Source: a virus
DNA: 64,000 bases
Virus record (IMG/VR): IMGVR_UViG_3300042446_001732
Span: 34,314-98,313 of that record
Reading direction: 5' to 3' (one strand)
Shown here piece after piece: positions 1 through 64,000 of the stretch. The notes beneath the pieces are model-generated. The model did not search any database. It was given only the letters and a program-made list of their open reading frames with translations, and was not told the origin of the DNA. Each line of letters starts with the position of its first letter. The first letter of the stretch is position 1. The position numbers were made by a program, and so were the translations under genes.

Positions 1-394
1 TGATACCCAGTTTGTAAGGCACAGGCATCAGCCGTTCAATTGTGAATGCGTTGCCTTGTGTGGTTTCGTAGGTCTCAGTGTCCTGATCGTAGGTGCGTTG
101 ACGAACATTGACCTTGCTCACAAAGTAAGGTTCTTGCATTCTTGGTCGATCATAGTCCAGACTAGACACATAAAATGTCATCAGCGGTGTGCTGGGCATG
201 CTGCTGGCAGAATTTTCCTGAATAATTGTTTGTGCATTACGGCTAGCGTCACCGTAGCGAACAGGCACACGCAAAAGAGCCGCTTGATCAGAATTGGCTT
301 CACGTCCGTATTCAATTTGGAAGTTTGAAACTATCCTGGTAAACTGTAACAGGAAACGACGAATTTGTTCGTCATAAAAGAATTGTTGTGCCAT
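1..394 (-). CDS. Tail sheath stabiliser/completion protein, gp15-like (partial)
   Basis: Reading on the minus strand from the ATG at 394 gives an open frame that runs off the left edge, so only about 131 N-terminal residues are present. They begin MAQQFFYDEQIRRF and continue through LLRVPVRYGDASR and STPLMTFYVSSLDYDRPR. This pattern (an N-terminal helix, an RVPVRYG strand, then a proline-rich LDYDRPR segment) matches the T4 gp15 family, which caps the tail tube and sheath and joins the tail to the head. The gene lies 5 nt after the gp14-like gene and is presumably cotranscribed with it. Family assignment is from motif resemblance; the missing C terminus cannot be checked. Confidence 0.7.
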   Translation of the reverse strand, partial: MAQQFFYDEQIRRFLLQFTRIVSNFQIEYGREANSDQAALLRVPVRYGDASRNAQTIIQENSASSMPSTPLMTFYVSSLDYDRPRMQEPYFVSKVNVRQRTYDQDTETYETTQGNAFTIERLMPVPYKLGI

Positions 395-399
395 AATGA

Positions 400-1722
400 T
401 TAACCGCCGTTGTCGGCTCTGGGTTTGAGCAGTTCACTGAGACTCTGACGACTTGGCATAGGCCCACGATCAGTAGTGTTAACTGTAGCTGTGTTGTTCA
501 CAAAGCTGGAACGCAATGTTTTGTTGTCTGGTCCGTTGTTGAGGTCAGTGCGCACACTGTCATCAATTTTAACCCAGCGGATGCCGTCATATCTAAACAA
601 GCGATTGGGCTTGTAGTCCAATCTCAATACATATGCCCCGGCCACGGGATTGGGAGGGAATGCCACACCTGGAGTAACAGGTAATCCATTGGGTGCAATG
701 TCGTCGCTGCCTGTTAGGTAGCCCAGAGTGTAGCCTTCGGCTCGTGGACTAGTGGCTTGACCGCCTTGTGTGCCGTCCACTGTGGTTGTTTCGTCTGCTG
801 TCAAGCTAGCGCCTTCAGCCAGTGCAGGTTGATCATTCAACAGTGTTGGCACAATGTAGAATTTGGTAGTGTCATAGCCACTCAATGGCACTTCAACGTC
901 AGCTTGAGTAAGAATAGCATCATTGATCTCTTCATCTTTGGTGCGGGTGCCTTGCACATCTGCAATGGTAGGCGGTGTGTACTCTTGCCAGTAAGTGGTA
1001 TTGTTGATGGCTATGTCAGCTGGAGTGTTGATCTTGGCCTGATAATAAGTGTTGCCGTAGTTCACAATACTTCCAGCAGGATAGTAATTGCCATTGTCCC
1101 AGATTTGTTCACTCACAAATGGTTTGTTGGTAATAGAATTGTACTCTTGTGCATCAGTGAGAGGCGTTGCCTTGACTCGCCACAAGTGCGGCAACCAAGT
1201 AACAGAAAAACCTTCACTAGCATATGCAGCATCTTGAATCACATAGTACTTAGGCAATGCAGCAGGCAATGCTGAATTTAATGGATTGTAATCTTTCAAG
1301 TTTGGAACTTCAATTACATCACCACTCATGAGTTTGCGACCAAACGAATCAATCATGTCATTGTAATGAAATGTAATAAACAAGGTATCGTTGTTCAAAA
1401 ACAAACCAAATTGAGTCAGGTCAAAGTCCACATCCTGTGTGTTGTACACACCACGCATGACATAGATGTCTGGATCATACACACGATCTCTGTTTTCCAA
1501 CAGCAACAGATCTTGTATGTTTAGTGGACTTAGAGTTTCGTATACTGGCTGAGTTGCGTCGGCATTGCCGCTCAGAGTAGAGTCTTCGCCACCAGTTTGC
1601 GGACCCATGTACTTGTGGACAAACATGTCCAGTCCGCCCACAGTGTACATTTCACTGATTGTGCGGTCCAAGAATTGGTAATCTCGGGTTCGGTTGGGGC
1701 GGAATAGGCTTAGACGTGGCAT
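400..1722 (-). CDS. Neck protein, gp14-like, with a carbohydrate-binding-like insert
   Basis: A 440-residue protein. The segments GRKLMSGDVIEVPNLKDY, YYVIQDAAYASEGFS and WLPHLWRVKATPLTDAQEY are typical of T4-type neck protein gp14, which forms the head-tail connector collar with gp13. After residue about 200 there is an insert with W..G.YYPAGSIVNYGNTYYQA and a later YWQEY, which resembles a CBM5/12-type carbohydrate-binding module. The C-terminal region (YVLRLDYKPNRLFRYDGIRW) is also seen in large-phage gp14 homologues. It is transcribed leftward from a late-type box at 1730-1737 that sits 8 nt before the ATG, so the mRNA is probably almost leaderless. The gp15-like gene follows directly. Confidence 0.75.
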   Translation of the reverse strand: MPRLSLFRPNRTRDYQFLDRTISEMYTVGGLDMFVHKYMGPQTGGEDSTLSGNADATQPVYETLSPLNIQDLLLLENRDRVYDPDIYVMRGVYNTQDVDFDLTQFGLFLNNDTLFITFHYNDMIDSFGRKLMSGDVIEVPNLKDYNPLNSALPAALPKYYVIQDAAYASEGFSVTWLPHLWRVKATPLTDAQEYNSITNKPFVSEQIWDNGNYYPAGSIVNYGNTYYQAKINTPADIAINNTTYWQEYTPPTIADVQGTRTKDEEINDAILTQADVEVPLSGYDTTKFYIVPTLLNDQPALAEGASLTADETTTVDGTQGGQATSPRAEGYTLGYLTGSDDIAPNGLPVTPGVAFPPNPVAGAYVLRLDYKPNRLFRYDGIRWVKIDDSVRTDLNNGPDNKTLRSSFVNNTATVNTTDRGPMPSRQSLSELLKPRADNGG

Positions 1723-1729
1723 AGTGTTG

Positions 1730-1737
1730 TATTTATG
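1730..1737 (-). promoter_or_regulatory. T4-type late promoter box CATAAATA
   Basis: The minus strand reads CATAAATA; the box ends 8 nt before the ATG of the gp14-like gene at 1722. It matches the TATAAATA late-promoter element used by T4 gp55, and leaves almost no 5' leader. Confidence 0.6.
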
Positions 1738-1743
1738 GGCAGG

Positions 1744-1772
1744 TTGACCAATAATTGAACAAGTGCTACAAT
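1744..1772 (+). promoter_or_regulatory. Sigma70-type promoter with extended -10
   Basis: -35 TTGACC (1744-1749), 17-bp spacer, extended TGC and -10 TACAAT (1767-1772). The predicted transcription start coincides with the ATG at 1779, so the transcript should be leaderless. Confidence 0.75.
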
Positions 1773-1778
1773 AGCTGT

Positions 1779-2051
1779 ATGAAAGTAGTTAAACTGAATC
1801 GCAGATTTCGCCAGTTCCGAGAACACGGACACACTGTGGGCTTGAGATTTCCTAGCTACACTGAATCTACACCATACGAAGCAGCAACCAGGAAGAAATT
1901 GGGCGATGGCGGCTGGCAGCGGCATGATCTATGGTACAGTTACTTCGGGCATGGCCGGGTAGATGGGTACCGTCCGTACTGGATCACATTCCGCAATGAG
2001 TCAGATGCCACTTTGGTAGTACTTTCTACTGACTTGACCAAATTTTGGTAA
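1779..2051 (+). CDS. Small conserved-type phage protein of unknown function
   Basis: A 90-residue basic, aromatic-rich protein starting MKVVKLNRRFRQFREHG and ending with a WITFRNESDATLVVL segment. The start was placed at 1779 because the upstream sequence is a full sigma70 promoter whose -10 ends at 1772; an in-frame upstream ATG at 1755 lies inside that promoter. No Shine-Dalgarno sequence is present, in keeping with leaderless translation. No signal peptide or membrane segment is seen. The 3' end of the gene contains the -35 element of the next promoter. I do not recognise the family. Confidence 0.65.
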   Translation: MKVVKLNRRFRQFREHGHTVGLRFPSYTESTPYEAATRKKLGDGGWQRHDLWYSYFGHGRVDGYRPYWITFRNESDATLVVLSTDLTKFW

Positions 2052-2062
2052 TCTGCTATAAT
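2034..2062 (+). promoter_or_regulatory. Sigma70-type promoter with extended -10
   Basis: -35 TTGACC (2034-2039), 17-bp spacer, TGC extension, -10 TATAAT (2057-2062). It overlaps the last codons of the preceding gene and drives the 2088 gene and probably the radical SAM gene behind it. Confidence 0.8.
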
Positions 2063-2087
2063 TACTGATATGATTAAAGGAGCCACC

Positions 2088-3230
2088 GTGAAATCTGCTG
2101 TAGCAAATAAACCCGTAAAATCTCTGAATCCACGCAGTGCAGACACCAATGTCATGGGACCAGAACCCACCTGGCGCGAACAGCCCATCAGCAACAGGAC
2201 CAGTCAAATGACTGCTGCCTTTTCCTGGTACAATTACTTTTACGGCAAAAAAGATGCTCGTGACATGATTGTGAACTATCTGGAACTGCATGGCCGTAAA
2301 GCAGATGTTCGTGCTCTCAAAGGTGTGTCCGATTCAGACATTCGACTAACTGCTGGGTGGTTGTGCAGAATGAGCATGGTGGGCCTTGACCTGTCTGAAC
2401 ACGAACAAATCAAACTAGACAACATGCTGAAAGAACTGGTCGCAGTCAAACAACAAGAAGGTTCAACAGAGTCCGCAGAACCTGTGATAGCACGACTGAC
2501 CATTCAGGATCGCCTGCGTGAAAAAGTAAGCGAGTGTGCCGGTGAACTGGACGGCATGTTTGATGAGTTTATTTTGGCCGGCGCCAAAATGAGTGCAGAC
2601 TACAAGCCAATTATGTTGATCCGTGGCATGAACGTGGCACCACAAATGGTAAGTTCTTTGTCTGATATTTGGAAACGCAAGCAGGCTGAATTTGAAGAAG
2701 TTGCCAAAGGCAAAGACGCACAACTGGCAGAAGGCTACGGATATCTCAGCAAGATTCAGCTACGAAATGTGTTGAAGTTTTGCGAAACTGTGATCAACGA
2801 CTGCGGCGCATATGTGCAGATTAAAAAGGTTGAGCGCAAGCCACGTGCAGTCAAAGCAGTGTCGCCAGAAAAACGTGCAGCCAAGTTCAAGGTTGCAATG
2901 GAATTTGCTGATCTCAAACTCAAGGGATTGCCTGCCGCAAGCCTGGTGGAAAAAACAGAAGCCTGGCTGTATGATACCAAAAAGCGCAAGCTGATACACG
3001 TTGTGGCAGACTCACATGCAGGATCGTTCACTGTAAAAAGCAATTCCATCATTGGATTCAGTGTGTCGGAGAGCATGCAAAAGACTGTGCGCAAACCCGC
3101 AGAAGTTGTCAAAGCCATGCAGGCCGCAGGCAAGCCGGCTGCTAGAAAGATCTACAAAGATCTAACCACCACTGAAACAGGGTTCAACGGACGTGGAACT
3201 GAAAACTTGATGGTGCTAAAGACCTGGTAA
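2088..3230 (+). CDS. Conserved-type phage protein of unknown function
   Basis: A 380-residue soluble, basic protein from a GTG at 2088 (MKSAVANKPVKSLNPR). The GTG is preceded by a near-ideal Shine-Dalgarno AAAGGAG at 2076-2082. An in-frame ATG at 2070 lies exactly where transcription should begin, so a leaderless form six residues longer is also possible. The N-terminal part contains a motif around FSWYNYFYGKKDARD; the C-terminal half is lysine-rich (KVERKPRAVK, KPAARKIYKDL), suggesting nucleic-acid contact. It resembles hypothetical proteins of T4-like marine phages, but I cannot give a function. Confidence 0.7.
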   Translation: MKSAVANKPVKSLNPRSADTNVMGPEPTWREQPISNRTSQMTAAFSWYNYFYGKKDARDMIVNYLELHGRKADVRALKGVSDSDIRLTAGWLCRMSMVGLDLSEHEQIKLDNMLKELVAVKQQEGSTESAEPVIARLTIQDRLREKVSECAGELDGMFDEFILAGAKMSADYKPIMLIRGMNVAPQMVSSLSDIWKRKQAEFEEVAKGKDAQLAEGYGYLSKIQLRNVLKFCETVINDCGAYVQIKKVERKPRAVKAVSPEKRAAKFKVAMEFADLKLKGLPAASLVEKTEAWLYDTKKRKLIHVVADSHAGSFTVKSNSIIGFSVSESMQKTVRKPAEVVKAMQAAGKPAARKIYKDLTTTETGFNGRGTENLMVLKTW

Positions 3231-3237
3231 GTAGTCC

Positions 3238-4116
3238 ATGCACAATATTACAAACAAAGTTGATTTTTACATTACCAATGTTTGTAATCTAACTTGTGAT
3301 CGTTGCAATAGATTTAACAATCACGACTTCCGCGGCTGGCAACGATGGAGTGATTACCAGGCTCAATACGAACAGTGGGGCAAGTTGGTGCAACTAAACG
3401 CTGCCACTATCATGGGCGGTGAACCTTTTTTAAATCCTACCTTGGGTGACTGGATAACAGGCATCAACAGAATATTTGATATTGATGTGCAAGTGTTGAC
3501 CAATGGCACTCGATTCAATCAATCCAAGTCACTGTACGAAAAATTACTGTATAGATCTCCTCGCACAGGAGCAATGAACCATATTGGTGTGAGTTTGCAT
3601 AATATTGCTGACCAAGAGCAATTGCTGGCTGACGTTCGTGCATTTTTCCCTGTGCCTTTTGAAGAATTTCCCAAAGGATCTTCCAGGAACTACTGGAACT
3701 CAGATTGGTTTTTCATTGACAACAATGGAGTAATGATCAACGTATACACAGTTAACGAATTTGGTGCTGCTGCTATCAGGCCAGCACAGCAGCAATTTCA
3801 TTTGCACAACAGTGACCCTGTGCAAGCACACAATACCTGTGCGTTTGCTCGCTTCAAGTCGTATCACTACATTCGTGGCCGACTGTACAAGTGTGGACCA
3901 GTGGCCTTGATGTCAGAATTTGATCAACAGCATAGTTTACAAATCTCTGATTCAGATCGTGAGCTGCTGAATTCATACAAGTCATTGGGGGTTGATAATT
4001 TTGATCAGTATTATCAAGAATTTTTTAACAAGTTGGATCAGCCTATTGCACAGTGCAAATTTTGTCCGGAACAGTCTGAAATGCAGACAATTTTTCCTAT
4101 ACGCAAGGGTCTGTAA
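3238..4116 (+). CDS. Radical SAM enzyme
   Basis: A 292-residue protein with the radical SAM [4Fe-4S] motif CNLTCDRC (CxxxCxxC, Cys16, Cys20, Cys23), followed by IMGGEPFLNP (GGEP motif) and QVLTNGTRF. The C-terminal part holds further cysteines (NTCAFARF, LYKCGP and CKFCPEQ), which look like an auxiliary-cluster SPASM/twitch region. Such enzymes use S-adenosylmethionine to make a 5'-deoxyadenosyl radical; the substrate here is unknown, though the SPASM-like tail favours peptide modification. It starts 8 nt after the preceding gene with no clear Shine-Dalgarno. A second radical SAM gene lies at 21507. Confidence 0.85.
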   Translation: MHNITNKVDFYITNVCNLTCDRCNRFNNHDFRGWQRWSDYQAQYEQWGKLVQLNAATIMGGEPFLNPTLGDWITGINRIFDIDVQVLTNGTRFNQSKSLYEKLLYRSPRTGAMNHIGVSLHNIADQEQLLADVRAFFPVPFEEFPKGSSRNYWNSDWFFIDNNGVMINVYTVNEFGAAAIRPAQQQFHLHNSDPVQAHNTCAFARFKSYHYIRGRLYKCGPVALMSEFDQQHSLQISDSDRELLNSYKSLGVDNFDQYYQEFFNKLDQPIAQCKFCPEQSEMQTIFPIRKGL

Positions 4117-4118
4117 CA

Positions 4119-5189
4119 GTGTTCCAGGATAGATTCTATCAAACACAACAAGGCGAAGTATTTGAACAAAGCCAGTGCATGCAGCATGAGCATGTGTTGG
4201 CCAATTTCTTTTCTAGTATTCTAGTTAATCTTGAGTACTCAACAGTAGACCCAGGTCGCAGGATCTGGACCAGAAACAACAAAACAGTAATAGTGTGCTT
4301 GGCAGACGATTTTAACATCTGCGGCGCAAATTTATCAACGTCTCCTGGCAAATGGTTTGACGCTGACACAGTTGTGATAACAGATAACTTGATCACTTGT
4401 GATACACAATACACTGTGCTTCGGGTGCCTGTTAGTTATTTTGGAGTGTTTGGATACACACCAGCACTACAAAATTTTACACCATCCCACAGGTTTCATT
4501 TGTCAGTGAATCGCCTTGACTCACAAAGACAATTGATACTGTTTGAACTGATTGCACAAAGCGGTGACCTTGATGCGGTACAGCAGCAGGATCTTGTCAA
4601 TTTCAACGCTAGAGATGCCTATGAACCCAACAACAATGTGCAGGATCTACAACAAAATTTTGTAAAACATTGGCAGCCATTGGCTGAGTATTATACAGGA
4701 GTGTACGATCAACACTGGGACGCTGTATTAAATTCTTTGCCCTTGCTTACTCACAATTTTAGTATTGAACAAGCTGGGGTTGATGCATACTTGAACCTGG
4801 TGGTTGAGACCTATGCAGGCAACACCACTATAACATTCAGTGAAAAGATATTCCGCGCTCTGGTAACGCCGGCACCCTGGGCAGTGTTTGCAGCACAAGG
4901 AGCAGTGCAGCATGTTGTGGATCTGGGATTTGATGTCATGTCAGATATTGTGGACCATTCATACGATCAATATGTACAAGATAACTGGCCGGGCCGTAAC
5001 AAAATAGCAAATTATATCTCAGCCAATCTGTCTAATTATCACAGAATCCAGCAGATTGATGCTGCTGTGCTGGCAGCAAGATGCAAACAAGCAGCAGAAC
5101 ACAATCAGCAGCGCCTGGCTGCATTGCGGGCACAATGGCCCGGCGATTTTGCACGGTGGCTTCCTGGAGTGATAGCGCAGCTTGAATAA
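4119..5189 (+). CDS. Unknown protein, paralogue of the gene at 55588
   Basis: A 356-residue protein with a GTG start, two bases after the radical SAM gene, so the two are probably coexpressed. The C-terminal third has TFSEKIFRAL, PWAVFAAQGAVQHV, LGFDVMSDIVDHSYD. The same order (EK..YAL, PIWVGGKYQAEQ, LGYDTFDDVIDHSYQ) occurs in the equally long protein at 55588-56658. This 'EK...P...LGF.T...DHSYD' signature occurs in phage and bacterial proteins sometimes linked to glycosyltransferases, but no DxD or Rossmann glycine motif is visible, so I leave the function open. The stop codon lies inside the late box of the next gene. Confidence 0.7.
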   Translation: MFQDRFYQTQQGEVFEQSQCMQHEHVLANFFSSILVNLEYSTVDPGRRIWTRNNKTVIVCLADDFNICGANLSTSPGKWFDADTVVITDNLITCDTQYTVLRVPVSYFGVFGYTPALQNFTPSHRFHLSVNRLDSQRQLILFELIAQSGDLDAVQQQDLVNFNARDAYEPNNNVQDLQQNFVKHWQPLAEYYTGVYDQHWDAVLNSLPLLTHNFSIEQAGVDAYLNLVVETYAGNTTITFSEKIFRALVTPAPWAVFAAQGAVQHVVDLGFDVMSDIVDHSYDQYVQDNWPGRNKIANYISANLSNYHRIQQIDAAVLAARCKQAAEHNQQRLAALRAQWPGDFARWLPGVIAQLE

Positions 5190-5192
5190 ATA
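5185..5192 (+). promoter_or_regulatory. Late promoter box AATAAATA
   Basis: AATAAATA overlaps the TAA stop (5187-5189) of the preceding gene and lies 21 nt before the gp13-like start, with a purine-rich AGGAACCGGAG between. Confidence 0.6.
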
Positions 5193-5212
5193 TAGGAACC
5201 GGAGTTTCCTTT

Positions 5213-5974
5213 ATGGCCGACAATACATTACCCCAGCTCAAGCAAGATCTTATTGATTATGTGGGGCTGCTGCTGGGCAATCAGATCATTGATCTCGAAC
5301 TAGATCCTGCACACTTTGAGGCTGCATATCAAAAGACCATTGGCACTTTTCGCCAACGAAGCAATGCAGCATATGAAGAAGCTTACATTTTCATGGAGCT
5401 GATTCGTGACGTAAACATTTACACATTGCCGCAAGAAGTCACAAGTGTGCGTCAGATTTTTCGCAGAACATTTGGTGATGCCACAGGACCGTTTGCTTCA
5501 AACTTTGATCCATTTGCACAGGCCAGCATCAACGTGTATCTCATGAACTTCAACGTGGCTGGTGGACTTGCTACCTATGACTTCTACTCACAGTATGTGG
5601 AACTAGCTGCCAAGATGTTTGGCGGATTCATGAACTATACCTGGAATCCTGTGACCAAGAAATTACAGCTCATACGAGATCCAAAAGGCACCGGGGAAAA
5701 TGTGCTGCTTTGGGCTTACCAGCTCAAGCCCGAGATTCAGTTGTTGACTGATCATCAAACTGGACAATGGATCCGTGACTACATGGTTGCTGTTTCCAAA
5801 ATGATCATTGGTGAGGCTCGCGAAAAGTTCTCAACCATTGCTGGCCCGCAGGGCGGAGGTAGTTTGAACGGTGCTGCAATGAAGTCAGAAGCACAGGCTC
5901 AGATGGATGCGCTGTTGGAACAACTCAAATTGTATGTAGATGGTGCGCAGCCATTGACCTTTGTAATTGGCTAA
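5213..5974 (+). CDS. Neck protein, gp13-like
   Basis: A 253-residue protein. The C-terminal block WIRDYMVAVSKMIIGEAREK, then FSTIAGPQGGGSLNGAAMKS and a closing amphipathic helix (AQMDALLEQLKLYVD), is the hallmark of T4-superfamily gp13, which with gp14 closes the packaged head and makes the tail docking site. The N terminus (LPQLKQDLIDYVGLLLGN) is a helix, as in homologues. The gene is preceded by a late box and a GGAG Shine-Dalgarno-like sequence. It lies 3.5 kb from gp14 and on the opposite strand, so the neck genes are split between strands. Confidence 0.8.
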   Translation: MADNTLPQLKQDLIDYVGLLLGNQIIDLELDPAHFEAAYQKTIGTFRQRSNAAYEEAYIFMELIRDVNIYTLPQEVTSVRQIFRRTFGDATGPFASNFDPFAQASINVYLMNFNVAGGLATYDFYSQYVELAAKMFGGFMNYTWNPVTKKLQLIRDPKGTGENVLLWAYQLKPEIQLLTDHQTGQWIRDYMVAVSKMIIGEAREKFSTIAGPQGGGSLNGAAMKSEAQAQMDALLEQLKLYVDGAQPLTFVIG

Positions 5975-6695
5975 CAAGCAAACCCTGATGATTGGTTGCA
6001 GCTTTATGTCAAGGCTGCAGGCCCGTCATGCTGGAGACATGGGCATAAACGCCGCAAAATACCATGTGTTAGCCAGCCCGGGCACAGGCAATCAGGCCAT
6101 TGCTGCCAGAGCCATGTATCAGTTGGCTCAGGAAGATTATGATCGTGTGGTAGTGTTGTGGTCTGGCATCAACAGAATAGACTTTCCAGTCAGCGAAGAA
6201 CTGCAACGCACACAACACAACAACCCTGACGGTGATTGGGTGGCCAGCTGCAACATTGGCAGCATGGCCTGGTATCATTCAGGCGGTTTTTTGGGAACAG
6301 GCGTTTTTGGTGCAGTGCCAGAACCTGTGCAGATCTTCATGCGGGCACAGTATCTGGGATCAGAACCCAACAGCAAATACCTAAGCGAACTTACCTTGAT
6401 CAGCATTGTAGCACTGCAAAGTTTGCTGAAGGCTCGTGGCATTGATCATCAAATGGCATTCATACACAATACCACTCACGGTGATGTTGGCCGACAACAA
6501 GAACATGCACACGGAATTTTGGATCACAGTTCACCCTTGGACAAACTGGTAGATTGGAGCAAGTTCAACATGAACAGCAATCCTTATGAATGGGCCATGC
6601 GCCGCGAACAACTGGAAGGTGATCAATATCATCCTACCAGAAACGCCATGATTGACTGGTTTCGAGAACAAATGGGCATTGACATGACCCAGTGA
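5967..6695 (+). CDS. SGNH/GDSL-type hydrolase-like protein (copy 1)
   Basis: A 242-residue protein with block I MIGCSF (candidate nucleophile Ser12), a central RVVVLWSGINRIDF strand-loop, and a terminal GDQYHPT (Asp219 and His222 as the rest of the triad). This order is typical of SGNH hydrolases, which cleave acyl or acetyl esters, often on glycans. The start is a TTG at 5967 overlapping the gp13 gene by 8 nt; an ATG at 5988 would leave only MIGCSF and is an alternative. No Shine-Dalgarno is visible at either. Its 3' end contains the promoter of the next operon. Two relatives lie at 22640 and 49400. Confidence 0.7.
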   Translation: MANKQTLMIGCSFMSRLQARHAGDMGINAAKYHVLASPGTGNQAIAARAMYQLAQEDYDRVVVLWSGINRIDFPVSEELQRTQHNNPDGDWVASCNIGSMAWYHSGGFLGTGVFGAVPEPVQIFMRAQYLGSEPNSKYLSELTLISIVALQSLLKARGIDHQMAFIHNTTHGDVGRQQEHAHGILDHSSPLDKLVDWSKFNMNSNPYEWAMRREQLEGDQYHPTRNAMIDWFREQMGIDMTQ

Positions 6696-6707
6696 TTGTG
6701 CTATACT
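6679..6707 (+). promoter_or_regulatory. Sigma70-type promoter of the nucleotide cassette
   Basis: Perfect -35 TTGACA (6679-6684), 17-bp spacer, TGC extension, -10 TATACT (6702-6707), all inside the end of the SGNH gene. The predicted start falls on the ATG at 6714, giving a leaderless transcript. Confidence 0.8.
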
Positions 6708-6713
6708 TGCAGT

Positions 6714-7235
6714 ATGCACCTAATGATTGACCTAGAAGGGCTGAGCACTGGCCCAGACACTACTATCCTTACTATTGCCGCACAAGCGTTTGATCCGTTT
6801 GGCAAAGGCTTCTATGAGCAATCTTACTATGCTAGAGTTACCTTGGAAAGTCAGGAAAATCGTGTAATTGATGATAACACTATTGCATGGTGGGCAACGC
6901 AACCTGAACACGCTAGAGAAGAAGCATTTGGAGAACAAGATCGAATTCCACTAGATGAAGCACTAGACGGATTAGGCCGACTAATTTGGAACAGCAAGAT
7001 GATTTGGGCACAAGGTCCAACTTATGACATGAATATTCTTGAGCATGCTTACAAGAGCTACAACAAGCCCCTGCCGTGGAAATACTACATGGTGCGAGAC
7101 AGTCGCACAGTGTTCAGCTTGTGGCCTGATCAGCCAATACCTCCAACTAGTCACCATGCTCTTGAAGACTGTCGCAGACAAATTGGTATGTTGCAAAACA
7201 CATTAACACATCTAAACGTAAAGGCATTGAAATGA
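6714..7235 (+). CDS. 3'-5' exonuclease, DexA/RNase T-like (DEDDh)
   Basis: A 173-residue protein, MHLMIDLEGLSTGPDTTIL. The DxE of exonuclease motif I (IDLEGL), the mid-protein GPTYDMNIL (motif II Asp) and HHALEDCRRQ (H-x4-D of motif III) identify a DEDDh 3'-5' exonuclease. The overall plan, including IAWWATQPEHAR, is like T4 DexA, which degrades DNA from 3' ends; a role in host DNA breakdown or end trimming is inferred. The start is placed at 6714 because the promoter's predicted initiation point is that A; an in-frame TTG at 6696 lies upstream of the -10. It overlaps the next gene by ATGA. Confidence 0.85.
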   Translation: MHLMIDLEGLSTGPDTTILTIAAQAFDPFGKGFYEQSYYARVTLESQENRVIDDNTIAWWATQPEHAREEAFGEQDRIPLDEALDGLGRLIWNSKMIWAQGPTYDMNILEHAYKSYNKPLPWKYYMVRDSRTVFSLWPDQPIPPTSHHALEDCRRQIGMLQNTLTHLNVKALK

Positions 7236-7726
7236 ACATTTATCTTGACATGGATGATGTGGTAGCAGACTGGATGGCTCATGCACAGGACTTTTTAAAA
7301 ATGCGATGGAATCATGAAACAAGTGAGCGTGTTCCGCAGTCAGACTGGGACAAACTCAAATCTGACACACATTTTTATCGCTCTTTGCCCTTGAAAGCTG
7401 GCGCACATGAACTGGTTGATTACTGCCGTGAATTGACACAGCACACCAATGGACACTTGCGGTTCTTGACTGCATTGCCACACGACTACTCCATGCCATT
7501 TGCTGTGAGCGACAAAGTGTTTTGGGCACAGGAACATTTTGCGGATGTTCCGGTTACAATTGGTCCTTTTTCTTTTGACAAATGGCGTCATTGCAAAAAT
7601 CCCACTGATATTTTGATCGATGATCGCACCAGCAACTGTGAAGAATGGATCAAGGCTGGGGGCCTGGCACACATTTATCGAGACTGGCCTGCTTGCAAAG
7701 CATGGTTTGAGGAAATTATCAAATGA
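7232..7726 (+). CDS. 5'(3')-deoxyribonucleotidase-like HAD phosphatase
   Basis: A 164-residue protein with HAD motif I YLDMDDVVADW near the N terminus (nucleophile Asp6 and acid Asp8), LRFLTALP (motif II region) and DILIDDRTSNCEEW (motif IV). This arrangement is that of the NT5C family, which removes phosphate from deoxynucleoside monophosphates. It is the middle gene of a three-gene cassette with four-base overlaps on both sides, between an exonuclease and a P-loop kinase. Together these could turn host DNA into reusable or exportable nucleotides. The direction of flux cannot be told from sequence. Confidence 0.85.
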   Translation: MNIYLDMDDVVADWMAHAQDFLKMRWNHETSERVPQSDWDKLKSDTHFYRSLPLKAGAHELVDYCRELTQHTNGHLRFLTALPHDYSMPFAVSDKVFWAQEHFADVPVTIGPFSFDKWRHCKNPTDILIDDRTSNCEEWIKAGGLAHIYRDWPACKAWFEEIIK

Positions 7727-8247
7727 AAACATTACCTAAGTTACTAATTATTGGCAATGCTCGTCACGGCAAAGACACAGTGTGTGACATATTACGTGAA
7801 GAATTTGCATACTCTTTTCGTTCCAGTTCAGACTTTTGCGCAGAAAAATTTATCTATGCCGAACTCAAACACAAGTACGGATACACCACCTACGAGCAGT
7901 GTTTTTTGGACCGGCACAATCACAGAGCCGAATGGTATGACATGATACATGCCTACTGCAAAGATGACTATGCTAGATTGGGACGTGAGATTTTTGCTGA
8001 AAATTCAATCTACTGTGGCCTGAGAAACAAAGGTGAATTTCATGCCATGCGCAACACCAAAGTTTTTGACTACGCTATCTGGGTTGATCGCAGCGATCAT
8101 TTGCCTCAAGAAGACAAGAGCAGCATGACTCTGGAACCCTGGATGTCAGACTATGTGATTGACAACAACGGCACACTAGCGGACCTACAAAGAAACACAA
8201 TTGAACTGATCACACGTCTGGTTGCAGATCACCAGGCCGCCATGTAG
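7723..8247 (+). CDS. P-loop nucleotide kinase-like protein
   Basis: A 174-residue protein with an N-terminal Walker A, IIGNARHGKDTV, a helix, then an internal YARLGREIFAEN segment and a C-terminal VIDNNGTLADLQRNT. The NNGTLADL tail is typical of the deoxynucleoside monophosphate kinase/adenylate kinase-like fold, including T4 gene 1 protein, which phosphorylates dNMPs. It is shorter than T4 gp1 (241 residues). It closes the exonuclease-nucleotidase-kinase cassette, and its 3' end overlaps by 38 bp the convergent HNH gene. Confidence 0.7.
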   Translation: MKTLPKLLIIGNARHGKDTVCDILREEFAYSFRSSSDFCAEKFIYAELKHKYGYTTYEQCFLDRHNHRAEWYDMIHAYCKDDYARLGREIFAENSIYCGLRNKGEFHAMRNTKVFDYAIWVDRSDHLPQEDKSSMTLEPWMSDYVIDNNGTLADLQRNTIELITRLVADHQAAM

Positions 8248-8557
8248 AATCAGATTTTGATAAATCAACTTCGCAGTTGCGGCACACAGTTTTGAGATTT
8301 TTAGCTTCGCAATTGTTGAGATTGCTGTCTGCATGATATACCAACATTTGTGCTGAATACCGGGCCTTGAATCCGCAGCGATCGCACTGCATTTTTCTCT
8401 TGTACCCAGCTGCTTCCCAGTTGGGTTTTCTTTTGGGCAAACCACGTTTTTTACGCAGACAATTTTCACACTTGCTTCGATAGTGTGTGATATTGTCTCG
8501 GTGATAGTTTACGGCACAAGGACGCTGGTTACAAGTTGTGCAAGTGGGTCTTTTCAT
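8210..8557 (-). CDS. HNH endonuclease-like zinc protein
   Basis: A 115-residue protein starting MKRPTCTTCNQRPCAVNY. Four CxxC knuckles (CTTC, CENC, CDRC, CRNC) suggest two zinc sites, and MLVYHADSNLNNCEAKNL matches the HNH core (His, Asn, Asn-Leu before the final CxxC). The start is set at 8557 because a late box AATAAATA ends 5 nt upstream; an in-frame ATG at 8584 is upstream of that box. It sits alone on the minus strand between plus-strand genes, the common position of a free-standing homing-type endonuclease, but a role in DNA processing is possible. Confidence 0.7.
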   Translation of the reverse strand: MKRPTCTTCNQRPCAVNYHRDNITHYRSKCENCLRKKRGLPKRKPNWEAAGYKRKMQCDRCGFKARYSAQMLVYHADSNLNNCEAKNLKTVCRNCEVDLSKSDSTWRPGDLQPDV

Positions 8558-8561
8558 GGGG

Positions 8562-8569
8562 TATTTATT
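8562..8569 (-). promoter_or_regulatory. Late promoter box AATAAATA
   Basis: Minus-strand AATAAATA ending 5 nt before the ATG of the HNH gene; predicts a leaderless late transcript. Confidence 0.55.
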
Positions 8570-8588
8570 GGCGGACCTTTGCAAAGGG

Positions 8589-8609
8589 CAGTGTAGAACA
8601 CTGTTTTTT
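8589..8609 (+). terminator. Intrinsic terminator before the tail sheath gene
   Basis: CAGTGT, loop AGA, ACACTG, then TTTTTT (8604-8609). The short stem and U-run should stop rightward readthrough from the nucleotide cassette just before the sheath late promoter. Confidence 0.6.
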
Positions 8610-8618
8610 CAATATGCC

Positions 8619-8626
8619 TATAAATA
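8619..8626 (+). promoter_or_regulatory. Late promoter TATAAATA of the tail sheath gene
   Basis: Exact match to the T4 late consensus TATAAATA, 28 nt upstream of the sheath ATG, with AAAAGGAA as ribosome-binding site. Confidence 0.8.
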
Positions 8627-8653
8627 TCTACAACTTGAAAAGGAAACCACAAG

Positions 8654-11600
8654 ATGGCTCTAATCTCCCCCGGCGTAGAAGTAACAGTAATTGACGAAAG
8701 TCAGTACATCCCTTCAGCAGTTAACACAGTACCCTACTTTGTAGTAGCAACCGCACAGAACAAAGTTTCTAGTGATGGTATCACTGTGGCAGCTGGAACC
8801 ACTGCTGCAAACGCTAACAAAACTTATTTGATCACTAGTCAACGTGATTTGGCAGCCACATACGGTGTGCCTTTCTTCTACAACACAACCACTGGTACAC
8901 CTATCAATGGTTATGAACTCAATGAATATGGTTTGCTTGCTGCTTACTCAGCACTGGGCGTTACCAATCGTGCATATGTTCAACGTGTGGACATTGACCT
9001 TACTGAACTCACAGCTTCTTTGAGTCGCCCAGTTGGATCAGCTGTAGATGGCACCTATTGGTTAGACACTGCAAACAGCCTCTGGGGTATTTTTGAATGG
9101 AATCAAACCACTGCTTCATTCACAAACATAACTCCTATTGTTATTACTAGTACTGCTGATGTTGTGAGCGCGGTTGGCGGCGACTACACACCACTTACCA
9201 CTGTTGGCAATATTGGTGACTACGCTGTGGTGCCAATTGATAACTTTATTACTGGCTACTACAAAAACAGCAGCAATGCCTGGGTTCAGATTGGATCCAC
9301 TGCTTGGCAAACCAGCTGGGCAACAATCACTGGCACCAATACACCATCCAGTTTGACTGTTGGTAACAACATGTATATCAATGACAATTTGATCACAGTG
9401 GGTGCTACTAACACTGTGGCAGGTTTTGCTGCCTTGATCAACGCTGCTGCTATTGCAGGTGTTACTGCTGCTGCGGTATCTGGCAAGTTGGCAATTTATG
9501 CCAATTCAAATGCTACCAATGATGGTTCAACTGCAACCAACGGTGTGGTATCCATCCAAGCTGGTCCTAATTCAGGTGCAGCATTGTTGACAGCACTGGG
9601 CATCACAGCCGATGAGTATTTTGCTCCTGTTTACTTTCCAGGTTACAGCTATCAAAGTCCCCGTTGGAGAACCACAGATACAACCCCTCGCCCAACTGGC
9701 AGTGTGTGGAACAACGTTAGTAGTGCCAACAACGGATTGAATCTTTCGTTCAAACAATACAATGCAGCACTAGACACCTTTGTTGCACAAGCTGTGCCTG
9801 CTTTTGCCAATGATCCGTTTGCATTTGGCACCCTAGACCCCAATGGTGGAGGCAAAAATATACCCGTTGGCACCACCTACGTTCAGTATGATGCGCAACA
9901 GTATCTAACCTCTCCCAATAGTTCTTTTAACTTTTTGATACTTGAAAGACTTTCATTGGGTCAAGCAATATATACTGGTACCACAACACCTGTAGGTAAT
10001 GCATTTACAGTTGGCAACAGTTTCACTCTAGCAGGTACTACTCAGAACAATCCACAGTCTCTTAATACAGCCACTGTCACCATTGGCGGCACCGGCACAG
10101 TGTCTGATTTTATCACAGCAGTCAGTCAGGCCAATGTGCCTCACGTAATTGCCAGTGTTAACTCTGCAGGCAACATTGTGTTTACACATGTGCTTGGCGG
10201 AACGATTGCGGTTACTCCCATCAGCGGAACGCCACTGACAGCCGCTGGATTCACCTTGGCAACTCCCAAAGCTCGTGAATCCAGCACTGTTGCTAACACA
10301 ATTGTGTTTAGTAATTTTGTAACCACACCACTGTTTACCTATACAGCCAGTGATACAGAACCTGATCAGGATCCAGCTGATGGACGTTTATGGTTCTACA
10401 GCACCGTGAGTGATGTGGACGTCATGATCCAAAACAATGGTGCCTGGGTGGGATATCAAAACGTCGTCAATGACGTTCGTGGTTTTGATCTGTCACAGAC
10501 CAATGCATCGGGTCCTATTATTGCAGCATCTGCGCCAACCACTCAAAATGACGCAGCATTATCGCCACTGGAATACGGCGATTTGTGGATTGATTCCAGT
10601 GATCTAGAAAATTATCCTGTGATGTATCGCTGGCAGCCAGTCAGCGGTGTTGACCAGTGGGTAGCAATTGACACCACTGATCAGGTCACCGACAATGGGG
10701 TGTTATTTGCAGATGCTAGATGGGCACCCAACGGCACCACAGATCCTGTAGCAGATGCGTTTCCAACTATCATTAGTTTGTTAACCAGCAATTACCTTGA
10801 CCTAGATGCCCCAGATCCTGCACTGTATCCACAAGGCATGCTGTTGTGGAACACACGCCGTTCGGGCTACAATGTCAAGAGTTTCCAGGCCAATTACTTT
10901 AACTCAACAACATTCCCTGACGACACATTGCCAGCTGAAACCAACACCTGGCTCACCGCCAGTGGCAACAAAACCGACGGTGCTATGTATTCAGGACGTC
11001 TGGCACAACGTAAAATGATTGTGGCTGCAATGAAGTCGGGTATTGACACCAGTACTGCTGCACGTGAAGAACAAAATCAGTTTAACATCATTGCTACACC
11101 TGCGTATCCTGAACTGACACCAAACATGATTGCACTCAGCAACGAGCGCAACAACACACTATTTGTGGTAGCAGATACTCCAATGCGACTTGGTGCAAGC
11201 GGCACGGAACTGGTTACTTGGGCAACCAATGACCTTGGCGCCGGCCTTCCAACTGAAGACGGCAACTCAGCAACCAGTAACTATGCTGGTGCATTCTACC
11301 CCAGCTGCCAGACCACAGACTTAGGAGGTAACTTGGTTGTTGCTCCACCAAGCCATATGATGGTACGTACAATTCTGCGCAGTGATGCTGTGAGCTATCC
11401 TTGGTTGGCACCAGCTGGTACACGTCGCGGTGTGATTGACAATGCCAGCGCAATTGGATACATTGACAGTGCCACTGGAGAATTCCAACAAATTGGTGTG
11501 AGTCAAAGTGTCCGTGATATCTTGTACGAGCGTAACATCAACCCAATTACCTTTATTCCGGGCATTGGTATTACCAACTTTGGTAACAAGACCACAACTA

Positions 11601-11935
11601 TCACAACCACAGCACTGGATCGTATCAACGTTGCTCGACTGGTTGCGTTCTTGCGTGGACGACTTGAAGAAATTGGTAAACTGTTCTTGTTCGAACCCAA
11701 CGACGAAATCACACGCAACGAAATCACCAATTTGTGCAACAGCTTGATGATTGACCTGATTGCTAAACGAGCAATTTATGACTACCTGGTTGTTTGTGAC
11801 TTGAGCAACAACACACCAGCACGTATTGACCGCAACGAATTGTGGGTTGACATTGCGATTGAACCAGTGAAAGCTGTGGAATTTATCTACATCCCGCTGC
11901 GTATCAAGAACACTGGCGAGATTGCTGCTGGATAA
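8654..11935 (+). CDS. Contractile tail sheath protein, gp18-like (very long)
   Basis: A 1,093-residue protein. The N terminus MALISPGVEVTVID and the C-terminal domain (INPITFIPGIGITNFGNKT, ARLVAFLRGRLEEIGK, a late RNELWVDIAIEP) are those of T4 gp18, whose rings contract to drive the tube through the host envelope. T4 gp18 has 659 residues; the extra length here lies in the middle. It includes two flagellin/hook-IN-like segments, about residues 235-285 (NDNLITVGATNTVAGF) and about 470-520 (TVTIGGTGTVSDFITAV), and strands with GDLWIDSSDLENYPVMY. These probably form surface-exposed domains. Strong late promoter and Shine-Dalgarno upstream, hairpin downstream. Confidence 0.9.
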   Translation: MALISPGVEVTVIDESQYIPSAVNTVPYFVVATAQNKVSSDGITVAAGTTAANANKTYLITSQRDLAATYGVPFFYNTTTGTPINGYELNEYGLLAAYSALGVTNRAYVQRVDIDLTELTASLSRPVGSAVDGTYWLDTANSLWGIFEWNQTTASFTNITPIVITSTADVVSAVGGDYTPLTTVGNIGDYAVVPIDNFITGYYKNSSNAWVQIGSTAWQTSWATITGTNTPSSLTVGNNMYINDNLITVGATNTVAGFAALINAAAIAGVTAAAVSGKLAIYANSNATNDGSTATNGVVSIQAGPNSGAALLTALGITADEYFAPVYFPGYSYQSPRWRTTDTTPRPTGSVWNNVSSANNGLNLSFKQYNAALDTFVAQAVPAFANDPFAFGTLDPNGGGKNIPVGTTYVQYDAQQYLTSPNSSFNFLILERLSLGQAIYTGTTTPVGNAFTVGNSFTLAGTTQNNPQSLNTATVTIGGTGTVSDFITAVSQANVPHVIASVNSAGNIVFTHVLGGTIAVTPISGTPLTAAGFTLATPKARESSTVANTIVFSNFVTTPLFTYTASDTEPDQDPADGRLWFYSTVSDVDVMIQNNGAWVGYQNVVNDVRGFDLSQTNASGPIIAASAPTTQNDAALSPLEYGDLWIDSSDLENYPVMYRWQPVSGVDQWVAIDTTDQVTDNGVLFADARWAPNGTTDPVADAFPTIISLLTSNYLDLDAPDPALYPQGMLLWNTRRSGYNVKSFQANYFNSTTFPDDTLPAETNTWLTASGNKTDGAMYSGRLAQRKMIVAAMKSGIDTSTAAREEQNQFNIIATPAYPELTPNMIALSNERNNTLFVVADTPMRLGASGTELVTWATNDLGAGLPTEDGNSATSNYAGAFYPSCQTTDLGGNLVVAPPSHMMVRTILRSDAVSYPWLAPAGTRRGVIDNASAIGYIDSATGEFQQIGVSQSVRDILYERNINPITFIPGIGITNFGNKTTTITTTALDRINVARLVAFLRGRLEEIGKLFLFEPNDEITRNEITNLCNSLMIDLIAKRAIYDYLVVCDLSNNTPARIDRNELWVDIAIEPVKAVEFIYIPLRIKNTGEIAAG

Positions 11936-11944
11936 TCAAGAAAA

Positions 11945-11968
11945 AGGTGGGTGATTTTTCACTCACCT
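11945..11968 (+). terminator. Hairpin between sheath and tube genes
   Basis: AGGTGGGTGA, loop TTTT, TCACTCACCT: a ten-pair stem with one G-T pair. No U-run follows, so it may be a 3'-end stabiliser or weak attenuator that adjusts sheath versus tube output rather than a true terminator. Confidence 0.5.
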
Positions 11969-11974
11969 GATTCA

Positions 11975-11982
11975 GGTAAATA
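11975..11982 (+). promoter_or_regulatory. Late promoter box GGTAAATA
   Basis: GGTAAATA 20 nt before the tail tube ATG, with AGGAG Shine-Dalgarno between. Confidence 0.6.
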
Positions 11983-12001
11983 AACACATAGGAGATAACA
12001 A

Positions 12002-12625
12002 ATGGCAGTTTCATCATTACAGCGCATGACAGTACCTTTGGCAAGCGATCAAAGTTCGCCAACCCAGGGCCTGTTGATGCCCAAACTCAAATATCGCTTT
12101 AGAGTGATGTTTGAAAACTTTGGTGTGTCAAAACCCACCACCGAATTGACCAAGCAGGTCATGAGTTTTTCACGTCCAAATCCAACATTTGAAGAAATTT
12201 CATTGCCAATCTACAATTCAACATTAAAATTGGCCGGCAAACATTCGTGGCCAGATGTCACATGCGAAGTACGCGACGATGCAGGCGGCTCTGTAAGCAA
12301 GTTGATTGGCGAACAGTTGCAAAAACAAATGGACTTCTTAGAAATGGCTAGTGCAGCGTCTGGTATTGACTACAAGTTTACTACTGTGGTAGAAATACTC
12401 GACGGCGGCAACGGCGCCAGTACTCCGGTGGTTCTTGAAACCTGGAATCTGTATGGCTGCTACATTAAAAATGCAGACTACGGTGCTCTTAACTACGGTG
12501 AAAGTGCTCCAGTGACAATCAACATGACCATCACTTATGACAACGCCAATCAAGGCGAGGGTGAGGGTGTTGGTACTTTGATTGGTAGAACTATTGGTGA
12601 TGTGGTAACTGGCGCCGGAGCTTAA
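12002..12625 (+). CDS. Tail tube protein, gp19-like
   Basis: A 207-residue protein. LKYRFRVMFENFG, then QVMSFSRPNPTFEEISLPIY and VVLETWNLYGCYIKNADYG give the tail-tube signature (N-terminal strand, the 'RPNPTFEEI' loop, and the late 'W.LYGC' strands). gp19 stacks into the inner tube of the contractile tail through which DNA passes. It follows the sheath gene, as in T4, with its own late box and an AGGAG ribosome-binding site. The C terminus is glycine-rich and probably disordered. T4 gp19 is 163 residues, so this one is moderately longer. Confidence 0.85.
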   Translation: MAVSSLQRMTVPLASDQSSPTQGLLMPKLKYRFRVMFENFGVSKPTTELTKQVMSFSRPNPTFEEISLPIYNSTLKLAGKHSWPDVTCEVRDDAGGSVSKLIGEQLQKQMDFLEMASAASGIDYKFTTVVEILDGGNGASTPVVLETWNLYGCYIKNADYGALNYGESAPVTINMTITYDNANQGEGEGVGTLIGRTIGDVVTGAGA

Positions 12626-12630
12626 ACTCC

Positions 12631-13809
12631 ATGGGCAGTTTTGGCCAAGACTTCGCTAAGGGTTTTTTTGGCACCGACAGCTTGCGTGATTATACTCACG
12701 CAAGCAAGGTCTTTCGCACAAATGCATACGAACTTAAACCTCGGTTCAAGTTTCTTTTTCACGTTAGCTTCACAGTCAACTATCAACAGATCCCTGCACT
12801 CAAAGGTGCAATGGACATTGATGCGTTGACCAATCTCAGTTATGTGGTCAAAACCGCTGACCTTCCTAAATTCAATGTGACTCACGAATACATGAATCAG
12901 TATAATCGTAAACGTCTGGTTCAGACCAAGATCAACTACGATCCCATAACTCTCACATTCCACGACGACGGCAGCGATACTGTGCGTAACATGTGGTACA
13001 ACTACTACAGCTACTACTACAAAGATGCCAGTCAAAAGTATGGTAATGATTCAAACACCAATGGCAGTGCAGGTGCTAGTCAAAATCAACAAAATGGGTT
13101 TGGCGGCTGGGAACGTGATATCTATTCAGACAACCGACAGGTTAACGACTGGGGCTATATCGGCGAAGCAGTCAACGACGGCACCAACACCACAACATCT
13201 GCAGGCGGCAAACCTGCATTTTTCCGCGACATTCGCATCTACGGATTTGACACCAACCACAAGTATGCTGAATACGTGATGATCAATCCTATCATTACCA
13301 ACTGGGCGCATGATCAGTATGATTACAGTGCTGGCAACGGCACCATGCAAAATACCATGACTGTAGCATACGAAAGTATCAAGTATTACGCTAAAGCACC
13401 AAACAAATCTGCGGTGGGCTTTGGCAAACCTGAACACTATGACACAACTCGTAGTCCTATTGCTAGACCAGGCAGCACCAACAGCATCTTTGGTCAAGGC
13501 GGCTTGTTGGATGTAGTAGGTGGTATCAGTGAAGACTTGCAAAGCGGATCAGTGTTGGGTGTGATTGGTGCTGTGCAAAAAGCTGGCACATTCTACAACA
13601 CCAACAAGCAATTTGGCGGCCTTAAAACGCTGGCCGTAAGTGAAGCCAAGGCACTGGGCAAAGATGTGTTGGTAGGAGCATTGCCAGCTGCTACTCGAGC
13701 AGTTGCCAGCAAGGCTGACGGCTGGATATTCCCCACTGCACAACAAACACGTCAAACCGCAGGTGCCGCAGCGGCAGCCAGAGCCAACGGCGCAGGAACC
13801 CCACAATGA
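12631..13809 (+). CDS. Second tail-tube-like structural protein
   Basis: A 392-residue protein whose N-terminal 150 residues repeat the tube plan: ELKPRFKFLFHVSFTVNY, LSYVVKTADLPKFNVTHEY, KINYDPITLTFHDDGSD. This aligns with the order strand, 'PKF' loop, 'YDP..L.F.DD' in gp19-type proteins. After a conserved ADYV-type region (YGFDTNHKYAEYVMINPII) there is an alanine/glycine-rich tail. It starts 6 nt after gp19 and ends in an ATGA overlap with the next gene. It may be a tube-initiating or baseplate-distal tube variant (gp48/gp54-like role), but this is inference. Confidence 0.65.
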   Translation: MGSFGQDFAKGFFGTDSLRDYTHASKVFRTNAYELKPRFKFLFHVSFTVNYQQIPALKGAMDIDALTNLSYVVKTADLPKFNVTHEYMNQYNRKRLVQTKINYDPITLTFHDDGSDTVRNMWYNYYSYYYKDASQKYGNDSNTNGSAGASQNQQNGFGGWERDIYSDNRQVNDWGYIGEAVNDGTNTTTSAGGKPAFFRDIRIYGFDTNHKYAEYVMINPIITNWAHDQYDYSAGNGTMQNTMTVAYESIKYYAKAPNKSAVGFGKPEHYDTTRSPIARPGSTNSIFGQGGLLDVVGGISEDLQSGSVLGVIGAVQKAGTFYNTNKQFGGLKTLAVSEAKALGKDVLVGALPAATRAVASKADGWIFPTAQQTRQTAGAAAAARANGAGTPQ

Positions 13810-14168
13810 GCACAGTCAACGAAGTCAACCCAAGACTGGGACAAACAGTCAGAGTGTTTGATTCCTTTTATGCATTTGATATAAATGCGTCGGCTGCAGA
13901 ATATGATGTGGTGTTTAGTTATTTTCAAAAACAAATGACCACAAAACAAGCAGCAGGAAACTTCACTGTGAGCCTGTTTAGAGTTGCTCAAGAAACTGGT
14001 ATCCCAGCGCTGACCTTGCTGTCAGAGTTTGAAGGCACAGCAGGCGGAGTTAATCTCAATGTGCAATTGGCCTATTATCTCAACTTGATACGTAATCGTG
14101 CCACTTTGTTGGGTGTGGGTGTGGCAGTGACACCCAACTATTATCCAGCTCGAGCAGTGATACAATGA
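13806..14168 (+). CDS. Unknown protein of the tail/head-completion operon
   Basis: A 120-residue protein, MSTVNEVNPRLGQTVRVFDSF. It is helical in the middle (VFSYFQKQMTTKQAAGNF) and ends with LLGVGVAVTPNYYPARAVIQ. It has no membrane segment or cysteine. Four-base overlaps with both the tube-like gene and gp4 show tight coexpression, so a structural or assembly role is likely. Position after tail tube genes could fit a tail assembly factor; I do not recognise the family. Confidence 0.6.
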   Translation: MSTVNEVNPRLGQTVRVFDSFYAFDINASAAEYDVVFSYFQKQMTTKQAAGNFTVSLFRVAQETGIPALTLLSEFEGTAGGVNLNVQLAYYLNLIRNRATLLGVGVAVTPNYYPARAVIQ

Positions 14169-14596
14169 GTCATTGGGCCCAGGGCAGCTACGATGTGATA
14201 AACCGGGCCAAGTATGTGGGCAAAGGCATACCTAGATATCGGTCAGGCTGGGAACTCAGCTTCATGCGATTTTGTGACACCAATGATCATATCTTGCAGT
14301 GGGCCAGTGAGTCAATTGCTATTCCATACAAGCATCCGCTGACAGGCAAAATGACACAGTACATTCCAGACTTTTTGATCACTTATCGTACAAGAACCAA
14401 CACAATGAAAGCAGAGCTGATTGAAATCAAGCCCAAAAAGCAAAGTGTTATTGAATCAAAAATGAGCAGTCGAGATCGTGCTGTTGTTGCTATCAACTAC
14501 GCCAAATGGGACGCTGCTACCAAATGGGCTCGCCGCAATGGTCTGAGCTTTAGAGTTATTACAGAAAATGACATGTTTCATAACGGTCGAGCATAA
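14165..14596 (+). CDS. Head completion protein, gp4-like
   Basis: A 143-residue protein: GIPRYRSGWELSFMRFCDTN, ASESIAIPYKHPLTGKMTQY, IPDFLITY and ELIEIKPKKQ. The RSGWE ... IPDF ... EIKP..Q arrangement is that of T4 gp4 (gp50/65), a TnsA/restriction-endonuclease-like fold with an E...D...ExK set (Glu in WEL, Asp in PDF, Glu-x-Lys in EIKPK). gp4 finishes filled heads and may trim DNA ends; purified activity is not implied by sequence alone. ATGA overlap with the gene before. Confidence 0.85.
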   Translation: MSHWAQGSYDVINRAKYVGKGIPRYRSGWELSFMRFCDTNDHILQWASESIAIPYKHPLTGKMTQYIPDFLITYRTRTNTMKAELIEIKPKKQSVIESKMSSRDRAVVAINYAKWDAATKWARRNGLSFRVITENDMFHNGRA

Positions 14597-14599
14597 GCC

Positions 14600-14607
14600 A
14601 CTAAATA
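14600..14607 (+). promoter_or_regulatory. Late promoter box ACTAAATA
   Basis: ACTAAATA ends 5 nt before the ATG of the terminase small subunit gene; predicts a leaderless transcript. Confidence 0.6.
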
Positions 14608-14611
14608 TGGC

Positions 14612-15112
14612 ATGACACGTAAACTCTCAGAACTGTTTGATCTACCTCCCACCACAGACGAAATAGACACTGCAATTCCTGATCTGCCCACCAGCAGAGA
14701 AACTTTGCAAGCGTTGGACACTGCTATTGACAAGATAGACACAGCATTACCAGCAGTTCGTGGCCTGGATTCAACCGACACAGAGATGGACGAACTCAGT
14801 GATTTGGCCAAAAGCAGCTACAAAGATCTAATGGATCTTGGCATGCAAGTAGACAGCCGCTTTGCCAGCGAAATCTTTGGGGTAGCCAGCAACATGCTGG
14901 GCCATGCAATCACAGCAAAAACAGCCAAACTGGACAAAAAACTCAAGATGATTGATCTGCAACTGAAAAAGATGCGACTGGATCAAACAGCCAAACCCGA
15001 TGGCGACGACGGCTCAGGCCTTGTACAAACAGCACAAGGCGTGGTGTTGAGCCGTAATGATTTACTGGAACGTATCGTGGGTCGTAAAGATCAAAACGTT
15101 CAAAAAGAATAA
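14612..15112 (+). CDS. Terminase small subunit, gp16-like
   Basis: A 166-residue, mostly helical acidic protein. The central segment LAKSSYKDLMDLGMQVDSRF, followed by IFGVASNMLGHAITAKTAK and LKMIDLQLKKMRLDQ, is characteristic of T4-type gp16, which forms a ring that brings concatemeric DNA to the gp17 motor and regulates its nuclease. The large subunit lies 8 kb downstream at 23370, not adjacent as in T4. No Shine-Dalgarno is visible and a late box abuts the start. Its last codons contribute to the next late promoter (stop TAA inside AATAAATA). Confidence 0.75.
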   Translation: MTRKLSELFDLPPTTDEIDTAIPDLPTSRETLQALDTAIDKIDTALPAVRGLDSTDTEMDELSDLAKSSYKDLMDLGMQVDSRFASEIFGVASNMLGHAITAKTAKLDKKLKMIDLQLKKMRLDQTAKPDGDDGSGLVQTAQGVVLSRNDLLERIVGRKDQNVQKE

Positions 15113-15115
15113 ATA
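15108..15115 (+). promoter_or_regulatory. Late promoter box AATAAATA
   Basis: Overlaps the gp16 stop codon (TAA 15110-15112); 18 nt before the next ATG, with AGGA between. Confidence 0.55.
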
Positions 15116-15132
15116 GAGCATAGGATACCGAT

Positions 15133-15741
15133 ATGAAACCATTTGCAAAATACCTAGCTGAAAGCGAACGTACCTACAATTATCGCATCAAGATAGTTGG
15201 CGACGTGCCTTCGGACTTCTTTAGAGAACTTCAAGACAAACTGGCACAGTTTGACGTTGTTACAATGTCAAAGCCCAAGACAAGTCCAGTGCGTAAAGAG
15301 ATTCCAGACTTTCCAGCTTTTCCCAACCAAAGCATGACCATTGTGGATGCAGAGTTCAAGTACCCTGCTATTGAACCACAAATCAAGCAGTTGGCACAGA
15401 TACTGGGCATGGACCCTAATCGTATTGTGATGATGACCACACCCTACGAACAAAGCATGGACATTGAAGCTGAAAAGATCGGAAGTCAAAACAAAGACCT
15501 CCTAGACGATCCCACATATCCAGCCGATGATGCCCAACAACGTGCTCTCAAGAAAGACTACGGCGCAGACCCACATGATCATGTGGTGTTGAAGAATGCT
15601 TACAAGAGCAACTTTACTGTGGCTGGGGGAAAGACACCACCAGCAAAAACCACAAATGAATTGCCCATGGGCAATAAGAGCCCAATGACCAATATCAAGC
15701 GTCAGCCCAAGCCAGCCACTGGCGCCAACCCAAGAGGATAA
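15133..15741 (+). CDS. Candidate internal head protein with capsid-targeting-like N terminus
   Basis: A 202-residue protein beginning MKPFAKYLAESERTYNYR. The first ten residues resemble the T4 capsid-targeting sequence (MKTYQEFIAEA), including a possible gp21-type cleavage site after YLAE (L-x-E). Next comes a small alpha/beta domain (RIKIVGDVPSDFFRELQDKL, FDVVTMSKPK) of ferredoxin-like appearance, then a basic, proline-rich tail. A late box precedes it. Function unknown; packaging in the head is inferred from the N terminus and neighbours. Confidence 0.6.
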   Translation: MKPFAKYLAESERTYNYRIKIVGDVPSDFFRELQDKLAQFDVVTMSKPKTSPVRKEIPDFPAFPNQSMTIVDAEFKYPAIEPQIKQLAQILGMDPNRIVMMTTPYEQSMDIEAEKIGSQNKDLLDDPTYPADDAQQRALKKDYGADPHDHVVLKNAYKSNFTVAGGKTPPAKTTNELPMGNKSPMTNIKRQPKPATGANPRG

Positions 15742-15745
15742 TATT

Positions 15746-17719
15746 ATGAGTTTCTTTTACGACCTAAACAAAAAACTAGATGGCATCCGTGCCACACCTG
15801 AAGTCACACACCAGCAACTAAACGAGCGTGATATGAGCCGTGCTGCCAAGGGCTATGAAAAATACGGCAAAGAGGGCATGGAAGCCTTGGCCAAGGCTGG
15901 ACGCGAAGGCAAAGCTCTTGACCCTGTCCGCGCCAAGTATGACAAGTATGACAACACCGAAGTAGACGAAGGCGCCCACAGTCAGGATGCCATGAAGTTG
16001 AATCCAGACTTTAACAAGATTGGCCGCAAGCCTGGCGTCATGGACCGTGTGGCCCAGGGTGTAAAAAAGATAGCTGATTTTGTAGCACCTGGCGACGAAG
16101 ACCTCATGCGTGACCTAGAACGCAAGAGCGGTGGCCGTCGCCCTACCAAAGAAGCTGCCCCAATGTCTGCCAAACAGAAATCGTTTGCTGCACTTGCTGA
16201 GCCTAAGGACAAGATCACCTTTGCCGACAAGATTGCTGGTGCCAAGAAAGAAGTTGACGAGATGCTGGGTGATGTTGCTGCCGAAGCAATGAAGAAAGCA
16301 CTAGGCGGCGGTAAAGGTCGCAATGCTGAAATGGACGAAGCCAGCCAAGACAATGCATTCACTGCACACAAGCGAGCCCGTGTTGAACAACCCAAAGTAG
16401 GCACAATCACTCATGGTTCCAAGCATGACGTAGAAGAAATTCCTGGCGGTCGCAGAGTCACTCGTCGCACTGATGCACAAGGTATCAGCGTTGGGGCCGA
16501 TGATGACAAGCCAGCAGATGGCGAAAAGCGTGGACGTGGACGACCAAAAGGTCCTGAGAAAGCACCTGAGCGTGTGACTGGTGGTGCTACCAAGCACAAA
16601 GGCGGTCGACAAATGGCCAAAGAAGATGACAACGAAAGCGACGAAATCAAACAAGCAGTGGCCATGCTGAAGAAAGCTGGCTACAAAGTTAGCAAAGCCG
16701 CCGACAGTGCTGAACAAGTGGATGAAAAAGCCGTAAGCAAAAAACAACAAAAGTTCATGGGCATGGTGCATGCTGCACAAAAAGGTGACAAGCCTGCCAG
16801 TGGAGCAGTTGCTAAAACAGCCAAGACCATGGGCAAAAAAGACGCAGAAGATTTTGCTGCAACCAAGCACAAGGGCCTGCCAGAAAAGAAAAAGCCTGAA
16901 GCCAAGAAAAAAGAAGTTGAAGAAACTTCTGACAACACACCAAGCAAGAGCTCAGGTGGCTTCAAGTTTGGTGGCGGCATCTACGACAGCCTGAATCGTG
17001 ACCTTGAAAATATGATTGCTGAAAGCATGAGCCGTCTTGACGAAAGCATGAGCATCAACATGAGCATGAACAACGACGAGCACGGTGGTCCAACTCGCAG
17101 TCTCACAGTCACAGCAACAGATGACGATGCAATGAAACTGAGTCAACTGTTGAAGAGTGCAGGACTTGGCGGAGGCGATGAAGGCTACGGTGGTAGTGGA
17201 ACACCTGACTGTTCATGTGGTGAACAACAAATGGACGAAGTGTCCATGAATCAGCCTGACTATCCTACCAATACTGAAACCAGCAATGATGCACTGCAAT
17301 ACTCAGGTGGCCTGAACAAGCCCAAGTCAACTGGACAGACTACAATTCCTGTAATTGCCAGCCAAGAAGAACGTCAGTACACACAAGAAGGTTCTGACTA
17401 TGACGACCTACAGGACAAAATACAATGGTTGATGGGTGCGCCAAATTATCTCAAACCCGACGAAGCCCGAGAAGCAGCAGCCTATACACCGGACACTGAC
17501 AGTATCTGGGATGGCTATCGTGACGACACCAACGAAGATCCCATTGCTAGAATGATGGACATGGCTGGTGTCAAGAAAGCCAAGCCAGATTTTCTGGACG
17601 TTGACAAAGATGGTGACAAAAAAGAACCATTCAAGAAAGCAGCCAGCGAAAAAGAAAAACAAGTTGACGAAAGCATTTTTGCTATGACAGCAAACTTGTG
17701 GAAAACCTACAAAGGATAA
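15746..17719 (+). CDS. Large charged virion-type protein with AT-hook and EF-hand-like loop
   Basis: A 657-residue, highly charged protein, largely low-complexity (Lys, Glu, Asp, Ala). Residues 262-270 (RGRGRPKGP) form a textbook AT-hook, which binds the minor groove of AT-rich DNA. Near the C terminus, DVDKDGDKKEPF (about 618-629) resembles a calcium-binding EF-hand loop; DKDGDKKEP motifs recur in capsid-associated proteins of T4-like marine phages. A CSCGEQQ cysteine pair lies near residue 490. It starts 4 nt after its neighbour. A DNA-condensing or scaffold-like internal head role is plausible but unproven. Confidence 0.65.
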   Translation: MSFFYDLNKKLDGIRATPEVTHQQLNERDMSRAAKGYEKYGKEGMEALAKAGREGKALDPVRAKYDKYDNTEVDEGAHSQDAMKLNPDFNKIGRKPGVMDRVAQGVKKIADFVAPGDEDLMRDLERKSGGRRPTKEAAPMSAKQKSFAALAEPKDKITFADKIAGAKKEVDEMLGDVAAEAMKKALGGGKGRNAEMDEASQDNAFTAHKRARVEQPKVGTITHGSKHDVEEIPGGRRVTRRTDAQGISVGADDDKPADGEKRGRGRPKGPEKAPERVTGGATKHKGGRQMAKEDDNESDEIKQAVAMLKKAGYKVSKAADSAEQVDEKAVSKKQQKFMGMVHAAQKGDKPASGAVAKTAKTMGKKDAEDFAATKHKGLPEKKKPEAKKKEVEETSDNTPSKSSGGFKFGGGIYDSLNRDLENMIAESMSRLDESMSINMSMNNDEHGGPTRSLTVTATDDDAMKLSQLLKSAGLGGGDEGYGGSGTPDCSCGEQQMDEVSMNQPDYPTNTETSNDALQYSGGLNKPKSTGQTTIPVIASQEERQYTQEGSDYDDLQDKIQWLMGAPNYLKPDEAREAAAYTPDTDSIWDGYRDDTNEDPIARMMDMAGVKKAKPDFLDVDKDGDKKEPFKKAASEKEKQVDESIFAMTANLWKTYKG

Positions 17720-17724
17720 TTATC

Positions 17725-17907
17725 ATGATGAAACCATACACAGAAATTCAAGCTCAACATGCACGTAACGAAGCCAGTGGATATGTACCACCAGCATTTA
17801 CTCCAGCAACTGTGAAACAAACTCCTGTGGAAATTCCTGGAGTCATGTATCAGTCTGCCAGCTTGTATCAACCGGTTGTGAGTCAACCGCCTGAGGACAA
17901 GAAATAA
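17725..17907 (+). CDS. Small proline-rich protein
   Basis: A 60-residue protein (MMKPYTEIQAQHARNEASGY) with a proline-rich C-terminal half, from the ATG at 17725 preceded by AAAGGA. Its stop overlaps the next start (TAATG). No recognised domain. Its place among virion-type genes suggests a small structural or accessory part. Confidence 0.6.
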   Translation: MMKPYTEIQAQHARNEASGYVPPAFTPATVKQTPVEIPGVMYQSASLYQPVVSQPPEDKK

Positions 17908-18236
17908 TGCCTCAAGCAAATGTATACACAAGTGCATCGGCACAGGCCTGGTTCACAGACAAGGCTCGCATCAGCACTGGCAGTAACACTGTGACGTTTC
18001 AGGTTGAAGCGGTACAATTGACCTATCAGAATCCAGGCACAGGCAACTGGGCCAATGCAGGCACAGCGGTAGGCAACATCTACAGCAATGCTGTCGCAAT
18101 TCCGGCAAACAGTCGTCAAGACATCTATGTTGGCGTGGGCAACAAGCTCACAATAGCAGGCGGCAACGTTACTATTCAAGAACTTGGCACAGCCAGTTCT
18201 GCTACCGCTGGCGAGAATGGCATAGGCAACGGCTAA
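17907..18236 (+). CDS. Small beta-rich protein, possible decoration or fibre part
   Basis: A 109-residue protein rich in Gly, Ala, Asn and Thr (MPQANVYTSASAQAWF, TGSNTVTFQVEAVQLTY, GNKLTIAGGNVTIQELG). The alternating pattern predicts beta strands, as in small decoration or fibre-tip proteins. Translationally coupled on both sides (TAATG upstream, TAATG downstream). Unknown family. Confidence 0.6.
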   Translation: MPQANVYTSASAQAWFTDKARISTGSNTVTFQVEAVQLTYQNPGTGNWANAGTAVGNIYSNAVAIPANSRQDIYVGVGNKLTIAGGNVTIQELGTASSATAGENGIGNG

Positions 18237-18607
18237 TGCGAGCCAATGAGTTCATTGCAGAAGCCCATATTGGCCAGATTAGCAAACGCAATCAAAACGC
18301 CACAGTGGGGCTGAACAAGTTTCGTGATCAGAAATTTGCTGATCGTGTGTATGAACTCAATCGTATCATGATGGCTGTGGCATCAACTGATGGCACCTTT
18401 GTGCCTGATGTTGATGGTGAATCATGGGCAGGTCGCAACAATATTGCTGTGCCATACACCAAAGAAGAACAAAACATGCTGGCAAAAGCATTCCAAGCTG
18501 TGGGCAGTCATCACGAAGACATGAATCACGGTGATTTAAAATCTGCAGAGCATCCGGCTGTGAACACTATTAGCCCCATGCAGTCATTCAAGGGCTATCC
18601 GCGATGA
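18236..18607 (+). CDS. Candidate internal head protein with capsid-targeting-like N terminus
   Basis: A 123-residue protein whose N terminus MRANEFIAEAHIG is very close to the T4 capsid-targeting sequence MKTYQEFIAEA found on internal proteins IPI-IPIII and Alt; gp21 protease would cut after FIAE. The remaining 110 residues are mixed alpha/beta and end in SPMQSFKGYPR. The next gene has the same start and end (MRAREFLKEE, SPVNAFAGYPR), so the two are paralogues with divergent middles. Delivery into the host with DNA is a reasonable hypothesis. Confidence 0.65.
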   Translation: MRANEFIAEAHIGQISKRNQNATVGLNKFRDQKFADRVYELNRIMMAVASTDGTFVPDVDGESWAGRNNIAVPYTKEEQNMLAKAFQAVGSHHEDMNHGDLKSAEHPAVNTISPMQSFKGYPR

Positions 18608-18990
18608 GAGCCCGTGAATTCCTTAAAGAAGAAACAACGTTGCCTCCTGAACAAGGAGATCCAATGAATCATGTGTTTACCTTGCCTGGAGTAAAGTCTA
18701 GTGATCCGTACCAAATCTATAGACTGGGCGTAGCAATAGCCCGTGCTCGCAGCGATGCTGGCACAGATGGTATCACTGACAAATTACCCAACTGGTCAGC
18801 ACAAGCCGCTTTTGGTGAAGATGCTGTGATTGCTGGATTCAACGACAGTGCTGGTCCAGCAATTGACTATGCATTAAAAATGGCCGGCCTGCCTGTTAAA
18901 AAAGTTCAGATAAGTACTCCAAACAGCCTAGAGCCCGCCCTGGTAAATCGTCAAAGCCCTGTTAACGCCTTTGCTGGCTACCCTCGCTAA
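18604..18990 (+). CDS. Candidate internal head protein, paralogue of the preceding gene
   Basis: A 128-residue protein, MRAREFLKEETTLPPEQG, ending SPVNAFAGYPR. It shares the two termini with the preceding protein, and overlaps it by ATGA. A gp21-like cut would fall after FLKE. The middle (IYRLGVAIARARSDAG, IDYALKMAGLPVKKVQ) is helical. Downstream is a run of nine T residues (18995-19003) just before the late box of the fibre genes. Confidence 0.65.
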   Translation: MRAREFLKEETTLPPEQGDPMNHVFTLPGVKSSDPYQIYRLGVAIARARSDAGTDGITDKLPNWSAQAAFGEDAVIAGFNDSAGPAIDYALKMAGLPVKKVQISTPNSLEPALVNRQSPVNAFAGYPR

Positions 18991-19003
18991 TCAATTTTTT
19001 TTT

Positions 19004-19011
19004 GCTAAATA
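19004..19011 (+). promoter_or_regulatory. Late promoter box GCTAAATA
   Basis: GCTAAATA after a T-run, 24 nt before the ATG of the first fibre-like gene, with GAGGAA between. Confidence 0.65.
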
Positions 19012-19034
19012 CTCCAACGAGGAATATTTAGATC

Positions 19035-19643
19035 ATGGCCAATCCACCACCACCATACGACAACATCACCGGCATTAGCCGTGCTGTGATGAAGGACAAC
19101 GCACAAGAAACCATTGGCAATTACAATGGTGTTGCTCGCCCCAGCGAATTAGTAGTCAACCAACTCACACAAGATATCTATGTGGGCAACACCAATGGAA
19201 ATTTAAATTTGGTAGCATACGGATCAGGCGTTACCAGCACCACAACATTCAACTCGCAGTTCACTGACGGATCAGGCACATTTGCTGGCGGCACTACCAC
19301 AGCATCCTATGTGCGTATGGGTCCGCTGATGTATATACATGTGTATGTGGATTTTACAGGGGTTACCAACTTTGGCAGCACAGGATATCAGATTACACTG
19401 CCCACACCTGCAATAACCACATTTAGACTGGCAGGCGGCAGTCTGCATCAAACAGCCGGTGCTGGTTCTCCTGCCCTGTATCATATTGCTGGCATTGTAG
19501 ACGTCGTTGACAGCACCACAGTCATGAAACTATACTATTCTGGTAGCACCACTGATCTAGTTTGGAAATTCAACACTCCGGCCACAGGCGCCTGGCAATC
19601 GGGCGCACATTTTGATATCTCGGGTACTTACCAAATAGCATAA
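19035..19643 (+). CDS. Fibre-like structural protein (short form)
   Basis: A 202-residue protein. The N-terminal ~60 residues (MANPPPPYDNITGISRAVM, then KDNAQETIGNYNG, RPSELVVNQLTQDIYVGN) are nearly the same as those of the next gene and look like an attachment domain; the 'RPGELVVD..T..iYVGn' element is common in phage fibre and tail-collar proteins. The rest is beta-rich (YVRMGPLMYIHVYVDFTG, YQITLPTPAITTFRLAGG), typical of a fibre head. The two genes are 1 nt apart under one late promoter, suggesting two fibres sharing a base. Confidence 0.65.
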   Translation: MANPPPPYDNITGISRAVMKDNAQETIGNYNGVARPSELVVNQLTQDIYVGNTNGNLNLVAYGSGVTSTTTFNSQFTDGSGTFAGGTTTASYVRMGPLMYIHVYVDFTGVTNFGSTGYQITLPTPAITTFRLAGGSLHQTAGAGSPALYHIAGIVDVVDSTTVMKLYYSGSTTDLVWKFNTPATGAWQSGAHFDISGTYQIA

Positions 19644-19644
19644 C

Positions 19645-21042
19645 ATGGCCAATCCACCACCACCATACGACAACATTACCGGCATTTCACGTGCCGCAAT
19701 GAAGGACAACGCCCAAGTTACCTTGGCCGAATACGACGGAAATGCCAGACCAGGTGAACTAGTAGTAGATCAAACCACAAGCATTGTGTATGTGGGCAAC
19801 GCTCTAGGCGACCTAACAGCAGTAGCCACACCAGGTGGCGCAACAACCTGGGCACTGTTAAGCAACAAAGATGGTGCCGCAGGACCCACTATCATAGCCC
19901 TGGGCCAAAATGCTGGGTTTGACGGTCAGGCCAATGCTGCCATAGCCCTGGGTGAGGCAGCCGGTGCGGGAGGCCAAAATTCAGCAGCAATTGCAATTGG
20001 ACAAAATGCCGGGGCCAACACCACCCAAGGCTCGAGTGCTGTGGCCATTGGTGTCTCAACTGGATTTGATGCTCAAGGCCAGTACGGCGTGGCTATTGGT
20101 GCATTTACTGCAACAACTTTGCAAGGTGCTCGATCAGTGGCCATTGGACTCAGTAGTGGCCAAACCACACAAGGCACTGACGCTGTGGCCATAGGTCAAT
20201 ATGCTGGCAACGAAGTACAAAGCGTCTCAGCAGTGGCCATTGGTAACAATGCTGGTTATACTGGTCAAGGCATAAGTTCTGTGGCCATTGGCCAAGGTGC
20301 TGGTTTGACCAATCAAGGTAATCAAAGTGTTGCAATTGGACAAAATGCTGGCGCCACCCAAGGATCAACAGCAGTGGCAATTGGTCAAAATGCCGGTGGC
20401 GGCGTTGCTTTGCAAGGTGATGACGCAGTGGCCATTGGCCACGGTGCAGGCGAAAATACGCAAGGTACTCAATCAGTTGCCATTGGATTATACGCTGGCC
20501 AAAACACACAAGGTCAGTTAGCAGTGGCCATTGGTACCAATGCTGGCAATACCAGCCAGGGCAATAGTGCAGTAGCCATTGGTGATAATGCTGGAATTGA
20601 CAATCAGGGCGATCAGAGCGTGGCCATAGGCCAGCAGTCTGGCAATACCAATCAAGGCCCCCAGTCAGTGGCCATTGGTACCCAGGCCGGTTTCACTGGG
20701 CAGGGTGTGCTTGCTGTGGCCATTGGCATCCAGTCTGGTTATGACACACAGGGTGATAATTCGGTAGCCATTGGCCGCAATGCTGGTTATGTCACACAAG
20801 GTGCCAATGCAGTGGCCATTGGTAGCAAGGCCGGACCAAGCAGTCAAGCCAGCAACTCAATCATCATAAATGCCACTGGTAACAACCTGAATCAAACCAC
20901 AGCCAACACATTCACAGTGAAACCTGTGCGAGCAGTGACCAGTGTGACTTTTGCCGCACCCACATCAGGATCAATACCTGCAGGATTCTCACCCATGTAC
21001 TACAATCCCACCACAGGTGAGATTATTGTGATCACAACTTAA
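19645..21042 (+). CDS. Fibre/adhesin-like protein with 20 YadA-type head repeats
   Basis: A 465-residue protein: the same N-terminal attachment domain as the preceding gene (residues 1-65), then about 20 copies of a 16-residue repeat of the form VAIGxxAGxxxQGxxS (residues 84-401), then a C-terminal domain (TFTVKPVRAVTSVTFAAP). The VAIG.xAG pattern is that of YadA/Hep-Hag head repeats of trimeric autotransporter adhesins, which form left-handed trimeric beta-rolls. No membrane anchor is present. A trimeric receptor-binding fibre is the likely role. Confidence 0.75.
   Translation: MANPPPPYDNITGISRAAMKDNAQVTLAEYDGNARPGELVVDQTTSIVYVGNALGDLTAVATPGGATTWALLSNKDGAAGPTIIALGQNAGFDGQANAAIALGEAAGAGGQNSAAIAIGQNAGANTTQGSSAVAIGVSTGFDAQGQYGVAIGAFTATTLQGARSVAIGLSSGQTTQGTDAVAIGQYAGNEVQSVSAVAIGNNAGYTGQGISSVAIGQGAGLTNQGNQSVAIGQNAGATQGSTAVAIGQNAGGGVALQGDDAVAIGHGAGENTQGTQSVAIGLYAGQNTQGQLAVAIGTNAGNTSQGNSAVAIGDNAGIDNQGDQSVAIGQQSGNTNQGPQSVAIGTQAGFTGQGVLAVAIGIQSGYDTQGDNSVAIGRNAGYVTQGANAVAIGSKAGPSSQASNSIIINATGNNLNQTTANTFTVKPVRAVTSVTFAAPTSGSIPAGFSPMYYNPTTGEIIVITT
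19894..20847 (+). repeat. In-frame ~48-bp repeats encoding VAIGxxAGxxxQGxxS
   Basis: About 20 degenerate units, most exactly 48 bp, with GTGGCCATTGG as the conserved DNA core. One unit lacks a codon and two carry extra codons, always in frame, indicating growth by unequal exchange under coding constraint. Confidence 0.85.
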
Positions 21043-21050
21043 AATTTAAC

Positions 21051-21488
21051 ATGAAAAAATTACTTGCACTCTTGCTGATCGTGCCTGTGCTGGCTGTTGC
21101 ACAACCCCGACAACGACCGGGCGTGACCTATGACGCTGTGATCACCAGAGTCATAGACGGTGACACTGTGGCTTTTCAGGCAGACTTTTTGCCTGCGCCA
21201 CTCAAAAAAGAACTATCAATCAGAGTGTACGGTGTGGACACTCCTGAAAAAGGATTCCGTGCCCAATGCCCTAGTGAAGCACAGCGTGGAGAAGCAGCCA
21301 CAGCATTTACCAAAGCTCAAATCAACGCTGCAACTAAGCGTCAAATCGTACTCATGGACTGGGACAAGTATGGTGGTCGTGTGCTGGGTGATGTGCTGTT
21401 AAACGGACAAAGCCTGCGTGGCATGCTGATACAAAATGGTTTTGCTCGTGAATACTACGGCGAAGCCAAAACATCCTGGTGCCAATGA
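21051..21488 (+). CDS. Secreted thermonuclease (SNase-like)
   Basis: A 145-residue protein with a classic signal peptide (MKKLLALLLIVPVLAVA, cut likely before QP). The mature part has VITRVIDGDTVAF, IRVYGVDTPEK and DKYGGRVLGDVLLNG, the three blocks of the staphylococcal nuclease family with the Asp, Arg/Glu and Arg catalytic positions apparently kept. Two cysteines (in AQCPS and at the C-terminal SWCQ) could form a disulphide in the periplasm. It follows the fibre genes by 8 nt. Degrading incoming or released DNA in the periplasm is an inferred role, for example against rival phages. Confidence 0.85.
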   Translation: MKKLLALLLIVPVLAVAQPRQRPGVTYDAVITRVIDGDTVAFQADFLPAPLKKELSIRVYGVDTPEKGFRAQCPSEAQRGEAATAFTKAQINAATKRQIVLMDWDKYGGRVLGDVLLNGQSLRGMLIQNGFAREYYGEAKTSWCQ

Positions 21489-21494
21489 TCCGCC

Positions 21495-21502
21495 TGTAAA
21501 TA
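21495..21502 (+). promoter_or_regulatory. Late promoter box TGTAAATA
   Basis: TGTAAATA ends 5 nt before the ATG of the radical SAM gene at 21507; predicts a leaderless transcript. Confidence 0.6.
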
Positions 21503-21506
21503 CAGG

Positions 21507-22649
21507 ATGACGAATTTTTACTGTGCAGCCCCTTGGCGTGGCCTGCATATCAATCCCCGAGGCGATGTAAAAACCTGTTGTGCTGGCGACCCCAACATGC
21601 TGGGCAATTTAAACACACAGACCATCGAACAGATCCTCAACAGTGATTTGATGACAGAAATTCGTGGCAGCATTGCCCAGGGCCAAAGTCATCAGTACTG
21701 TTCAAACTGTGTGCAAGCCGAGCGCCATGGCGGTGACTCCGAACGAGCCTGGCACAACCGTGACAATCCCAATTTTGATTTTGCCAAGGCCGGTGACAAA
21801 TATCACTATCCAGTCATTGTTGATATTCGTTGGAACACCACTTGTAATCTAAGTTGCAACTATTGTATGGAATATTGCAGTTCAAAATGGGCCGCGTTGA
21901 AAGGTATTCCTGTCAAGTCTGGTACTAGACCCTACTACGAACAAGTGTGTGATTTCATCGAGCAACATTATGAACACATTCACGAAGTGGCACTGGTAGG
22001 CGGCGAGCCGTTGTTGCTGCCAGAAAATAATCGCTTGCTGGACGTGATACCTAAAGATGCAGTTGTTACCTTGATTACCAATCTTACCGGCGATCTTGAA
22101 AACAATCGAATATTTCAAAAACTAGCAAAACGAAATCGTGTTGGCTGGAGTATGAGCTTTGACAACATAGGCCCAAGATTAGAATATGTTCGCTATGGCG
22201 CTGGTTGGGAAGAAATACAACGCAACCTTGCCCTGGTCAAAAATCTAATGACCACACAGGGACACTCAGGCGGCATACATGCAGTGTACAACATATACAA
22301 TGCCACACGCATCTGTGAACTGCGTGAGTTTGCCAAACAGACTGGAACCACTGTGCTATGGCAGAATCTTTTTCAACCCGACTACCTTGATCCATTCTTG
22401 CATGGTCCAACAGTTGCTGCCGAAGCAATTGCTGAGATTGAGCGCTTTTATGCATCAGGCATTGCTACCGCTGCTGAACGGGTGTTCTTTGACCGTGCAT
22501 TGCAGAGCTATCGTTCAGTGACCCACCCACGGCCCAATATTGAACATCAGTTTGCACAGCATATTCAACAGATTGAAAATCAGTACCACCCAGACTCAAA
22601 AGGACAGTTTACAAGTTTGTGGCCTGAACTAGCAACACTATGCAAATAA
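21507..22649 (+). CDS. Radical SAM enzyme with N-terminal twitch/SPASM-like cysteines
   Basis: A 380-residue protein. The radical SAM motif is CNLSCNYC near residue 110, followed by ALVGGEPLLLPENNR (GGEP) and LITNLTGD. Upstream, the first 80 residues carry CAAPWRGLHINPRGD, CCAGD and CSNC, the cysteine pattern of the SPASM/twitch auxiliary-cluster domain, placed before rather than after the core. Such architecture is common in large phages, substrate unknown. It overlaps the SGNH hydrolase gene by 10 nt. With iscU also in this genome, iron-sulphur supply for such enzymes is a possible link. Confidence 0.85.
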   Translation: MTNFYCAAPWRGLHINPRGDVKTCCAGDPNMLGNLNTQTIEQILNSDLMTEIRGSIAQGQSHQYCSNCVQAERHGGDSERAWHNRDNPNFDFAKAGDKYHYPVIVDIRWNTTCNLSCNYCMEYCSSKWAALKGIPVKSGTRPYYEQVCDFIEQHYEHIHEVALVGGEPLLLPENNRLLDVIPKDAVVTLITNLTGDLENNRIFQKLAKRNRVGWSMSFDNIGPRLEYVRYGAGWEEIQRNLALVKNLMTTQGHSGGIHAVYNIYNATRICELREFAKQTGTTVLWQNLFQPDYLDPFLHGPTVAAEAIAEIERFYASGIATAAERVFFDRALQSYRSVTHPRPNIEHQFAQHIQQIENQYHPDSKGQFTSLWPELATLCK

Positions 22650-23395
22650 CAACACCTTGGCATTTTGGAATACCGTATGCTGGCTATACCTCTGAATGGT
22701 TGCCCACAGACACCAAAGAAAATTTTCAACGGCTCATGCAAGAGCCCAAGCATCAAGAGTATTTTGGCAGCAAAGGGTGGGACCAGCCTGGTGCAATCAC
22801 CTACAAAATAAACAGTCACGGATTTAGATCAGAAGAATTTGATCCTGCTGCGCCTAGTATAGTGTCATTGGGTTGCAGTTATACCATTGGTATTGGCCTA
22901 CCTGAACATGCTACCTGGTCACACCTGGTCGCGCAAGCCACAGGATTAAAAAACTACAATCTGGCCTGGGCTGGTACCAGTGCAGACACATGCTTTATGC
23001 AGGCGCAGTATTGGTTGCCTATATTGCGTCCTAAACTGGTGGTAATGGTGGCCCCTCCCAAACACAGATTTGATTTGATTTCAGAAGATCCTACACTGCC
23101 ACATGACACATACATGTCTTCGGGCGGATCGTGTGAATCATATCGTGACAATTTTGTCAAAACTTGGCTGCTGAATGATCGTAACGCAGAGTTAAATAGC
23201 TCACGTAATCGATGGGCAGTGCAAGGATTATGTGCTAACCTGGGCATTGCATGTTTGACCTACGATGCACATGAATGGTTTGCCAAGAGTCGTGAAGAAT
23301 TAGAATACGCAAGAGACCACATGCACGCCGGCCCCCGTGGGCATCAGCTACTAGCAGAAAGAATCATAAATGATTGGCGCAAAAAACACACTTGA
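22640..23395 (+). CDS. SGNH/GDSL-type hydrolase-like protein (copy 2)
   Basis: A 251-residue protein. After an 70-residue N-terminal region (with YKINSHGFRSEEF, typical of SGNH proteins in polysaccharide loci) comes IVSLGCSYTIGIGLP with candidate nucleophile Ser80, and near the end DHMHAGPRGHQLLAE with the Asp-x-x-His pair. Overlaps both neighbours (10 nt with the radical SAM gene, 26 nt with terminase). Likely an esterase acting on O-acetyl or acyl groups; substrate unknown. Confidence 0.75.
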   Translation: MQITTPWHFGIPYAGYTSEWLPTDTKENFQRLMQEPKHQEYFGSKGWDQPGAITYKINSHGFRSEEFDPAAPSIVSLGCSYTIGIGLPEHATWSHLVAQATGLKNYNLAWAGTSADTCFMQAQYWLPILRPKLVVMVAPPKHRFDLISEDPTLPHDTYMSSGGSCESYRDNFVKTWLLNDRNAELNSSRNRWAVQGLCANLGIACLTYDAHEWFAKSREELEYARDHMHAGPRGHQLLAERIINDWRKKHT

Positions 23396-24959
23396 TACGG
23401 TACTTGTAAAAGCACCTCATCGTAGAGAAACATATTCTGAGTCTGAGCTTGAAGATTTTGCCAAATGTGCAGATCCAGTCACAGGACCCATGCACTTTAT
23501 GGACAACTTCTTTTACATCCAACATCCCACACGCGGCAAGATGTTGTACCATCCTTTTGAATATCAAACAAGACTGATCAACAACTATCATACCAATAGA
23601 TTTTCAATTTCTCTAATGCCTCGACAAACAGGCAAGAGCACAAGTGCTGCGGGTTACTTGTTATGGTATGCTATGTTTGTACCGGACGCAACCATTCTGA
23701 TAGCAGCACACAAGTACCTGGGCGCACAAGAAATCATGCAGCGTATTCGTTATGCATATGAATTGTGTCCCAATCATATCAGAGCAGGCGCCACCAGTTA
23801 CAACAAAGGCAGCCTGGAGTTTGACAACGGATCACGTATTGTGAGTCAGACCACAACTGAGAACACTGGTCGCGGTATGAGTATTACGCTGTTGTACCTA
23901 GACGAGTTTGCATTTGTGAGACCCAGCATTGCCAAAGAGTTTTGGACGTCAATCACACCCACACTGAGTACTGGTGGTAAAGCTATTATTACTTCAACTC
24001 CAAACTCAGACGAAGATCAATTTGCCTACATCTGGAAAGGTGCCTTAAAGACTCAAGATGAGTTTGGAAATCAACGAGCCAACGGCCTGGGCATCAACGG
24101 TTTCAAAGCATTTCGTGCATTCTGGCGTGAGCACCCAGACCGAGACGAAGTCTGGGCAGAGGAACAACGATCCCAGCTGGGCGAAGAACGTTTTCGTCGA
24201 GAAATGGATTGCGATTTTGTTATCAACGACGAAACACTAATATCGCCGCTGAAACTGCTGGAACTGGAAGGCATTGAACCCACTCACAAGTCTGGACAAG
24301 TACGCTGGTACAAACCCATACTCAAAGACAAAATGTATATTGTTGCACTGGATCCCAGCTTGGGCACAGGCAGCGATCCCGCAGCTATACAAGTATTTGA
24401 AGCAGACACCACTGAGCAAGTGGCAGAGTGGCGCCACAACAAAACTGATGTGCCCACACAAGTTAAAATTCTAGCAGATATTGTGAAAGAAATACATGCA
24501 GTGACCAAAGACAACAAAAGCATTTATTATTCCGTGGAAAACAACACACTTGGCGAAGCAGCACTGATCAGCATCAACGAGTACGGAGAAGAGAATATTC
24601 CAGGTTATTTCCTAAGCGACAACAGTGTGCAGGGCAGCAGCGGCCGTAGAATCCGCAAGGGATTTACCACCACCAACAAAAGCAAGATCAGTGCTTGTAG
24701 CAAACTGAAAATCCTGATAGAATCTGGCCGTATGAAGATCTACAGCAAACCCTTGCTGACCGAACTCAAAAGTTTTGTGGCCAACGGCACTAGTTATGCA
24801 GCCAAACCAGGCGAAACAGACGATCTTGTGATGGCCAGTTTACTGATCACACGCATGCTGATGCTGCTGCAAACCTATCATTCTGACCTGGACTCGCACC
24901 TTAAAGATCATTCGGACAACGTGATTGAACCGTTGCCGTTCATCAGCATCATGCGCTAA
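23370..24959 (+). CDS. Terminase large subunit, gp17-like
   Basis: A 529-residue packaging ATPase-nuclease. Walker A is MPRQTGKST (about residue 84), Walker B is LLYLDEFAFV, followed by the coupling motif IITSTPNS. The RNase H-like nuclease starts at YIVALDPSLGTGSDPAA with a later Glu (SVENNTLGEA) and Asp (GETDDLVMA), the three acidic positions expected. gp17 cuts concatemers and drives DNA into the prohead. The start at 23370 overlaps the SGNH gene by 26 nt. The stop codon TAA is part of the next late box. Confidence 0.92.
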   Translation: MIGAKNTLDTVLVKAPHRRETYSESELEDFAKCADPVTGPMHFMDNFFYIQHPTRGKMLYHPFEYQTRLINNYHTNRFSISLMPRQTGKSTSAAGYLLWYAMFVPDATILIAAHKYLGAQEIMQRIRYAYELCPNHIRAGATSYNKGSLEFDNGSRIVSQTTTENTGRGMSITLLYLDEFAFVRPSIAKEFWTSITPTLSTGGKAIITSTPNSDEDQFAYIWKGALKTQDEFGNQRANGLGINGFKAFRAFWREHPDRDEVWAEEQRSQLGEERFRREMDCDFVINDETLISPLKLLELEGIEPTHKSGQVRWYKPILKDKMYIVALDPSLGTGSDPAAIQVFEADTTEQVAEWRHNKTDVPTQVKILADIVKEIHAVTKDNKSIYYSVENNTLGEAALISINEYGEENIPGYFLSDNSVQGSSGRRIRKGFTTTNKSKISACSKLKILIESGRMKIYSKPLLTELKSFVANGTSYAAKPGETDDLVMASLLITRMLMLLQTYHSDLDSHLKDHSDNVIEPLPFISIMR

Positions 24960-24962
24960 ATA
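24955..24962 (+). promoter_or_regulatory. Late promoter box GCTAAATA
   Basis: Contains the terminase stop codon (24957-24959) and ends 8 nt before the next ATG at 24970. Confidence 0.65.
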
Positions 24963-24969
24963 CACTATC

Positions 24970-27876
24970 ATGGCACAAGAACAGAATATTTCAACACAGC
25001 TCGATAACCTACTGGTCACTCGTAATTTCGCTCCAGAAATGCTGGATCGACAGGGCAAACCGTCTGAATCAGAAGACGCCAAAACATTTACATTTGACTA
25101 TGTGAGCGGCAGCGGCAAGAACTATGGCACCATGGTTGTTATTCTAGACTCTGAAAACGACATGAAAGTGTTTTACGGTGACAATCTGGGCAGAGCCATG
25201 GAAGGCGACGACAAAGACGAGTTCTTTGACTTTCAGCAACATCTCAGCAAGTTTGCTAGAATGCATCGTTGGACCTATACGGCCAAAGACCTAAACCAAC
25301 TCAAACATACCATGCAAGGGCTTGCAGCCATACAAGAAGGCCTGTTTGAAGGCTACTATGGTACACGCAAAATCAGTTATGCTGGTGAACCCACCGAAGC
25401 TCGACTCATGATCAAACACAACCGCACACTGGGCGAAGCTGATGCACGTTTTCGCTATGTGGAAAGTTTGTTTATTGAAACTGCTGATAGCCAACGATTT
25501 CGATTGCCTTTCAAGAATCTAGCTGGTGGTCGTGCCATGTTGGAACATGTGCGTCAAGGTGGCAATCCTTATGATGTGCGTGGTGTACACATTGCTGAAA
25601 TGGTCATGGAAATTGCCACACTGAGTCGTTTTAACCGTGCCAGTGCCAGTCGCATGCTAGAAGGCACTACAAAAGAATTGGTTACCGAAGCACAGACCTA
25701 CTACAAAAGTTTGCGTGAAAATATCAAACGCATGGCCAGCCCTCGTGGCTATAGTGCATATTTTGAAACTTGGCATCCTGCCACCATTGACGAACAACAA
25801 GATCTGGTAGAAGATATCAAAACACTGTTCATTGAACAGACCCTGGACACACGAATTGAGGCAGCACTGCCGCTGTTGGCCAGAATACAACAACAAGGAA
25901 ACGCTATGAAAGAAGCACAAATTTTTGAAAACTGGATCAACAGCCTAACCGAAGGCACCTGGAGTTTGCCCGAAACACCAGAACAATTGAACAAACTCAA
26001 AGAACTCATGGCCACAGAACTCATTGTGGGACCTGATGCTACCAATGCCACAGAACAACTGTATGACTTGATAGGTGATGATATCTTGTTTGATCGACTG
26101 AGCGAGTTAGCTGACAGAGATCCCAGAGCCAATGTCTGGAATGACACTGAAGTAATGGATCGTATACGTGAACTAGGCATTGAAACAGAAACACAAGCAC
26201 CTGCTGGTGCTGAGGGCGATGCAGCACCAATTGATACTGCCGCTGCACCAGCACCTGCGCCACAACAACCAGTGGCAGAAGGTCAAGGTGCCACTACCTA
26301 CACTGTTGCTTACAAAGACCCCACCAAGCCAGGCAAATCACACAGCACTCAAGTCAAAGCCACCAGCGCAGCAGAAGCAAAAGCAGCGTTTCAAGAATGG
26401 GACACCACAAATCGATTCACTTACTTGGGTTCCAGACCCGATGTTGATACAGTTCGTGAAGGTGTAGCAGAAGCCGCAGAACTCAACACCATGTTGAAGT
26501 ACGCTGGTGTGCCTGTGGCTGAAAGCCGAGTGCTGGACGAATCAGGAGAAACACTCACCCACATCCTGGATCGTTTCAAACACGAAGTTGCACAATTTGA
26601 GCAAGGTGCTGATCTTGATGACAATCTTTACGATGCACTGTATGATTACTATTCAGACAAAGGCGAAATTCCATATGGCATTGCCAAAGCTCGCACAGGT
26701 GATCCATACGAATGGATAACTAATCGCCTGGATCAAGAACTTGGCATCAATGAAAGCAACTCAGGCATGATCATGCCCGAAGCTGATCCAATCTCTACAT
26801 TTGAAGTCATGAGCGGATTCGCCGCTCCAGTAGCCGAAGGTTCGTGCAACAGCACCATGGAGGGCGAATACTGCCCAGAACACGGGCTAATGGAATGCGG
26901 CATGTACGAAATGGGCACTGTGGCAGGCGGCATGGCTCCTGTTGTAGGCGAAGGCAACGATGATCCAATCAACTACAACGGCGCCATCACTGGCAGCTAC
27001 TACGAAGGCAAACAGGATCCTTTGGTAAGACTAAAATCTTTGGCCAAGATAAAAGAAGGATGGAAAGGCGAGCTTGCTGGCGGAACACTAGGTGGTGTGG
27101 GCGGAAGCGTTGCTGGTTCGGCATTGGGCGCACTTGCTGGCGGCCCAGTTGGCGCAGCAATCGGCGGAGTAGTTGGCGGTGCCGCAGGCGGTACTGGTGG
27201 TGCCATGATTGGTCGCGAAATGACCAAAGAAGAACAATTACATGAAATTGCTCCGTTAGTAGCAGCAGGTGCAAGAGCCATTATACCTTTGTTGGCCAAA
27301 GTTGGTCCCAAACTGGGTCGTATGGCATCTGGTGCAGGCAAATCTGGAGCAGAAGTTGCTGGAAAAGCAGCCACAGGCATTGGCCGCGGCACAGTAGACG
27401 TTGCCAAATCTGCTGCACAATCTGCTGCACAAAATGCAGATAAAATTGGGCTCGGGTTAGGTGCATACCAAGCCATCACTGATGTAGCAAACAATACAAT
27501 GGGTGGCGTTGGCGAAGTGTACCGAGACATTGGTCAAGCCGCTGATGCAATTACACAAACAGTGGGCAATGCAATTGACGGAAAAACTATTGCCGAACTG
27601 GCAGGAACCGCAGTAAAATATTCAATTCCAATTGGTATATTGCTAGCGGTGTTGTACGGCGGCAAAAAACTCATTGACCAATTGATGTCCGAAGACGCAG
27701 CAGATACTGGCATGGCCCTTGGCGGAATTGCAGGTGGATTAACCGGAGGACCTTTAGGGGCAGGTGCTGGAGTGCAAGCAGGCGGAGCAATAGGATCTTT
27801 AGTTGACGCTAACAAGAAAACATTCGAAGGCGATGCCATGCTGGCCAGAATAAAATCTCTGGCTCTGCTCAAGTAA
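24970..27876 (+). CDS. Large virion-type protein with glycine-zipper segments
   Basis: A 968-residue protein from the ATG at 24970, just after a late box (an in-frame ATG at 24925 lies inside terminase). The N-terminal 330 residues are helical and well structured; the middle is Ala/Pro-rich with repeated VAE/LDE segments; a Cys-rich stretch (MEGEYCPEHGLMECGMYE) may bind metal. The C-terminal third holds a long glycine zipper (about 700-748, GxxxGxxxG type), a hydrophobic helix (IPIGILLAVLYGG, about 885-897) and a second glycine zipper (about 916-946). Glycine zippers pack in membranes, so an ejected channel-forming protein is possible. LxRIKSLA motifs occur twice. Confidence 0.7.
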   Translation: MAQEQNISTQLDNLLVTRNFAPEMLDRQGKPSESEDAKTFTFDYVSGSGKNYGTMVVILDSENDMKVFYGDNLGRAMEGDDKDEFFDFQQHLSKFARMHRWTYTAKDLNQLKHTMQGLAAIQEGLFEGYYGTRKISYAGEPTEARLMIKHNRTLGEADARFRYVESLFIETADSQRFRLPFKNLAGGRAMLEHVRQGGNPYDVRGVHIAEMVMEIATLSRFNRASASRMLEGTTKELVTEAQTYYKSLRENIKRMASPRGYSAYFETWHPATIDEQQDLVEDIKTLFIEQTLDTRIEAALPLLARIQQQGNAMKEAQIFENWINSLTEGTWSLPETPEQLNKLKELMATELIVGPDATNATEQLYDLIGDDILFDRLSELADRDPRANVWNDTEVMDRIRELGIETETQAPAGAEGDAAPIDTAAAPAPAPQQPVAEGQGATTYTVAYKDPTKPGKSHSTQVKATSAAEAKAAFQEWDTTNRFTYLGSRPDVDTVREGVAEAAELNTMLKYAGVPVAESRVLDESGETLTHILDRFKHEVAQFEQGADLDDNLYDALYDYYSDKGEIPYGIAKARTGDPYEWITNRLDQELGINESNSGMIMPEADPISTFEVMSGFAAPVAEGSCNSTMEGEYCPEHGLMECGMYEMGTVAGGMAPVVGEGNDDPINYNGAITGSYYEGKQDPLVRLKSLAKIKEGWKGELAGGTLGGVGGSVAGSALGALAGGPVGAAIGGVVGGAAGGTGGAMIGREMTKEEQLHEIAPLVAAGARAIIPLLAKVGPKLGRMASGAGKSGAEVAGKAATGIGRGTVDVAKSAAQSAAQNADKIGLGLGAYQAITDVANNTMGGVGEVYRDIGQAADAITQTVGNAIDGKTIAELAGTAVKYSIPIGILLAVLYGGKKLIDQLMSEDAADTGMALGGIAGGLTGGPLGAGAGVQAGGAIGSLVDANKKTFEGDAMLARIKSLALLK

Positions 27877-27884
27877 CATAAATA
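27877..27884 (+). promoter_or_regulatory. Late promoter box CATAAATA without a following ORF
   Basis: CATAAATA directly after the stop of the glycine-zipper gene; initiation about 6 nt downstream would place a ten-pair hairpin at the very 5' end of the transcript. Confidence 0.45.
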
Positions 27885-27891
27885 AAACAAA

Positions 27892-27917
27892 GAAGGGCGT
27901 GTAGTGGCATGCCCTTC
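27892..27917 (+). terminator. Hairpin after the glycine-zipper gene
   Basis: GAAGGGCGTG, loop TAGTGG, CATGCCCTTC: ten pairs with one G-T. No U-run follows, so this may be a 3'-end stabiliser or the 5' hairpin of a small RNA. Confidence 0.5.
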
Positions 27918-28059
27918 CGTAAACAACTAGATAGGCAAAGTTCACTGCCGTTAGTGGTAGGAAACACAGACAGGCTGTGTTAAAATAACCTTGTAGGCAG
28001 CATTTAAGCAAGTCTTAAATTTTTAAAATCATATTAACGCACAAGAAAGGCAACACAAT

Positions 28060-29052
28060 ATGGCATCCTTAGCAGAAATTCGTGCCCGTTTACAGGCATC
28101 AGAGAACAAAGGTTCTAACAACACAGGCGGTGGCGACAAGTCAATTTACCCGCACTGGAACATGGAAGAAGGCCAAGCAGCCACACTACGCTTCCTCCCC
28201 GACGGCAACAGCAAAAACACATTCTTTTGGGCAGAACGAGCAATGATTCGACTGCCATTCAATGGTGTCAAAGGCGAGATGGATTCAAAACAAGTCATGG
28301 TTCAGGTACCATGCGTTGAGATGTGGGGCGATGCTTGCCCAATCCTAGCAGAAGTACGCACCTGGTTCAAGGACAAGAGTCTGGAAGACATGGGTCGCAA
28401 GTACTGGAAAAAGCGCAGCTACATCATGCAGGGTTTTGTGCGTGAAAACCCCATTGGTGACGACAAAACTCCGGACAATCCTATTCGCAAGTTTATCATT
28501 GGCCCTCAGTTGTTTACCCTGATCAAGAGCGCACTGATGGACCCAGAACTGGAAGAATTGCCAACTGACACCTTGCGTGGCCTGGACTTCCGCATTGCCA
28601 AGACCCAAAAGGGTGGTTACGCAGACTACAACACCAGCAAATGGGCTCGCAAAGAATCGGCCTTGACTGAAACTGAGCAAGCAGCCGTCGATGCACACGG
28701 CTTGTTTGACTTGAGCACATTCTTGCCCAAGAAACCTGGCGATGTTGAGCTCCGAGTAATCAAGGAAATGTTTGAAGCAAGTGTAGACGGTCAGCCCTAC
28801 GACACAGAGCGTTGGGGTCAGTATTTCCGTCCTGCTGGTGTTAATGCACCCAGTGGCGCTGCTGCCAACAACGACGACGCAGAAGCAGCACCTGCTGCTC
28901 GCACTACGCCTGCGGCAAAACCTGCTGCATCTAGCCCTGCCTGGGAAGATGACGCAGCAGAAGCAGCAGCTTCCTTGGTCACTAAACCAGCTGGCGGCAA
29001 TCAAAAGGCCGAAGACATCCTTGCGATGATTCGCGCACGTCAAGCCAAATAA
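28060..29052 (+). CDS. Single-stranded DNA-binding protein, gp32-like
   Basis: A 330-residue protein. The N terminus MASLAEIRARLQ is the basic cooperativity (LAST-type) region; the core contains LRFLPDGN, PCVEMWGDACPI with YWKKRSYIMQGFV (T4-type zinc-bearing OB fold), and the C terminus is Ala-rich with acidic patches (NNDDAEAA, WEDDAAEAA), the protein-interaction tail. It coats single-stranded DNA in replication and recombination. It has its own long leader and is followed by a terminator, then uvsX. Confidence 0.9.
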   Translation: MASLAEIRARLQASENKGSNNTGGGDKSIYPHWNMEEGQAATLRFLPDGNSKNTFFWAERAMIRLPFNGVKGEMDSKQVMVQVPCVEMWGDACPILAEVRTWFKDKSLEDMGRKYWKKRSYIMQGFVRENPIGDDKTPDNPIRKFIIGPQLFTLIKSALMDPELEELPTDTLRGLDFRIAKTQKGGYADYNTSKWARKESALTETEQAAVDAHGLFDLSTFLPKKPGDVELRVIKEMFEASVDGQPYDTERWGQYFRPAGVNAPSGAAANNDDAEAAPAARTTPAAKPAASSPAWEDDAAEAAASLVTKPAGGNQKAEDILAMIRARQAK

Positions 29053-29069
29053 GTCAAGCAACTTAACTA

Positions 29070-29102
29070 CACTGGGGCTATGGTCCCAGTGTTTCTATTT
29101 CT
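29070..29102 (+). terminator. Intrinsic terminator after gp32
   Basis: CACTGGG (29070-29076), 8-nt loop, CCCAGTG (29085-29091), then TTTCTATTTCT. The U-rich tail is interrupted, so partial readthrough into uvsX is likely. Confidence 0.65.
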
Positions 29103-29113
29103 ATAGGTGATAC

Positions 29114-30178
29114 ATGGGAAAACCATTTGATATAAGCAAGTTCCGCAAGGAAATCACTAAGAGCATTGACGGCCTTAGTATCGGATTCAACGATCCAACT
29201 GACTGGGTTGGCACAGGTAACTATGCCTTGAACTATCTGATCTCAGGAGACTTCAACCGTGGTATTCCACTGGGCAAGGTCACTGTGTTTGCCGGAGACT
29301 CGGGCGCAGGCAAAAGCTACATTTGTTCAGGAAACATTGTGAAGAACGCACAAGAGCAAGGTATCTTTGTGGTCTTGGTTGACAGTGAAAACGCACTGGA
29401 CGAAGCCTGGCTGCAAGCACTTGGTGTAGACACCTCAGAAAGCAAGTTGCTCAAACTGAGTATGGCCATGATCGATGACGTGGCCAAGACCATTGCTACA
29501 TTCATGAGCGACTACAAGGCCTTGCCTGATGGTGAACGGCCTAAGGTAATGTTTGTGATTGACAGTTTGGGCATGTTGTTGACACCCACTGATGTGAATC
29601 AGTTTGAAGCAGGTGAAATGAAGGGCGACCTGGGTCGTAAACCCAAAGCACTTACCAGCTTGGTTCGAAACTGTGTCAACATGTTTGGCAGCTACAACGT
29701 TGGCATGGTTTGTACCAACCACACCTACGCCAGTCAAGACATGTTTGACCCCGATGACAAGATCTCCGGTGGTCAAGGCTTTATCTATGCTAGCAGTATC
29801 GTGGTTGCCATGAAAAAACTCAAGCTCAAAGAAGACGAAGACGGCAACAAAGTTTCTGAAGTCAACGGTATTCGTGCTGCTTGCAAGATCATGAAAACAC
29901 GATATGCTAAGCCGTTTGAAGGTGTGCAGGTCAAGATTCCTTACACAACAGGCATGAGCCCTTATTCGGGCCTTACTGATCTCATTGAGAAAAAAGGCCT
30001 ACTCAAGCGTGAAGGCAACAGCCTGGTGTTTACCACCAGCGACGGTGAAATTATCAAGAAGTTTCGCAAGGCCTGGGAAGCCAATACTGATGGTTGTTTG
30101 GATGTGGTCATGAAAGACTTTGCCAATCAAAAGAGCGAGGTAAGTACACCTGACATTGAACAGGAGGAAAACCAATGA
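29114..30178 (+). CDS. uvsX: UvsX, RecA-like recombinase
   Basis: A 354-residue protein with Walker A FAGDSGAGKSY (about residues 59-69), Walker B VMFVIDSLGML, and NHTYASQDMF followed by DDKISGGQGFIYASS, the L2-region equivalent in T4 UvsX. It forms filaments on single-stranded DNA and drives strand invasion for recombination-dependent replication. AGGTGA precedes the ATG. It overlaps by ATGA a small acidic-protein gene, with uvsY next, so the recombination genes are one unit. Confidence 0.93.
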   Translation: MGKPFDISKFRKEITKSIDGLSIGFNDPTDWVGTGNYALNYLISGDFNRGIPLGKVTVFAGDSGAGKSYICSGNIVKNAQEQGIFVVLVDSENALDEAWLQALGVDTSESKLLKLSMAMIDDVAKTIATFMSDYKALPDGERPKVMFVIDSLGMLLTPTDVNQFEAGEMKGDLGRKPKALTSLVRNCVNMFGSYNVGMVCTNHTYASQDMFDPDDKISGGQGFIYASSIVVAMKKLKLKEDEDGNKVSEVNGIRAACKIMKTRYAKPFEGVQVKIPYTTGMSPYSGLTDLIEKKGLLKREGNSLVFTTSDGEIIKKFRKAWEANTDGCLDVVMKDFANQKSEVSTPDIEQEENQ

Positions 30179-30441
30179 TCGAATCAGTAGCCAGCGAAAT
30201 GTGGGGCGAACTCAAACGCTATGTTAACACTGTGGACCGAGCCGAAGCAGCAGAAACTGTACTAAGCATTCTCATTGACAATGACTGCACTGTGGATGAT
30301 ATCAAAGATGCCTTCAAGGGCGACAGCGATATCAAACGTGCGCTCACAGCCTATCTTGACAACGATAAAAGTTATGAAGATGATGACGAAGTTGAAGACG
30401 AAGACACTGACGAATCTGAAGACGACAAGTGGGAAAATTAA
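30175..30441 (+). CDS. Small acidic protein between uvsX and uvsY
   Basis: An 88-residue protein with a helical N-terminal half (WGELKRYVNTVDRAEAAET) and a C-terminal tail almost wholly Asp/Glu (residues 65-88). Overlaps uvsX by four bases and abuts uvsY. The acidic tail resembles DNA-mimic or gp32-type interaction tails; a helper of the recombination machine is a guess from position. Confidence 0.65.
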   Translation: MIESVASEMWGELKRYVNTVDRAEAAETVLSILIDNDCTVDDIKDAFKGDSDIKRALTAYLDNDKSYEDDDEVEDEDTDESEDDKWEN

Positions 30442-30894
30442 ATGTGGTATAATCGGGTAGTTGCAGACTTATCACTGATACCTGACTTTATAACTCATTA
30501 CGAATCAGAAATAATCTCAGCCAAACGAGATTGTATTATTGCTGGAGTAGTAGAACGTAATCTCAAAGAGTTGCCGGGCACAACTGAACAGCGATTTTAT
30601 CAGTTGCAGGAAATTGAGGCAGTATTAAACTATCTCAATATCCAGCTGCGCAAGATACGTAGGAAACATTTTCAGAAATACCTAGAAAATTATCCCAGAG
30701 CGCTGACCAGCAGAGACGCCGAAAAGTATGTGGATGGTGAGGACGAAGTCATTGACTACGAAACCATTATCAACGAAGTGGCATTTCTGCGCAATCGTTG
30801 GCTGGGTATCATGAAGGGTCTGGAAACCAAGCAGTGGCAAATGGGACACATTGTAAAACTCAGAACTGCTGGCATGGAAGATATTTCAGTCTAA
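30442..30894 (+). CDS. uvsY: UvsY-like recombination mediator
   Basis: A 150-residue protein: LIPDFITHYESEIISAK, RFYQLQEIEAVLNYLNIQLR, HFQKYLENYPRALTSRDAEK, then KYVDGEDEVIDYE and FLRNRWLGIMKGLETKQWQM. These segments match UvsY of T4-like cyanophages. UvsY displaces gp32 and loads UvsX. It begins directly after the preceding stop. A TATAAT with TGG extension at 30448-30453 overlaps the start, but no -35 is seen. Confidence 0.85.
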   Translation: MWYNRVVADLSLIPDFITHYESEIISAKRDCIIAGVVERNLKELPGTTEQRFYQLQEIEAVLNYLNIQLRKIRRKHFQKYLENYPRALTSRDAEKYVDGEDEVIDYETIINEVAFLRNRWLGIMKGLETKQWQMGHIVKLRTAGMEDISV

Positions 30895-30905
30895 CACTTG
30901 GCCAC

Positions 30906-30913
30906 TGTAAATA
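30906..30913 (+). promoter_or_regulatory. Late promoter box TGTAAATA at the head of the glycan island
   Basis: TGTAAATA ends 6 nt before the ATG at 30919; predicts a leaderless late transcript for the plus-strand glycan genes. Confidence 0.6.
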
Positions 30914-30918
30914 CCAGT

Positions 30919-31677
30919 ATGAAAATTGTATTAGTAACTGGGGGTTTTGACCCTGTGCATTCTGGACACATTGCTTATTTTAGTGCTGCTAGAGAACTAG
31001 GTGACAAGCTGTATGTTGGCCTCAACAGTGACGCTTGGTTGCGCCGCAAAAAAGGGTCAGCATTCATGCCTTGGTCTGAACGTGCTGCTGTTGTGGCAGC
31101 CATGCATGTGGTTGATCGAGTAATTGAATTTGATGACAGTGACGGATCAAGTTGTGCTGCAATTGAAGCAGTAAAACTACTGCATCCAGGTCATGAAATT
31201 GTCTTTGCCAATGGTGGCGATCGTACACAAGATAATATTCCTGAAATGACTGTGCCCAACGTGGAGTTTGTGTTTGGGGTTGGCGGCCAAGACAAAAAGA
31301 ACAGCAGCAGCTGGATCTTGCAAGAATGGAAGGCTCCTAAAACCAGCCGGGCCTGGGGATATTATCGTGTGCTGCACGAAGTAGGTGCCAACACCAAACT
31401 CAAAGAGCTCACGGTCATGCCCAAGACCTGTTTGAGCATGCAACGTCATGATCTACGACAAGAGTTTTGGTTTGTGGCTCAAGGCACTGCCACAGTGTAT
31501 ACACTGGATGAAAACAGCACAGATCAAGATGTCAAGTGCTATCTAGATGTGCATGAACATACCTTTATTGAATGCCGTGAATGGCATCAGCTGTGCAACG
31601 AAACTGATCAACCACTAAAACTGATTGAGATTCAGTATGGCCAAGATTGTGTAGAAGAGGACATTGAACGTCAATGA
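30919..31677 (+). CDS. Cytidylyltransferase-like / cupin fusion (sugar activation)
   Basis: A 252-residue protein from the ATG at 30919. The N-terminal half (VLVTGGFDPVHSGHIAYF, HxGH-type motif) is a nucleotidyltransferase of the RfaE/glycerol-phosphate cytidylyltransferase class. The C-terminal half, from about 150 (WGYYRVLHE, LSMQRHDLRQEFWFVAQGTA, FIECREWHQLCNETDQPLKL) is a cupin like the type II mannose-6-phosphate isomerase domain, with the metal-binding His/Glu set. The fusion suggests coupled isomerisation and activation of a sugar phosphate. An in-frame non-ATG start at 30898 precedes the late box and is not favoured. Overlaps the next gene by ATGA. Confidence 0.8.
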   Translation: MKIVLVTGGFDPVHSGHIAYFSAARELGDKLYVGLNSDAWLRRKKGSAFMPWSERAAVVAAMHVVDRVIEFDDSDGSSCAAIEAVKLLHPGHEIVFANGGDRTQDNIPEMTVPNVEFVFGVGGQDKKNSSSWILQEWKAPKTSRAWGYYRVLHEVGANTKLKELTVMPKTCLSMQRHDLRQEFWFVAQGTATVYTLDENSTDQDVKCYLDVHEHTFIECREWHQLCNETDQPLKLIEIQYGQDCVEEDIERQ

Positions 31678-32354
31678 AACCAATTCCTGTATTTGTGGGC
31701 TACGACCCTAGAGAAGCTGTTGCATACCATACTTGTGTAAACAGTATCATACGCAACAGTTCGCAACCGGTTGCTATTGTGCCTGTTGCACTAAATCTGT
31801 TTCGAGACTACGCAGAAACACACACAGACGGCTCAAACCATTTTATCTACACACGTTTTCTTGTGCCGCACTTGATGGAGTACACTGGTCATGCTATCTT
31901 TATAGATGGTGACATGATTGTGCGTGGAGACATTGCGGAACTTTGGAACTTGCGAGATGTGTACAAAGATGTACAAGTGGTCAAACATGACTACAAAACT
32001 CGCATGCCTGTAAAATACCTAGGAGCACGAAATGAAGACTATCCTCGAAAAAATTGGAGTAGTGTTATTTTGTGGAATTGTAATAGCTTTCCTAACCGGC
32101 GACTTACTCCCGAGTTTGTCCAACACAGCACCGGCAGTGAGCTCCACCGCTTCTCGTGGATAGAAGACGATCGTATTGGCTCACTACCGCCCGAATGGAA
32201 CTGGTTGCCTGATGAATACGGGCCAAATGCCGATGCCAAGTTACTGCACTACACACTTGGCACACCATGCTTTCACGAATTTGCTACCACTCCACAAGGT
32301 GATGAATGGCACAGAGAACACATGCTAGCAGATTATTGTCTGCAGAGAGTTTGA
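31674..32354 (+). CDS. Glycosyltransferase, GT8-like
   Basis: A 226-residue protein with PVFVGYDPREAVAYHTC at the N terminus and the DxD motif in AIFIDGDMIVRGDIAELW, then WSSVILWNCNS and a late LLHYTLGTPC. This is the GT-A fold order of GT8-type enzymes that use UDP-sugars with Mn2+. It overlaps the activating-enzyme gene by four bases. The acceptor is unknown. Confidence 0.8.
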   Translation: MKPIPVFVGYDPREAVAYHTCVNSIIRNSSQPVAIVPVALNLFRDYAETHTDGSNHFIYTRFLVPHLMEYTGHAIFIDGDMIVRGDIAELWNLRDVYKDVQVVKHDYKTRMPVKYLGARNEDYPRKNWSSVILWNCNSFPNRRLTPEFVQHSTGSELHRFSWIEDDRIGSLPPEWNWLPDEYGPNADAKLLHYTLGTPCFHEFATTPQGDEWHREHMLADYCLQRV

Positions 32355-32357
32355 TAA

Positions 32358-33464
32358 ATGATTTTACCAACAGCACTGGTCGACCGTTGGCCAGCCCTAG
32401 AATATGAGCAACAACACAAGACAATTGAGTCAGCGTTGAAGCACAGCATATCTGACTTGTTGAATTTTTACAAAGAAGTAAAAGTTCTAAAAAGTATTGA
32501 AAAACAATGGGGCAACGGCGGAAATATCCCTGAAGAACTGCTGACAAAAGAAATTCGAAACTTTATAAAACGTTACTCAGACGCCACAATCACTGATGAA
32601 TTCATTCAATATGTGGTTAGACAGGATCAACGTTTTGATCGTTGTTTAAAGTACACTGATTATCCTGCCATGATCATGGCTGCATATCCTGAAAGTCGAT
32701 TCTACAGCAAATCCAGATTCAAAGCTGAAGCAGATGAGATCTGCCAGCAACCAGTTTTGTTGCGCGGCATTTCATCAGGCAAAATCATTGACGAAGTTCA
32801 ACGTCGGGGTCAAGATTACTATTTTATTGAAACAGGATATCTAGGCAACTATCGTTGTGACAACAATTTGACTGGTCGCAAAATCTACCATCGCATTGTA
32901 AAAAATAGTATGCAACACAACACCATCATGGATGTGCCTGATGATCGTTGGAATGACCTGGTCAAATTCAACCCAAAATTGCAGTATCGAGGATGGAAAA
33001 ATTCAGGCTCTAAAATCTTGCTGGTGCTGTCTACAGAAAAGCCGTTTCAGTACTACAAAGAAGATCGAGACCAGTGGATAAAAAACGTTATAGACACACT
33101 GAAACAGCACACCGATCGTGAAATTGTCATTAGAGAAAAAGCCAGCAGAGGTGAGCGCACCAATGACACTATATACGATGCACTTGATGACGACATTTAT
33201 GCGTTGGTTACTTACAACAGCATTGCCGCAGTTGAAGCCATACAACATGGCATCCCGGCATTTGCGTTGGCTCCCACAGCAGCAGACCCGGTGGGAAACA
33301 AAGATTTGTCACTGATTGAAAGTCCCAACAAGCCATCAGAAGACATAATACAAAAGTGGTTAAACAGCATAGCCTATAGCCAGTTTAGTTTGGGTGAGAT
33401 TATTGCAGGCGATGCCTGGGGAATGGTATTAGAAAATGCACAACGGTCGACCCTTAATTATTAA
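32358..33464 (+). CDS. Capsule-type (KpsS-like) glycosyltransferase paralogue 1
   Basis: A 368-residue protein. The C-terminal half has KILLVLSTEKPFQYY, DREIVIREKASRG, ALVTYNSIAAVEAIQHGIPA, then a conserved end 'PV.NKDL..IE.P..P...I..W', SLGEIIAGDAW. This is a GT-B-like donor half resembling capsule polysaccharide enzymes of the KpsS/KpsC type. The same terminal pattern occurs in the next gene and in the gene at 40751. The N-terminal half is unlike the other two copies and may set acceptor specificity. Confidence 0.65.
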   Translation: MILPTALVDRWPALEYEQQHKTIESALKHSISDLLNFYKEVKVLKSIEKQWGNGGNIPEELLTKEIRNFIKRYSDATITDEFIQYVVRQDQRFDRCLKYTDYPAMIMAAYPESRFYSKSRFKAEADEICQQPVLLRGISSGKIIDEVQRRGQDYYFIETGYLGNYRCDNNLTGRKIYHRIVKNSMQHNTIMDVPDDRWNDLVKFNPKLQYRGWKNSGSKILLVLSTEKPFQYYKEDRDQWIKNVIDTLKQHTDREIVIREKASRGERTNDTIYDALDDDIYALVTYNSIAAVEAIQHGIPAFALAPTAADPVGNKDLSLIESPNKPSEDIIQKWLNSIAYSQFSLGEIIAGDAWGMVLENAQRSTLNY

Positions 33465-34392
33465 AAGCTACTTGAGTAGCCTGCCAGCCAGAATCAATGG
33501 CCAAGAAAAAATTGATGCACTGACATATTTTGCTGAAGGCGCAGCCCGCTGCGGAGACTCAGCCGTGACCACACACAGTCAGCAATACGAACAGTGTGAT
33601 GTTGGAGCCATCATTGGCAATGCATTTGATGCCAATCCAGGCAAGGTAAATCTACCACATTACAAAGTTCGCAAGATGGTAATGGAAAAGCAGGCACAGC
33701 TGGGCAAATATTGGCTCAGCATTGACAGCAATGTGTTCATCTACAAAAACAGCTTGAATCCACACAAGTATCTGCGTTATAGTTTCAACGGTGTGTTCCC
33801 TGCAACAGGAATTTACTGCAATGACAACCCTGGCGACGAAAACTGGAACAACATACGCCGCGATTACAACATGGATCTAAAGCCTTGGAGGACTCAAGGC
33901 AATCACATTCTTATTACGCTGCAACGTCCCATGGGCTGGAGCATGCGAGGCGTTGATCTCATGAGCTGGCTCAAACAAACCCTTAGACAAATCAGAGAAA
34001 ACTCAGATCGTCCTATATTGATGCGCTGGCACCCTGGTGATTGGAAAGCATTTCCCAAATACAGCAGCACTCTAAACAAGTTTGGTGTTACACTGAGCCC
34101 ACAGGACAGACACATCACACAAGATCTAGTGAATTGCTGGGCAGTGGTTTGTCACAACTCAACTCCCAGTGCTGTGGCACCCATCGAAGGCATTCCTGCG
34201 TTTATCACAGATGATCCCAGTTATAGTCAAGGCGGCGATATTGCCAACACTGACTTTACTCAACTTGAGAACCCCAACTTGCCAGACAGAGAACAATGGA
34301 TTCGCAAGTTGGCACAGTGCCACTGGAGCTTTGAAGATGTGCGATCAGGCCGCTGCTGGGCTCACATGAGAAACTACGTCAAACTCTCTTAA
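33436..34392 (+). CDS. Capsule-type (KpsS-like) glycosyltransferase paralogue 2
   Basis: A 318-residue protein with HILITLQRPMGWSMRG, RPILMRWHPGDWKAF and AVVCHNSTPSAVAPIEGIPA, then QLENPNLPDREQWIRKLAQC and a terminal SFEDVRSGRCWAHM. The NS..S.A...G.PA element and the 'LENP.LP.RE.W' close match the paralogues at 32358 and 40751. It overlaps its upstream neighbour by 29 nt, and its 3' end overlaps by 48 bp the convergent reductase gene; no terminator separates the two operons. Confidence 0.65.
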   Translation: MHNGRPLIIKSYLSSLPARINGQEKIDALTYFAEGAARCGDSAVTTHSQQYEQCDVGAIIGNAFDANPGKVNLPHYKVRKMVMEKQAQLGKYWLSIDSNVFIYKNSLNPHKYLRYSFNGVFPATGIYCNDNPGDENWNNIRRDYNMDLKPWRTQGNHILITLQRPMGWSMRGVDLMSWLKQTLRQIRENSDRPILMRWHPGDWKAFPKYSSTLNKFGVTLSPQDRHITQDLVNCWAVVCHNSTPSAVAPIEGIPAFITDDPSYSQGGDIANTDFTQLENPNLPDREQWIRKLAQCHWSFEDVRSGRCWAHMRNYVKLS

Positions 34393-35175
34393 CTGTTTCA
34401 ACTGTTGATCATAGTCAGGAATACCAAAATCAAATTCCTGACGTGTGTCAACCAGCACCTTGTTGATATCTTTAGGCCCTTGTGTGGGCACAATGGTTTG
34501 GTTCAGTTGATAAATTTCGTTGATCTTGCACAGCAAATTGTATTTGTTGATGCGATTGTGATTGCTTACCAAATGATACACACCTGATATCTTGGGATCA
34601 CGCATGTAGAGATCAATACAACGTGCCAGCTCTAGTGTGGTAATACCATTCCACCAAGCATTAGTCCAACCTGGCAGTCTTAATCCGGTATTGCTCACTG
34701 CCCAGTGCAACAGTCCTGTTCCGTTTTTGAGTTCAGGACCAATAATACTCATTCTGAATGTGATGTCTTTGGTGTTGTTTACTTCACCAAAACTCTTGCT
34801 GCGACCATAAGCGTTTGTTTCAGTATGGGGGTCAGTTTCAGCATAATCGCCCTTGGCTCCATCGAACACACAGTCAGTGCTGAGATGAATCAATCGTGTC
34901 GAGGTATTCTGCAAACGATGTTCAATATAATGCGGCAACCAACTGTTGATCAACACAGCTTGGTCAGGCCTATCCGCACAGGGTCGAACCAGTAAGCCAA
35001 TGCAGTTGACCACAAAGTCAGTGTCGAGACTGTCAAAAAACTCAGACACTTGCGCAGTGTTCCCAACATCAAGTTCTGCTCTGGTCACAGCAGTCACAGC
35101 ATGTCCTTGCTGCTTTAAATATTTGACCACAACATGCCCGGCCATGCCCGCAGCACCTAAAACTGTTACTCGCAT
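34345..35175 (-). CDS. FnlB/RmlD-like sugar-nucleotide reductase
   Basis: A 276-residue short-chain dehydrogenase: TVLGAAGMAGHVVVKYL (Rossmann GxxGxxG), LIHLSTDCVFDG (catalytic Ser/Thr region) and NAYGRSKSFGE (YxxxK). It resembles RmlD and the reductase domain of FnlB/WbjC/CapF. In the neighbourhood of FnlA- and FnlC-like genes it would reduce the 4-keto intermediate on the way to UDP-N-acetyl-L-fucosamine. Unlike WbjC or CapF it lacks the C-terminal cupin domain. It is the last gene of the minus-strand operon. Confidence 0.75.
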   Translation of the reverse strand: MRVTVLGAAGMAGHVVVKYLKQQGHAVTAVTRAELDVGNTAQVSEFFDSLDTDFVVNCIGLLVRPCADRPDQAVLINSWLPHYIEHRLQNTSTRLIHLSTDCVFDGAKGDYAETDPHTETNAYGRSKSFGEVNNTKDITFRMSIIGPELKNGTGLLHWAVSNTGLRLPGWTNAWWNGITTLELARCIDLYMRDPKISGVYHLVSNHNRINKYNLLCKINEIYQLNQTIVPTQGPKDINKVLVDTRQEFDFGIPDYDQQLKQLREFDVVSHVSPAAA

Positions 35176-36152
35176 ATGAATCCACCTTTGATTAGCATTT
35201 GTTTGATTTCGTCACGGTTCATGATAAAAGTACGTGATGAAAATTCTTCCTGATCATACTCAGTCATGCTGGAATACTTTGATTCCAGCTCGGGTGTGCG
35301 CTTGACTGGCAATATCACAAAGTAATTTTTGTCGTAGTAGTAGCTCAAACAAGCTTCGTGCTTGCTGATCAGCATTTCGTCCAATTTTTCTCCGGGCTTG
35401 CTGCCAATCTCTTTGACTTCCACCTGTCCGTAGTGTTCCATGAGAACGCTGGCAATGTCTTTGATGTAGCAGGCCGGCATGTTCATTACAAAAGTTTCGC
35501 CGCCAATGGAATCTTCAGCTGCTTTGAACAATAGAGCAATGGCTTCTTCCAGGGTCAAAAAGAAACGAGTCATTTCAAGATCTGTGATAGTAACAGGACC
35601 ACCTGCTCGAATCTGCTCAACAAAGTAGGGAATGACACTGCCATTAGAACCCATGACATTACCGCCACGCACACAAACAAACTTGGTATGCGGGGTCAAG
35701 TCGTTGCCTTGGATAATCAGCTTTTCGCCCACAGCTTTGGTCATGCCATACAGGTTGAGTGGTTCAACTGCTTTGTCTGTGGAAACATCAATCACTTTGG
35801 CCACACCGTTTTCGATAGCAGCGTTTACAATGTTTGTTGTTCCTGTGATGTTTGTTTTGATTGCTTCTTGTGGATGATCTTCACAGATGGGCACATGTTT
35901 TAGCGCAGCCAAGTGAAACACAATGTCTGCGCCTTTCATGGCAAAACTCACAGCTTGGTAGTCACGCACGTCACCAACCACAAACTTTAGTCTGGGATCT
36001 TGGAATCGGCGTTGCATCAGCACCTGTTGCAGCTCTCCTCGACTGAAGCAAATGATCTCTCGGGGAGAATAGTTGGCCAGCAACATTCTGGTCAGGGTTT
36101 GTCCCCATGAGCCTGTTGCGCCTGATATGAATATTGTTTTTCCGTTAAACAT
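35166..36152 (-). CDS. UDP-GlcNAc 4,6-dehydratase (FnlA/CapE/PseB family)
   Basis: A 328-residue extended SDR enzyme: IFISGATGSWGQTLTRMLL, VVGDVRDYQAV, FHLAALKHVP, VIDVSTDKAVEPLNLYGMTK (active-site DK and YxxxK) and EIGSKPGEKLDEMLIS. It removes water from UDP-GlcNAc to give a 4-keto-6-deoxy sugar. By sequence alone it could be FnlA-like or PseB-like; the adjacent FnlB- and FnlC-like genes favour the FucNAc pathway, while no other pseudaminic acid gene is present. Overlaps both neighbours by 8-10 nt. Confidence 0.8.
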   Translation of the reverse strand: MFNGKTIFISGATGSWGQTLTRMLLANYSPREIICFSRGELQQVLMQRRFQDPRLKFVVGDVRDYQAVSFAMKGADIVFHLAALKHVPICEDHPQEAIKTNITGTTNIVNAAIENGVAKVIDVSTDKAVEPLNLYGMTKAVGEKLIIQGNDLTPHTKFVCVRGGNVMGSNGSVIPYFVEQIRAGGPVTITDLEMTRFFLTLEEAIALLFKAAEDSIGGETFVMNMPACYIKDIASVLMEHYGQVEVKEIGSKPGEKLDEMLISKHEACLSYYYDKNYFVILPVKRTPELESKYSSMTEYDQEEFSSRTFIMNRDEIKQMLIKGGFICE

Positions 36153-36762
36153 TACTGTCTTTCTTAATATGTAACACAGTTAGGCCGTGTATCTTTCTAT
36201 GTTTTGGTACACGATTTGTCCTGGATATTTCGCATGTGCCACCTAGTTCTTGTACTAATTCTGACATAAATTTATCACTACGACAAAGATGCCCAGCGGT
36301 AGCTGATGCTGGCTCAAAATCTACACCGTCGTCATCAATTTCGTCAGCCCAGACATATTCGACTGCAAATATGCCTGTAGTTTTTAAACTGCGAATAGCA
36401 TTTGCAAGCTCTATTTTTAATGGAACAGTCGGTACATGTTGCACTACGTTATGACAAATGATTAGATCGAAGTAGTCACTAGGTAACGTATCTACTTCGT
36501 CGATGTGATATACCTTTTTGCATATGGGTCTGACACGATCTAGTGCTGCTTGACTAATATCTAAAACGCTAATGTTAACTACCTCAGAGAAACCTTTAGT
36601 AACATATCCTAGCCCGCATCCTATTTCTAATACATGCATGCCTGGCGCTATAAATTCTTTTACATTTAAAAAATCTACTGTTTCGGTGTAGGCACAACCA
36701 GACAGTGTTCTTACATTACTGGCTGCGTGTTGTTGTTCCCAAAAATTTTGATTATGATCCAT
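36145..36762 (-). CDS. SAM-dependent methyltransferase
   Basis: A 205-residue class I methyltransferase: MHVLEIGCGLGYVTKGFSEV (motif I), ISVLDISQAALDRV (acidic motif II), DLIICHNVVQHVP (motif IV). It sits between the FnlC- and FnlA-like genes with overlaps on each side, so it probably acts on the same glycan. By eye its coding sequence is richer in A and T than its neighbours, suggesting later insertion into the operon. Substrate unknown. Confidence 0.8.
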   Translation of the reverse strand: MDHNQNFWEQQHAASNVRTLSGCAYTETVDFLNVKEFIAPGMHVLEIGCGLGYVTKGFSEVVNISVLDISQAALDRVRPICKKVYHIDEVDTLPSDYFDLIICHNVVQHVPTVPLKIELANAIRSLKTTGIFAVEYVWADEIDDDGVDFEPASATAGHLCRSDKFMSELVQELGGTCEISRTNRVPKHRKIHGLTVLHIKKDSNV

Positions 36763-37825
36763 GATTTCCTAACAAGATGTTTATCACTGTGTCGCTAACA
36801 TTGGTTCGCGCATATTCTGCAGGAATTGTCCAAGATCTATCACACATTTTCATAGCATTGAATCCTGCAACAATGTTGTTGGCGTCAAGCCCTGTTACAA
36901 TATTAGAGCCACACCATACAGTTTCAGGACGTTCAGTAGTTGATCGTATAGTTATAGTTGGTTTGTGAAACAAACACATTTCTTCTTGCACTGTGCCCGA
37001 ATCGCTGATGGCCATGTAACTGCGTTGTTCCAAGTTGACAAAATCAAAAAAGCCCATGGGTTCAGTTACAATGATACGATCACTCAGTTTTCTACCAGCC
37101 AGTCGTTGTTTTGTTTTTGGATGGCAACTGAACACAATAGGGTATTCCTGGCTGATGGTTTCAAGTGCCTGAACTATTTGGTCCAGGCGTTTGGGATCAT
37201 CTACATTTTCTGCTCGATGCAGGGTTGCAATAATGTATTGCCCTAGGGTCAAACCCAAGCGTGTCAGCACGTCACTTTTGGCAATGTCTGATCGATAGTG
37301 TTCCAGCACTTCTTTGATTGGGTTGCCAGTCACAAACACACGATTGTTTGCTGCGCCTTCTCGCAGTAGGTTCTGTCGACTGAGTTCTGTATACGGCAAA
37401 TTTACAGTGCTGATACTGTCTATCAAGCGACGATTCTTTTCTTCTGGCACCAGCATGTCGTAACAGCGGTTGCCTGCTTCCATGTGATACACAGGTATGC
37501 CCATGCGCTCACACACAATAGCACTCAAGCCAGAATTGGTATCGCCTAACACCAACACAGCGTCGGGCTTGAATTCTGACACATACTGTTCTACACCTGT
37601 CATGATAGCAGCCAGTTGCTGACCAATTGTGCCACGACTTTCCAGCACATGATCAGGTGCGCGAAGATTCAGCTGCTCAAAGAAAATGTCATTGAGTGTG
37701 GCATCGTAGTTTTGTCCAGTGTGCAACACTCTATGATCGCACACTTGATCCAACTTGGGCATGATCCTGCTCAAGCGAATGATTTCAGGACGTGTGCCCA
37801 GAATGGTCAATATCTTACGCTTCAT
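36752..37825 (-). CDS. UDP-sugar 2-epimerase, FnlC/WbjD-like (WecB family)
   Basis: A 357-residue protein from the ATG at 37825 (MKRKILTILGTRPEIIRLSR). Family marks are GTRPE, VLHTGQNYDATLND, VLVLGDTNS, VYHMEAGNRCYDMLVPEE, TLHRAENVD, and SDSGTVQEE near the end. The HMEAGNRC..LVPEE and NLPYTE elements fit the FnlC/CapG branch that inverts C2 of the 6-deoxy intermediate to give UDP-L-FucNAc, rather than plain UDP-GlcNAc 2-epimerase. An in-frame start 57 nt upstream would lie deep in the preceding gene and is not favoured. Confidence 0.8.
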   Translation of the reverse strand: MKRKILTILGTRPEIIRLSRIMPKLDQVCDHRVLHTGQNYDATLNDIFFEQLNLRAPDHVLESRGTIGQQLAAIMTGVEQYVSEFKPDAVLVLGDTNSGLSAIVCERMGIPVYHMEAGNRCYDMLVPEEKNRRLIDSISTVNLPYTELSRQNLLREGAANNRVFVTGNPIKEVLEHYRSDIAKSDVLTRLGLTLGQYIIATLHRAENVDDPKRLDQIVQALETISQEYPIVFSCHPKTKQRLAGRKLSDRIIVTEPMGFFDFVNLEQRSYMAISDSGTVQEEMCLFHKPTITIRSTTERPETVWCGSNIVTGLDANNIVAGFNAMKMCDRSWTIPAEYARTNVSDTVINILLGNHGS

Positions 37826-38342
37826 AAAACCCCACATAATAGTCATCAAACCCACGCAGATAAATTCTAGTGAATCCGTCAAAGTCCTCTGGAGTCCATA
37901 AACTTTTGTGTATGTCTAACTGATTGCCGTGGCACCACAATTCTGGATTGCTCACGTTTTCGTGATTCTCTGTCCAGATAGACTCAAGTGGTGTCAGCAA
38001 AAATATTTTCTTGGCAACCTGTGTTTTGCACTCTTCGATCAGTCTGAGACCCTGTTGTTTGTCAATGTGCTCGATAAAATCCAACATCAAGATATAATCA
38101 AATTGGTCTGCCACTATGTCTGCCAAGGGTGTGGTTTCAAGATCAGCCACAATGTCAGGCTCGACCCACTCCCAGCCATCCACGGTGACCACACAACTGC
38201 ACTGAAGCTTCAATGGGTCTGAATACATTTTTGGACCACAGCCTAGATCCAGCACTGTGCTGTTGTGCTCAACGGCACCCATCAAGTATCCCACTAGCAA
38301 ATCGTTAGAGAATGCCCGTTTTCCTTTAATCACATGTTTCAA
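37815..38342 (-). CDS. SAM-dependent methyltransferase-like protein
   Basis: A 175-residue protein: STVLDLGCGPKMYSDPL (motif I), CVVTVDGWEWVEPDIVADL (acidic motif II) and DYILMLDFIEHIDK (motif IV). This is a short class I methyltransferase of the type found in glycan loci. It is followed by an 11-nt overlap with the epimerase and preceded by a 17-nt overlap with a glycosyltransferase. Confidence 0.75.
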   Translation of the reverse strand: MKHVIKGKRAFSNDLLVGYLMGAVEHNSTVLDLGCGPKMYSDPLKLQCSCVVTVDGWEWVEPDIVADLETTPLADIVADQFDYILMLDFIEHIDKQQGLRLIEECKTQVAKKIFLLTPLESIWTENHENVSNPELWCHGNQLDIHKSLWTPEDFDGFTRIYLRGFDDYYVGFYEA

Positions 38343-39195
38343 ATTTGTACTCCTTTATCACAGTGGATAGTAAATTGTTGTGTGCATGCACTGTGCTAGC
38401 AGTCAACTCATTCTCAAACTGTTGCGATTGAGGATGCCCGGCAAACCAATGAAATCCCAGTGTCAACTTGTTCTTGATTTTTCCAATAGTACCAGCATCC
38501 ACCGGTTGGTAAAACTGTTCAATAACCTTGCTGGTAATAGAGTACACACAATTGCGATTAACAAATAAAAAATTGTTGTTTGGAAATTGTTCGCCAAGAC
38601 TTTCAAAAGTTTTAAATTCTTGGTTGATCAAGTCACTGCCCATGCATTGATATACATTGGGGTTGTATTGTTTTTTTGCTTGTTGCCCAATGTATTTAAA
38701 AAACTTGTTGTTTGCTGATGACAACAAAAACCCCACTGTGTGTTTGCCCGGCGCTTTCAATGGGCACAACACTGTGTCAATCTCAGCATGTCCAGGCAAG
38801 TTTTCTTTAAGACTGGTCATGGGCCGTGTGTACAAAATGTCAATGTCAGACCATAGGCCACCGTACTGTGCCAGCAGTCGCCATCTCAAAAAGTCACTTT
38901 TGTGAACTTCGTGTGCTTGATTTCTAAACCTATAACGATTGAAATCGTGCAGCACAATCTCTACATCAAGTGCTTGCAGTTGATCAGTGTAGTCAGACAA
39001 AATGTTGATGTCTTTTTGTTGAAACGAATCCCACGCAGGTTTTGCTCTGCTGAGTTTGGCTGGCATATGTACACGAACATCCCAGTCTGGATTGAGTTCC
39101 TTGAATGATTGTACTGACAAAAATCTAAGATAGGATAGCTTTTTACCGCCCCAGTAAAAGTGTGCAATCTTTGGTATGTTTTTTAAATGCCACAT
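38326..39195 (-). CDS. Glycosyltransferase, GT32/OCH1-like
   Basis: A 289-residue protein starting MWHLKNIPKIAHFYWGGKK. The 'IPKI.H..W.G' start, DFLRWRLLAQYGGLWSDIDI (YGG.W.D.D, the DxD metal site) and a GFLLSSANNKFF segment are typical of the Gly_transf_sug/GT32 family. The start at 39195 overlaps the GT2 gene by 13 nt; a longer frame upstream adds 19 residues unlike the family and was not used. Confidence 0.8.
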   Translation of the reverse strand: MWHLKNIPKIAHFYWGGKKLSYLRFLSVQSFKELNPDWDVRVHMPAKLSRAKPAWDSFQQKDINILSDYTDQLQALDVEIVLHDFNRYRFRNQAHEVHKSDFLRWRLLAQYGGLWSDIDILYTRPMTSLKENLPGHAEIDTVLCPLKAPGKHTVGFLLSSANNKFFKYIGQQAKKQYNPNVYQCMGSDLINQEFKTFESLGEQFPNNNFLFVNRNCVYSITSKVIEQFYQPVDAGTIGKIKNKLTLGFHWFAGHPQSQQFENELTASTVHAHNNLLSTVIKEYKFETCD

Positions 39196-39953
39196 ATGTT
39201 GTTGCCATTGTTGGCTGCTTGAATCTGCAAGTCGTCTTTGACTGTGGCCCACAGTGCTCGGTTGTCTATAGTGACTGGGGGATTATGTGGGTTGTCGTAG
39301 GTCTTGCGATGGTATTGATGCACCACCCAAGGATCAGCCACAAACTGTATTTCCAAAGGCATGGCTCTGATTCGATGTATCAGTTCTACATCGTCCATGT
39401 CTTGTCCTTGTGCAAATCTTTCATCAAACCCATTTAGCTTGATCAAATTGTTTCTGGTGATTGCTGCGGCAAAATGATAGGCATAGGGACGTTCGGTTGT
39501 GTGATTGTACCAACGAGATTTCTTTTCTGTAAACATCGGTAGTGGTTCACCAGAACGCATTACTCGAGTTTCTGCCTTGGTTGCAGCATAGCAGTGAAAA
39601 GAAAGATAGTTGTGGTCAGTCAAATTGTCTAGGGTATATTGCAACACATCGCCCATGTGGCAACATTCAGGATTTTGAATAATCACCATATCACCACAAC
39701 AAGCACGAAGTGCAGTGTTGTAGGGCACACAAGGGTTGCAATAATCTTTTTTGTCCCTGGTGTCAGACATTCGAATCACCCGGATGTCAAGGTGCGGAAA
39801 CTCTGACTGTATGCGATCTAGTCGTTCACCGGGGTCGCAGAAATCCTCGGCAATTACAATTTCTAAATCTTTGACTTGACTTTGACCGATGGTTTTGAGA
39901 GTGTATCTCAATTGATCCAATCTATTGAAATAGCTCATCACAATTGAAATCAT
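39183..39953 (-). CDS. Glycosyltransferase, GT2-like
   Basis: A 256-residue protein: MISIVMSYFNRLDQLRYTLK, LEIVIAEDFCDPG (first Asp motif), VPYNTALRACCGDMVIIQNP (the second acidic position is replaced by QNPE), and LNGFDERFAQGQDMDDVELI. The last block is the NGFDE...D..L acceptor/base region of GT2 and chondroitin-type transferases. Preceded by AAAGGAAG; overlaps the upstream GT gene by four bases. Confidence 0.8.
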   Translation of the reverse strand: MISIVMSYFNRLDQLRYTLKTIGQSQVKDLEIVIAEDFCDPGERLDRIQSEFPHLDIRVIRMSDTRDKKDYCNPCVPYNTALRACCGDMVIIQNPECCHMGDVLQYTLDNLTDHNYLSFHCYAATKAETRVMRSGEPLPMFTEKKSRWYNHTTERPYAYHFAAAITRNNLIKLNGFDERFAQGQDMDDVELIHRIRAMPLEIQFVADPWVVHQYHRKTYDNPHNPPVTIDNRALWATVKDDLQIQAANNGNNICGI

Positions 39954-40735
39954 TGATACTTCCTTTGTTCATTTATGAATATGTCCAGCTCTTTGCGTTT
40001 GCCTTTGGCGCTCCAGATAGCACTTTCTGGTCGCATGGCCCAGTCAATGTAGCTCATGGGCAGGAGTCCTTTGCGATACAGCGGAACCAAGCGGTCCAGG
40101 ATCACTTGATCCAAAAACCAGTAAAGATCATTCTTTTCTATGCTGGATTTCAGATCGCCTGCATAGTGCTGCAAGAAATCGTGACTGCGAGGACGTCCAT
40201 TGAACAACACAGCACCAGCTAGGTGTGTGCCATCCTTGGGTTTTTCGTACAAATAAAAGTCTGACGATCCCAGGTCATGTCCAAAAGGACCACGTACCAA
40301 GCCGTCCACATCAATGGCCAAACAGCGCTGACCTAACTGTAACACTTGAGCCAGGCGCACAAATCTAGCACAGGCATAATAGGTCTGCCTGATCAACTTT
40401 TCCGCTTCAACCGGGCCACCAACTCGTGCCTTTTTGCTCATTTGTTGCTGTCGGGGATTTTCAAACACAGTGCGGTCGATCCAGTAGCGAGCAATTTCTG
40501 CCCAGTTGACCTGGTCCAAGTGCTCATATGTACAGCTTACACCAGCTTGATTGCAAAAATCAATTTGATCTGGCCTGGGATTGTAGATGTGAATGTGAAC
40601 TCCGTAGTCAGGAGTGTTGGCTCGCACACTGCGGATCAAGGGCCGAGCATGAACGTCAAAATAAACAGGATCAGCGGCAGCGTACAAAAAGAATTTGTCC
40701 TGGGCCAGCTTTCCTTCAAGTGGTGGCATTAGCAT
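39950..40735 (-). CDS. Glycosyltransferase-like protein (GT-A, DxD)
   Basis: A 261-residue protein. DKFFLYAAADPVYFDVHARP begins a Rossmann-like half; RFVRLAQVLQLGQRCLAIDV followed by DVDGLVRGPFG holds the DxD metal-binding site. Similar short GT-A proteins occur in phage and bacterial glycan loci. It is the first gene of the eight-gene minus-strand operon and starts 7 nt after a late box, so the operon is probably late and begins with a leaderless message. Confidence 0.7.
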   Translation of the reverse strand: MLMPPLEGKLAQDKFFLYAAADPVYFDVHARPLIRSVRANTPDYGVHIHIYNPRPDQIDFCNQAGVSCTYEHLDQVNWAEIARYWIDRTVFENPRQQQMSKKARVGGPVEAEKLIRQTYYACARFVRLAQVLQLGQRCLAIDVDGLVRGPFGHDLGSSDFYLYEKPKDGTHLAGAVLFNGRPRSHDFLQHYAGDLKSSIEKNDLYWFLDQVILDRLVPLYRKGLLPMSYIDWAMRPESAIWSAKGKRKELDIFINEQRKYQ

Positions 40736-40749
40736 ATTAAATATTTAAC
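40736..40749. promoter_or_regulatory. Divergent late promoter, palindrome TTAAATATTTAA
   Basis: The palindrome at 40737-40748 carries a late box on each strand: ATTAAATA (+, ending 40743, 8 nt before the GTG at 40751) and GTTAAATA (-, ending 40742, 7 nt before the ATG at 40735). Both transcripts would be leaderless. Confidence 0.65.
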
Positions 40750-40750
40750 T

Positions 40751-41593
40751 GTGATCAAAACCCTAGCTTATTTTCCCCTGCAGGTTGCGCTGAATGGCAA
40801 TGCCCCTTTTAATGCACTCTTGGACTCTGCTCAAGCAGCAGGTATACAAACACAAGAAAACTCCCTTACAGCAGACGCCGCAGTGATATGGAGTGTGCTG
40901 TGGCATGGTCGCCTCAAAACAAATCAAGCAGTATACGAACACTATAGACAGCAAAACAAACCAGTGATCATCATTGAAGTGGGCGCACTGTACCGTGGAC
41001 AAACTTGGAAAGTGTGTGTAAATAATGTCACTGCTGAAGGCTACTACGGGCACCAAGAGCAACTGGATTGGGATAGGCCTAGAACACTAAAAATCAGCCA
41101 GGCACAACAAACACAATCAACCCCTCACGTGATAATTGCATTGCAGCATGCTCACAGTTTACAGGTGGCCGGCGTCCCTGACATGACACAATGGGTTCAA
41201 GAAACTGTTAACACACTCAGAACAGTTACTGATCGTCCCATAGTGGTACGTCCACACCCCAGAAGCCGTTGTGCATTGCCCCCGGGTGTAACTGTGGAAC
41301 AGCCACAAAAGCTGGCAGGAACCTATGACAGCTACAACATGCATTTTGATTGTCATGCTGTGGTCAACTACAACTCAGGTCCAGGCATTCAAGCAGCCAT
41401 AGCAGGCGTGCGGCCCTTGGTTGATGCTTCCAGTTTGGCTGCACCTGTTGGTGTTGACTGGGCCAATATTGAAAAACCCTACACTGTTGACAGAGATCTG
41501 TGGCTCACGCAAATATGCCACACTGAATACACTGTAGAAGAAATACATCGAGGCCTATGGCTAAAACGAATAGAATCAGCACTGACGGCATAA
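40751..41593 (+). CDS. Capsule-type (KpsS-like) glycosyltransferase paralogue 3
   Basis: A 280-residue protein with a GTG start placed directly downstream of the late box. HVIIALQHAHSLQVAGVPD, RPIVVRPHPRSRC, AVVNYNSGPGIQAAIAGVRP and WANIEKPYTVDRDLW, then TVEEIHRGLWL repeat the signature of the proteins at 32358 and 33436: an R-PHP-like basic motif, YNSG.., and the IEkP..vdRdlW end. A GT-B donor-binding domain is likely. Confidence 0.65.
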   Translation: MIKTLAYFPLQVALNGNAPFNALLDSAQAAGIQTQENSLTADAAVIWSVLWHGRLKTNQAVYEHYRQQNKPVIIIEVGALYRGQTWKVCVNNVTAEGYYGHQEQLDWDRPRTLKISQAQQTQSTPHVIIALQHAHSLQVAGVPDMTQWVQETVNTLRTVTDRPIVVRPHPRSRCALPPGVTVEQPQKLAGTYDSYNMHFDCHAVVNYNSGPGIQAAIAGVRPLVDASSLAAPVGVDWANIEKPYTVDRDLWLTQICHTEYTVEEIHRGLWLKRIESALTA

Positions 41594-42294
41594 CTGACTG
41601 TGCTTGTGTGATACACAGCACCGGTTATGACTGGCAATATGTGGAAAAACTACACAGCATGTTGACCAGGCTCTTGCCTGGCGGCATACGCATGCATGTG
41701 TACACCGAAGCTGACAGACCTGTGCCTGAACACATGATAAAACATGTGCTGACAGAATGGCCGGGCATTGCTGGTCCCAAACGAAGTTGGTGGTACAAAA
41801 TGCAGTTGTTTAATCCTGCACTATTCCAAGGCAACATGTTGTATTTTGACCTGGATTGTGTCGTTGTCAATGATCTCACCTGGATCACACAATTAGATCC
41901 CTCATTGTTTTGGGGAATTAAAGATTTCAAATACCTTCAACAGCCTGTGAGCATAATCAATTCCAGTGTGATGTGGTTCAATACCAACAAGTTTGCCTGG
42001 TTGTGGCAAAGGTTCTCTGACCAAGGCATAGATGTTGCTCGGCAAGGATGCCAGGGCGACCAAGACTATATAACCAAAAACATAGATCCAAGTCAGCGGC
42101 GCTTTTTTGACACCAAGTATTTTCAAAGCTATCGTTGGCAATGCCTGGATGGCGGATACGATTTCAAATATCGTAGATATCACAAGCCAGGCACCGGGGT
42201 CACAATCGCCCCTGACACTGCTGTGGTTGTGTTCCACGGCAGTCCCAATCCACATCAAGTCACAGACCCCACAATAGTTGCACTTTGGCACTAG
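41557..42294 (+). CDS. Glycosyltransferase-like protein (GT-A, DxD)
   Basis: A 245-residue protein: MLYFDLDCVVVNDLTWI contains the DxD motif; WWYKMQLFNP upstream and INSSVMWFNTNKFAWLW downstream are typical of a phage/bacterial GT-A family. The C terminus (VVVFHGSPNPHQV) has the terminal HG.P motif of metal-dependent transferases. The ATG at 41557 overlaps the preceding gene by 37 nt; a GTG at 41608 (VIHSTGYDW) is a possible shorter start. Confidence 0.7.
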   Translation: MAKTNRISTDGITDCACVIHSTGYDWQYVEKLHSMLTRLLPGGIRMHVYTEADRPVPEHMIKHVLTEWPGIAGPKRSWWYKMQLFNPALFQGNMLYFDLDCVVVNDLTWITQLDPSLFWGIKDFKYLQQPVSIINSSVMWFNTNKFAWLWQRFSDQGIDVARQGCQGDQDYITKNIDPSQRRFFDTKYFQSYRWQCLDGGYDFKYRRYHKPGTGVTIAPDTAVVVFHGSPNPHQVTDPTIVALWH

Positions 42295-42295
42295 G

Positions 42296-42324
42296 TTGAC
42301 CATTATTTCCCATTCTGCTACAAT
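42296..42324 (+). promoter_or_regulatory. Early sigma70 promoter, array unit 1
   Basis: TTGACC (42296-42301), 17 bp, TGC, TACAAT (42319-42324). First of five near-identical promoters over 1.4 kb. Confidence 0.85.
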
Positions 42325-42350
42325 ACACACATAGACAGCAAGGAGTAGGA

Positions 42351-42596
42351 ATGATAGACCAAGCACACCAGGTAGAGCACAACGGTCGTTCATACACCGT
42401 CACACACGGTTGCCCATTTGATCGCGGCTCAGCAGACAGCTACTACGGTCGCATCCGCAACCCACATAAAGGTGGTGTAGGCGGCGATAGCGGTCCTCGT
42501 GTTGAAAGCAACGAAATGAGCTTGCAAGAGGTCGCAGACTACGGCGCAGGCTACAATTACAACGAATCTACTGGCGAGAAAAAAAGCTGGGATTGA
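42351..42596 (+). CDS. Small early protein of unknown function
   Basis: An 81-residue polar protein, MIDQAHQVEHNGRSYTVTHG, with CPFDRGSADSYYGR and a Gly/Asn/Tyr-rich tail. GGAGTAGG precedes the ATG. The RGSADSYYGR..PH block is found in small T4-like marine phage proteins of unknown role. Its own strong promoter and lack of late boxes mark it as early; its stop codon lies within the -35 of the next promoter. Confidence 0.7.
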   Translation: MIDQAHQVEHNGRSYTVTHGCPFDRGSADSYYGRIRNPHKGGVGGDSGPRVESNEMSLQEVADYGAGYNYNESTGEKKSWD

Positions 42597-42621
42597 CCAT
42601 TAATTCCCATTCTGTTATAAT
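42593..42621 (+). promoter_or_regulatory. Early sigma70 promoter, array unit 2
   Basis: TTGACC (42593-42598), 17 bp, TGT, TATAAT (42616-42621); -35 overlaps the preceding stop codon. Confidence 0.85.
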
Positions 42622-42651
42622 TAACACTTAAACAGCAACAAGGAGTCTAGC

Positions 42652-42873
42652 ATGGGCTACAAGGTATTGGCAGACAAGACAGAAATGGATCAGATGCGCA
42701 CCCGGTACAGCCCACGCAAAGGACTGGAAGGTCCATTCAACTTCTCCGGCCGAGTGTTGTATTATGACAACAAAGAAGGCCAATACTACGATCCCGCTAC
42801 AGACTTCTATGTGGAGCAGGCGGAAATGGATCTGATCCATGCACAATTAATGACTGTTTTGAGCAAGGTGTAA
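42652..42873 (+). CDS. Small early protein of unknown function
   Basis: A 73-residue protein, MGYKVLADKTEMDQMRTRYS, with FNFSGRVLYYDNKEGQYYDP and a C-terminal helix (FYVEQAEMDLIHAQLM). The YYD...G.YYDP..D.Y pattern resembles small phage proteins that may fold as a WW-like beta sheet plus helix. AAGGAG precedes the ATG. Confidence 0.7.
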   Translation: MGYKVLADKTEMDQMRTRYSPRKGLEGPFNFSGRVLYYDNKEGQYYDPATDFYVEQAEMDLIHAQLMTVLSKV

Positions 42874-42880
42874 TACTTTT

Positions 42881-42901
42881 GTGTTGCAAAAAAAGCAACA
42901 C
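42881..42901. other. Hairpin GTGTTGC-A7-GCAACAC
   Basis: Perfect seven-pair inverted repeat with an A7 loop between two small early genes, 8 nt before the next -35. No U-run follows, so termination is doubtful; it may stabilise the upstream mRNA end or mark an operator. Confidence 0.4.
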
Positions 42902-42909
42902 CCAAACGG

Positions 42910-42938
42910 TTGACCAATAATCACCAAAATGCTATAAT
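42910..42938 (+). promoter_or_regulatory. Early sigma70 promoter, array unit 3
   Basis: TTGACC (42910-42915), 17 bp, TGC, TATAAT (42933-42938). Confidence 0.85.
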
Positions 42939-42969
42939 ATACACATAGACAGCAAAAAGGAGCCAGCAA

Positions 42970-43212
42970 ATGATCAAGCAATTTGTCCAAGTTAGTGCCC
43001 ACAGAGACAGCGGCAATTTTGCACATTGTAGCAATCTGAGTCTGATGGCTGATCGCGATATGAGCGCCACACAGGCTCTGCACTACCTGCAGGTCATGGC
43101 CGATGACTATGCCCAGCGTGGATACCGTGTTGAGTGGATTCGTGAGGACTGGGATGCGGCCTACGAAGAAATGTACGGCGACCTGTTTGAGTCCCGTGCC
43201 GTGTCAAACTGA
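42970..43212 (+). CDS. Small early protein of unknown function
   Basis: An 80-residue, acidic protein, MIKQFVQVSAHRDSGNFAHC, with a helix-rich second half (ATQALHYLQVMADDYAQRG, YRVEWIREDWDAAYEEMYGD). AAAAAGGAG precedes the ATG. It shares one transcript with the next small gene. Candidate host-takeover protein by position only. Confidence 0.7.
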   Translation: MIKQFVQVSAHRDSGNFAHCSNLSLMADRDMSATQALHYLQVMADDYAQRGYRVEWIREDWDAAYEEMYGDLFESRAVSN

Positions 43213-43227
43213 AACAGGAGTTGAAGA

Positions 43228-43434
43228 ATGATGTACAACTTGATTCTAGTGCTGGCCACTGGTGTTACCACTGTTGGCAACTATGCAGACCTCACAGCAT
43301 GCCAAGCAGAGCTGGCACAATTTCACAAGCAAAATATCACAGCGGCCTGCGTACAGCAACCCAGTGCCGAACAAAGTATGGCACAAGCACAGGCCATGCT
43401 GAAGAATTTCATGAAAATCATGGAAGAAAAATAA
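43228..43434 (+). CDS. Small protein with hydrophobic N terminus
   Basis: A 68-residue protein, MMYNLILVLATGVTTVGNYA, followed by DLTACQAELAQFHKQ, an AACVQQ segment and a C-terminal helix. The hydrophobic start suggests a signal peptide or membrane anchor, and the two cysteines could pair in the periplasm. Preceded by ACAGGAG; no promoter of its own, so it is cotranscribed with the 42970 gene. Confidence 0.65.
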   Translation: MMYNLILVLATGVTTVGNYADLTACQAELAQFHKQNITAACVQQPSAEQSMAQAQAMLKNFMKIMEEK

Positions 43435-43457
43435 CAATATGTGCAGCCAGAGTCTGG

Positions 43458-43486
43458 TTGACCATTAATTGCAATTCTGCTATAAT
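43458..43486 (+). promoter_or_regulatory. Early sigma70 promoter, array unit 4
   Basis: TTGACC (43458-43463), 17 bp, TGC, TATAAT (43481-43486). Spacer almost identical to unit 5. Confidence 0.85.
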
Positions 43487-43516
43487 TAATACTTAAACAG
43501 CAAACAGGAGCTTAAT

Positions 43517-43630
43517 ATGATGGTTCAGGACAGAAAGACAGGCGTGTGGTACGACCCAGATCTCAAGTTTCAAGAACTGCTCCGCCAGCAATGGTTCATC
43601 CTTGTCATGCAACGCATGGCCAACAAATAA
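43517..43630 (+). CDS. 37-residue early peptide
   Basis: MMVQDRKTGVWYDPDLKF, then a helix FQELLRQQWFILVMQRMANK. It has its own promoter (43458-43486) and an ACAGGAG ribosome-binding site, which makes a real gene likely despite its size. The TGVWYDP element resembles the YYDP of the 73-residue neighbour. Confidence 0.65.
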   Translation: MMVQDRKTGVWYDPDLKFQELLRQQWFILVMQRMANK

Positions 43631-43636
43631 TAAGAT

Positions 43637-43665
43637 TTGACCAATAATTGCAATTCTGCTATAAT
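43637..43665 (+). promoter_or_regulatory. Early sigma70 promoter, array unit 5
   Basis: TTGACC (43637-43642), 17 bp, TGC, TATAAT (43660-43665); drives the AAA+ ATPase gene. Confidence 0.85.
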
Positions 43666-43700
43666 TAATACTTAAACAACGCACACCAAAGGAGCCAACC

Positions 43701-44723
43701 ATGAGTGCAATTCGTATCGTTCGCGGAGAGTATCGTAAACGTCCCGTAGCTGACCAAGTGTTTAGTCTTGTGTCGGGTTTTCAGACCGGCGCCAAAGGCA
43801 ACTTTGTGACTGTTAAAAATGACGGCAATTTTCCCAATTGCCCAGATACAATCCGTATCCGTGTTGACAACATTTCTGATATTGAGTATACTAACGGCAT
43901 GACAGACACAACTACCAACGCTGCCAAGGCAGTGGCTGCACCAGCAGAAACAGAAGAACAAGCCATTGAACGCATTCGTGAGCGATTTGACATCCTGCAT
44001 GAAATGACCAAGGCAGCAGTCACAGGCGACATTCGTGCCATGATTGTATCGGGCCCCCCAGGCGTGGGCAAGAGCTTTGGCGTGGAGCAAGAGATTGAAA
44101 AAGCCACCATGTTTGACAAGCTGGCAGGCAAGCGTCTTCGTGCAGAAGTTGTGAAAGGTGCCGCTACTCCCATTGGCCTGTATCAGACTCTGTACAAGTA
44201 TTCGGACGAAAATTGCGTGGTTGTGTTTGACGACTGCGACAGTATCTTGCTGGATGACGTGAGCTTGAACTTGCTGAAGGGTGCATTAGACTCAGGCAAG
44301 AAGCGTAAAATTTCATGGTTGAGTGAAAGCAGCAGCCTGCGCCGCGAAGGTATTCCAGACAGTTTTGAATTCAAAGGCAGTGCCATCTTTATCACCAACT
44401 TGAAGTTTGACAAAATGAAATCGCAGAAACTGCGGGACCATTTGGATGCACTGCAAAGTCGCTGCCATTACTTGGACTTGACTCTGGACACCATGCATGA
44501 CAAGATCCTGCGTATCAAGCAAATCGCCAAGGACGGTGTATTGTTTGCAGACTACGACTTTGAGCCCGAAATTCAGGACGAGATCATTGCGTTCATGGAC
44601 GCTAACCAGAATCGTTTGCGTGAAATGAGTCTGCGTATGGCAATCAAGATTGCAGACCTGCGCAGGATGAGCATGCTGAACTGGAAGCGGTTGGCAGAAA
44701 CAACTTGCATGAAGGTGGCTTAA
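43701..44723 (+). CDS. AAA+ ATPase
   Basis: A 340-residue protein. Residues 1-65 form a small beta-rich domain (KGNFVTVKNDGNFPN). The ATPase domain has Walker A IVSGPPGVGKSFG (about 115-127), Walker B CVVVFDDCDSILLDD, sensor-1 AIFITNLKFD, and a C-terminal helical lid with RLREMSLRMAIKIADL. Similar stand-alone AAA+ proteins occur in T4-like marine phages with unknown targets. It is early (promoter unit 5, AAAGGAG), so a role in host takeover or DNA metabolism is likely. It is not obviously gp44: no SRC motif was seen. Confidence 0.8.
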   Translation: MSAIRIVRGEYRKRPVADQVFSLVSGFQTGAKGNFVTVKNDGNFPNCPDTIRIRVDNISDIEYTNGMTDTTTNAAKAVAAPAETEEQAIERIRERFDILHEMTKAAVTGDIRAMIVSGPPGVGKSFGVEQEIEKATMFDKLAGKRLRAEVVKGAATPIGLYQTLYKYSDENCVVVFDDCDSILLDDVSLNLLKGALDSGKKRKISWLSESSSLRREGIPDSFEFKGSAIFITNLKFDKMKSQKLRDHLDALQSRCHYLDLTLDTMHDKILRIKQIAKDGVLFADYDFEPEIQDEIIAFMDANQNRLREMSLRMAIKIADLRRMSMLNWKRLAETTCMKVA

Positions 44724-44724
44724 T

Positions 44725-44832
44725 ATGTATGAAATTTGGGATGGTGATTTGTTCCTTTACGCTGTGGATACACTATACGAAGCAGACGAACAGCGTGAAG
44801 CAGGCTTTACTGTGAAAGAAATCAACAAATAA
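44725..44832 (+). CDS. 35-residue peptide after the AAA+ gene
   Basis: MYEIWDGDLFLYAVDTLYEA, then DEQREAGFTVKEINK. It begins 1 nt after the AAA+ stop and ends 1 nt before the first terminator stem, so it fills the space exactly. The acidic, aromatic composition and fit support a true gene; function unknown. Confidence 0.6.
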   Translation: MYEIWDGDLFLYAVDTLYEADEQREAGFTVKEINK

Positions 44833-44833
44833 T

Positions 44834-44866
44834 CCTGGGTGCTGGTTGGCTCCGGCCCAGGTTTTT
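44834..44866 (+). terminator. Intrinsic terminator 1 of the early array
   Basis: CCTGGG (44834-44839), 16-nt loop, CCCAGG (44856-44861), TTTTT. Confidence 0.7.
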
Positions 44867-44867
44867 G

Positions 44868-44900
44868 ACAGGTGCCCTTAAAACGGCACCTGTTTTTTTT
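44868..44900 (+). terminator. Intrinsic terminator 2 of the early array
   Basis: ACAGGTGCC (44868-44876), 8-nt loop, GGCACCTGT (44885-44893), ending in eight T (44893-44900). A strong terminator placed 1 nt after the first. Confidence 0.9.
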
Positions 44901-44917
44901 GACACAATAAGTACACA

Positions 44918-45709
44918 GTGCAAATAGTTTTTTCAAACAATACCACTGTTGATTTAATCCTGCAGTCAACGCCACTGACCACAGTGTATCAAAAAATATA
45001 CAAACATCTTGGTCATGTGACAGTGCCATTTCGTGACTGGGATCACCCTTTTTATTGCAATACTCTGGCAGAGCTGGTTGAACAGTTGATTTTGCATGCA
45101 AACAAAGTATCGGTCACAGTGTGTCGTGAGTCTTGCTTGAATCAAGATCAAAATTATTTGAATCGTATTCACAAAATCTACGAAGACAATTACAATGGAG
45201 ATCCTGCTTGGTTGAATTTCCACGAGCATATTCACATGTGTGAACACTGGCCTGTGCAACAACCAACACTGACCATTGACTATAGAGAAAAAGCTGGTCT
45301 GCTAGAACGACCATTTGACCTGAACTGGTTGGAAAATGCCACTACCAAAATCAAAGCAGGTGATGTGTATGTGGAATGGGCAGAATTAGGAAAAACGCCA
45401 TATGGTTATTGGCAAAACAATGAGCCAGACAACACGACTCGCATGTGCGAGTTGGCCAAACCTTGGTTGGTGCTTAGACCCAAAATTGTTGTGGCGCTTG
45501 CAGATATCGATACATTGCACAATGTTGATATTCCAAAATTTGAATCTTGGTGGCAACAACACAGTGAGGAATGGTGCCAGCACTGGAACATTTCATCTTG
45601 GTCCATTACTGATATGTGTTCAGTGGTGCGGCTGGGGCAAGTGCCTGAATTTGAAAATATAATTGAACAATTGAAAAACAACAATACACCAACAAAGATA
45701 TTGTTATGA
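44918..45709 (+). CDS. Unknown protein
   Basis: A 263-residue protein with a GTG start (MQIVFSNNTTVDLILQS), rich in Trp and His (WLNFHEHIHMCEHWPV, WWQQHSEEWCQHWN). A segment IDYREKAGLLERPFD precedes a DVYVEWAELGKTPYGYW block. TTGACA lies at 44899-44904 but no matching -10 is evident. The gene follows two terminators, so it must have its own promoter that I cannot define. No family recognised; the HEHIHMCEH cluster could bind a metal. Confidence 0.6.
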   Translation: MQIVFSNNTTVDLILQSTPLTTVYQKIYKHLGHVTVPFRDWDHPFYCNTLAELVEQLILHANKVSVTVCRESCLNQDQNYLNRIHKIYEDNYNGDPAWLNFHEHIHMCEHWPVQQPTLTIDYREKAGLLERPFDLNWLENATTKIKAGDVYVEWAELGKTPYGYWQNNEPDNTTRMCELAKPWLVLRPKIVVALADIDTLHNVDIPKFESWWQQHSEEWCQHWNISSWSITDMCSVVRLGQVPEFENIIEQLKNNNTPTKILL

Positions 45710-45752
45710 CAGTGCAATTTGTTCATTTAGCAATCTCAACTTTGAAATCTGG

Positions 45753-45781
45753 TTGTAAACCTCTAGCAAATGTTGTATAAT
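45753..45781 (+). promoter_or_regulatory. Sigma70-type promoter of uvsW
   Basis: TTGTAA (45753-45758), 17 bp, TATAAT (45776-45781). Initiation falls at or 1 nt before the ATG at 45789; leaderless. Confidence 0.7.
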
Positions 45782-45788
45782 AAACACA

Positions 45789-47258
45789 ATGAAACAAGCA
45801 ACAATAATCATTCGAGACGAAGTCAATATCAAGATTGAGGGCCTGGACATTGACTGTAGGAAAAAACTAGTCAATACATTCAAATATGAAATTCCAGGCG
45901 CAAGATATCAGCCCGCAGTGAGACTGGGACGCTGGGATGGCAAGGTGGCTTATTTTCAACTGGGTGGATCCAGTTATATCAATTTACTGCCTGAGATCGT
46001 TCCCATTCTAGAACAATACGATTATGATATTGAGTTGGATGATCAGCGTGATTATTCCACTGTGTTTGATTTTGTGCAGGTCACAGAGGATTCATTTGCA
46101 CACAAGACTTGGCCTGCTGGGCATCCTGCTGTGGGACAGCCTATAATGCTGCGTGACTATCAAGTGGAGATTGTGAACAACTACCTGCAGAATCCGCAGT
46201 GCATACAAGAAGTGGCCACAGGCGCAGGCAAAACACTCATGACTGCTGCTTTGAGCCGGAGTGTGGAAGCATATGGTCGCAGTATCATTATTGTGCCCAA
46301 CAAGAGCTTGGTAACACAAACAGAAAAAGACTATGTTAATCTTGGCCTGGATGTGGGTGTGTATTTTGGTGATCAAAAAGACTATGACCGAACACACACC
46401 ATATGCACATGGCAAAGTCTAAACAACATGATGAAGAAGACCAAGTCGGGTGAAGCTGAAGTGGACATTCAGGACTTTATTGAAGGTGTGATCTGCGTGA
46501 TTGTGGACGAAGTACACATGGCCAAGGCAGATGCCTTAAAGACCTTGCTTACAGGGGTCATGGCTAGAGTGCCAATTCGGTGGGGTTTGACGGGAACTGT
46601 GCCCAAAGAAAAGTTTGAAAGCCAAAGTTTGTTAGTGAGTCTGGGGCCTGTTATCAGCAAGCTCAGTGCCAGCGAACTGCAAGATCGTGGCGTGCTGGCA
46701 CAGTGTCATGTGAACATTGTGCAACTGATAGACCATGTGGAGTACGCTGAATATCAAAGTGAGCTAAAGTACTTGCTGGAAGAAAAAGGCCGCCTGGATG
46801 CCATGGCCGGATTGATCCTGCAGATAAACGAAACAGGCAACACCTTGGTCTTGGTAGATCGTGTAGCAGCAGGCACTGAGCTGGTGTCAAGACTGGGAGA
46901 CAAAGCAGTGTTTGTGTCAGGCGCAACCAAGTCTAAAACACGTCAAGATGAATATGACATGGTAGCAGACTCTGTAGACAAGATCATTGTGGCCACGTAT
47001 GGTGTGGCTGCTGTGGGCATCAACATACCTCGAATCTTTAATCTTGTGCTGATTGAACCAGGCAAATCATTTGTTAGAGTTATACAGTCAATTGGTCGTG
47101 GTATTAGAAAAGCCGAAGACAAAGACCATGTGCAGATCTGGGACATAACCAGCACATGCAAATTTGCCAAGCGTCACTTGACCAAGCGCAAACAGTTCTA
47201 CAAGGAAGCCAACTATCCGTTCACAGCAGAGAAACTAGACTGGATGAAGATAGCATAA
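45789..47258 (+). CDS. uvsW: UvsW-like superfamily 2 helicase
   Basis: A 489-residue protein with an N-terminal DNA-binding region (ARYQPAVRLGRWDGKVAYF), then helicase motif I EVATGAGKTLMT, motif Ia VPNKSLVTQT, motif II VIVDEVHMAK, motif III WGLTGTVP, and motif VI VIQSIGRGIRKA. The whole order and length match T4 UvsW, which unwinds R-loops and branched recombination intermediates and helps switch from origin-dependent to recombination-dependent replication. Apparently leaderless. The stop overlaps the next start (TAATG). Confidence 0.92.
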   Translation: MKQATIIIRDEVNIKIEGLDIDCRKKLVNTFKYEIPGARYQPAVRLGRWDGKVAYFQLGGSSYINLLPEIVPILEQYDYDIELDDQRDYSTVFDFVQVTEDSFAHKTWPAGHPAVGQPIMLRDYQVEIVNNYLQNPQCIQEVATGAGKTLMTAALSRSVEAYGRSIIIVPNKSLVTQTEKDYVNLGLDVGVYFGDQKDYDRTHTICTWQSLNNMMKKTKSGEAEVDIQDFIEGVICVIVDEVHMAKADALKTLLTGVMARVPIRWGLTGTVPKEKFESQSLLVSLGPVISKLSASELQDRGVLAQCHVNIVQLIDHVEYAEYQSELKYLLEEKGRLDAMAGLILQINETGNTLVLVDRVAAGTELVSRLGDKAVFVSGATKSKTRQDEYDMVADSVDKIIVATYGVAAVGINIPRIFNLVLIEPGKSFVRVIQSIGRGIRKAEDKDHVQIWDITSTCKFAKRHLTKRKQFYKEANYPFTAEKLDWMKIA

Positions 47259-48160
47259 TGAGTACGGATTTTCTTGTAGACGACGGGGTGTTTATACCCA
47301 TGCTAAACGACGCTGCCCGAAATCAGTTTTATAAACAAGCACTGGATCGTGCCGCAGCAGGTCAAGTGGTCTGCGACATCGGTGCTGGCACTGGGTTTCT
47401 CAGTGTGCTGGCGATCGAAGCAGGTGCGTCACATGTAATTGCTGTGGAACGAAATCCAGACAGATTTGCATACCTAAATCAGACTATAAAAAATCTAGGA
47501 CTTGAAAACCGAATAGAAACACACTGTGTTGATTTCTTAGACAGTGATATCCAAGCTGATGTTTATGTCAGTGAAACAATCAACACACAAATATTTGGCG
47601 AGGACATGACTAGACTCAGTAATCATGTGGCACATCGTGGCAGCCAATTTATACCTGCTGGAGTTAGAATCTGGGCCGAAGTTTATGTTGATCATGCGGT
47701 GTTTGTGCTGGACCTAACGCACAATGAATCATACGAGTTTGATCCCGGTATTGATGTAAACTCAGAATTTGTCAACAACGTCAACTCAGACTTTCAAAAG
47801 CAATACAACTTACAGGAAACGGTGTTCAAGGCCAATCAGTTCAACCGACTGTTTACCATGCTTGATCGTTTTACAGATCTGAAACTGAACAAGATTAGCG
47901 AAACCACTCCAATCACTGTGAATTTTGACCAGTACACCAACGAAAACAACATTGAAATTGTGATACCCAACAGCCAGGTGCCCCGGGGAATGCCAATGGT
48001 GGTGTTAAAATGGGAAATGTTTTATCAAGACATTGTGCTGCACAGCAACAAGTGCTGGTTTGGTAATGTTGCTAAAAATATACGTGACCAATTTCGCACA
48101 GGCAACGACATTGTTTTTCGGTATGATCCTGCCATACGCAACTGGAGATTGAGCTACTAG
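47258..48160 (+). CDS. Protein arginine methyltransferase-like enzyme
   Basis: A 300-residue protein from the ATG at 47258 (overlapping the uvsW stop; a longer frame upstream lies inside uvsW). FIPMLNDAARNQFYKQAL, then VCDIGAGTGFLSVLAIEAGA, SHVIAVERNPDRFAYL and VYVSETINTQIFGED follow the PRMT order: 'ML.D..R...Y..A', motif I, post-I acidic Glu, and a double-Glu loop. The C-terminal part is a beta-barrel-like region (FIPAGVRIWAEVYV, MVVLKWEMFYQDIVLHS). Arginine methylation of phage or host protein is inferred; a general class I methyltransferase remains possible. Confidence 0.65.
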   Translation: MSTDFLVDDGVFIPMLNDAARNQFYKQALDRAAAGQVVCDIGAGTGFLSVLAIEAGASHVIAVERNPDRFAYLNQTIKNLGLENRIETHCVDFLDSDIQADVYVSETINTQIFGEDMTRLSNHVAHRGSQFIPAGVRIWAEVYVDHAVFVLDLTHNESYEFDPGIDVNSEFVNNVNSDFQKQYNLQETVFKANQFNRLFTMLDRFTDLKLNKISETTPITVNFDQYTNENNIEIVIPNSQVPRGMPMVVLKWEMFYQDIVLHSNKCWFGNVAKNIRDQFRTGNDIVFRYDPAIRNWRLSY

Positions 48161-48162
48161 GC

Positions 48163-48191
48163 TTGACTTTTGTTTGAATATAAATTATAAT
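48163..48191 (+). promoter_or_regulatory. Sigma70-type promoter
   Basis: TTGACT (48163-48168), 17 bp, TATAAT (48186-48191). Predicted start is the ATG at 48198; leaderless. Confidence 0.75.
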
Positions 48192-48197
48192 ACTACT

Positions 48198-48698
48198 ATG
48201 CGAATATTAACACTAGACAACACTTATTATGATCTTGATCATTTGCCTGAAGAAGTAGATGATATGAGATTTGCTATCCTGGACAATTCAAATCCTCAAG
48301 ATCCTGATTATCATTTTATTCCTTTAATCTTTTTGGAGAGCTTTAACGCTCCTGCCTTGGTGTTGCGAATTGGCACAGCCACAATCAAGATGCCCATGGA
48401 CTGGCAAATCCTAATAGGTGAGCCCGATGTGGGCGATCTAGAAGTGTTACCCTTGACCAGCATTAACGATCGTGGCTTCAAGGTATTTCAATTCAACCCA
48501 CTCACCAGCTATAGACCCAGTTTCCCAGACATTGAAATCCTGGATGTTTACCATGAAGTAAACTGGTATGCGCCCAAATTAAAAAATGGTCAGATGCTGG
48601 CAGTGCCGCTAAACGATGATGCAGAACCCGACTGTGTTTACTTTGTTAAAGATGTCAGCCGCAACTGCGAAATTGTGGACTACAACAAGGCCTGGTAA
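48198..48698 (+). CDS. Conserved T4-like phage protein of unknown function
   Basis: A 166-residue protein, MRILTLDNTYYDLDHLPEEV. The run FIPLIFLESFNAPALVLRIG, then MPMDWQILIGEPDVGDLEVL, PLTSINDRGFKVFQFNPLTS and PDCVYFVKDVSRNCEIV is strongly conserved-looking and recalls a hypothetical protein shared by T4-like cyanophages. The start was chosen by the promoter position; an in-frame TTG at 48174 lies within the promoter. It heads a tightly coupled operon with gp62-like and SGNH genes, suggesting a replication- or transcription-linked role. Confidence 0.7.
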   Translation: MRILTLDNTYYDLDHLPEEVDDMRFAILDNSNPQDPDYHFIPLIFLESFNAPALVLRIGTATIKMPMDWQILIGEPDVGDLEVLPLTSINDRGFKVFQFNPLTSYRPSFPDIEILDVYHEVNWYAPKLKNGQMLAVPLNDDAEPDCVYFVKDVSRNCEIVDYNKAW

Positions 48699-48699
48699 C

Positions 48700-48960
48700 A
48701 TGGGACAGCTCAAACCAGGTGCCACTTACATTTACGAACGCAATGGCAACACGGTGTTCAGAAGAGAGTTTGGCGCAGATCCCAGCACACGTGAAGTAAT
48801 GGGCTACGATTATCGCACCAGTGATGGCAGACCCTTGCACGATCATTTAATGGATTCCAAGATGTGGGGCGAGATTCACCAAATGGCCAAAACCAATCCC
48901 ACTTTACAAGATGCTATAGATCGTGTTATTATGATTTATCAACTGAGCAAAACAACATGA
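48700..48960 (+). CDS. Small conserved-type protein
   Basis: An 86-residue protein from the ATG at 48700: MGQLKPGATYIYERNGNTVF, REFGADPSTREVMGYDYRTS, then LMDSKMWGEIHQMAKTNPTL and a C-terminal helix. Overlaps the gp62-like gene by ATGA. Similar short proteins lie next to replication genes in T4-like marine phages; function unknown. Confidence 0.7.
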   Translation: MGQLKPGATYIYERNGNTVFRREFGADPSTREVMGYDYRTSDGRPLHDHLMDSKMWGEIHQMAKTNPTLQDAIDRVIMIYQLSKTT

Positions 48961-49403
48961 GTGACAAGTTACACATTGGCAATGAGATGCGACAATTAGA
49001 TCTCAAGAACAGAGACTTCTACGACAGCTTGGATGCAGAAGAACGCAAAAAGTTCAGCACATTTCTCATGCTGCGTTGGAGTAGTTGTGTTGAAGGATCA
49101 CAGGAATTGCAAGAATACTATGTGCAAAGCTGCAATCACTATCTCAACAAGCACTTTTTTACTCTGAGTCGCCATCCCAAACTGCAATGGTTGTGTTCCA
49201 CTGCTGTTAGTCCAGGCATGGGCACGCCTCGACACAACTGGATTGCGCCCAAAAAGAAAGAAGCAGGTGCCAGTGCCAAACGCAAAGCACTGGCCGCGAT
49301 GTTTCCGCATTACAAAGACGACGAGATTGATGTCATGATGCAAATAGTAACGCAAAAAGAAATTGACGCTTACCACAAGAGCGCTGGCTTTGATAAAAAA
49401 TGA
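48957..49403 (+). CDS. Clamp-loader small subunit, gp62-like (probable)
   Basis: A 148-residue protein, MSDKLHIGNEMRQLDLKNRD. The plan 'FYDSL..EE.KKFS.F.MLRW.S', ending in YHKSAGFDKK, with YYVQSCNHYLNKHFFTLSRH between, is that of gp62 of T4-like cyanophages. gp62 pairs with gp44 to load the gp45 clamp. No gp44 gene is in this window, so the partner must be elsewhere. Start chosen at the ATGA overlap with the preceding gene. Confidence 0.65.
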   Translation: MSDKLHIGNEMRQLDLKNRDFYDSLDAEERKKFSTFLMLRWSSCVEGSQELQEYYVQSCNHYLNKHFFTLSRHPKLQWLCSTAVSPGMGTPRHNWIAPKKKEAGASAKRKALAAMFPHYKDDEIDVMMQIVTQKEIDAYHKSAGFDKK

Positions 49404-50119
49404 TTCAACAGTTGGTAGTCAATGGTTGCAGTTACATGGACATGTACGCACAGGGCAACGGGCATGCGGACCTGGCACAACAACTTGGTATTGCCAATTA
49501 TTCCTGCCTGGCCATTGGTGGCAGTGCAAACTCTCGTATCATACGCAGCACTCTCAAACACAGTTATCAGGCCGCAGTGCCTACATTTTATTTACTGGGC
49601 ATGACATTTCTCAGCAGGCTTGAAATACCTATATTGGGTCAGGATCCCAGCCGTGAGTTTGAGGGCACCTGGACCAATCCTCAGAATCAACAATTTAGAT
49701 CGCAATGGATACCAAACTGGACTGATCGAGATACCAAACAATGGATAGGACTCAAACTCAAAAGTGAATTTCAGAGCATTGTTGATCGACTGGAAGATTT
49801 GATGTACCGTATGTTGAGTTTGCAGGCCAGCCTGACTGCTCGTGGTCATCGTGTGTTGATGTATCAACAAGCAGACAACATTTATCAGGAGTTTATTGAA
49901 GACTCTCGTTTTGAACTTTTTAAAAACAATGTTGGCATCAAAGACGGATTTGTCTGGCGATCAATTGCGTGGCAACACGGACATAAGGTTGCTGCTGTGA
50001 ATTATTCCGAAACTGATCAATATGTGCCACCAGACATGGCTCACCCTTTGCCCGGACATCATTTGATGATCAATACTCATTTGACACAGTATATCAAAGA
50101 TGCTAAAATACTAGCATGA
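49400..50119 (+). CDS. SGNH/GDSL-type hydrolase-like protein (copy 3)
   Basis: A 239-residue protein: LVVNGCSYMDMYAQGNGHA (candidate nucleophile Ser11), YSCLAIGGSANSRII (the conserved Gly/Asn block), FYLLGMTFLSRL, and PPDMAHPLPGHHLMI with the Asp-x-x-His pair. The Gly-Ser-Ala-Asn block after GCSY makes this the clearest SGNH member of the three. It overlaps the gp62-like gene by ATGA and ends by overlapping the next gene by ATGA; its 3' part contains the next promoter. Confidence 0.75.
   Translation: MIQQLVVNGCSYMDMYAQGNGHADLAQQLGIANYSCLAIGGSANSRIIRSTLKHSYQAAVPTFYLLGMTFLSRLEIPILGQDPSREFEGTWTNPQNQQFRSQWIPNWTDRDTKQWIGLKLKSEFQSIVDRLEDLMYRMLSLQASLTARGHRVLMYQQADNIYQEFIEDSRFELFKNNVGIKDGFVWRSIAWQHGHKVAAVNYSETDQYVPPDMAHPLPGHHLMINTHLTQYIKDAKILA
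50081..50109 (+). promoter_or_regulatory. Sigma70-type promoter with extended -10
   Basis: TTGACA (50081-50086), 17 bp, TGC, TAAAAT (50104-50109), inside the SGNH gene. Predicted start is the ATG at 50116; leaderless. Confidence 0.75.
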
Positions 50120-50790
50120 CATTTGCCTGTGCCTACTGCAAGAAAACTTTTGTAAAAGAAACGTCTATAGCGGTGCATGTGTGCGAGCCCAAGCGCCGTG
50201 CATTGCAAAAGGACGAACCTGGGGTGAGATTGGGGTTTCAGGCCTATTTGCGATTTTATGAAACCATGCAAGGATCGTCTGGTAACAAGACCTATGAAGA
50301 CTTTGCTGAGTCAGCTTACTATCGAGCCTTTGTGAAGTTTGGGCGTTACTGTGTGGACACCCGCACAATCAATCCAGCTCAGTTCATGTTGTGGCTACTA
50401 AAGGCACAAAAAAAGATTGACTACTGGTGCAGTGACAAGGTCTATACAGAATATTTGTTGTACTACCTGCAGACGGAGGCAGTGGATGATGCTCTGGCTC
50501 GAGCAATTGAATACAGCATGACCTGGCAAGAAAACACAGGCTATCCTGCACATGACTGTTTGCGTTACGGCAATACCAATGCAGCATGTTATGCTGTTAC
50601 ATCAGGAAGAGTAAGTCCCTGGGTGATTTACAACTGCGAGTCAGGCCAGAAGTTTTTGAGCGGTCTGGATCCCACTCAGGTGGCCATGATCTGGAGTTAC
50701 ATCGACAGTGATGCCTGGCAAAAACGTTTTAGAGATCGTCCCGAAGATCAAGCATATGCACAAGAAATTTTAACCCGAGCAGGATGGTAA
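50116..50790 (+). CDS. Zinc-finger-type conserved phage protein
   Basis: A 224-residue protein with an N-terminal finger CAYCKKTFVKETSIAVHVC (C-x2-C ... H-x3-C). The rest is helical: GFQAYLRFYETMQG, FVKFGRYCVDTRTINPAQFM, VYTEYLLYYLQTEAVDDAL, and ends EILTRAGW. This architecture is seen in T4-like marine phages, function unknown; a nucleic-acid-binding role is inferred from the finger. Leaderless start at the promoter's initiation point. Confidence 0.7.
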   Translation: MTFACAYCKKTFVKETSIAVHVCEPKRRALQKDEPGVRLGFQAYLRFYETMQGSSGNKTYEDFAESAYYRAFVKFGRYCVDTRTINPAQFMLWLLKAQKKIDYWCSDKVYTEYLLYYLQTEAVDDALARAIEYSMTWQENTGYPAHDCLRYGNTNAACYAVTSGRVSPWVIYNCESGQKFLSGLDPTQVAMIWSYIDSDAWQKRFRDRPEDQAYAQEILTRAGW

Positions 50791-50791
50791 C

Positions 50792-51142
50792 ATGATTCAA
50801 GGAATAATACCCGGCACAGGGTTAGTAACCACAGGCGGCAGCTCTATGCAGCCGTATATAAGCCCAGGATCGCAGAGTGCTGGAATATTACGGTACAATA
50901 CAAGTTTAAAAAATATAGAAGTGTATGACGGTGTCAGCTGGCTAACGTTGTCCGGCAGCCATACTCAGATAAGTCTTGACGGTCCAACACAGGAAGCTGT
51001 CCAGTGGGTTCGTCGTCGAATGGAACAAGAAAAACGCCTGGAAGAATTGGCCAGACAACATCCTGCTGTGGCTGATGCAGCGGCCGCAGTGGCTCAGGCG
51101 CAGGAACAACTGGACATAGTGACTGCTTTGGTACAACTATGA
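50792..51142 (+). CDS. Short fibre-like/structural-type protein
   Basis: A 116-residue protein: SGNQ-type beta start MIQGIIPGTGLVTTGG, QSAGILRYNTSLKNIEVYDG with SWLTL, then a charged helical tail (VRRRMEQEKRLEELARQHP). The 'G.lRYNt....ievydG..W..l' element is common in phage tail-fibre and virion proteins. It lies 1 nt after the preceding gene and overlaps the next by ATGA, which is an odd place for a fibre part. Confidence 0.6.
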   Translation: MIQGIIPGTGLVTTGGSSMQPYISPGSQSAGILRYNTSLKNIEVYDGVSWLTLSGSHTQISLDGPTQEAVQWVRRRMEQEKRLEELARQHPAVADAAAAVAQAQEQLDIVTALVQL

Positions 51143-51708
51143 GCGCAGACATTGATATAGACGTGCCCAACAGAGATGTTGTGTTGCAACTGATACAGCA
51201 TGTGCCTGCACAACAAAGCACTGGACGCAAGCACAACTCGGGCATTTATGTCACAGACATTCCGCGGGATGTGGTCAACGGACATGCAGCACTGGATTAC
51301 CAGTCAGCAGAACAACGTGGCTATTTCAAAATAGACCTGTTGAACATGAGTGTTTATAACTTGGTCCACGGCCCCGAACACTATGAAACGTTACTGGCAG
51401 CTACACCGCCTTGGAGTCGACTGTGGACAGATCGTGCCTGGGCCAGTCAACTGGTACACGTGGGCAACTATGCGGACCTGCTGCGAGAAATGAAGCCAGA
51501 CTCAATTCCTAGAATGGCTGCATTTATCAGCATTATTAGGCCGGGCAAAGCTCACCTACAAGGACAACCTTGGGATCAAGTGTTTGCTGAAGTCTGGAAC
51601 GGGGATGATAGTCGGGGCTATACCTTTAAAAAGGCACATGCTATTAGCTACGCTGCCTTGGTGGCCTTGCACATGAATTTACTCAATACGCCGGACCAAG
51701 GTAATTGA
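51139..51708 (+). CDS. Miniature DNA polymerase III alpha-like protein
   Basis: A 189-residue protein that keeps, in order, the core motifs of C-family polymerases: DIDID (residues 4-8, like PDIDIDF, palm Asp pair), KHNSGIYV (31-38, like H.AGVVI), GYFKIDLL (61-68, like KFDFLGL, third palm Asp at 66), MKPDSIPRMAAFISIIRPG (118-136, like LKPDSFED..A..ALYRPGP), and YTFKKAHAISYA (161-172, like F.KSHA.AYA). Normal DnaE is about 1,160 residues; the PHP, thumb, clamp-binding and OB parts are absent. Whether it polymerises is unknown. I recall similarly annotated short genes in T4-like cyanophages. Confidence 0.65.
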   Translation: MSADIDIDVPNRDVVLQLIQHVPAQQSTGRKHNSGIYVTDIPRDVVNGHAALDYQSAEQRGYFKIDLLNMSVYNLVHGPEHYETLLAATPPWSRLWTDRAWASQLVHVGNYADLLREMKPDSIPRMAAFISIIRPGKAHLQGQPWDQVFAEVWNGDDSRGYTFKKAHAISYAALVALHMNLLNTPDQGN

Positions 51709-52056
51709 TTTTCGCTTGGACTTTTTGCGGGCAATGTCCATAAGGCTACAAATGGGACCGTGCAAGATTTCCAGGTCCTTGTTGGCAAATGTTCTCAAAG
51801 TAACACGGAATTGATCCCATTCTTTGCGCAGGAAAATGTTTATAGGAATGCTTCTGTTGCTTTCCCACCACCATGTGCCGGCTAGTTCTAAAAATAACAT
51901 CTTGTCAGACTGATCTATCACTGATCCAAAGTCGTAAATAGTTGTCACAATGTCATCACGGTTTTGTACCACTCCTACGTACTCTTGATTTGCGTAAACG
52001 CACAAGGTAATAAAGGGGTACTTTTCCGTTAATTTTTCAAATATGTTATTGCCCAT
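51679..52056 (-). CDS. Conserved-type phage protein of unknown function
   Basis: A 125-residue protein: MGNNIFEKLTEKYPFITLCV, YANQEYVGVVQNRDDIVTTI, then LAGTWWWESNRSIPINIFLR, and a basic end (ARKKSKRKSITLVRRIE). The WWWESNR.IPI segment is highly conserved-looking and recalls a hypothetical protein of T4-like cyanophages. Basic tail suggests nucleic-acid contact. Convergent with the mini-polymerase gene (30-bp overlap) and divergent from the fibre gene; a late box ends 7 nt before its ATG. Confidence 0.7.
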   Translation of the reverse strand: MGNNIFEKLTEKYPFITLCVYANQEYVGVVQNRDDIVTTIYDFGSVIDQSDKMLFLELAGTWWWESNRSIPINIFLRKEWDQFRVTLRTFANKDLEILHGPICSLMDIARKKSKRKSITLVRRIE

Positions 52057-52062
52057 CAGGGT

Positions 52063-52070
52063 TATTTATT
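52063..52070 (-). promoter_or_regulatory. Late promoter box AATAAATA
   Basis: Minus-strand AATAAATA ending 7 nt before the ATG at 52056; leaderless, divergent with the box at 52075. Confidence 0.6.
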
Positions 52071-52074
52071 AGCA

Positions 52075-52082
52075 GCTAAATA
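52075..52082 (+). promoter_or_regulatory. Late promoter box GCTAAATA
   Basis: GCTAAATA ending 6 nt before the ATG at 52088; leaderless, 4 bp from the opposing late box. Confidence 0.6.
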
Positions 52083-52087
52083 GAGTA

Positions 52088-53158
52088 ATGTATTCCACCA
52101 CCGTTTATCTTTACCAACAAATTACTCGAGTGTTATTGGTCAACACTGATGGTGGCTACTTCACAGCAAGGTATGACCCAGTGTACGCAAAATCTCTAAC
52201 CATCAACAAAGGCGTGGATAATGTTCTCTTGTTTGAGTTCATTAACCAAGACCAAAAACCTGTAAACATCACAGGTAGCACGTTTGTTTTCCGTGTGATC
52301 AACCAGGCAGGCGATGAGCTGTTGGTACAAAAGGATTGCGAAGTGTTGAGTGCTACTACAGGACGTGTGAAAGTGGTACTAGACAGTACTGACACCATTA
52401 ACATACAAGCACAGCCTGCCAGCTACAGCATCACACGCACAGCCGGTAACTATGCACAAGCTGTGTATGTGGACGCCAACAGCCAAGCTCGTGCAGACTG
52501 CAATATTGTGGACTCTGTGCTGCCACAATTTCAGCCCAGTCAGCCAGTCACGGTGCCTGACATCTACGGCAAGAATCAATTTGTGAGTGCAGCACCCACA
52601 TCTTATCCAGACTGGGCCTTGAACCCGCAACCAATCAACAGCATACAACAAACTGAATTTTATAGTAGTCATATTGAAACCACAGGTGCTGCATTTACCA
52701 CAGTGAAATTTGATCTGGTTCACTTTACCGGAGCAATCAAGGTTCAGGCTGCTGAAAACTATGAGTCAGTTTGGTATGATGTCAGCGAAGCTCGTGAATA
52801 CTTTGATGACACAATCAGCGACTATTTTAACATTGTGGGCTATCATCCGCTGTTGCGTCTAGCATTGAACAACTCCATTGGCTACGGAGCCAGCGGCACA
52901 GTCACAGTGGTCAACGGTGTGGTCACAGGAGTGTCCCTGACCAATTCAGGATATAGCTATGTGGCTGCACCTTATGTTCAGATTCTGGGCAACGGTGCTG
53001 GCGCCATAGTAGAAGCGGTATATGGCGGCAACGGAACAATCAGCCAGGTCAATGTGATTGCTGGAGGTTCTGGATACTTACCAATTCAATTCTTGGGCAG
53101 TCCATCTGCTACTGCGGTTTTCAGCAACGGCAAGATTGAAAACGTTCAATATCGTTGA
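52088..53158 (+). CDS. Virion structural protein (fibre/baseplate type)
   Basis: A 356-residue protein. The N-terminal ~110 residues (SLTINKGVDNVLLFEFINQD, then VNITGSTFVFRVINQAGDEL) resemble the upper-baseplate BppU-type beta domain. The middle holds YSSHIETTGAAFTTVKFDL. The C-terminal 80 residues have two or three repeats of the form 'GVSLTNSGYSY..AP.VQILGNGAGA' and 'NVIAGGSGY', typical of phage virion beta-structures. Late promoter directly upstream. Exact position in the virion is not known. Confidence 0.7.
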   Translation: MYSTTVYLYQQITRVLLVNTDGGYFTARYDPVYAKSLTINKGVDNVLLFEFINQDQKPVNITGSTFVFRVINQAGDELLVQKDCEVLSATTGRVKVVLDSTDTINIQAQPASYSITRTAGNYAQAVYVDANSQARADCNIVDSVLPQFQPSQPVTVPDIYGKNQFVSAAPTSYPDWALNPQPINSIQQTEFYSSHIETTGAAFTTVKFDLVHFTGAIKVQAAENYESVWYDVSEAREYFDDTISDYFNIVGYHPLLRLALNNSIGYGASGTVTVVNGVVTGVSLTNSGYSYVAAPYVQILGNGAGAIVEAVYGGNGTISQVNVIAGGSGYLPIQFLGSPSATAVFSNGKIENVQYR

Positions 53159-53183
53159 TATTGTGTGACAACTCTGCTATACT
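53155..53183 (+). promoter_or_regulatory. Sigma70-type promoter of the primase gene
   Basis: TTGATA (53155-53160), 17 bp, TGC, TATACT (53178-53183). Predicted start is the ATG at 53190; leaderless. Confidence 0.75.
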
Positions 53184-53189
53184 AAGCAG

Positions 53190-54161
53190 ATGCTGGATAT
53201 CTTAGATTACTTACCCGCCAAGCGAAAAGTCAGTCCCAGCGGCTGGATCAGCTTTAATGCGGTATGCTGTGATCACAATGGCAACAGTCCAGATCGACGC
53301 AGTCGCGGCGGCATCAAAACAAACGAACAGGGTTGGAGCTATCATTGCTTCAACTGTGGATACACTGCCAGCTTTATTATTGGACGCACAATAAGTTACA
53401 AGGCTCGGAATCTATTGGGTTGGATGGGTGTTCCAGAACGGGAAATTGACCTAGTTAACTTGGAAAGTCTAAGACATCGAAGCATACACGGACTGCTAGA
53501 AGATCGACAAGCAACCGACACATTGGTTCAGGGAATTGAATTTGAAGAATGGGAATTACCTCCAGGCGCAGAGTTTTTGACAGCAGAATTTGCAGTGCAG
53601 TGGGAGTACTTACAAAGTAGATGTGTGCCATCTGACTTTCCGTTTATGGTGCAGGCTCAGTCCAAGCGACCAGGTGTGATAGTTCCGTTCACATACAACA
53701 ACAAAATTGTGGGCAGTACTGTTCGATTCTTGGACAATCACAATCCTCGATATCTAAACAACATGCAACCAGGTTATGTGTTTGGCGCAGACTTGTTGCA
53801 CAACAACTGGACTCATGTGATAGTGACAGAAGGTATCTTTGACGCACTGTCAATTGGAGGTCTAGCACTCATGCACAACACAGTGAATGATGCTCAAGCA
53901 AAATTGATACGCCGATTGGGCAAGGAAGTTACTGTGGTACCCGACCAGGATTCTGCAGGTATTGAACTGATAGATCGTGCTGTGGAACTGAACTGGGCAG
54001 TAAGCATACCTGCCTGGCCTGCAGACGTCAAAGATGTCAACGATGCTGTGAAGAAATATGGTAGGCTAGGCGCACTGATAACTATCATGCAAGCTAGAGA
54101 AACATCCAAGATCAAAATTGAATTACGAAAGAAACAACTTGTTAAAAGACTACGGAACTGA
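53190..54161 (+). CDS. DNA primase, gp61-like
   Basis: A 323-residue primase. The N-terminal zinc-binding domain has CCDHNGNSPDRRSRGG and YHCFNCGYTASF. The Toprim core has VIVTEGIFDALSI (Glu), VTVVPDQDSAG (DxD) and DVKDVNDAV. It makes RNA primers for lagging-strand synthesis as part of the T4-type primosome with gp41, whose gene overlaps its 3' end by 44 nt. The length is close to T4 gp61 (342 residues). Its message is predicted to begin exactly at the ATG. Confidence 0.88.
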   Translation: MLDILDYLPAKRKVSPSGWISFNAVCCDHNGNSPDRRSRGGIKTNEQGWSYHCFNCGYTASFIIGRTISYKARNLLGWMGVPEREIDLVNLESLRHRSIHGLLEDRQATDTLVQGIEFEEWELPPGAEFLTAEFAVQWEYLQSRCVPSDFPFMVQAQSKRPGVIVPFTYNNKIVGSTVRFLDNHNPRYLNNMQPGYVFGADLLHNNWTHVIVTEGIFDALSIGGLALMHNTVNDAQAKLIRRLGKEVTVVPDQDSAGIELIDRAVELNWAVSIPAWPADVKDVNDAVKKYGRLGALITIMQARETSKIKIELRKKQLVKRLRN

Positions 54162-55584
54162 TGTACAACGACTGTTCCTGGAGATGATACTTCAGGATGC
54201 AGAAAGTTATGTTCGTGTACAGAACATCTACAATCCAGAAAACTTTGATCGTAGTGTAAGACCTGCGGCCGAGTTTATCAAGACACACAGTGTGGACCAC
54301 GGCACCTTGCCCACTGCTGCACAGATCGCTGCAACCACAGGGATCAAACTACAGCACCTGGACGAATTCAATGAAGGACATCATGCCTGGTTCATGGAGG
54401 AGTTTGAAAACTTTACCAAACGTCAGGAACTGGAACGTGCTATTTTGAAAGCAGCTGACTTGCTGGAAAAGGGTGACTATGATCCTGTGGAAAAACTGAT
54501 CAAGGATGCTGTGCAGATCAGTCTAACCAAGGACATGGGCACGGACTATTTTGATGATCCCAGTGCTCGTATCAACAAGTACTTCAATGCTGGAGGACAG
54601 GTTAGCACAGGATGGCCACAAATGGATCGATTGTTGTATGGTGGATTCAGTCGTGGAGAGCTGAACATTTTTGCAGGCGGATCAGGCTCGGGCAAAAGTC
54701 TTGTGATGATGAACATTGCACTAAACTGGTTGCAGCAGGGTCTAAGTGGTGTATACATCACCCTGGAACTTTCTGAAGAGCTAACCAGTTTACGAAGTGA
54801 TGCCATGCTGACCAGCATGAGCACCAAAGAGATCCGCAAGGACATTGAGACCACAGCACTCAAGGTCAAAATGATTCAAAAGAAGTCTGGACAGTATCGT
54901 GTGAAGGGACTGCCGGCACAAAGCAATGTGAATGACATTCGTGCTTACTTGAAAGAAGTGCAGATACAAACAGGTATCCGGGTGGACTTTATTATGGTAG
55001 ACTACCTGGACTTGGTCATGCCTGTGAGTGCCAAAGTCAGTCCCAACGACTTGTTTGTGAAAGACAAGTATGTATCGGAAGAACTGCGTAACCTGGCCAA
55101 AGAACTAGGTATCCTGATGGTAACTGCAAGTCAGTTGAATCGAAGTGCTGTGGAAGAAATTGAATTTGATCACAGCCATATTTCAGGTGGTATCAGCAAA
55201 ATCAACACAGCAGACAATGTGTTTGGTATCTTTACAAGTCGTGCCATGAAAGAGCGTGGCAAGTATCAGATACAATGTATGAAATCTCGAAGCTCGACCG
55301 GCGTTGGTCAAAAAATTGATTTGGAGTATAACATTGAAACCATGCGTATTACTGACGAAGGCGGGGACGAAAACGGTTATAACAAACCACAAAGTTCAAT
55401 CATGGACAGTATCAAGGCCAAGAGCCAGGTTGTTGCAAGCTCCGACGCCACTTGGGCTGTCCCCACAGGCGGCACACATGTCTGGGACAAGCCCATGGTC
55501 AAACACGAAGATGTTGCCAAGGTCAGCGGCGACGTTCAAAGTGCCAAGCTAAAACAAATGCTCGGCAAGATCAAATCAGGTTAA
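54118..55584 (+). CDS. Replicative DNA helicase, gp41-like (DnaB family)
   Basis: A 488-residue protein if begun at the TTG at 54118; a TTG at 54139 (LLKDYGTDVQRLF) is an equally plausible start, and no ATG or GTG occurs before residue 24. Both lie inside the primase gene. Walker A is FAGGSGSGKSLVMM, Walker B IMVDYLDLVMP, then LMVTASQLNRSA and the C-terminal KSRSSTGVGQKIDL arginine-finger region of the DnaB/RecA-type fold. It unwinds the fork ahead of the polymerase. Unusual non-ATG start in a key replication gene. Confidence 0.9.
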   Translation: MNYERNNLLKDYGTDVQRLFLEMILQDAESYVRVQNIYNPENFDRSVRPAAEFIKTHSVDHGTLPTAAQIAATTGIKLQHLDEFNEGHHAWFMEEFENFTKRQELERAILKAADLLEKGDYDPVEKLIKDAVQISLTKDMGTDYFDDPSARINKYFNAGGQVSTGWPQMDRLLYGGFSRGELNIFAGGSGSGKSLVMMNIALNWLQQGLSGVYITLELSEELTSLRSDAMLTSMSTKEIRKDIETTALKVKMIQKKSGQYRVKGLPAQSNVNDIRAYLKEVQIQTGIRVDFIMVDYLDLVMPVSAKVSPNDLFVKDKYVSEELRNLAKELGILMVTASQLNRSAVEEIEFDHSHISGGISKINTADNVFGIFTSRAMKERGKYQIQCMKSRSSTGVGQKIDLEYNIETMRITDEGGDENGYNKPQSSIMDSIKAKSQVVASSDATWAVPTGGTHVWDKPMVKHEDVAKVSGDVQSAKLKQMLGKIKSG

Positions 55585-55587
55585 ACA

Positions 55588-56658
55588 ATGGATCTTATAA
55601 ACAATATACCTTCACTGCCCAGCACTTTTGTTTCTGCAGACAACCGCCGACGCCTCTATCAATTTAATGACCATTGCGTTACAGACGAGATTATTAATCA
55701 GACTATACTAGAGTGCGGCCCAGAAGATTACATCTCCAGCGACTTTTATTGCAAATTGGATTCTGCACATAATATTCTTTGTATGCCAGTGGTATTTTAT
55801 GCCTCTTCTATTCCTGTAGCACGTTCAATAAATCACAGTTCTCCAGCGGTTTTAAAAACAGAATATTGTTTTAATTTTTCAGTCAATCTTAAACGCATAA
55901 ATCGTTTCATAATGATAAAGCTGATAGAGTGGTTTGGGCTCACCAACATGGATTATACCTGGAGTGGTGTTGATTCCAACTTTGATATGAGCATTATTAT
56001 TCAAGAAATGAATTCCGTTCAGAATCCGCCTTGGTCTAGGGAGTTTGAAAGTTTTCTACTAGCACCGATCACAACACAGAAAAAATGGATCAACACACCC
56101 AACGATACTCTAATAGAGTCAACTCATATTCAGACAGTCAATAAAAAAGCCTGGCATGCTGGTCTAGATCAACTGTTTTCTCACAGTGCAGTTAGCTTGA
56201 TTGCTGAAAGCATTGACTATCAATCAGGTGCTGGTTACACTGAAAAGACTGCATATGCATTATTTGGCCAAACGTTTCCTATATGGGTAGGCGGAAAATA
56301 CCAAGCCGAACAATTTGCTAAACTAGGATACGACACGTTTGACGATGTTATTGATCATTCGTATCAGTATAGAGACACCTTGATAGAACGCTGTTACTAT
56401 GCAATTGCTGATAATTTAGAAATTCTTAAAAATTTAGAACATGCTACTGCGTTACGAAATAACCTGTCAACTCGATTGACAGAGAATCGACAAAAGTTAT
56501 TGACAGATTGTACTGTGCTTGACCCACTGCTACTTGCTAAGTTTCGGAAGATCATAAGAGATTGGTTAAACAAAGGCATTGATATGTCAGAGGCAGAAGG
56601 TGTTGGCTTTGAAAATGCATACATTAATCGAATGATGATACATCTTGGTAACTGTTAA
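55588..56658 (+). CDS. Unknown protein, paralogue of the gene at 4119
   Basis: A 356-residue protein, the same length as the one at 4119. Shared C-terminal order: EKTAYALFGQTFPIWVGG, AEQFAKLGYDTFDDVIDHSY, and a following helical segment with NRQKLLTDC. The N-terminal halves differ. By eye the gene is more AT-rich than gp41 upstream, hinting at later acquisition. Function unknown; see the 4119 entry for the family signature. Starts 3 nt after the helicase stop. Confidence 0.7.
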   Translation: MDLINNIPSLPSTFVSADNRRRLYQFNDHCVTDEIINQTILECGPEDYISSDFYCKLDSAHNILCMPVVFYASSIPVARSINHSSPAVLKTEYCFNFSVNLKRINRFIMIKLIEWFGLTNMDYTWSGVDSNFDMSIIIQEMNSVQNPPWSREFESFLLAPITTQKKWINTPNDTLIESTHIQTVNKKAWHAGLDQLFSHSAVSLIAESIDYQSGAGYTEKTAYALFGQTFPIWVGGKYQAEQFAKLGYDTFDDVIDHSYQYRDTLIERCYYAIADNLEILKNLEHATALRNNLSTRLTENRQKLLTDCTVLDPLLLAKFRKIIRDWLNKGIDMSEAEGVGFENAYINRMMIHLGNC

Positions 56659-56708
56659 GCAACACTGACGCTGATCGGGGCATAATCTAACACAACGATC
56701 ATCTGGTG

Positions 56709-57680
56709 TCAAGAAGTCACGCCTTTGATAACAACAAAGTTCAACACAATAGCTTCTGCCAGTGGGCCAGCTGAAAAGTTGGTTATGCTGATTCTACAAC
56801 TGCCAGCAGCAATTGCATCCACGTGAGTGTTGTATGCGCCGGCTGTGGCACCTGAACTGATAGCGGTAAAAACTACATCAGTGGCAGCAATGGTGCTGTT
56901 GGTAAAAGTAAAGCTGACTTCGTCTGCTGCTGCCAATGACGCAGCATTCATGGTGATCTGACCAGACACTTTGTTTAGTGTAACTCCAGTTGCTTTGCTT
57001 GAGGCCTGTGTTACTGTGCCGCCAGCACCTGTGCCATATCCTACACCAGCGGTGTCACTGGTTGACTTGATCGACGAAGCTGAAGTAATTGCATTGGTAA
57101 AAAAGCTCAAGGGACGGTTCAAGTCATACACAGTGATAGTGGTTCCACCATCTGTTGAACTAAACGAAAATTGATATGTGCCAGTTGCAGCAAAAGTAAT
57201 AGTGCCGCCAGCGTAGCCTTGAATGCCAGTTGTGCCCAGAGTCACTGCGGCAGGCAAGGTCAGTGTGTGTGCAGTATTGGTCACATTCACTGCAATTTGC
57301 ACAATGCCAGCACTGCCGCTGGCTGGCCAATTGTTAAAACTTAGGCTGATGGATCCTGAAGTAGAAATAAATTGATATTGTCCAGCACTATAATCGATAG
57401 CAATGGATCCTGATGTTGCTGTGTTTGGAACATATGTGTAACTCACATCCTGTAATTTAACAGCATACATCAAGTTGTCTGCCATGTTGTTGTTCAAGGT
57501 GGTGCCCGACAGTGCAGCCTTCAACACAACCTTGCTTTGTAAGTCGTCTATTTCGCTTTCTGCGTATTGGAAATTGGTTTTGATATTGGTAAAGTTGTCT
57601 CTAAAGCCCTGGGTGTTGTTGGGCACTCCGGCCACTGGATAGTTACCGTCGACGTTGTTTGGGTTGATTTGGCTGGTCAT
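56709..57680 (-). CDS. Virion structural protein with conserved N-terminal INPNN domain
   Basis: A 323-residue, beta-rich protein: MTSQINPNNVDGNYPVAGVP, then NTQGFRDNFTNIKTNFQYAE and SEIDDLQSKVVL. This N-terminal block is common to tail or fibre-associated proteins of T4-like marine phages. The rest is Thr/Ser/Gly/Ala-rich and repetitive (FAATGTYQFSFSSTDGGTT), with no enzyme motif. Transcribed leftward from a late box (57701-57708) with an AAGGA site. It is convergent with the 55588 gene; the 50 bp between them show no clear terminator. Confidence 0.65.
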   Translation of the reverse strand: MTSQINPNNVDGNYPVAGVPNNTQGFRDNFTNIKTNFQYAESEIDDLQSKVVLKAALSGTTLNNNMADNLMYAVKLQDVSYTYVPNTATSGSIAIDYSAGQYQFISTSGSISLSFNNWPASGSAGIVQIAVNVTNTAHTLTLPAAVTLGTTGIQGYAGGTITFAATGTYQFSFSSTDGGTTITVYDLNRPLSFFTNAITSASSIKSTSDTAGVGYGTGAGGTVTQASSKATGVTLNKVSGQITMNAASLAAADEVSFTFTNSTIAATDVVFTAISSGATAGAYNTHVDAIAAGSCRISITNFSAGPLAEAIVLNFVVIKGVTS

Positions 57681-57700
57681 TTCGTAGTCCTTGTTATAGA

Positions 57701-57708
57701 TATTTATT
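57701..57708 (-). promoter_or_regulatory. Late promoter box AATAAATA
   Basis: Minus-strand AATAAATA, 21 nt before the ATG at 57680, with AAGGA between. Divergent with the plus-strand late box at 57723. Confidence 0.6.
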
Positions 57709-57722
57709 CAGACCCTGAAATA

Positions 57723-57730
57723 GCTAAATA
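57723..57730 (+). promoter_or_regulatory. Late promoter box GCTAAATA
   Basis: GCTAAATA, 19 nt before the ATG at 57749, followed by AAAGGTCCGGAG. Confidence 0.65.
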
Positions 57731-57748
57731 ATCCAAAGGTCCGGAGCA

Positions 57749-57997
57749 ATGCAGAAAAAAACTCGAAGTATTCTAGAAGAATTAGAATCACTGTATGTAG
57801 AACGTGATCAGCGCTTGCTGATTGAAAATCGTGCTACAAACGTGATTGCCAATGCCATACGACTTGTAGAACAAATTGAAGCTGAGTACGATGCTGAAGC
57901 AGCAGAAAATCTCACAAGAAAATTGCTCAATGCCATTCGCACCAAAGACGCAGGCAAGTTCTCGCGTTCAGTAAGGAGAACCCATGCAGATTCATGA
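57749..57997 (+). CDS. Small helical/coiled-coil protein
   Basis: An 82-residue, almost fully helical protein (SILEELESLYVERDQRLLIE, VEQIEAEYDAEAAENLTR). Heptad-like spacing suggests a coiled coil. It overlaps the next gene by 14 nt. Position at the head of a late operon with internal-protein-type genes suggests a structural or scaffold role. Confidence 0.65.
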   Translation: MQKKTRSILEELESLYVERDQRLLIENRATNVIANAIRLVEQIEAEYDAEAAENLTRKLLNAIRTKDAGKFSRSVRRTHADS

Positions 57998-58745
57998 ATT
58001 AACACGTAAACGTCCTGTCAAAGAAGGAGTCCTTGGCGCAGTTGGTACAGCCATTGGCGGCGTGGCGTCACAATTGGCCAACAAAGCCATGGCTTCACAA
58101 GGTATAACTCCAGACACTGGCGGCCAACAAAAAGCTACTGGATCCGGAGCTCAAGACGCAGCAGTTTCAGCCAATGATCCACTGGTCAAAGGTCTAGCAA
58201 CTGCTGCTGCAAAAGAATGGAAACAATCTGTTAGTGAACTAATGCAAACTATGAAAACTCCTGATGGTATGATGGCAACTCGTCCAAGTGAACTACCGCC
58301 AGCCGAGTTAGAAAAAGTGCTGGGAGACATGGTGTCAAGATTGATTGGTAAGCCGTATGAATCTTTAGTCAATAATATAAGTGCAGAGGCACACGACGGA
58401 ACAGGCAAACAATATGCTGCCAAGTTAACCTCCTCTATCAAAAATCAAATTGATGCTATCATAGCACAAGAACAAACAGCTGGCAAACCTGACCCCAACA
58501 AAGAGTCAGTGTTGTGGACCACACTGGCACAGGCAATTGCAGGTGCCAAGAGCGAAATAGAGTTTAGCTCCAGCGGCGGGCAAGGCGTTGCTGCTCGTCC
58601 AGGATTCCTGCCGCCAGCGGCAGAGCAATTGGCAGACAAGATGGGAATTTCAGATCAAACTGTTGCTGCCTTGCAAAATCATATCAAACTCAACGGCGGA
58701 AAAATGACTCCTGCGTTGGCAGCATTGTTAGGTGTGACAAAATGA
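57984..58745 (+). CDS. Candidate internal virion protein
   Basis: A 253-residue protein, MQIHELTRKRPVKEGVLGAV, with a glycine-rich hydrophobic stretch (GAVGTAIGGVASQLAN, about 17-32), and the rest helical (AAAKEWKQSVSELMQTMKT, DMVSRLIGKPYESLVNNIS). The MxxxEL start plus VKEG fits the capsid-targeting-like N termini seen in several genes here, with possible cleavage near VKE. AAGGAG lies at 57973-57978. ATGA overlap with the next gene. Confidence 0.6.
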   Translation: MQIHELTRKRPVKEGVLGAVGTAIGGVASQLANKAMASQGITPDTGGQQKATGSGAQDAAVSANDPLVKGLATAAAKEWKQSVSELMQTMKTPDGMMATRPSELPPAELEKVLGDMVSRLIGKPYESLVNNISAEAHDGTGKQYAAKLTSSIKNQIDAIIAQEQTAGKPDPNKESVLWTTLAQAIAGAKSEIEFSSSGGQGVAARPGFLPPAAEQLADKMGISDQTVAALQNHIKLNGGKMTPALAALLGVTK

Positions 58746-60676
58746 ATTTAATTGAAGGCGGCAATGTATTCAAAGACAAGATGGGGCTGCCACTGACACA
58801 GCGCATTGAACAAGGTGATATACCTGGCACCGTGCAGTGGTTGGAAACTGTGACAGGTCTAGACTTGACCAGCACACAAGATCCTGCCACAGGTTATCCT
58901 GTGAAATGGCTGGGCAGCACTGGAAAAAAACCGTCGTCGGGAGACCTGGATCTAGCAGTTGATACCAACGAGATATCCAAGGCCGAACTAAAAGTCAAAC
59001 TAGATCAATTTGCCACAAGTCAGGGACAGGATCCAAGAGATTTTGTGCGTATGAGTGGTGAAGCTGTGCATTTTAAAACACCCATACTTGGCGATGCTGA
59101 CAATGGTTTTGTGCAAACAGATTTCATGTTCATGCCCAATGTTGAATGGGGAGCATTCTTTTTGTCCGGCGGTGTTGATTCTGAATACAAAGGCTTGTAC
59201 CGCAACATACTCATGAGTTCAATTGCCAAGAGTCTGGGTCTCAAAGCATCTGCCAAAGGTGTGTCTAGTAGAGTAACAGATCAGTTGATACAGGGCGGAC
59301 TAGATCCTGACTACGCTGCGGAAATTCTACTGGGCAAAGGTAACACTCGAGACAACCTAAAAAATGTTGAAGCTATTTACGCTGCTCTGGCTCGTGATCC
59401 CAAACGTGATGCGAAACTGGAAGACTTCCGCCAATATCTTGCTAGAGACAACCTCAAAGAACCGTCAGCATCAGTTGCTGAAGATGATGTGGGCTTTCTG
59501 GGACGCCTGCGTGACCGCATTGTGAATCGTGGCTACGTTGCTCTAGTAGAAAACAACATGATTGCAGAAGCTGCTGCACCCGGAGTAGGCGGTCGTGCCA
59601 AAGGCATTGAACACCTGGAAGATTATGTTTTTAGAGAAGGTGTAGCTGGCATTATCAAAGCTCTGGAGATAGCCCAACATGCTGCAGAATCTCCAACAAC
59701 TACTACCACTGCCAAGTGGGACGGCAAACCTGCTGTGATATTTGGCCGCAAACCTGCCACAGGTGAGTTTGTGCTCACAGACGGTTCAGGATTTGAAGCC
59801 AAGGGCTACGATGGTCTTGCCACAAGCCCACAAATGATGGCAGATATACAAAGCAACAGATCTGGAGACAGAACTGACTTGATCAACATCTATGCAACAC
59901 TGTTTCCAGTGCTAGAAGCTGCCTTGCCCTCCAACTTCCGCGGTTATGTCAAAGGAGACTTGCTGTATATGCAACGTCCTCCTGTGGTAGCTGGCAACTA
60001 TGTGTTTGAGCCCAACACCATTGAATATCGTATCCCTGTCAAAAGCTCCATGGGTCAGCGCATTGGCAACAGCGACATAGGTGTTGCTATTCATAGCATG
60101 TATGCTGATGTTGGCGACTCACGCCAGCCACTCAGCGGTGTAAAATTCAATGAAGTCCCAGGTCTGCTGCTGGAACGCCCGGCTACTCCCAACACACTAG
60201 AACTAGACGATGGGATTGTAAAACAACTCAATCAAATTGTTCGTACTTACGGATCTAGCATGAAAACTCTGTTTAATCCAGCTGAGCTTCGTACTGCACA
60301 AATCACAGATTTGTTCAAGCTGGCAGTGGATTTTATCAACACCAAAGTGGGTGCGCCCTTGCAGCCTGCCAATCAGTTGGTCATAGAGTTTGGCAACTGG
60401 TTAAAAACCAAAGTAACTCCGCGCAAGTTCAACAACATTGTGGAATATTTGAACAGTCCCAGTAGCAACATTGAGGCCCTGGGCGCAGCGTTTTATGCAT
60501 TTGAACTGCTTCATGCACTCAAGATGCACCTAAAGAATCAAGCAGATGTTGCCAATCCTGGTGGCGAAGGTTGGGTTATGGCCACGCCTGCAGGCTATGG
60601 CAAACTGGTAAGTCGCTTTGATCCAACCGCATTTGCTGCTCAAAATCGAGCTAGAAATAACCCGCAATCCACGTAA
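58742..60676 (+). CDS. Two-domain nucleotidyltransferase/ligase-like protein (DUF6267-type)
   Basis: A 644-residue protein. Residues 57-74 (LGSTGKKPSSGDLDLAVD) give the pol-beta nucleotidyltransferase signature GS...SGDxDxxV, and FVQTDFMFM near 123 may supply the third Asp. In the second half, AKWDGKPAVIFGR (Lys325, Asp327, Gly328) matches motif I KxDG of ATP-dependent ligases and mRNA capping enzymes; FRGYVKGDLLYMQ and NTIEYRIPVKSSMGQ fit the following strands. The combination resembles the DUF6267 phage family. Late operon; possibly virion-borne. Adenylyl or nucleotidyl transfer is inferred, not shown. Confidence 0.65.
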   Translation: MNLIEGGNVFKDKMGLPLTQRIEQGDIPGTVQWLETVTGLDLTSTQDPATGYPVKWLGSTGKKPSSGDLDLAVDTNEISKAELKVKLDQFATSQGQDPRDFVRMSGEAVHFKTPILGDADNGFVQTDFMFMPNVEWGAFFLSGGVDSEYKGLYRNILMSSIAKSLGLKASAKGVSSRVTDQLIQGGLDPDYAAEILLGKGNTRDNLKNVEAIYAALARDPKRDAKLEDFRQYLARDNLKEPSASVAEDDVGFLGRLRDRIVNRGYVALVENNMIAEAAAPGVGGRAKGIEHLEDYVFREGVAGIIKALEIAQHAAESPTTTTTAKWDGKPAVIFGRKPATGEFVLTDGSGFEAKGYDGLATSPQMMADIQSNRSGDRTDLINIYATLFPVLEAALPSNFRGYVKGDLLYMQRPPVVAGNYVFEPNTIEYRIPVKSSMGQRIGNSDIGVAIHSMYADVGDSRQPLSGVKFNEVPGLLLERPATPNTLELDDGIVKQLNQIVRTYGSSMKTLFNPAELRTAQITDLFKLAVDFINTKVGAPLQPANQLVIEFGNWLKTKVTPRKFNNIVEYLNSPSSNIEALGAAFYAFELLHALKMHLKNQADVANPGGEGWVMATPAGYGKLVSRFDPTAFAAQNRARNNPQST

Positions 60677-60689
60677 TTTTTGTCAGTTT

Positions 60690-60697
60690 GGTAAATA
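60690..60697 (+). promoter_or_regulatory. Late promoter box GGTAAATA
   Basis: GGTAAATA, 44 nt before the ATG at 60741. The leader carries a small GAGTC/GACTC inverted repeat and AAAGGA. Confidence 0.65.
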
Positions 60698-60740
60698 AAA
60701 GCAGAGTCCAAGTGACTCACTAACTTAAAGGAAATTTATC

Positions 60741-61148
60741 ATGGCAGTATTTACAAAAGTAAACGGAACTACACAACCAGTATTTGCACTGGACGTGGCA
60801 AACGGTTCTATCGCAGGAACAGCTAACGTAGCAGCTCAAGGTCCAGTTCAGATCCAAGGTCCAAAACTTGACTTCTTCACTTTGACAGCTAACGCCGCGT
60901 TGACAAACGCTGGCAACGTTAACGGTTATCTAAACAATGTGTTGACAGCAGTCCAACAAAATGGTACCATTGCAATTTATCAGGCTGGTGCAGCAGCTGG
61001 CGTTATCAACATTGCTATCTACCCAAGTGGCGCTTACACCACAGCTACTCTGGTTGCTGCTGCTCAAACAGCCAACGCCACAGGCGGCCTGAACATTGGT
61101 ATTCCAACTGCCAACGTTAGCGGCTCAGCTACATTTACTAACCTGTAA
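60741..61148 (+). CDS. Small abundant-type structural protein (decoration candidate)
   Basis: A 135-residue Ala/Gly/Thr/Asn-rich protein, MAVFTKVNGTTQPVFALDVA, with alternating beta-type sequence and no cysteine. It has its own late promoter, a long leader with strong ribosome-binding site, codons that look optimised, and its own intrinsic terminator. This isolated, high-expression layout fits an abundant virion protein such as a capsid decoration protein. No sequence family recognised. Confidence 0.65.
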   Translation: MAVFTKVNGTTQPVFALDVANGSIAGTANVAAQGPVQIQGPKLDFFTLTANAALTNAGNVNGYLNNVLTAVQQNGTIAIYQAGAAAGVINIAIYPSGAYTTATLVAAAQTANATGGLNIGIPTANVSGSATFTNL

Positions 61149-61167
61149 TCAGTTTAGACCCACAGCA

Positions 61168-61200
61168 ACCCTGGACGTAAAAAATCCAGGGTTTCTTTTT
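61168..61200 (+). terminator. Intrinsic terminator after the decoration candidate
   Basis: ACCCTGGA (61168-61175), loop CGTAAAAAA, TCCAGGGT (61185-61192), then TTCTTTTT. Confidence 0.85.
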
Positions 61201-61203
61201 GGC

Positions 61204-61211
61204 CTTAAATA
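61204..61211 (+). promoter_or_regulatory. Late promoter box CTTAAATA
   Basis: CTTAAATA directly after the terminator, ending 9 nt before the ATG at 61220. Confidence 0.55.
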
Positions 61212-61219
61212 TCTGTCTA

Positions 61220-61663
61220 ATGAGAATACAGTGCCGAACACTTTTTGATTGCAGCTACACAGGCGTTACAGGCAGCTTCCGCACTAGTATGATCCCGTTC
61301 GAAGACAAGTCGGGACAACCAGTACTAGATCTTGCTGACTGGAATCGCAGTAGAAACCAACAACGCAACTGGGAAACTTTGTTGCAAATACTAGGACTCA
61401 AAGCACAACCCACAGACCTGGTATTGCCGGTTCATCGGTCAGGCACCTGGGAGTTTGAATTTGCCATAGAATCTGAAGGCGTGTATCTAGATGGAACTGA
61501 TCCCAACCCACTGGCAGGCCTGCTGCAAGATTGTGACGGCGTGCCAATGCTGACAGGGCTCACTGAAACAGCAGGAGTTGAACGTAGTATTTCTACTCAC
61601 GGCCCTGATCAGAACATTTGGTTTGTGCTACTAAATAATACACTGGAACAACAAAATGGCTGA
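61220..61663 (+). CDS. Conserved-type phage protein of unknown function
   Basis: A 147-residue protein from the ATG at 61220 (MRIQCRTLFDCSYTGVTGSF), placed by the late box; an in-frame upstream start lies in the terminator tail. The block WNRSRNQQRNWETLLQILGL is distinctive and recalls a protein shared by large T4-like phages. The C-terminal half is mixed alpha/beta. Function unknown. Overlaps the next gene by 8 nt. Confidence 0.7.
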   Translation: MRIQCRTLFDCSYTGVTGSFRTSMIPFEDKSGQPVLDLADWNRSRNQQRNWETLLQILGLKAQPTDLVLPVHRSGTWEFEFAIESEGVYLDGTDPNPLAGLLQDCDGVPMLTGLTETAGVERSISTHGPDQNIWFVLLNNTLEQQNG

Positions 61664-61922
61664 TACCACCGACATTGAAAAGAAAAGTCTTGAAGCACAT
61701 GTGGAATTGTGTGCAGAAAGATACAAAGCATTAGAACTGCAATTTACAGACGTTAAATCAGACATAAATGATCTCAAAATCATGGCTGAGAACACTCATA
61801 AATTAGTGCATAAAATGTCAGAAAACCGCAACAGTCAAGTGATCAACTGGGGTATAGGTATCATTGGAGTATTGCTTGGAGTATGCGGTTGGTTGATAAC
61901 GCAGTATGTCAAAACTTTATGA
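61656..61922 (+). CDS. Small coiled-coil protein with C-terminal membrane helix
   Basis: An 88-residue protein: a helical, heptad-like first 60 residues (AERYKALELQFTDVKSDIND) and a single C-terminal transmembrane helix (WGIGIIGVLLGVCGWLI) with a short basic tail. Such tail-anchored proteins occur among phage lysis or superinfection genes, but one helix and no lysis neighbours make that uncertain. ATGA overlap with the next gene. Confidence 0.7.
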   Translation: MADTTDIEKKSLEAHVELCAERYKALELQFTDVKSDINDLKIMAENTHKLVHKMSENRNSQVINWGIGIIGVLLGVCGWLITQYVKTL

Positions 61923-62404
61923 CTAGAGAACAAAAGCTAGAACGTTTTGCCGAACGTGAATTCAAGAGAAATCTTGACAACATGATTGTAAAAGAAAACG
62001 ATGGTAGCTATATTGTGTTTGGCAAGTATCGTGTGGCACAACACCTCTACGGATACATGGTCAGCACTTGGTCAGATGACATACACTGCTTTGACAGCAA
62101 GCGCAATGCTGTGAGCTGGTGTGTGGCAGACAAATTTAATCAACTGACATTGGCCAACACTATTTTGAATCTAGACCGTAGAAAACAAACATTAACAGCT
62201 GATATCCATTGCCGTCAAAGCATAGGCAGACGTAGTCAGTCAACTCACTCTTATGAAATCATAAACATGAAAGTACAGCCCAAACAAATTCTGTTAAATT
62301 CAGTATCATCTGAATTGGAGAAATGTGTAAACTCGGCTAAATATATGCAAATTAGAGGATTCTCAAATGAAACTGCAAGAACTAGCGGCCCCTCAGCCAA
62401 GTAA
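61919..62404 (+). CDS. Unknown basic protein
   Basis: A 161-residue protein from the ATG at 61919 (MTREQKLERFAEREFKRNLD), with GSYIVFGKYRVAQHLYGYMV, then AVSWCVADKFNQLTLANTIL and a basic C terminus. The start at the ATGA overlap is preferred to an upstream in-frame one inside the membrane-protein gene. Its last 38 nt overlap the next gene and contain that gene's late box. Confidence 0.65.
   Translation: MTREQKLERFAEREFKRNLDNMIVKENDGSYIVFGKYRVAQHLYGYMVSTWSDDIHCFDSKRNAVSWCVADKFNQLTLANTILNLDRRKQTLTADIHCRQSIGRRSQSTHSYEIINMKVQPKQILLNSVSSELEKCVNSAKYMQIRGFSNETARTSGPSAK
62336..62343 (+). promoter_or_regulatory. Late promoter box GCTAAATA (inside a gene)
   Basis: GCTAAATA within the coding 3' end of the preceding gene, 24 nt before the ATG at 62367, with AGAGGA between. 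Confidence 0.55.
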
Positions 62405-63236
62405 ACAAATCGCCAAAGTATTCGAAAGCTACTTTGGTTCACGCATCAGCTTTGACCAACTTAGTCGTCGTCAAACTGCTGGCATGCTTGATCGTGTGCG
62501 TGGCCTACTGGGTGAACACCAGAACACCACAGCTCGCCATCACAGTGAAAAGAACCCCAGTTATCTCAAACTGGTAATGATGGAACAGGCTCTTCGTGGA
62601 CGTCTCAAAGAGATGGATGCACCTGGTGCCAACGGACAAGTTGATCCGGCTGCTGCTGTGGCCAAGGTCAAAGATCCCAAGCTGGCTGCTGCTCTCAAGA
62701 AAAGCACTGCTGGCCAGACACTCAATCCTGATGAACAAAAAATGGTTGCTGGTGCTGCATTGATGCAGGCCGAAAGCTATCGTCGTCGTCAACTGGGACG
62801 TAGACTAACTGAAAGCGAAGTGCAACAAGCACAAGTTGTGTTGGCGGCCCAAGACATGGTTGACAAGATGCAAAGCATGCTGGAAGATGTATCTGAGTTG
62901 CAATTCAAAGAACTGCCAGCCTTGGTTGATTCGATCAAAAATCAAGTTGGCATCGACCAAGCTGCACAATTCAATGGTGACGCAAGTGCTGCGCTGACTG
63001 GATTGATGCAAAATCTGCAGGCTGCCAAGCTACAAATGGATCAAGCTCTGGGTGTGGTCACAGGTACTGCACAAGCACCAGTTGATGCTGCTGCTGACGG
63101 TGCAATGGCCGGCGCCGAAATGGGTGCTGACATGGGTGCTGACCTGGGCGCCGAAATGGGCGCAGCTGATGATGTTGCTGCTGACCCAGAAGCCGAACCA
63201 CCTGCAAGTGCTGGCCTGGGCCGAGCACGTAGATAA
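62367..63236 (+). CDS. Candidate internal/core head protein
   Basis: A 289-residue, mainly helical protein, MKLQELAAPQPSKQIAKVFE. After RISFDQLSRRQTAGMLDRVR comes a long helical region (LAAQDMVDKMQSMLEDVSEL) and an acidic low-complexity C terminus with repeated MGA(D/E) units (about 245-275). Helical plus acidic tail is the style of prohead core proteins; the MKLQELA start resembles the other capsid-targeting-like N termini here. Function inferred only. TAATG overlap with the next gene. Confidence 0.65.
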   Translation: MKLQELAAPQPSKQIAKVFESYFGSRISFDQLSRRQTAGMLDRVRGLLGEHQNTTARHHSEKNPSYLKLVMMEQALRGRLKEMDAPGANGQVDPAAAVAKVKDPKLAAALKKSTAGQTLNPDEQKMVAGAALMQAESYRRRQLGRRLTESEVQQAQVVLAAQDMVDKMQSMLEDVSELQFKELPALVDSIKNQVGIDQAAQFNGDASAALTGLMQNLQAAKLQMDQALGVVTGTAQAPVDAAADGAMAGAEMGADMGADLGAEMGAADDVAADPEAEPPASAGLGRARR

Positions 63237-63604
63237 TGAAAATATTTGAAGTCGACGGCGGCCTCTCAGAATTTACTCCCAAGCCTGATCAATTGATGGG
63301 CTTGGTCTCATTTCTTAATGGGCGAGCCGAGGATACCGGTAGCCAAAAACAAATCAGTCAACAGGCATTTATCAGTCTGGCTCAGAGCCTAGACATCAAT
63401 GTCACTGACCAAAACATTGCTGAATTGGTGGGACAGCCCCCACTGAGCAATTTACTAGAACCACTAGCACCAGACTCTCCTCAGGATCCAATTGTGTTCA
63501 AAGGTGGCAAAGCACCTGCACCAGCCACAATGCCAGTTAACAAAGCTCAGAACATTGTGGCTGCTGCTGCCAAAACAGCAATGAAAAAAGATCGCGGCGT
63601 TTAA
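63236..63604 (+). CDS. Small virion-type protein
   Basis: A 122-residue protein, MKIFEVDGGLSEFTPKPDQL, with FLNGRAEDTGSQKQISQQAF, a short helix and a basic Ala/Pro-rich C terminus. Shares the MK..E start of its neighbours. Translationally coupled to the preceding gene; unknown function. A promoter region for iscU follows. Confidence 0.65.
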   Translation: MKIFEVDGGLSEFTPKPDQLMGLVSFLNGRAEDTGSQKQISQQAFISLAQSLDINVTDQNIAELVGQPPLSNLLEPLAPDSPQDPIVFKGGKAPAPATMPVNKAQNIVAAAAKTAMKKDRGV

Positions 63605-63616
63605 CACCAAACTACA

Positions 63617-63645
63617 TTGACATTTGTCGTTAAATACCTTATACT
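63617..63645 (+). promoter_or_regulatory. Sigma70-type promoter of iscU overlapping a late box
   Basis: TTGACA (63617-63622), 17 bp, TATACT (63640-63645). Within the spacer, GTTAAATA (63629-63636) is a late-type box. The gene could be transcribed both early and late. The TAAGGA ribosome-binding site follows. Confidence 0.75.
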
Positions 63646-63663
63646 TAAACTAAGGAAAATTTT

Positions 63664-64000
63664 ATGGCATATTCAGAAAAAGTTGTTGATCATTACGAGA
63701 ATCCCAGAAATGTGGGCAGTTTCTCCAAAGAGGACACAGATGTGGGCACAGGCATGGTAGGAGCTCCGGCTTGCGGTGATGTAATGAAACTGCAAATCAA
63801 AGTCACGGATGGAATAATCACAGATGCAAGATTTAAAACATACGGTTGCGGCAGCGCGATTGCGTCAAGTTCTCTTGTTACTGAGTGGGTCAAAGGACGT
63901 ACCCTTGAGCAGGCGGAAACGATCAAAAATAGCGAAATTGCTACTGAGCTTGCCCTCCCCCCTGTTAAAATTCATTGTTCAATACTTGCAGAAGATGCCA
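63664..64000 (+). CDS. iscU: Iron-sulphur cluster scaffold IscU (partial)
   Basis: The first 112 residues before the window ends. MAYSEKVVDHYENPRNVGSF, APACGDVMKLQIKV (Cys37, Asp39), FKTYGCGSAIASSS (Cys62) and LPPVKIHCSILAEDA (Cys105) show all three cluster-binding cysteines, the regulatory Asp and the LPPVK motif for the HscA chaperone. It differs from E. coli IscU at few positions, with one residue missing before Cys62. IscU assembles [2Fe-2S] clusters with IscS. The near-identity to beta/gammaproteobacterial IscU indicates recent capture from the host. No iscS or iscA is visible in the window. Confidence 0.95.
   Translation, partial: MAYSEKVVDHYENPRNVGSFSKEDTDVGTGMVGAPACGDVMKLQIKVTDGIITDARFKTYGCGSAIASSSLVTEWVKGRTLEQAETIKNSEIATELALPPVKIHCSILAEDA

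Follow-up and report, generated by a model that had tools for sequence, protein, structure and literature searches.

Truncated forms of the α subunit of DNA polymerase III (Pol III α) were noted early in jumbo phages, as a 172-aa protein in CBB (PMC5259590) and as gp316 in Atu_ph07 (PMC6102473). Iyer et al. 2021 (PMC7824862) then reported that the group 2.2 jumbo phages have a 'phage-specific minimal version' of Pol III α, in which an N-terminal, NTP-binding protein and a C-terminal, Mg/template-binding protein are encoded by distant genes; the Rak2-like phages and Atu_ph07 are such phages. (In Atu_ph07, gp316 is the N-terminal half, or N half, and FDI40_gp074 is the C-terminal half, or C half.) Neither activity data on the split Pol III α in PMC7824862 nor an experimental test of the 2021 prediction in the literature searched was found. 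The DnaE of Microbacterium phage Krampus and its relatives is likewise encoded by two genes, with the PHP domain in one gene and everything from the palm onward in the adjacent next gene (2474-5825 in the Krampus sequence). This arrangement was rejected as a parallel, because there the palm is intact within one protein.

The gene considered here, at 51139-51708 (+), lies in a 64,000-nucleotide stretch of viral DNA (the window; bases 34314-98313), taken from a virus record of 98,313 bases. It is a further member of the split Pol III α already described in 2021, and it has in common with the system of PMC7824862 a stand-alone protein that carries the Mg-binding Asp strands together with the template-binding part. 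To that description we add the exact position of the cut, the loss of the thumb, the retention of a steric-gate His, the replacement of a palm Arg (R390) by Glu or Asp, and the replisome neighbourhoods of both halves. These details refine the 2021 description; the kind of system is unchanged.

The C half and its match to DnaE

The product of 51139-51708 is a 189-aa protein that contains the catalytic palm strands and a shortened fingers region, and its ORF, PHROGs family, alignments and structural model identify it as the C half of the split enzyme. The ORF lies exactly where the first-pass annotation had placed it, and its start codon overlaps the stop codon of an upstream ORF (ATGA). The five motifs of C-family polymerases that had been read in the protein are also present in the order claimed: DIDID (residues 4-8; 51148-51162), KHNSGIYV (31-38, with KHNSG, 31-35, at 51229-51243), K64-I-D66 (51328-51336), MKPDS...IIRPG (118-136; 51490-51549 when the Lys at 137 is included) and FKKAHAISYA (163-172, with FKKAH, 163-167, at 51625-51639), all on the + strand. 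The estimate that about 85% of the usual length has been dropped is equally sound, as 189 of the 1160 aa of E. coli DnaE amount to 16%.

Within PHROGs, the protein falls in phrog_11778, 'DNA polymerase' (residues 3-183, E=1.1e-49), and there is a weak match to full-length phage DnaE, phrog_405, around the RPG region (E=1.2e-4). A tblastn search with the protein matched 90 phage records, and among the matches listed nearly all are jumbo phages; at least 595 stretches in IMG/VR are related to it, and its best homologues in named phages are 39-44% identical. When one genome per bacterial or archaeal species was scanned, no close relatives were seen in cellular genomes at the sensitivity used, and a scan for relatives with the Vibrio phage protein as query gave no matches. 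Detection of the relationship to DnaE requires profiles; when Pfam and the PDB were searched with the single sequence, it was not found. The PF07733 profile, which had been suggested as a check, matches neither the 189-aa protein nor anything else in its contig, and in complete relatives the matches to PF07733 sit in another gene (see below). The finger-domain profile PF17657 gives weak matches only, in 9 of 23 family members.

The residue-by-residue correspondence was obtained by aligning the C half with four full-length DnaE proteins using hhalign (E=2e-4 in a single comparison). In this alignment K64 and D66, the third catalytic Asp, fall on E. coli K553 and D555 (K553-F-D555), H32 and G35 fall on H511 and G514, and the RPG motif, which includes R134 and P135, falls on R639-P640-G641; D4, D6 and D8 are assigned to D401, D403 and D405 by motif, D4 and D6 being the metal-binding pair and D8 the additional Asp specific to DnaE. 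The positions that are invariant in the full-length DnaE proteins aligned (D401, D403, D405, H511, G514, K553, D555, L557, R639, P640, F756 and H760) fall on invariant positions of the C half. D405 is conserved in DnaE and is Asn in PolC (PMC3919608, the source of the E. coli numbering); the C half keeps Asp8 at this position and is therefore of the DnaE type. H167 aligns with E. coli H760, which touches the deoxyribose and is presumed to act as the steric gate (PMC8485763). In M. smegmatis, R432 sits beside the template backbone (PMC12641269); judged by its spacing from the motifs, Arg12, which is invariant across the C-half family, would occupy the same position and so lie on the template side.

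Much of DnaE is missing between and around these motifs. The spacer from DIDID to KHNSG is ~22 residues in the C half versus ~105 in E. coli, and the thumb is lost, with a short stretch in its place. From RPG to F-K-x-x-H there are ~27 residues in the C half versus ~115 in E. coli; ~90 residues have been removed between RPG and the O-helix, and the fingers stretch that contains YQEQ and R709...GKK is largely deleted. The 189 aa are taken up by the aligned span between the catalytic strand and the O-helix region, which leaves no room for the PHP, thumb and (HhH)2 domains. Because the protein starts at the catalytic strand of the palm, it also lacks the palm segment with the GRGS loop, whose strand is carried by a separate protein. 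The expectation that the fold would be that of a DnaE palm is borne out by the AF2 model of the 189-aa protein (pLDDT 91.7, pTM 0.82): in a Foldseek search of the PDB the first 13 matches are all C-family polymerases, with a best probability of 1.00 and a sharp drop thereafter, at E-values that are modest (best 1.9e-3 for the C half and 0.16 for the partner).

The active site is invariant across the family. None of Asp4, Asp6, Asp8 and Asp66 changes in a set of 71 sequences, made up of the 189-aa protein and homologues from uncultured phages, or in an alignment that includes eight named phages; this agrees with the first-pass annotation, in which all three catalytic carboxylates appeared to be kept and a survey of homologues was called for. 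Lys64, His32, Gly35 and the steric-gate His are also invariant over the 71 sequences, many of which are 35-45% identical to the 189-aa protein. The 70 homologues are nearly equal in size and in the position of their ends, and dN/dS is 0.04-0.19 against those relatives for which synonymous change is unsaturated.

The partner protein and the cut within the palm

In four complete jumbo phages PF07733 gives one match each, which covers positions ~16-98 only and lies in a gene different from that of the C half. This gene encodes the partner, a ~170-aa protein with a G-x-GRGS nucleotide-binding loop. When the partner is aligned with DnaE by hhalign (E=3e-9), the match ends at the residue equivalent to E. 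coli N393, and in IMG/VR each of the 80 partner ORFs has its stop 0-8 residues after an EFL[KR]-like sequence. Since the partner ends at the N393 equivalent in all cases, the cut falls, on the DnaE sequence, after '...FLN' and before 'PDFDVDF'. The C half itself is absent from all 80 of these loci, within flanks of up to 4 kb. Modelled alone, the partner has no strands in residues 134-172, the end that carries GRGS; such a strandless stretch of ~40 residues is as expected if it completes a sheet with the C half.

One position within the partner departs from DnaE. R390 and R709 lie near the incoming triphosphate in C-family structures, and R390, which is invariant in the full-length enzymes aligned, is replaced by Glu or Asp in every partner. 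Given this replacement, together with the large deletion of the YQEQ/R709...GKK stretch in the C half, the binding of the incoming nucleotide may differ from that in DnaE.

The two halves occur together. Both are present in eight of eight named phages (Atu_ph07, Phosso, Paride, PBECO4, XaC1, Vibrio phage 2.275.O, SCTP-2 and KP13-7) and in 12 of 13 uncultured records of >200 kb; the halves are WPK40247.1 and WPK40317.1 in Paride and XYS97594.1 and XYS97297.1 in Phosso. The 12 records are G001, which is 209 kb long and has a C half with 77% identity to the 189-aa protein, 7 of 8 IMG/VR records of >220 kb that were selected by the partner, and 4 of 4 records of >200 kb that were selected by the C half. 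The sole exception to co-occurrence, G011, is also without DnaB; therefore, the part of the genome with the C half is probably missing from its contig. (A weak partner-like match in another record, G009, with E=8.8e-6, has no GRGS motif in three frames and was set aside.)

This evidence comes from the relatives; the 98-kb contig itself holds the C half only. A profile search of the contig revealed no partner, and a GRGS pattern search gave unrelated matches only. This absence is expected, because the contig extends only 12.3 kb downstream of the C half, versus the ~97-98 kb that separate the C half from the downstream partner in the near relatives G001 and G014. Of the other records tested, 11 of 11 have a family B polymerase (PF00136), as do the group 2.2 phages (PMC7824862). 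PF00136 has no match in the 98-kb contig; in G001 and G014 a distance of ~140-145 kb separates the C half from the family B gene downstream of it, and with a shared gene order that gene would lie past the point where this contig stops.

Gene neighbourhoods of the two halves

The genes around the C half are held in a nearly fixed order. A small convergent gene at 51679-52056 (-), phrog_11637, which has no Pfam match, overlaps the 3' end of the polymerase half, and this convergent pairing is found in 144 of 144 loci, which suggests a functional or regulatory link between the two. Downstream lie a DnaG-type primase with a Toprim domain (53190-54161, +), a neighbour in 105 of 110 loci, and a replicative helicase of the DnaB/gp41 type (54118-55584, +), a neighbour in 32 of 33 close loci. 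The upstream ORF whose stop overlaps the polymerase start (50792-51142, +) is present in 54 of 60 close loci and in 0 of 68 distant ones. The partner gene has a replisome neighbour as well, a clamp loader that is found downstream in 56 of 62 loci and is also annotated beside the partner in PBECO4, Paride and Atu_ph07.

Farther upstream of the polymerase half are two other recurrent genes without a Pfam match: phrog_11058 (50116-50790, +; 124 of 128 loci), whose product has a CxxC, zinc-finger-like start, and phrog_11758 (48954-49403, +; 117 of 128 loci). A methyltransferase gene at 47255-48157 (+), directly after a UvsW-like helicase, is unusual for a phage; the best PDB matches of its product are protein arginine methyltransferases, with E-values down to 2e-8. 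The window also encodes a Rv2179c-like 3'-5' exonuclease (6696-7235, +; PF16473, E=6e-33), a possible nuclease partner, and two radical-SAM proteins (3238-4116 and 21507-22649, +), one of which has a SPASM domain. A sugar-nucleotide cluster at 34345-37882 (-), with an RmlD-like reductase, a polysaccharide-synthesis dehydratase and a UDP-GlcNAc 2-epimerase, may allow the phage to build or alter surface glycans.

A probable two-subunit core and the alternatives to it

In this jumbo phage, a minimal polymerase core of the DnaE type is probably divided between two subunits, of which the 189-aa protein is one. Within this core the C half would contribute the catalytic strand with DIDID, the second Asp strand with KID, and the shortened fingers with the steric-gate His; the partner would contribute the GRGS loop for the nucleotide phosphates and the helices that precede it. 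Association of the two proteins would complete a Pol-beta-like palm. Such a core would share D401/D403/D555, D405, K553, the H760 steric gate and the RPG fingers motif with bacterial DnaE; unlike bacterial DnaE, it has its palm spread over two genes and would work without a PHP, thumb, HhH/clamp-binding, OB or C-terminal domain. It would act alongside the family B replicase of the phage; the synthesis of short tracts, at the fork or during repair, is its most likely role. The first-pass annotation had described the protein as a palm-finger remnant of DnaE: its DnaE type and its catalytic carboxylates stand, but it is not a self-contained miniature, since the GRGS loop resides in a second protein. 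Several points count against the polymerase reading. The replacement of R390 in every partner and the large deletion in the fingers call for caution, a core with no thumb would have a weaker grip on DNA, and a second polymerase is not obviously needed when a family B polymerase is present in every large relative tested.

These same features lend some weight to other functions. A thumbless two-subunit C-family core whose palm Arg has become Glu or Asp could have a distinct chemistry or substrate, an outcome that we consider possible but unlikely; in that case primer extension or hand-off beside the primase, or untemplated addition, may be its task while the family B enzyme copies the genome. 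Comparably doubtful is the proposal, close to the repurposed nucleotidyltransferase of the first-pass annotation, that the assembled halves have given up templated polymerization and act as a nucleotidyltransferase, for example in end addition or in the making or extension of short primers. The Asp residues that bind metal and the His that contacts the sugar have been retained, while the thumb, much of the fingers and Arg390 are lost or changed, the primase adjoins the gene in most loci, and relatives have a family B replicase, all of which would suit such an enzyme. However, RPG, F-K-x-x-H and the putative template-side Arg12 are invariant, which suggests that a base-pairing site is still under selection. 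A catalytically silent component of the phage replisome, with a structural or regulatory role, is improbable, as is a decoy for polymerase partners of the host. That neither half has all of the nucleotide-binding elements, and that R390 is replaced in the partner, would fit such a role, but the four Asp residues, Lys64 and the steric-gate His do not vary; the earlier suggestion of a decoy is disfavoured by this invariance of the active site. The regions of DnaE that bind the clamp, tau and epsilon are missing from the C half, which would therefore be poorly equipped as a decoy.

An active, stand-alone 189-aa mini-polymerase, as had also been suggested, is very improbable. The C half is confidently folded alone in the model and keeps the catalytic residues, but it is without the GRGS loop and its strand, which are invariant in full-length DnaE, and that loop is maintained in a separate, co-occurring and equally conserved protein. 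Least credible of all is the idea that the phage took up a full-length DnaE gene which has since been decaying, and the conservation data refute it. That only 16% of the DnaE length is left would fit decay; the near-constant size and ends of the homologues, the low dN/dS, the invariant active site and the fixed gene order do not, and they uphold the earlier argument against simple decay.

If the two halves do form an active enzyme, nature would have built its palm from two chains, with the break separating the nucleotide-binding loop from the catalytic strand, and to our knowledge no C-family polymerase core would be smaller. The minimum needed for a working DnaE would then become directly testable, and the finding would be relevant to the retention of a second polymerase lineage by many jumbo phages.
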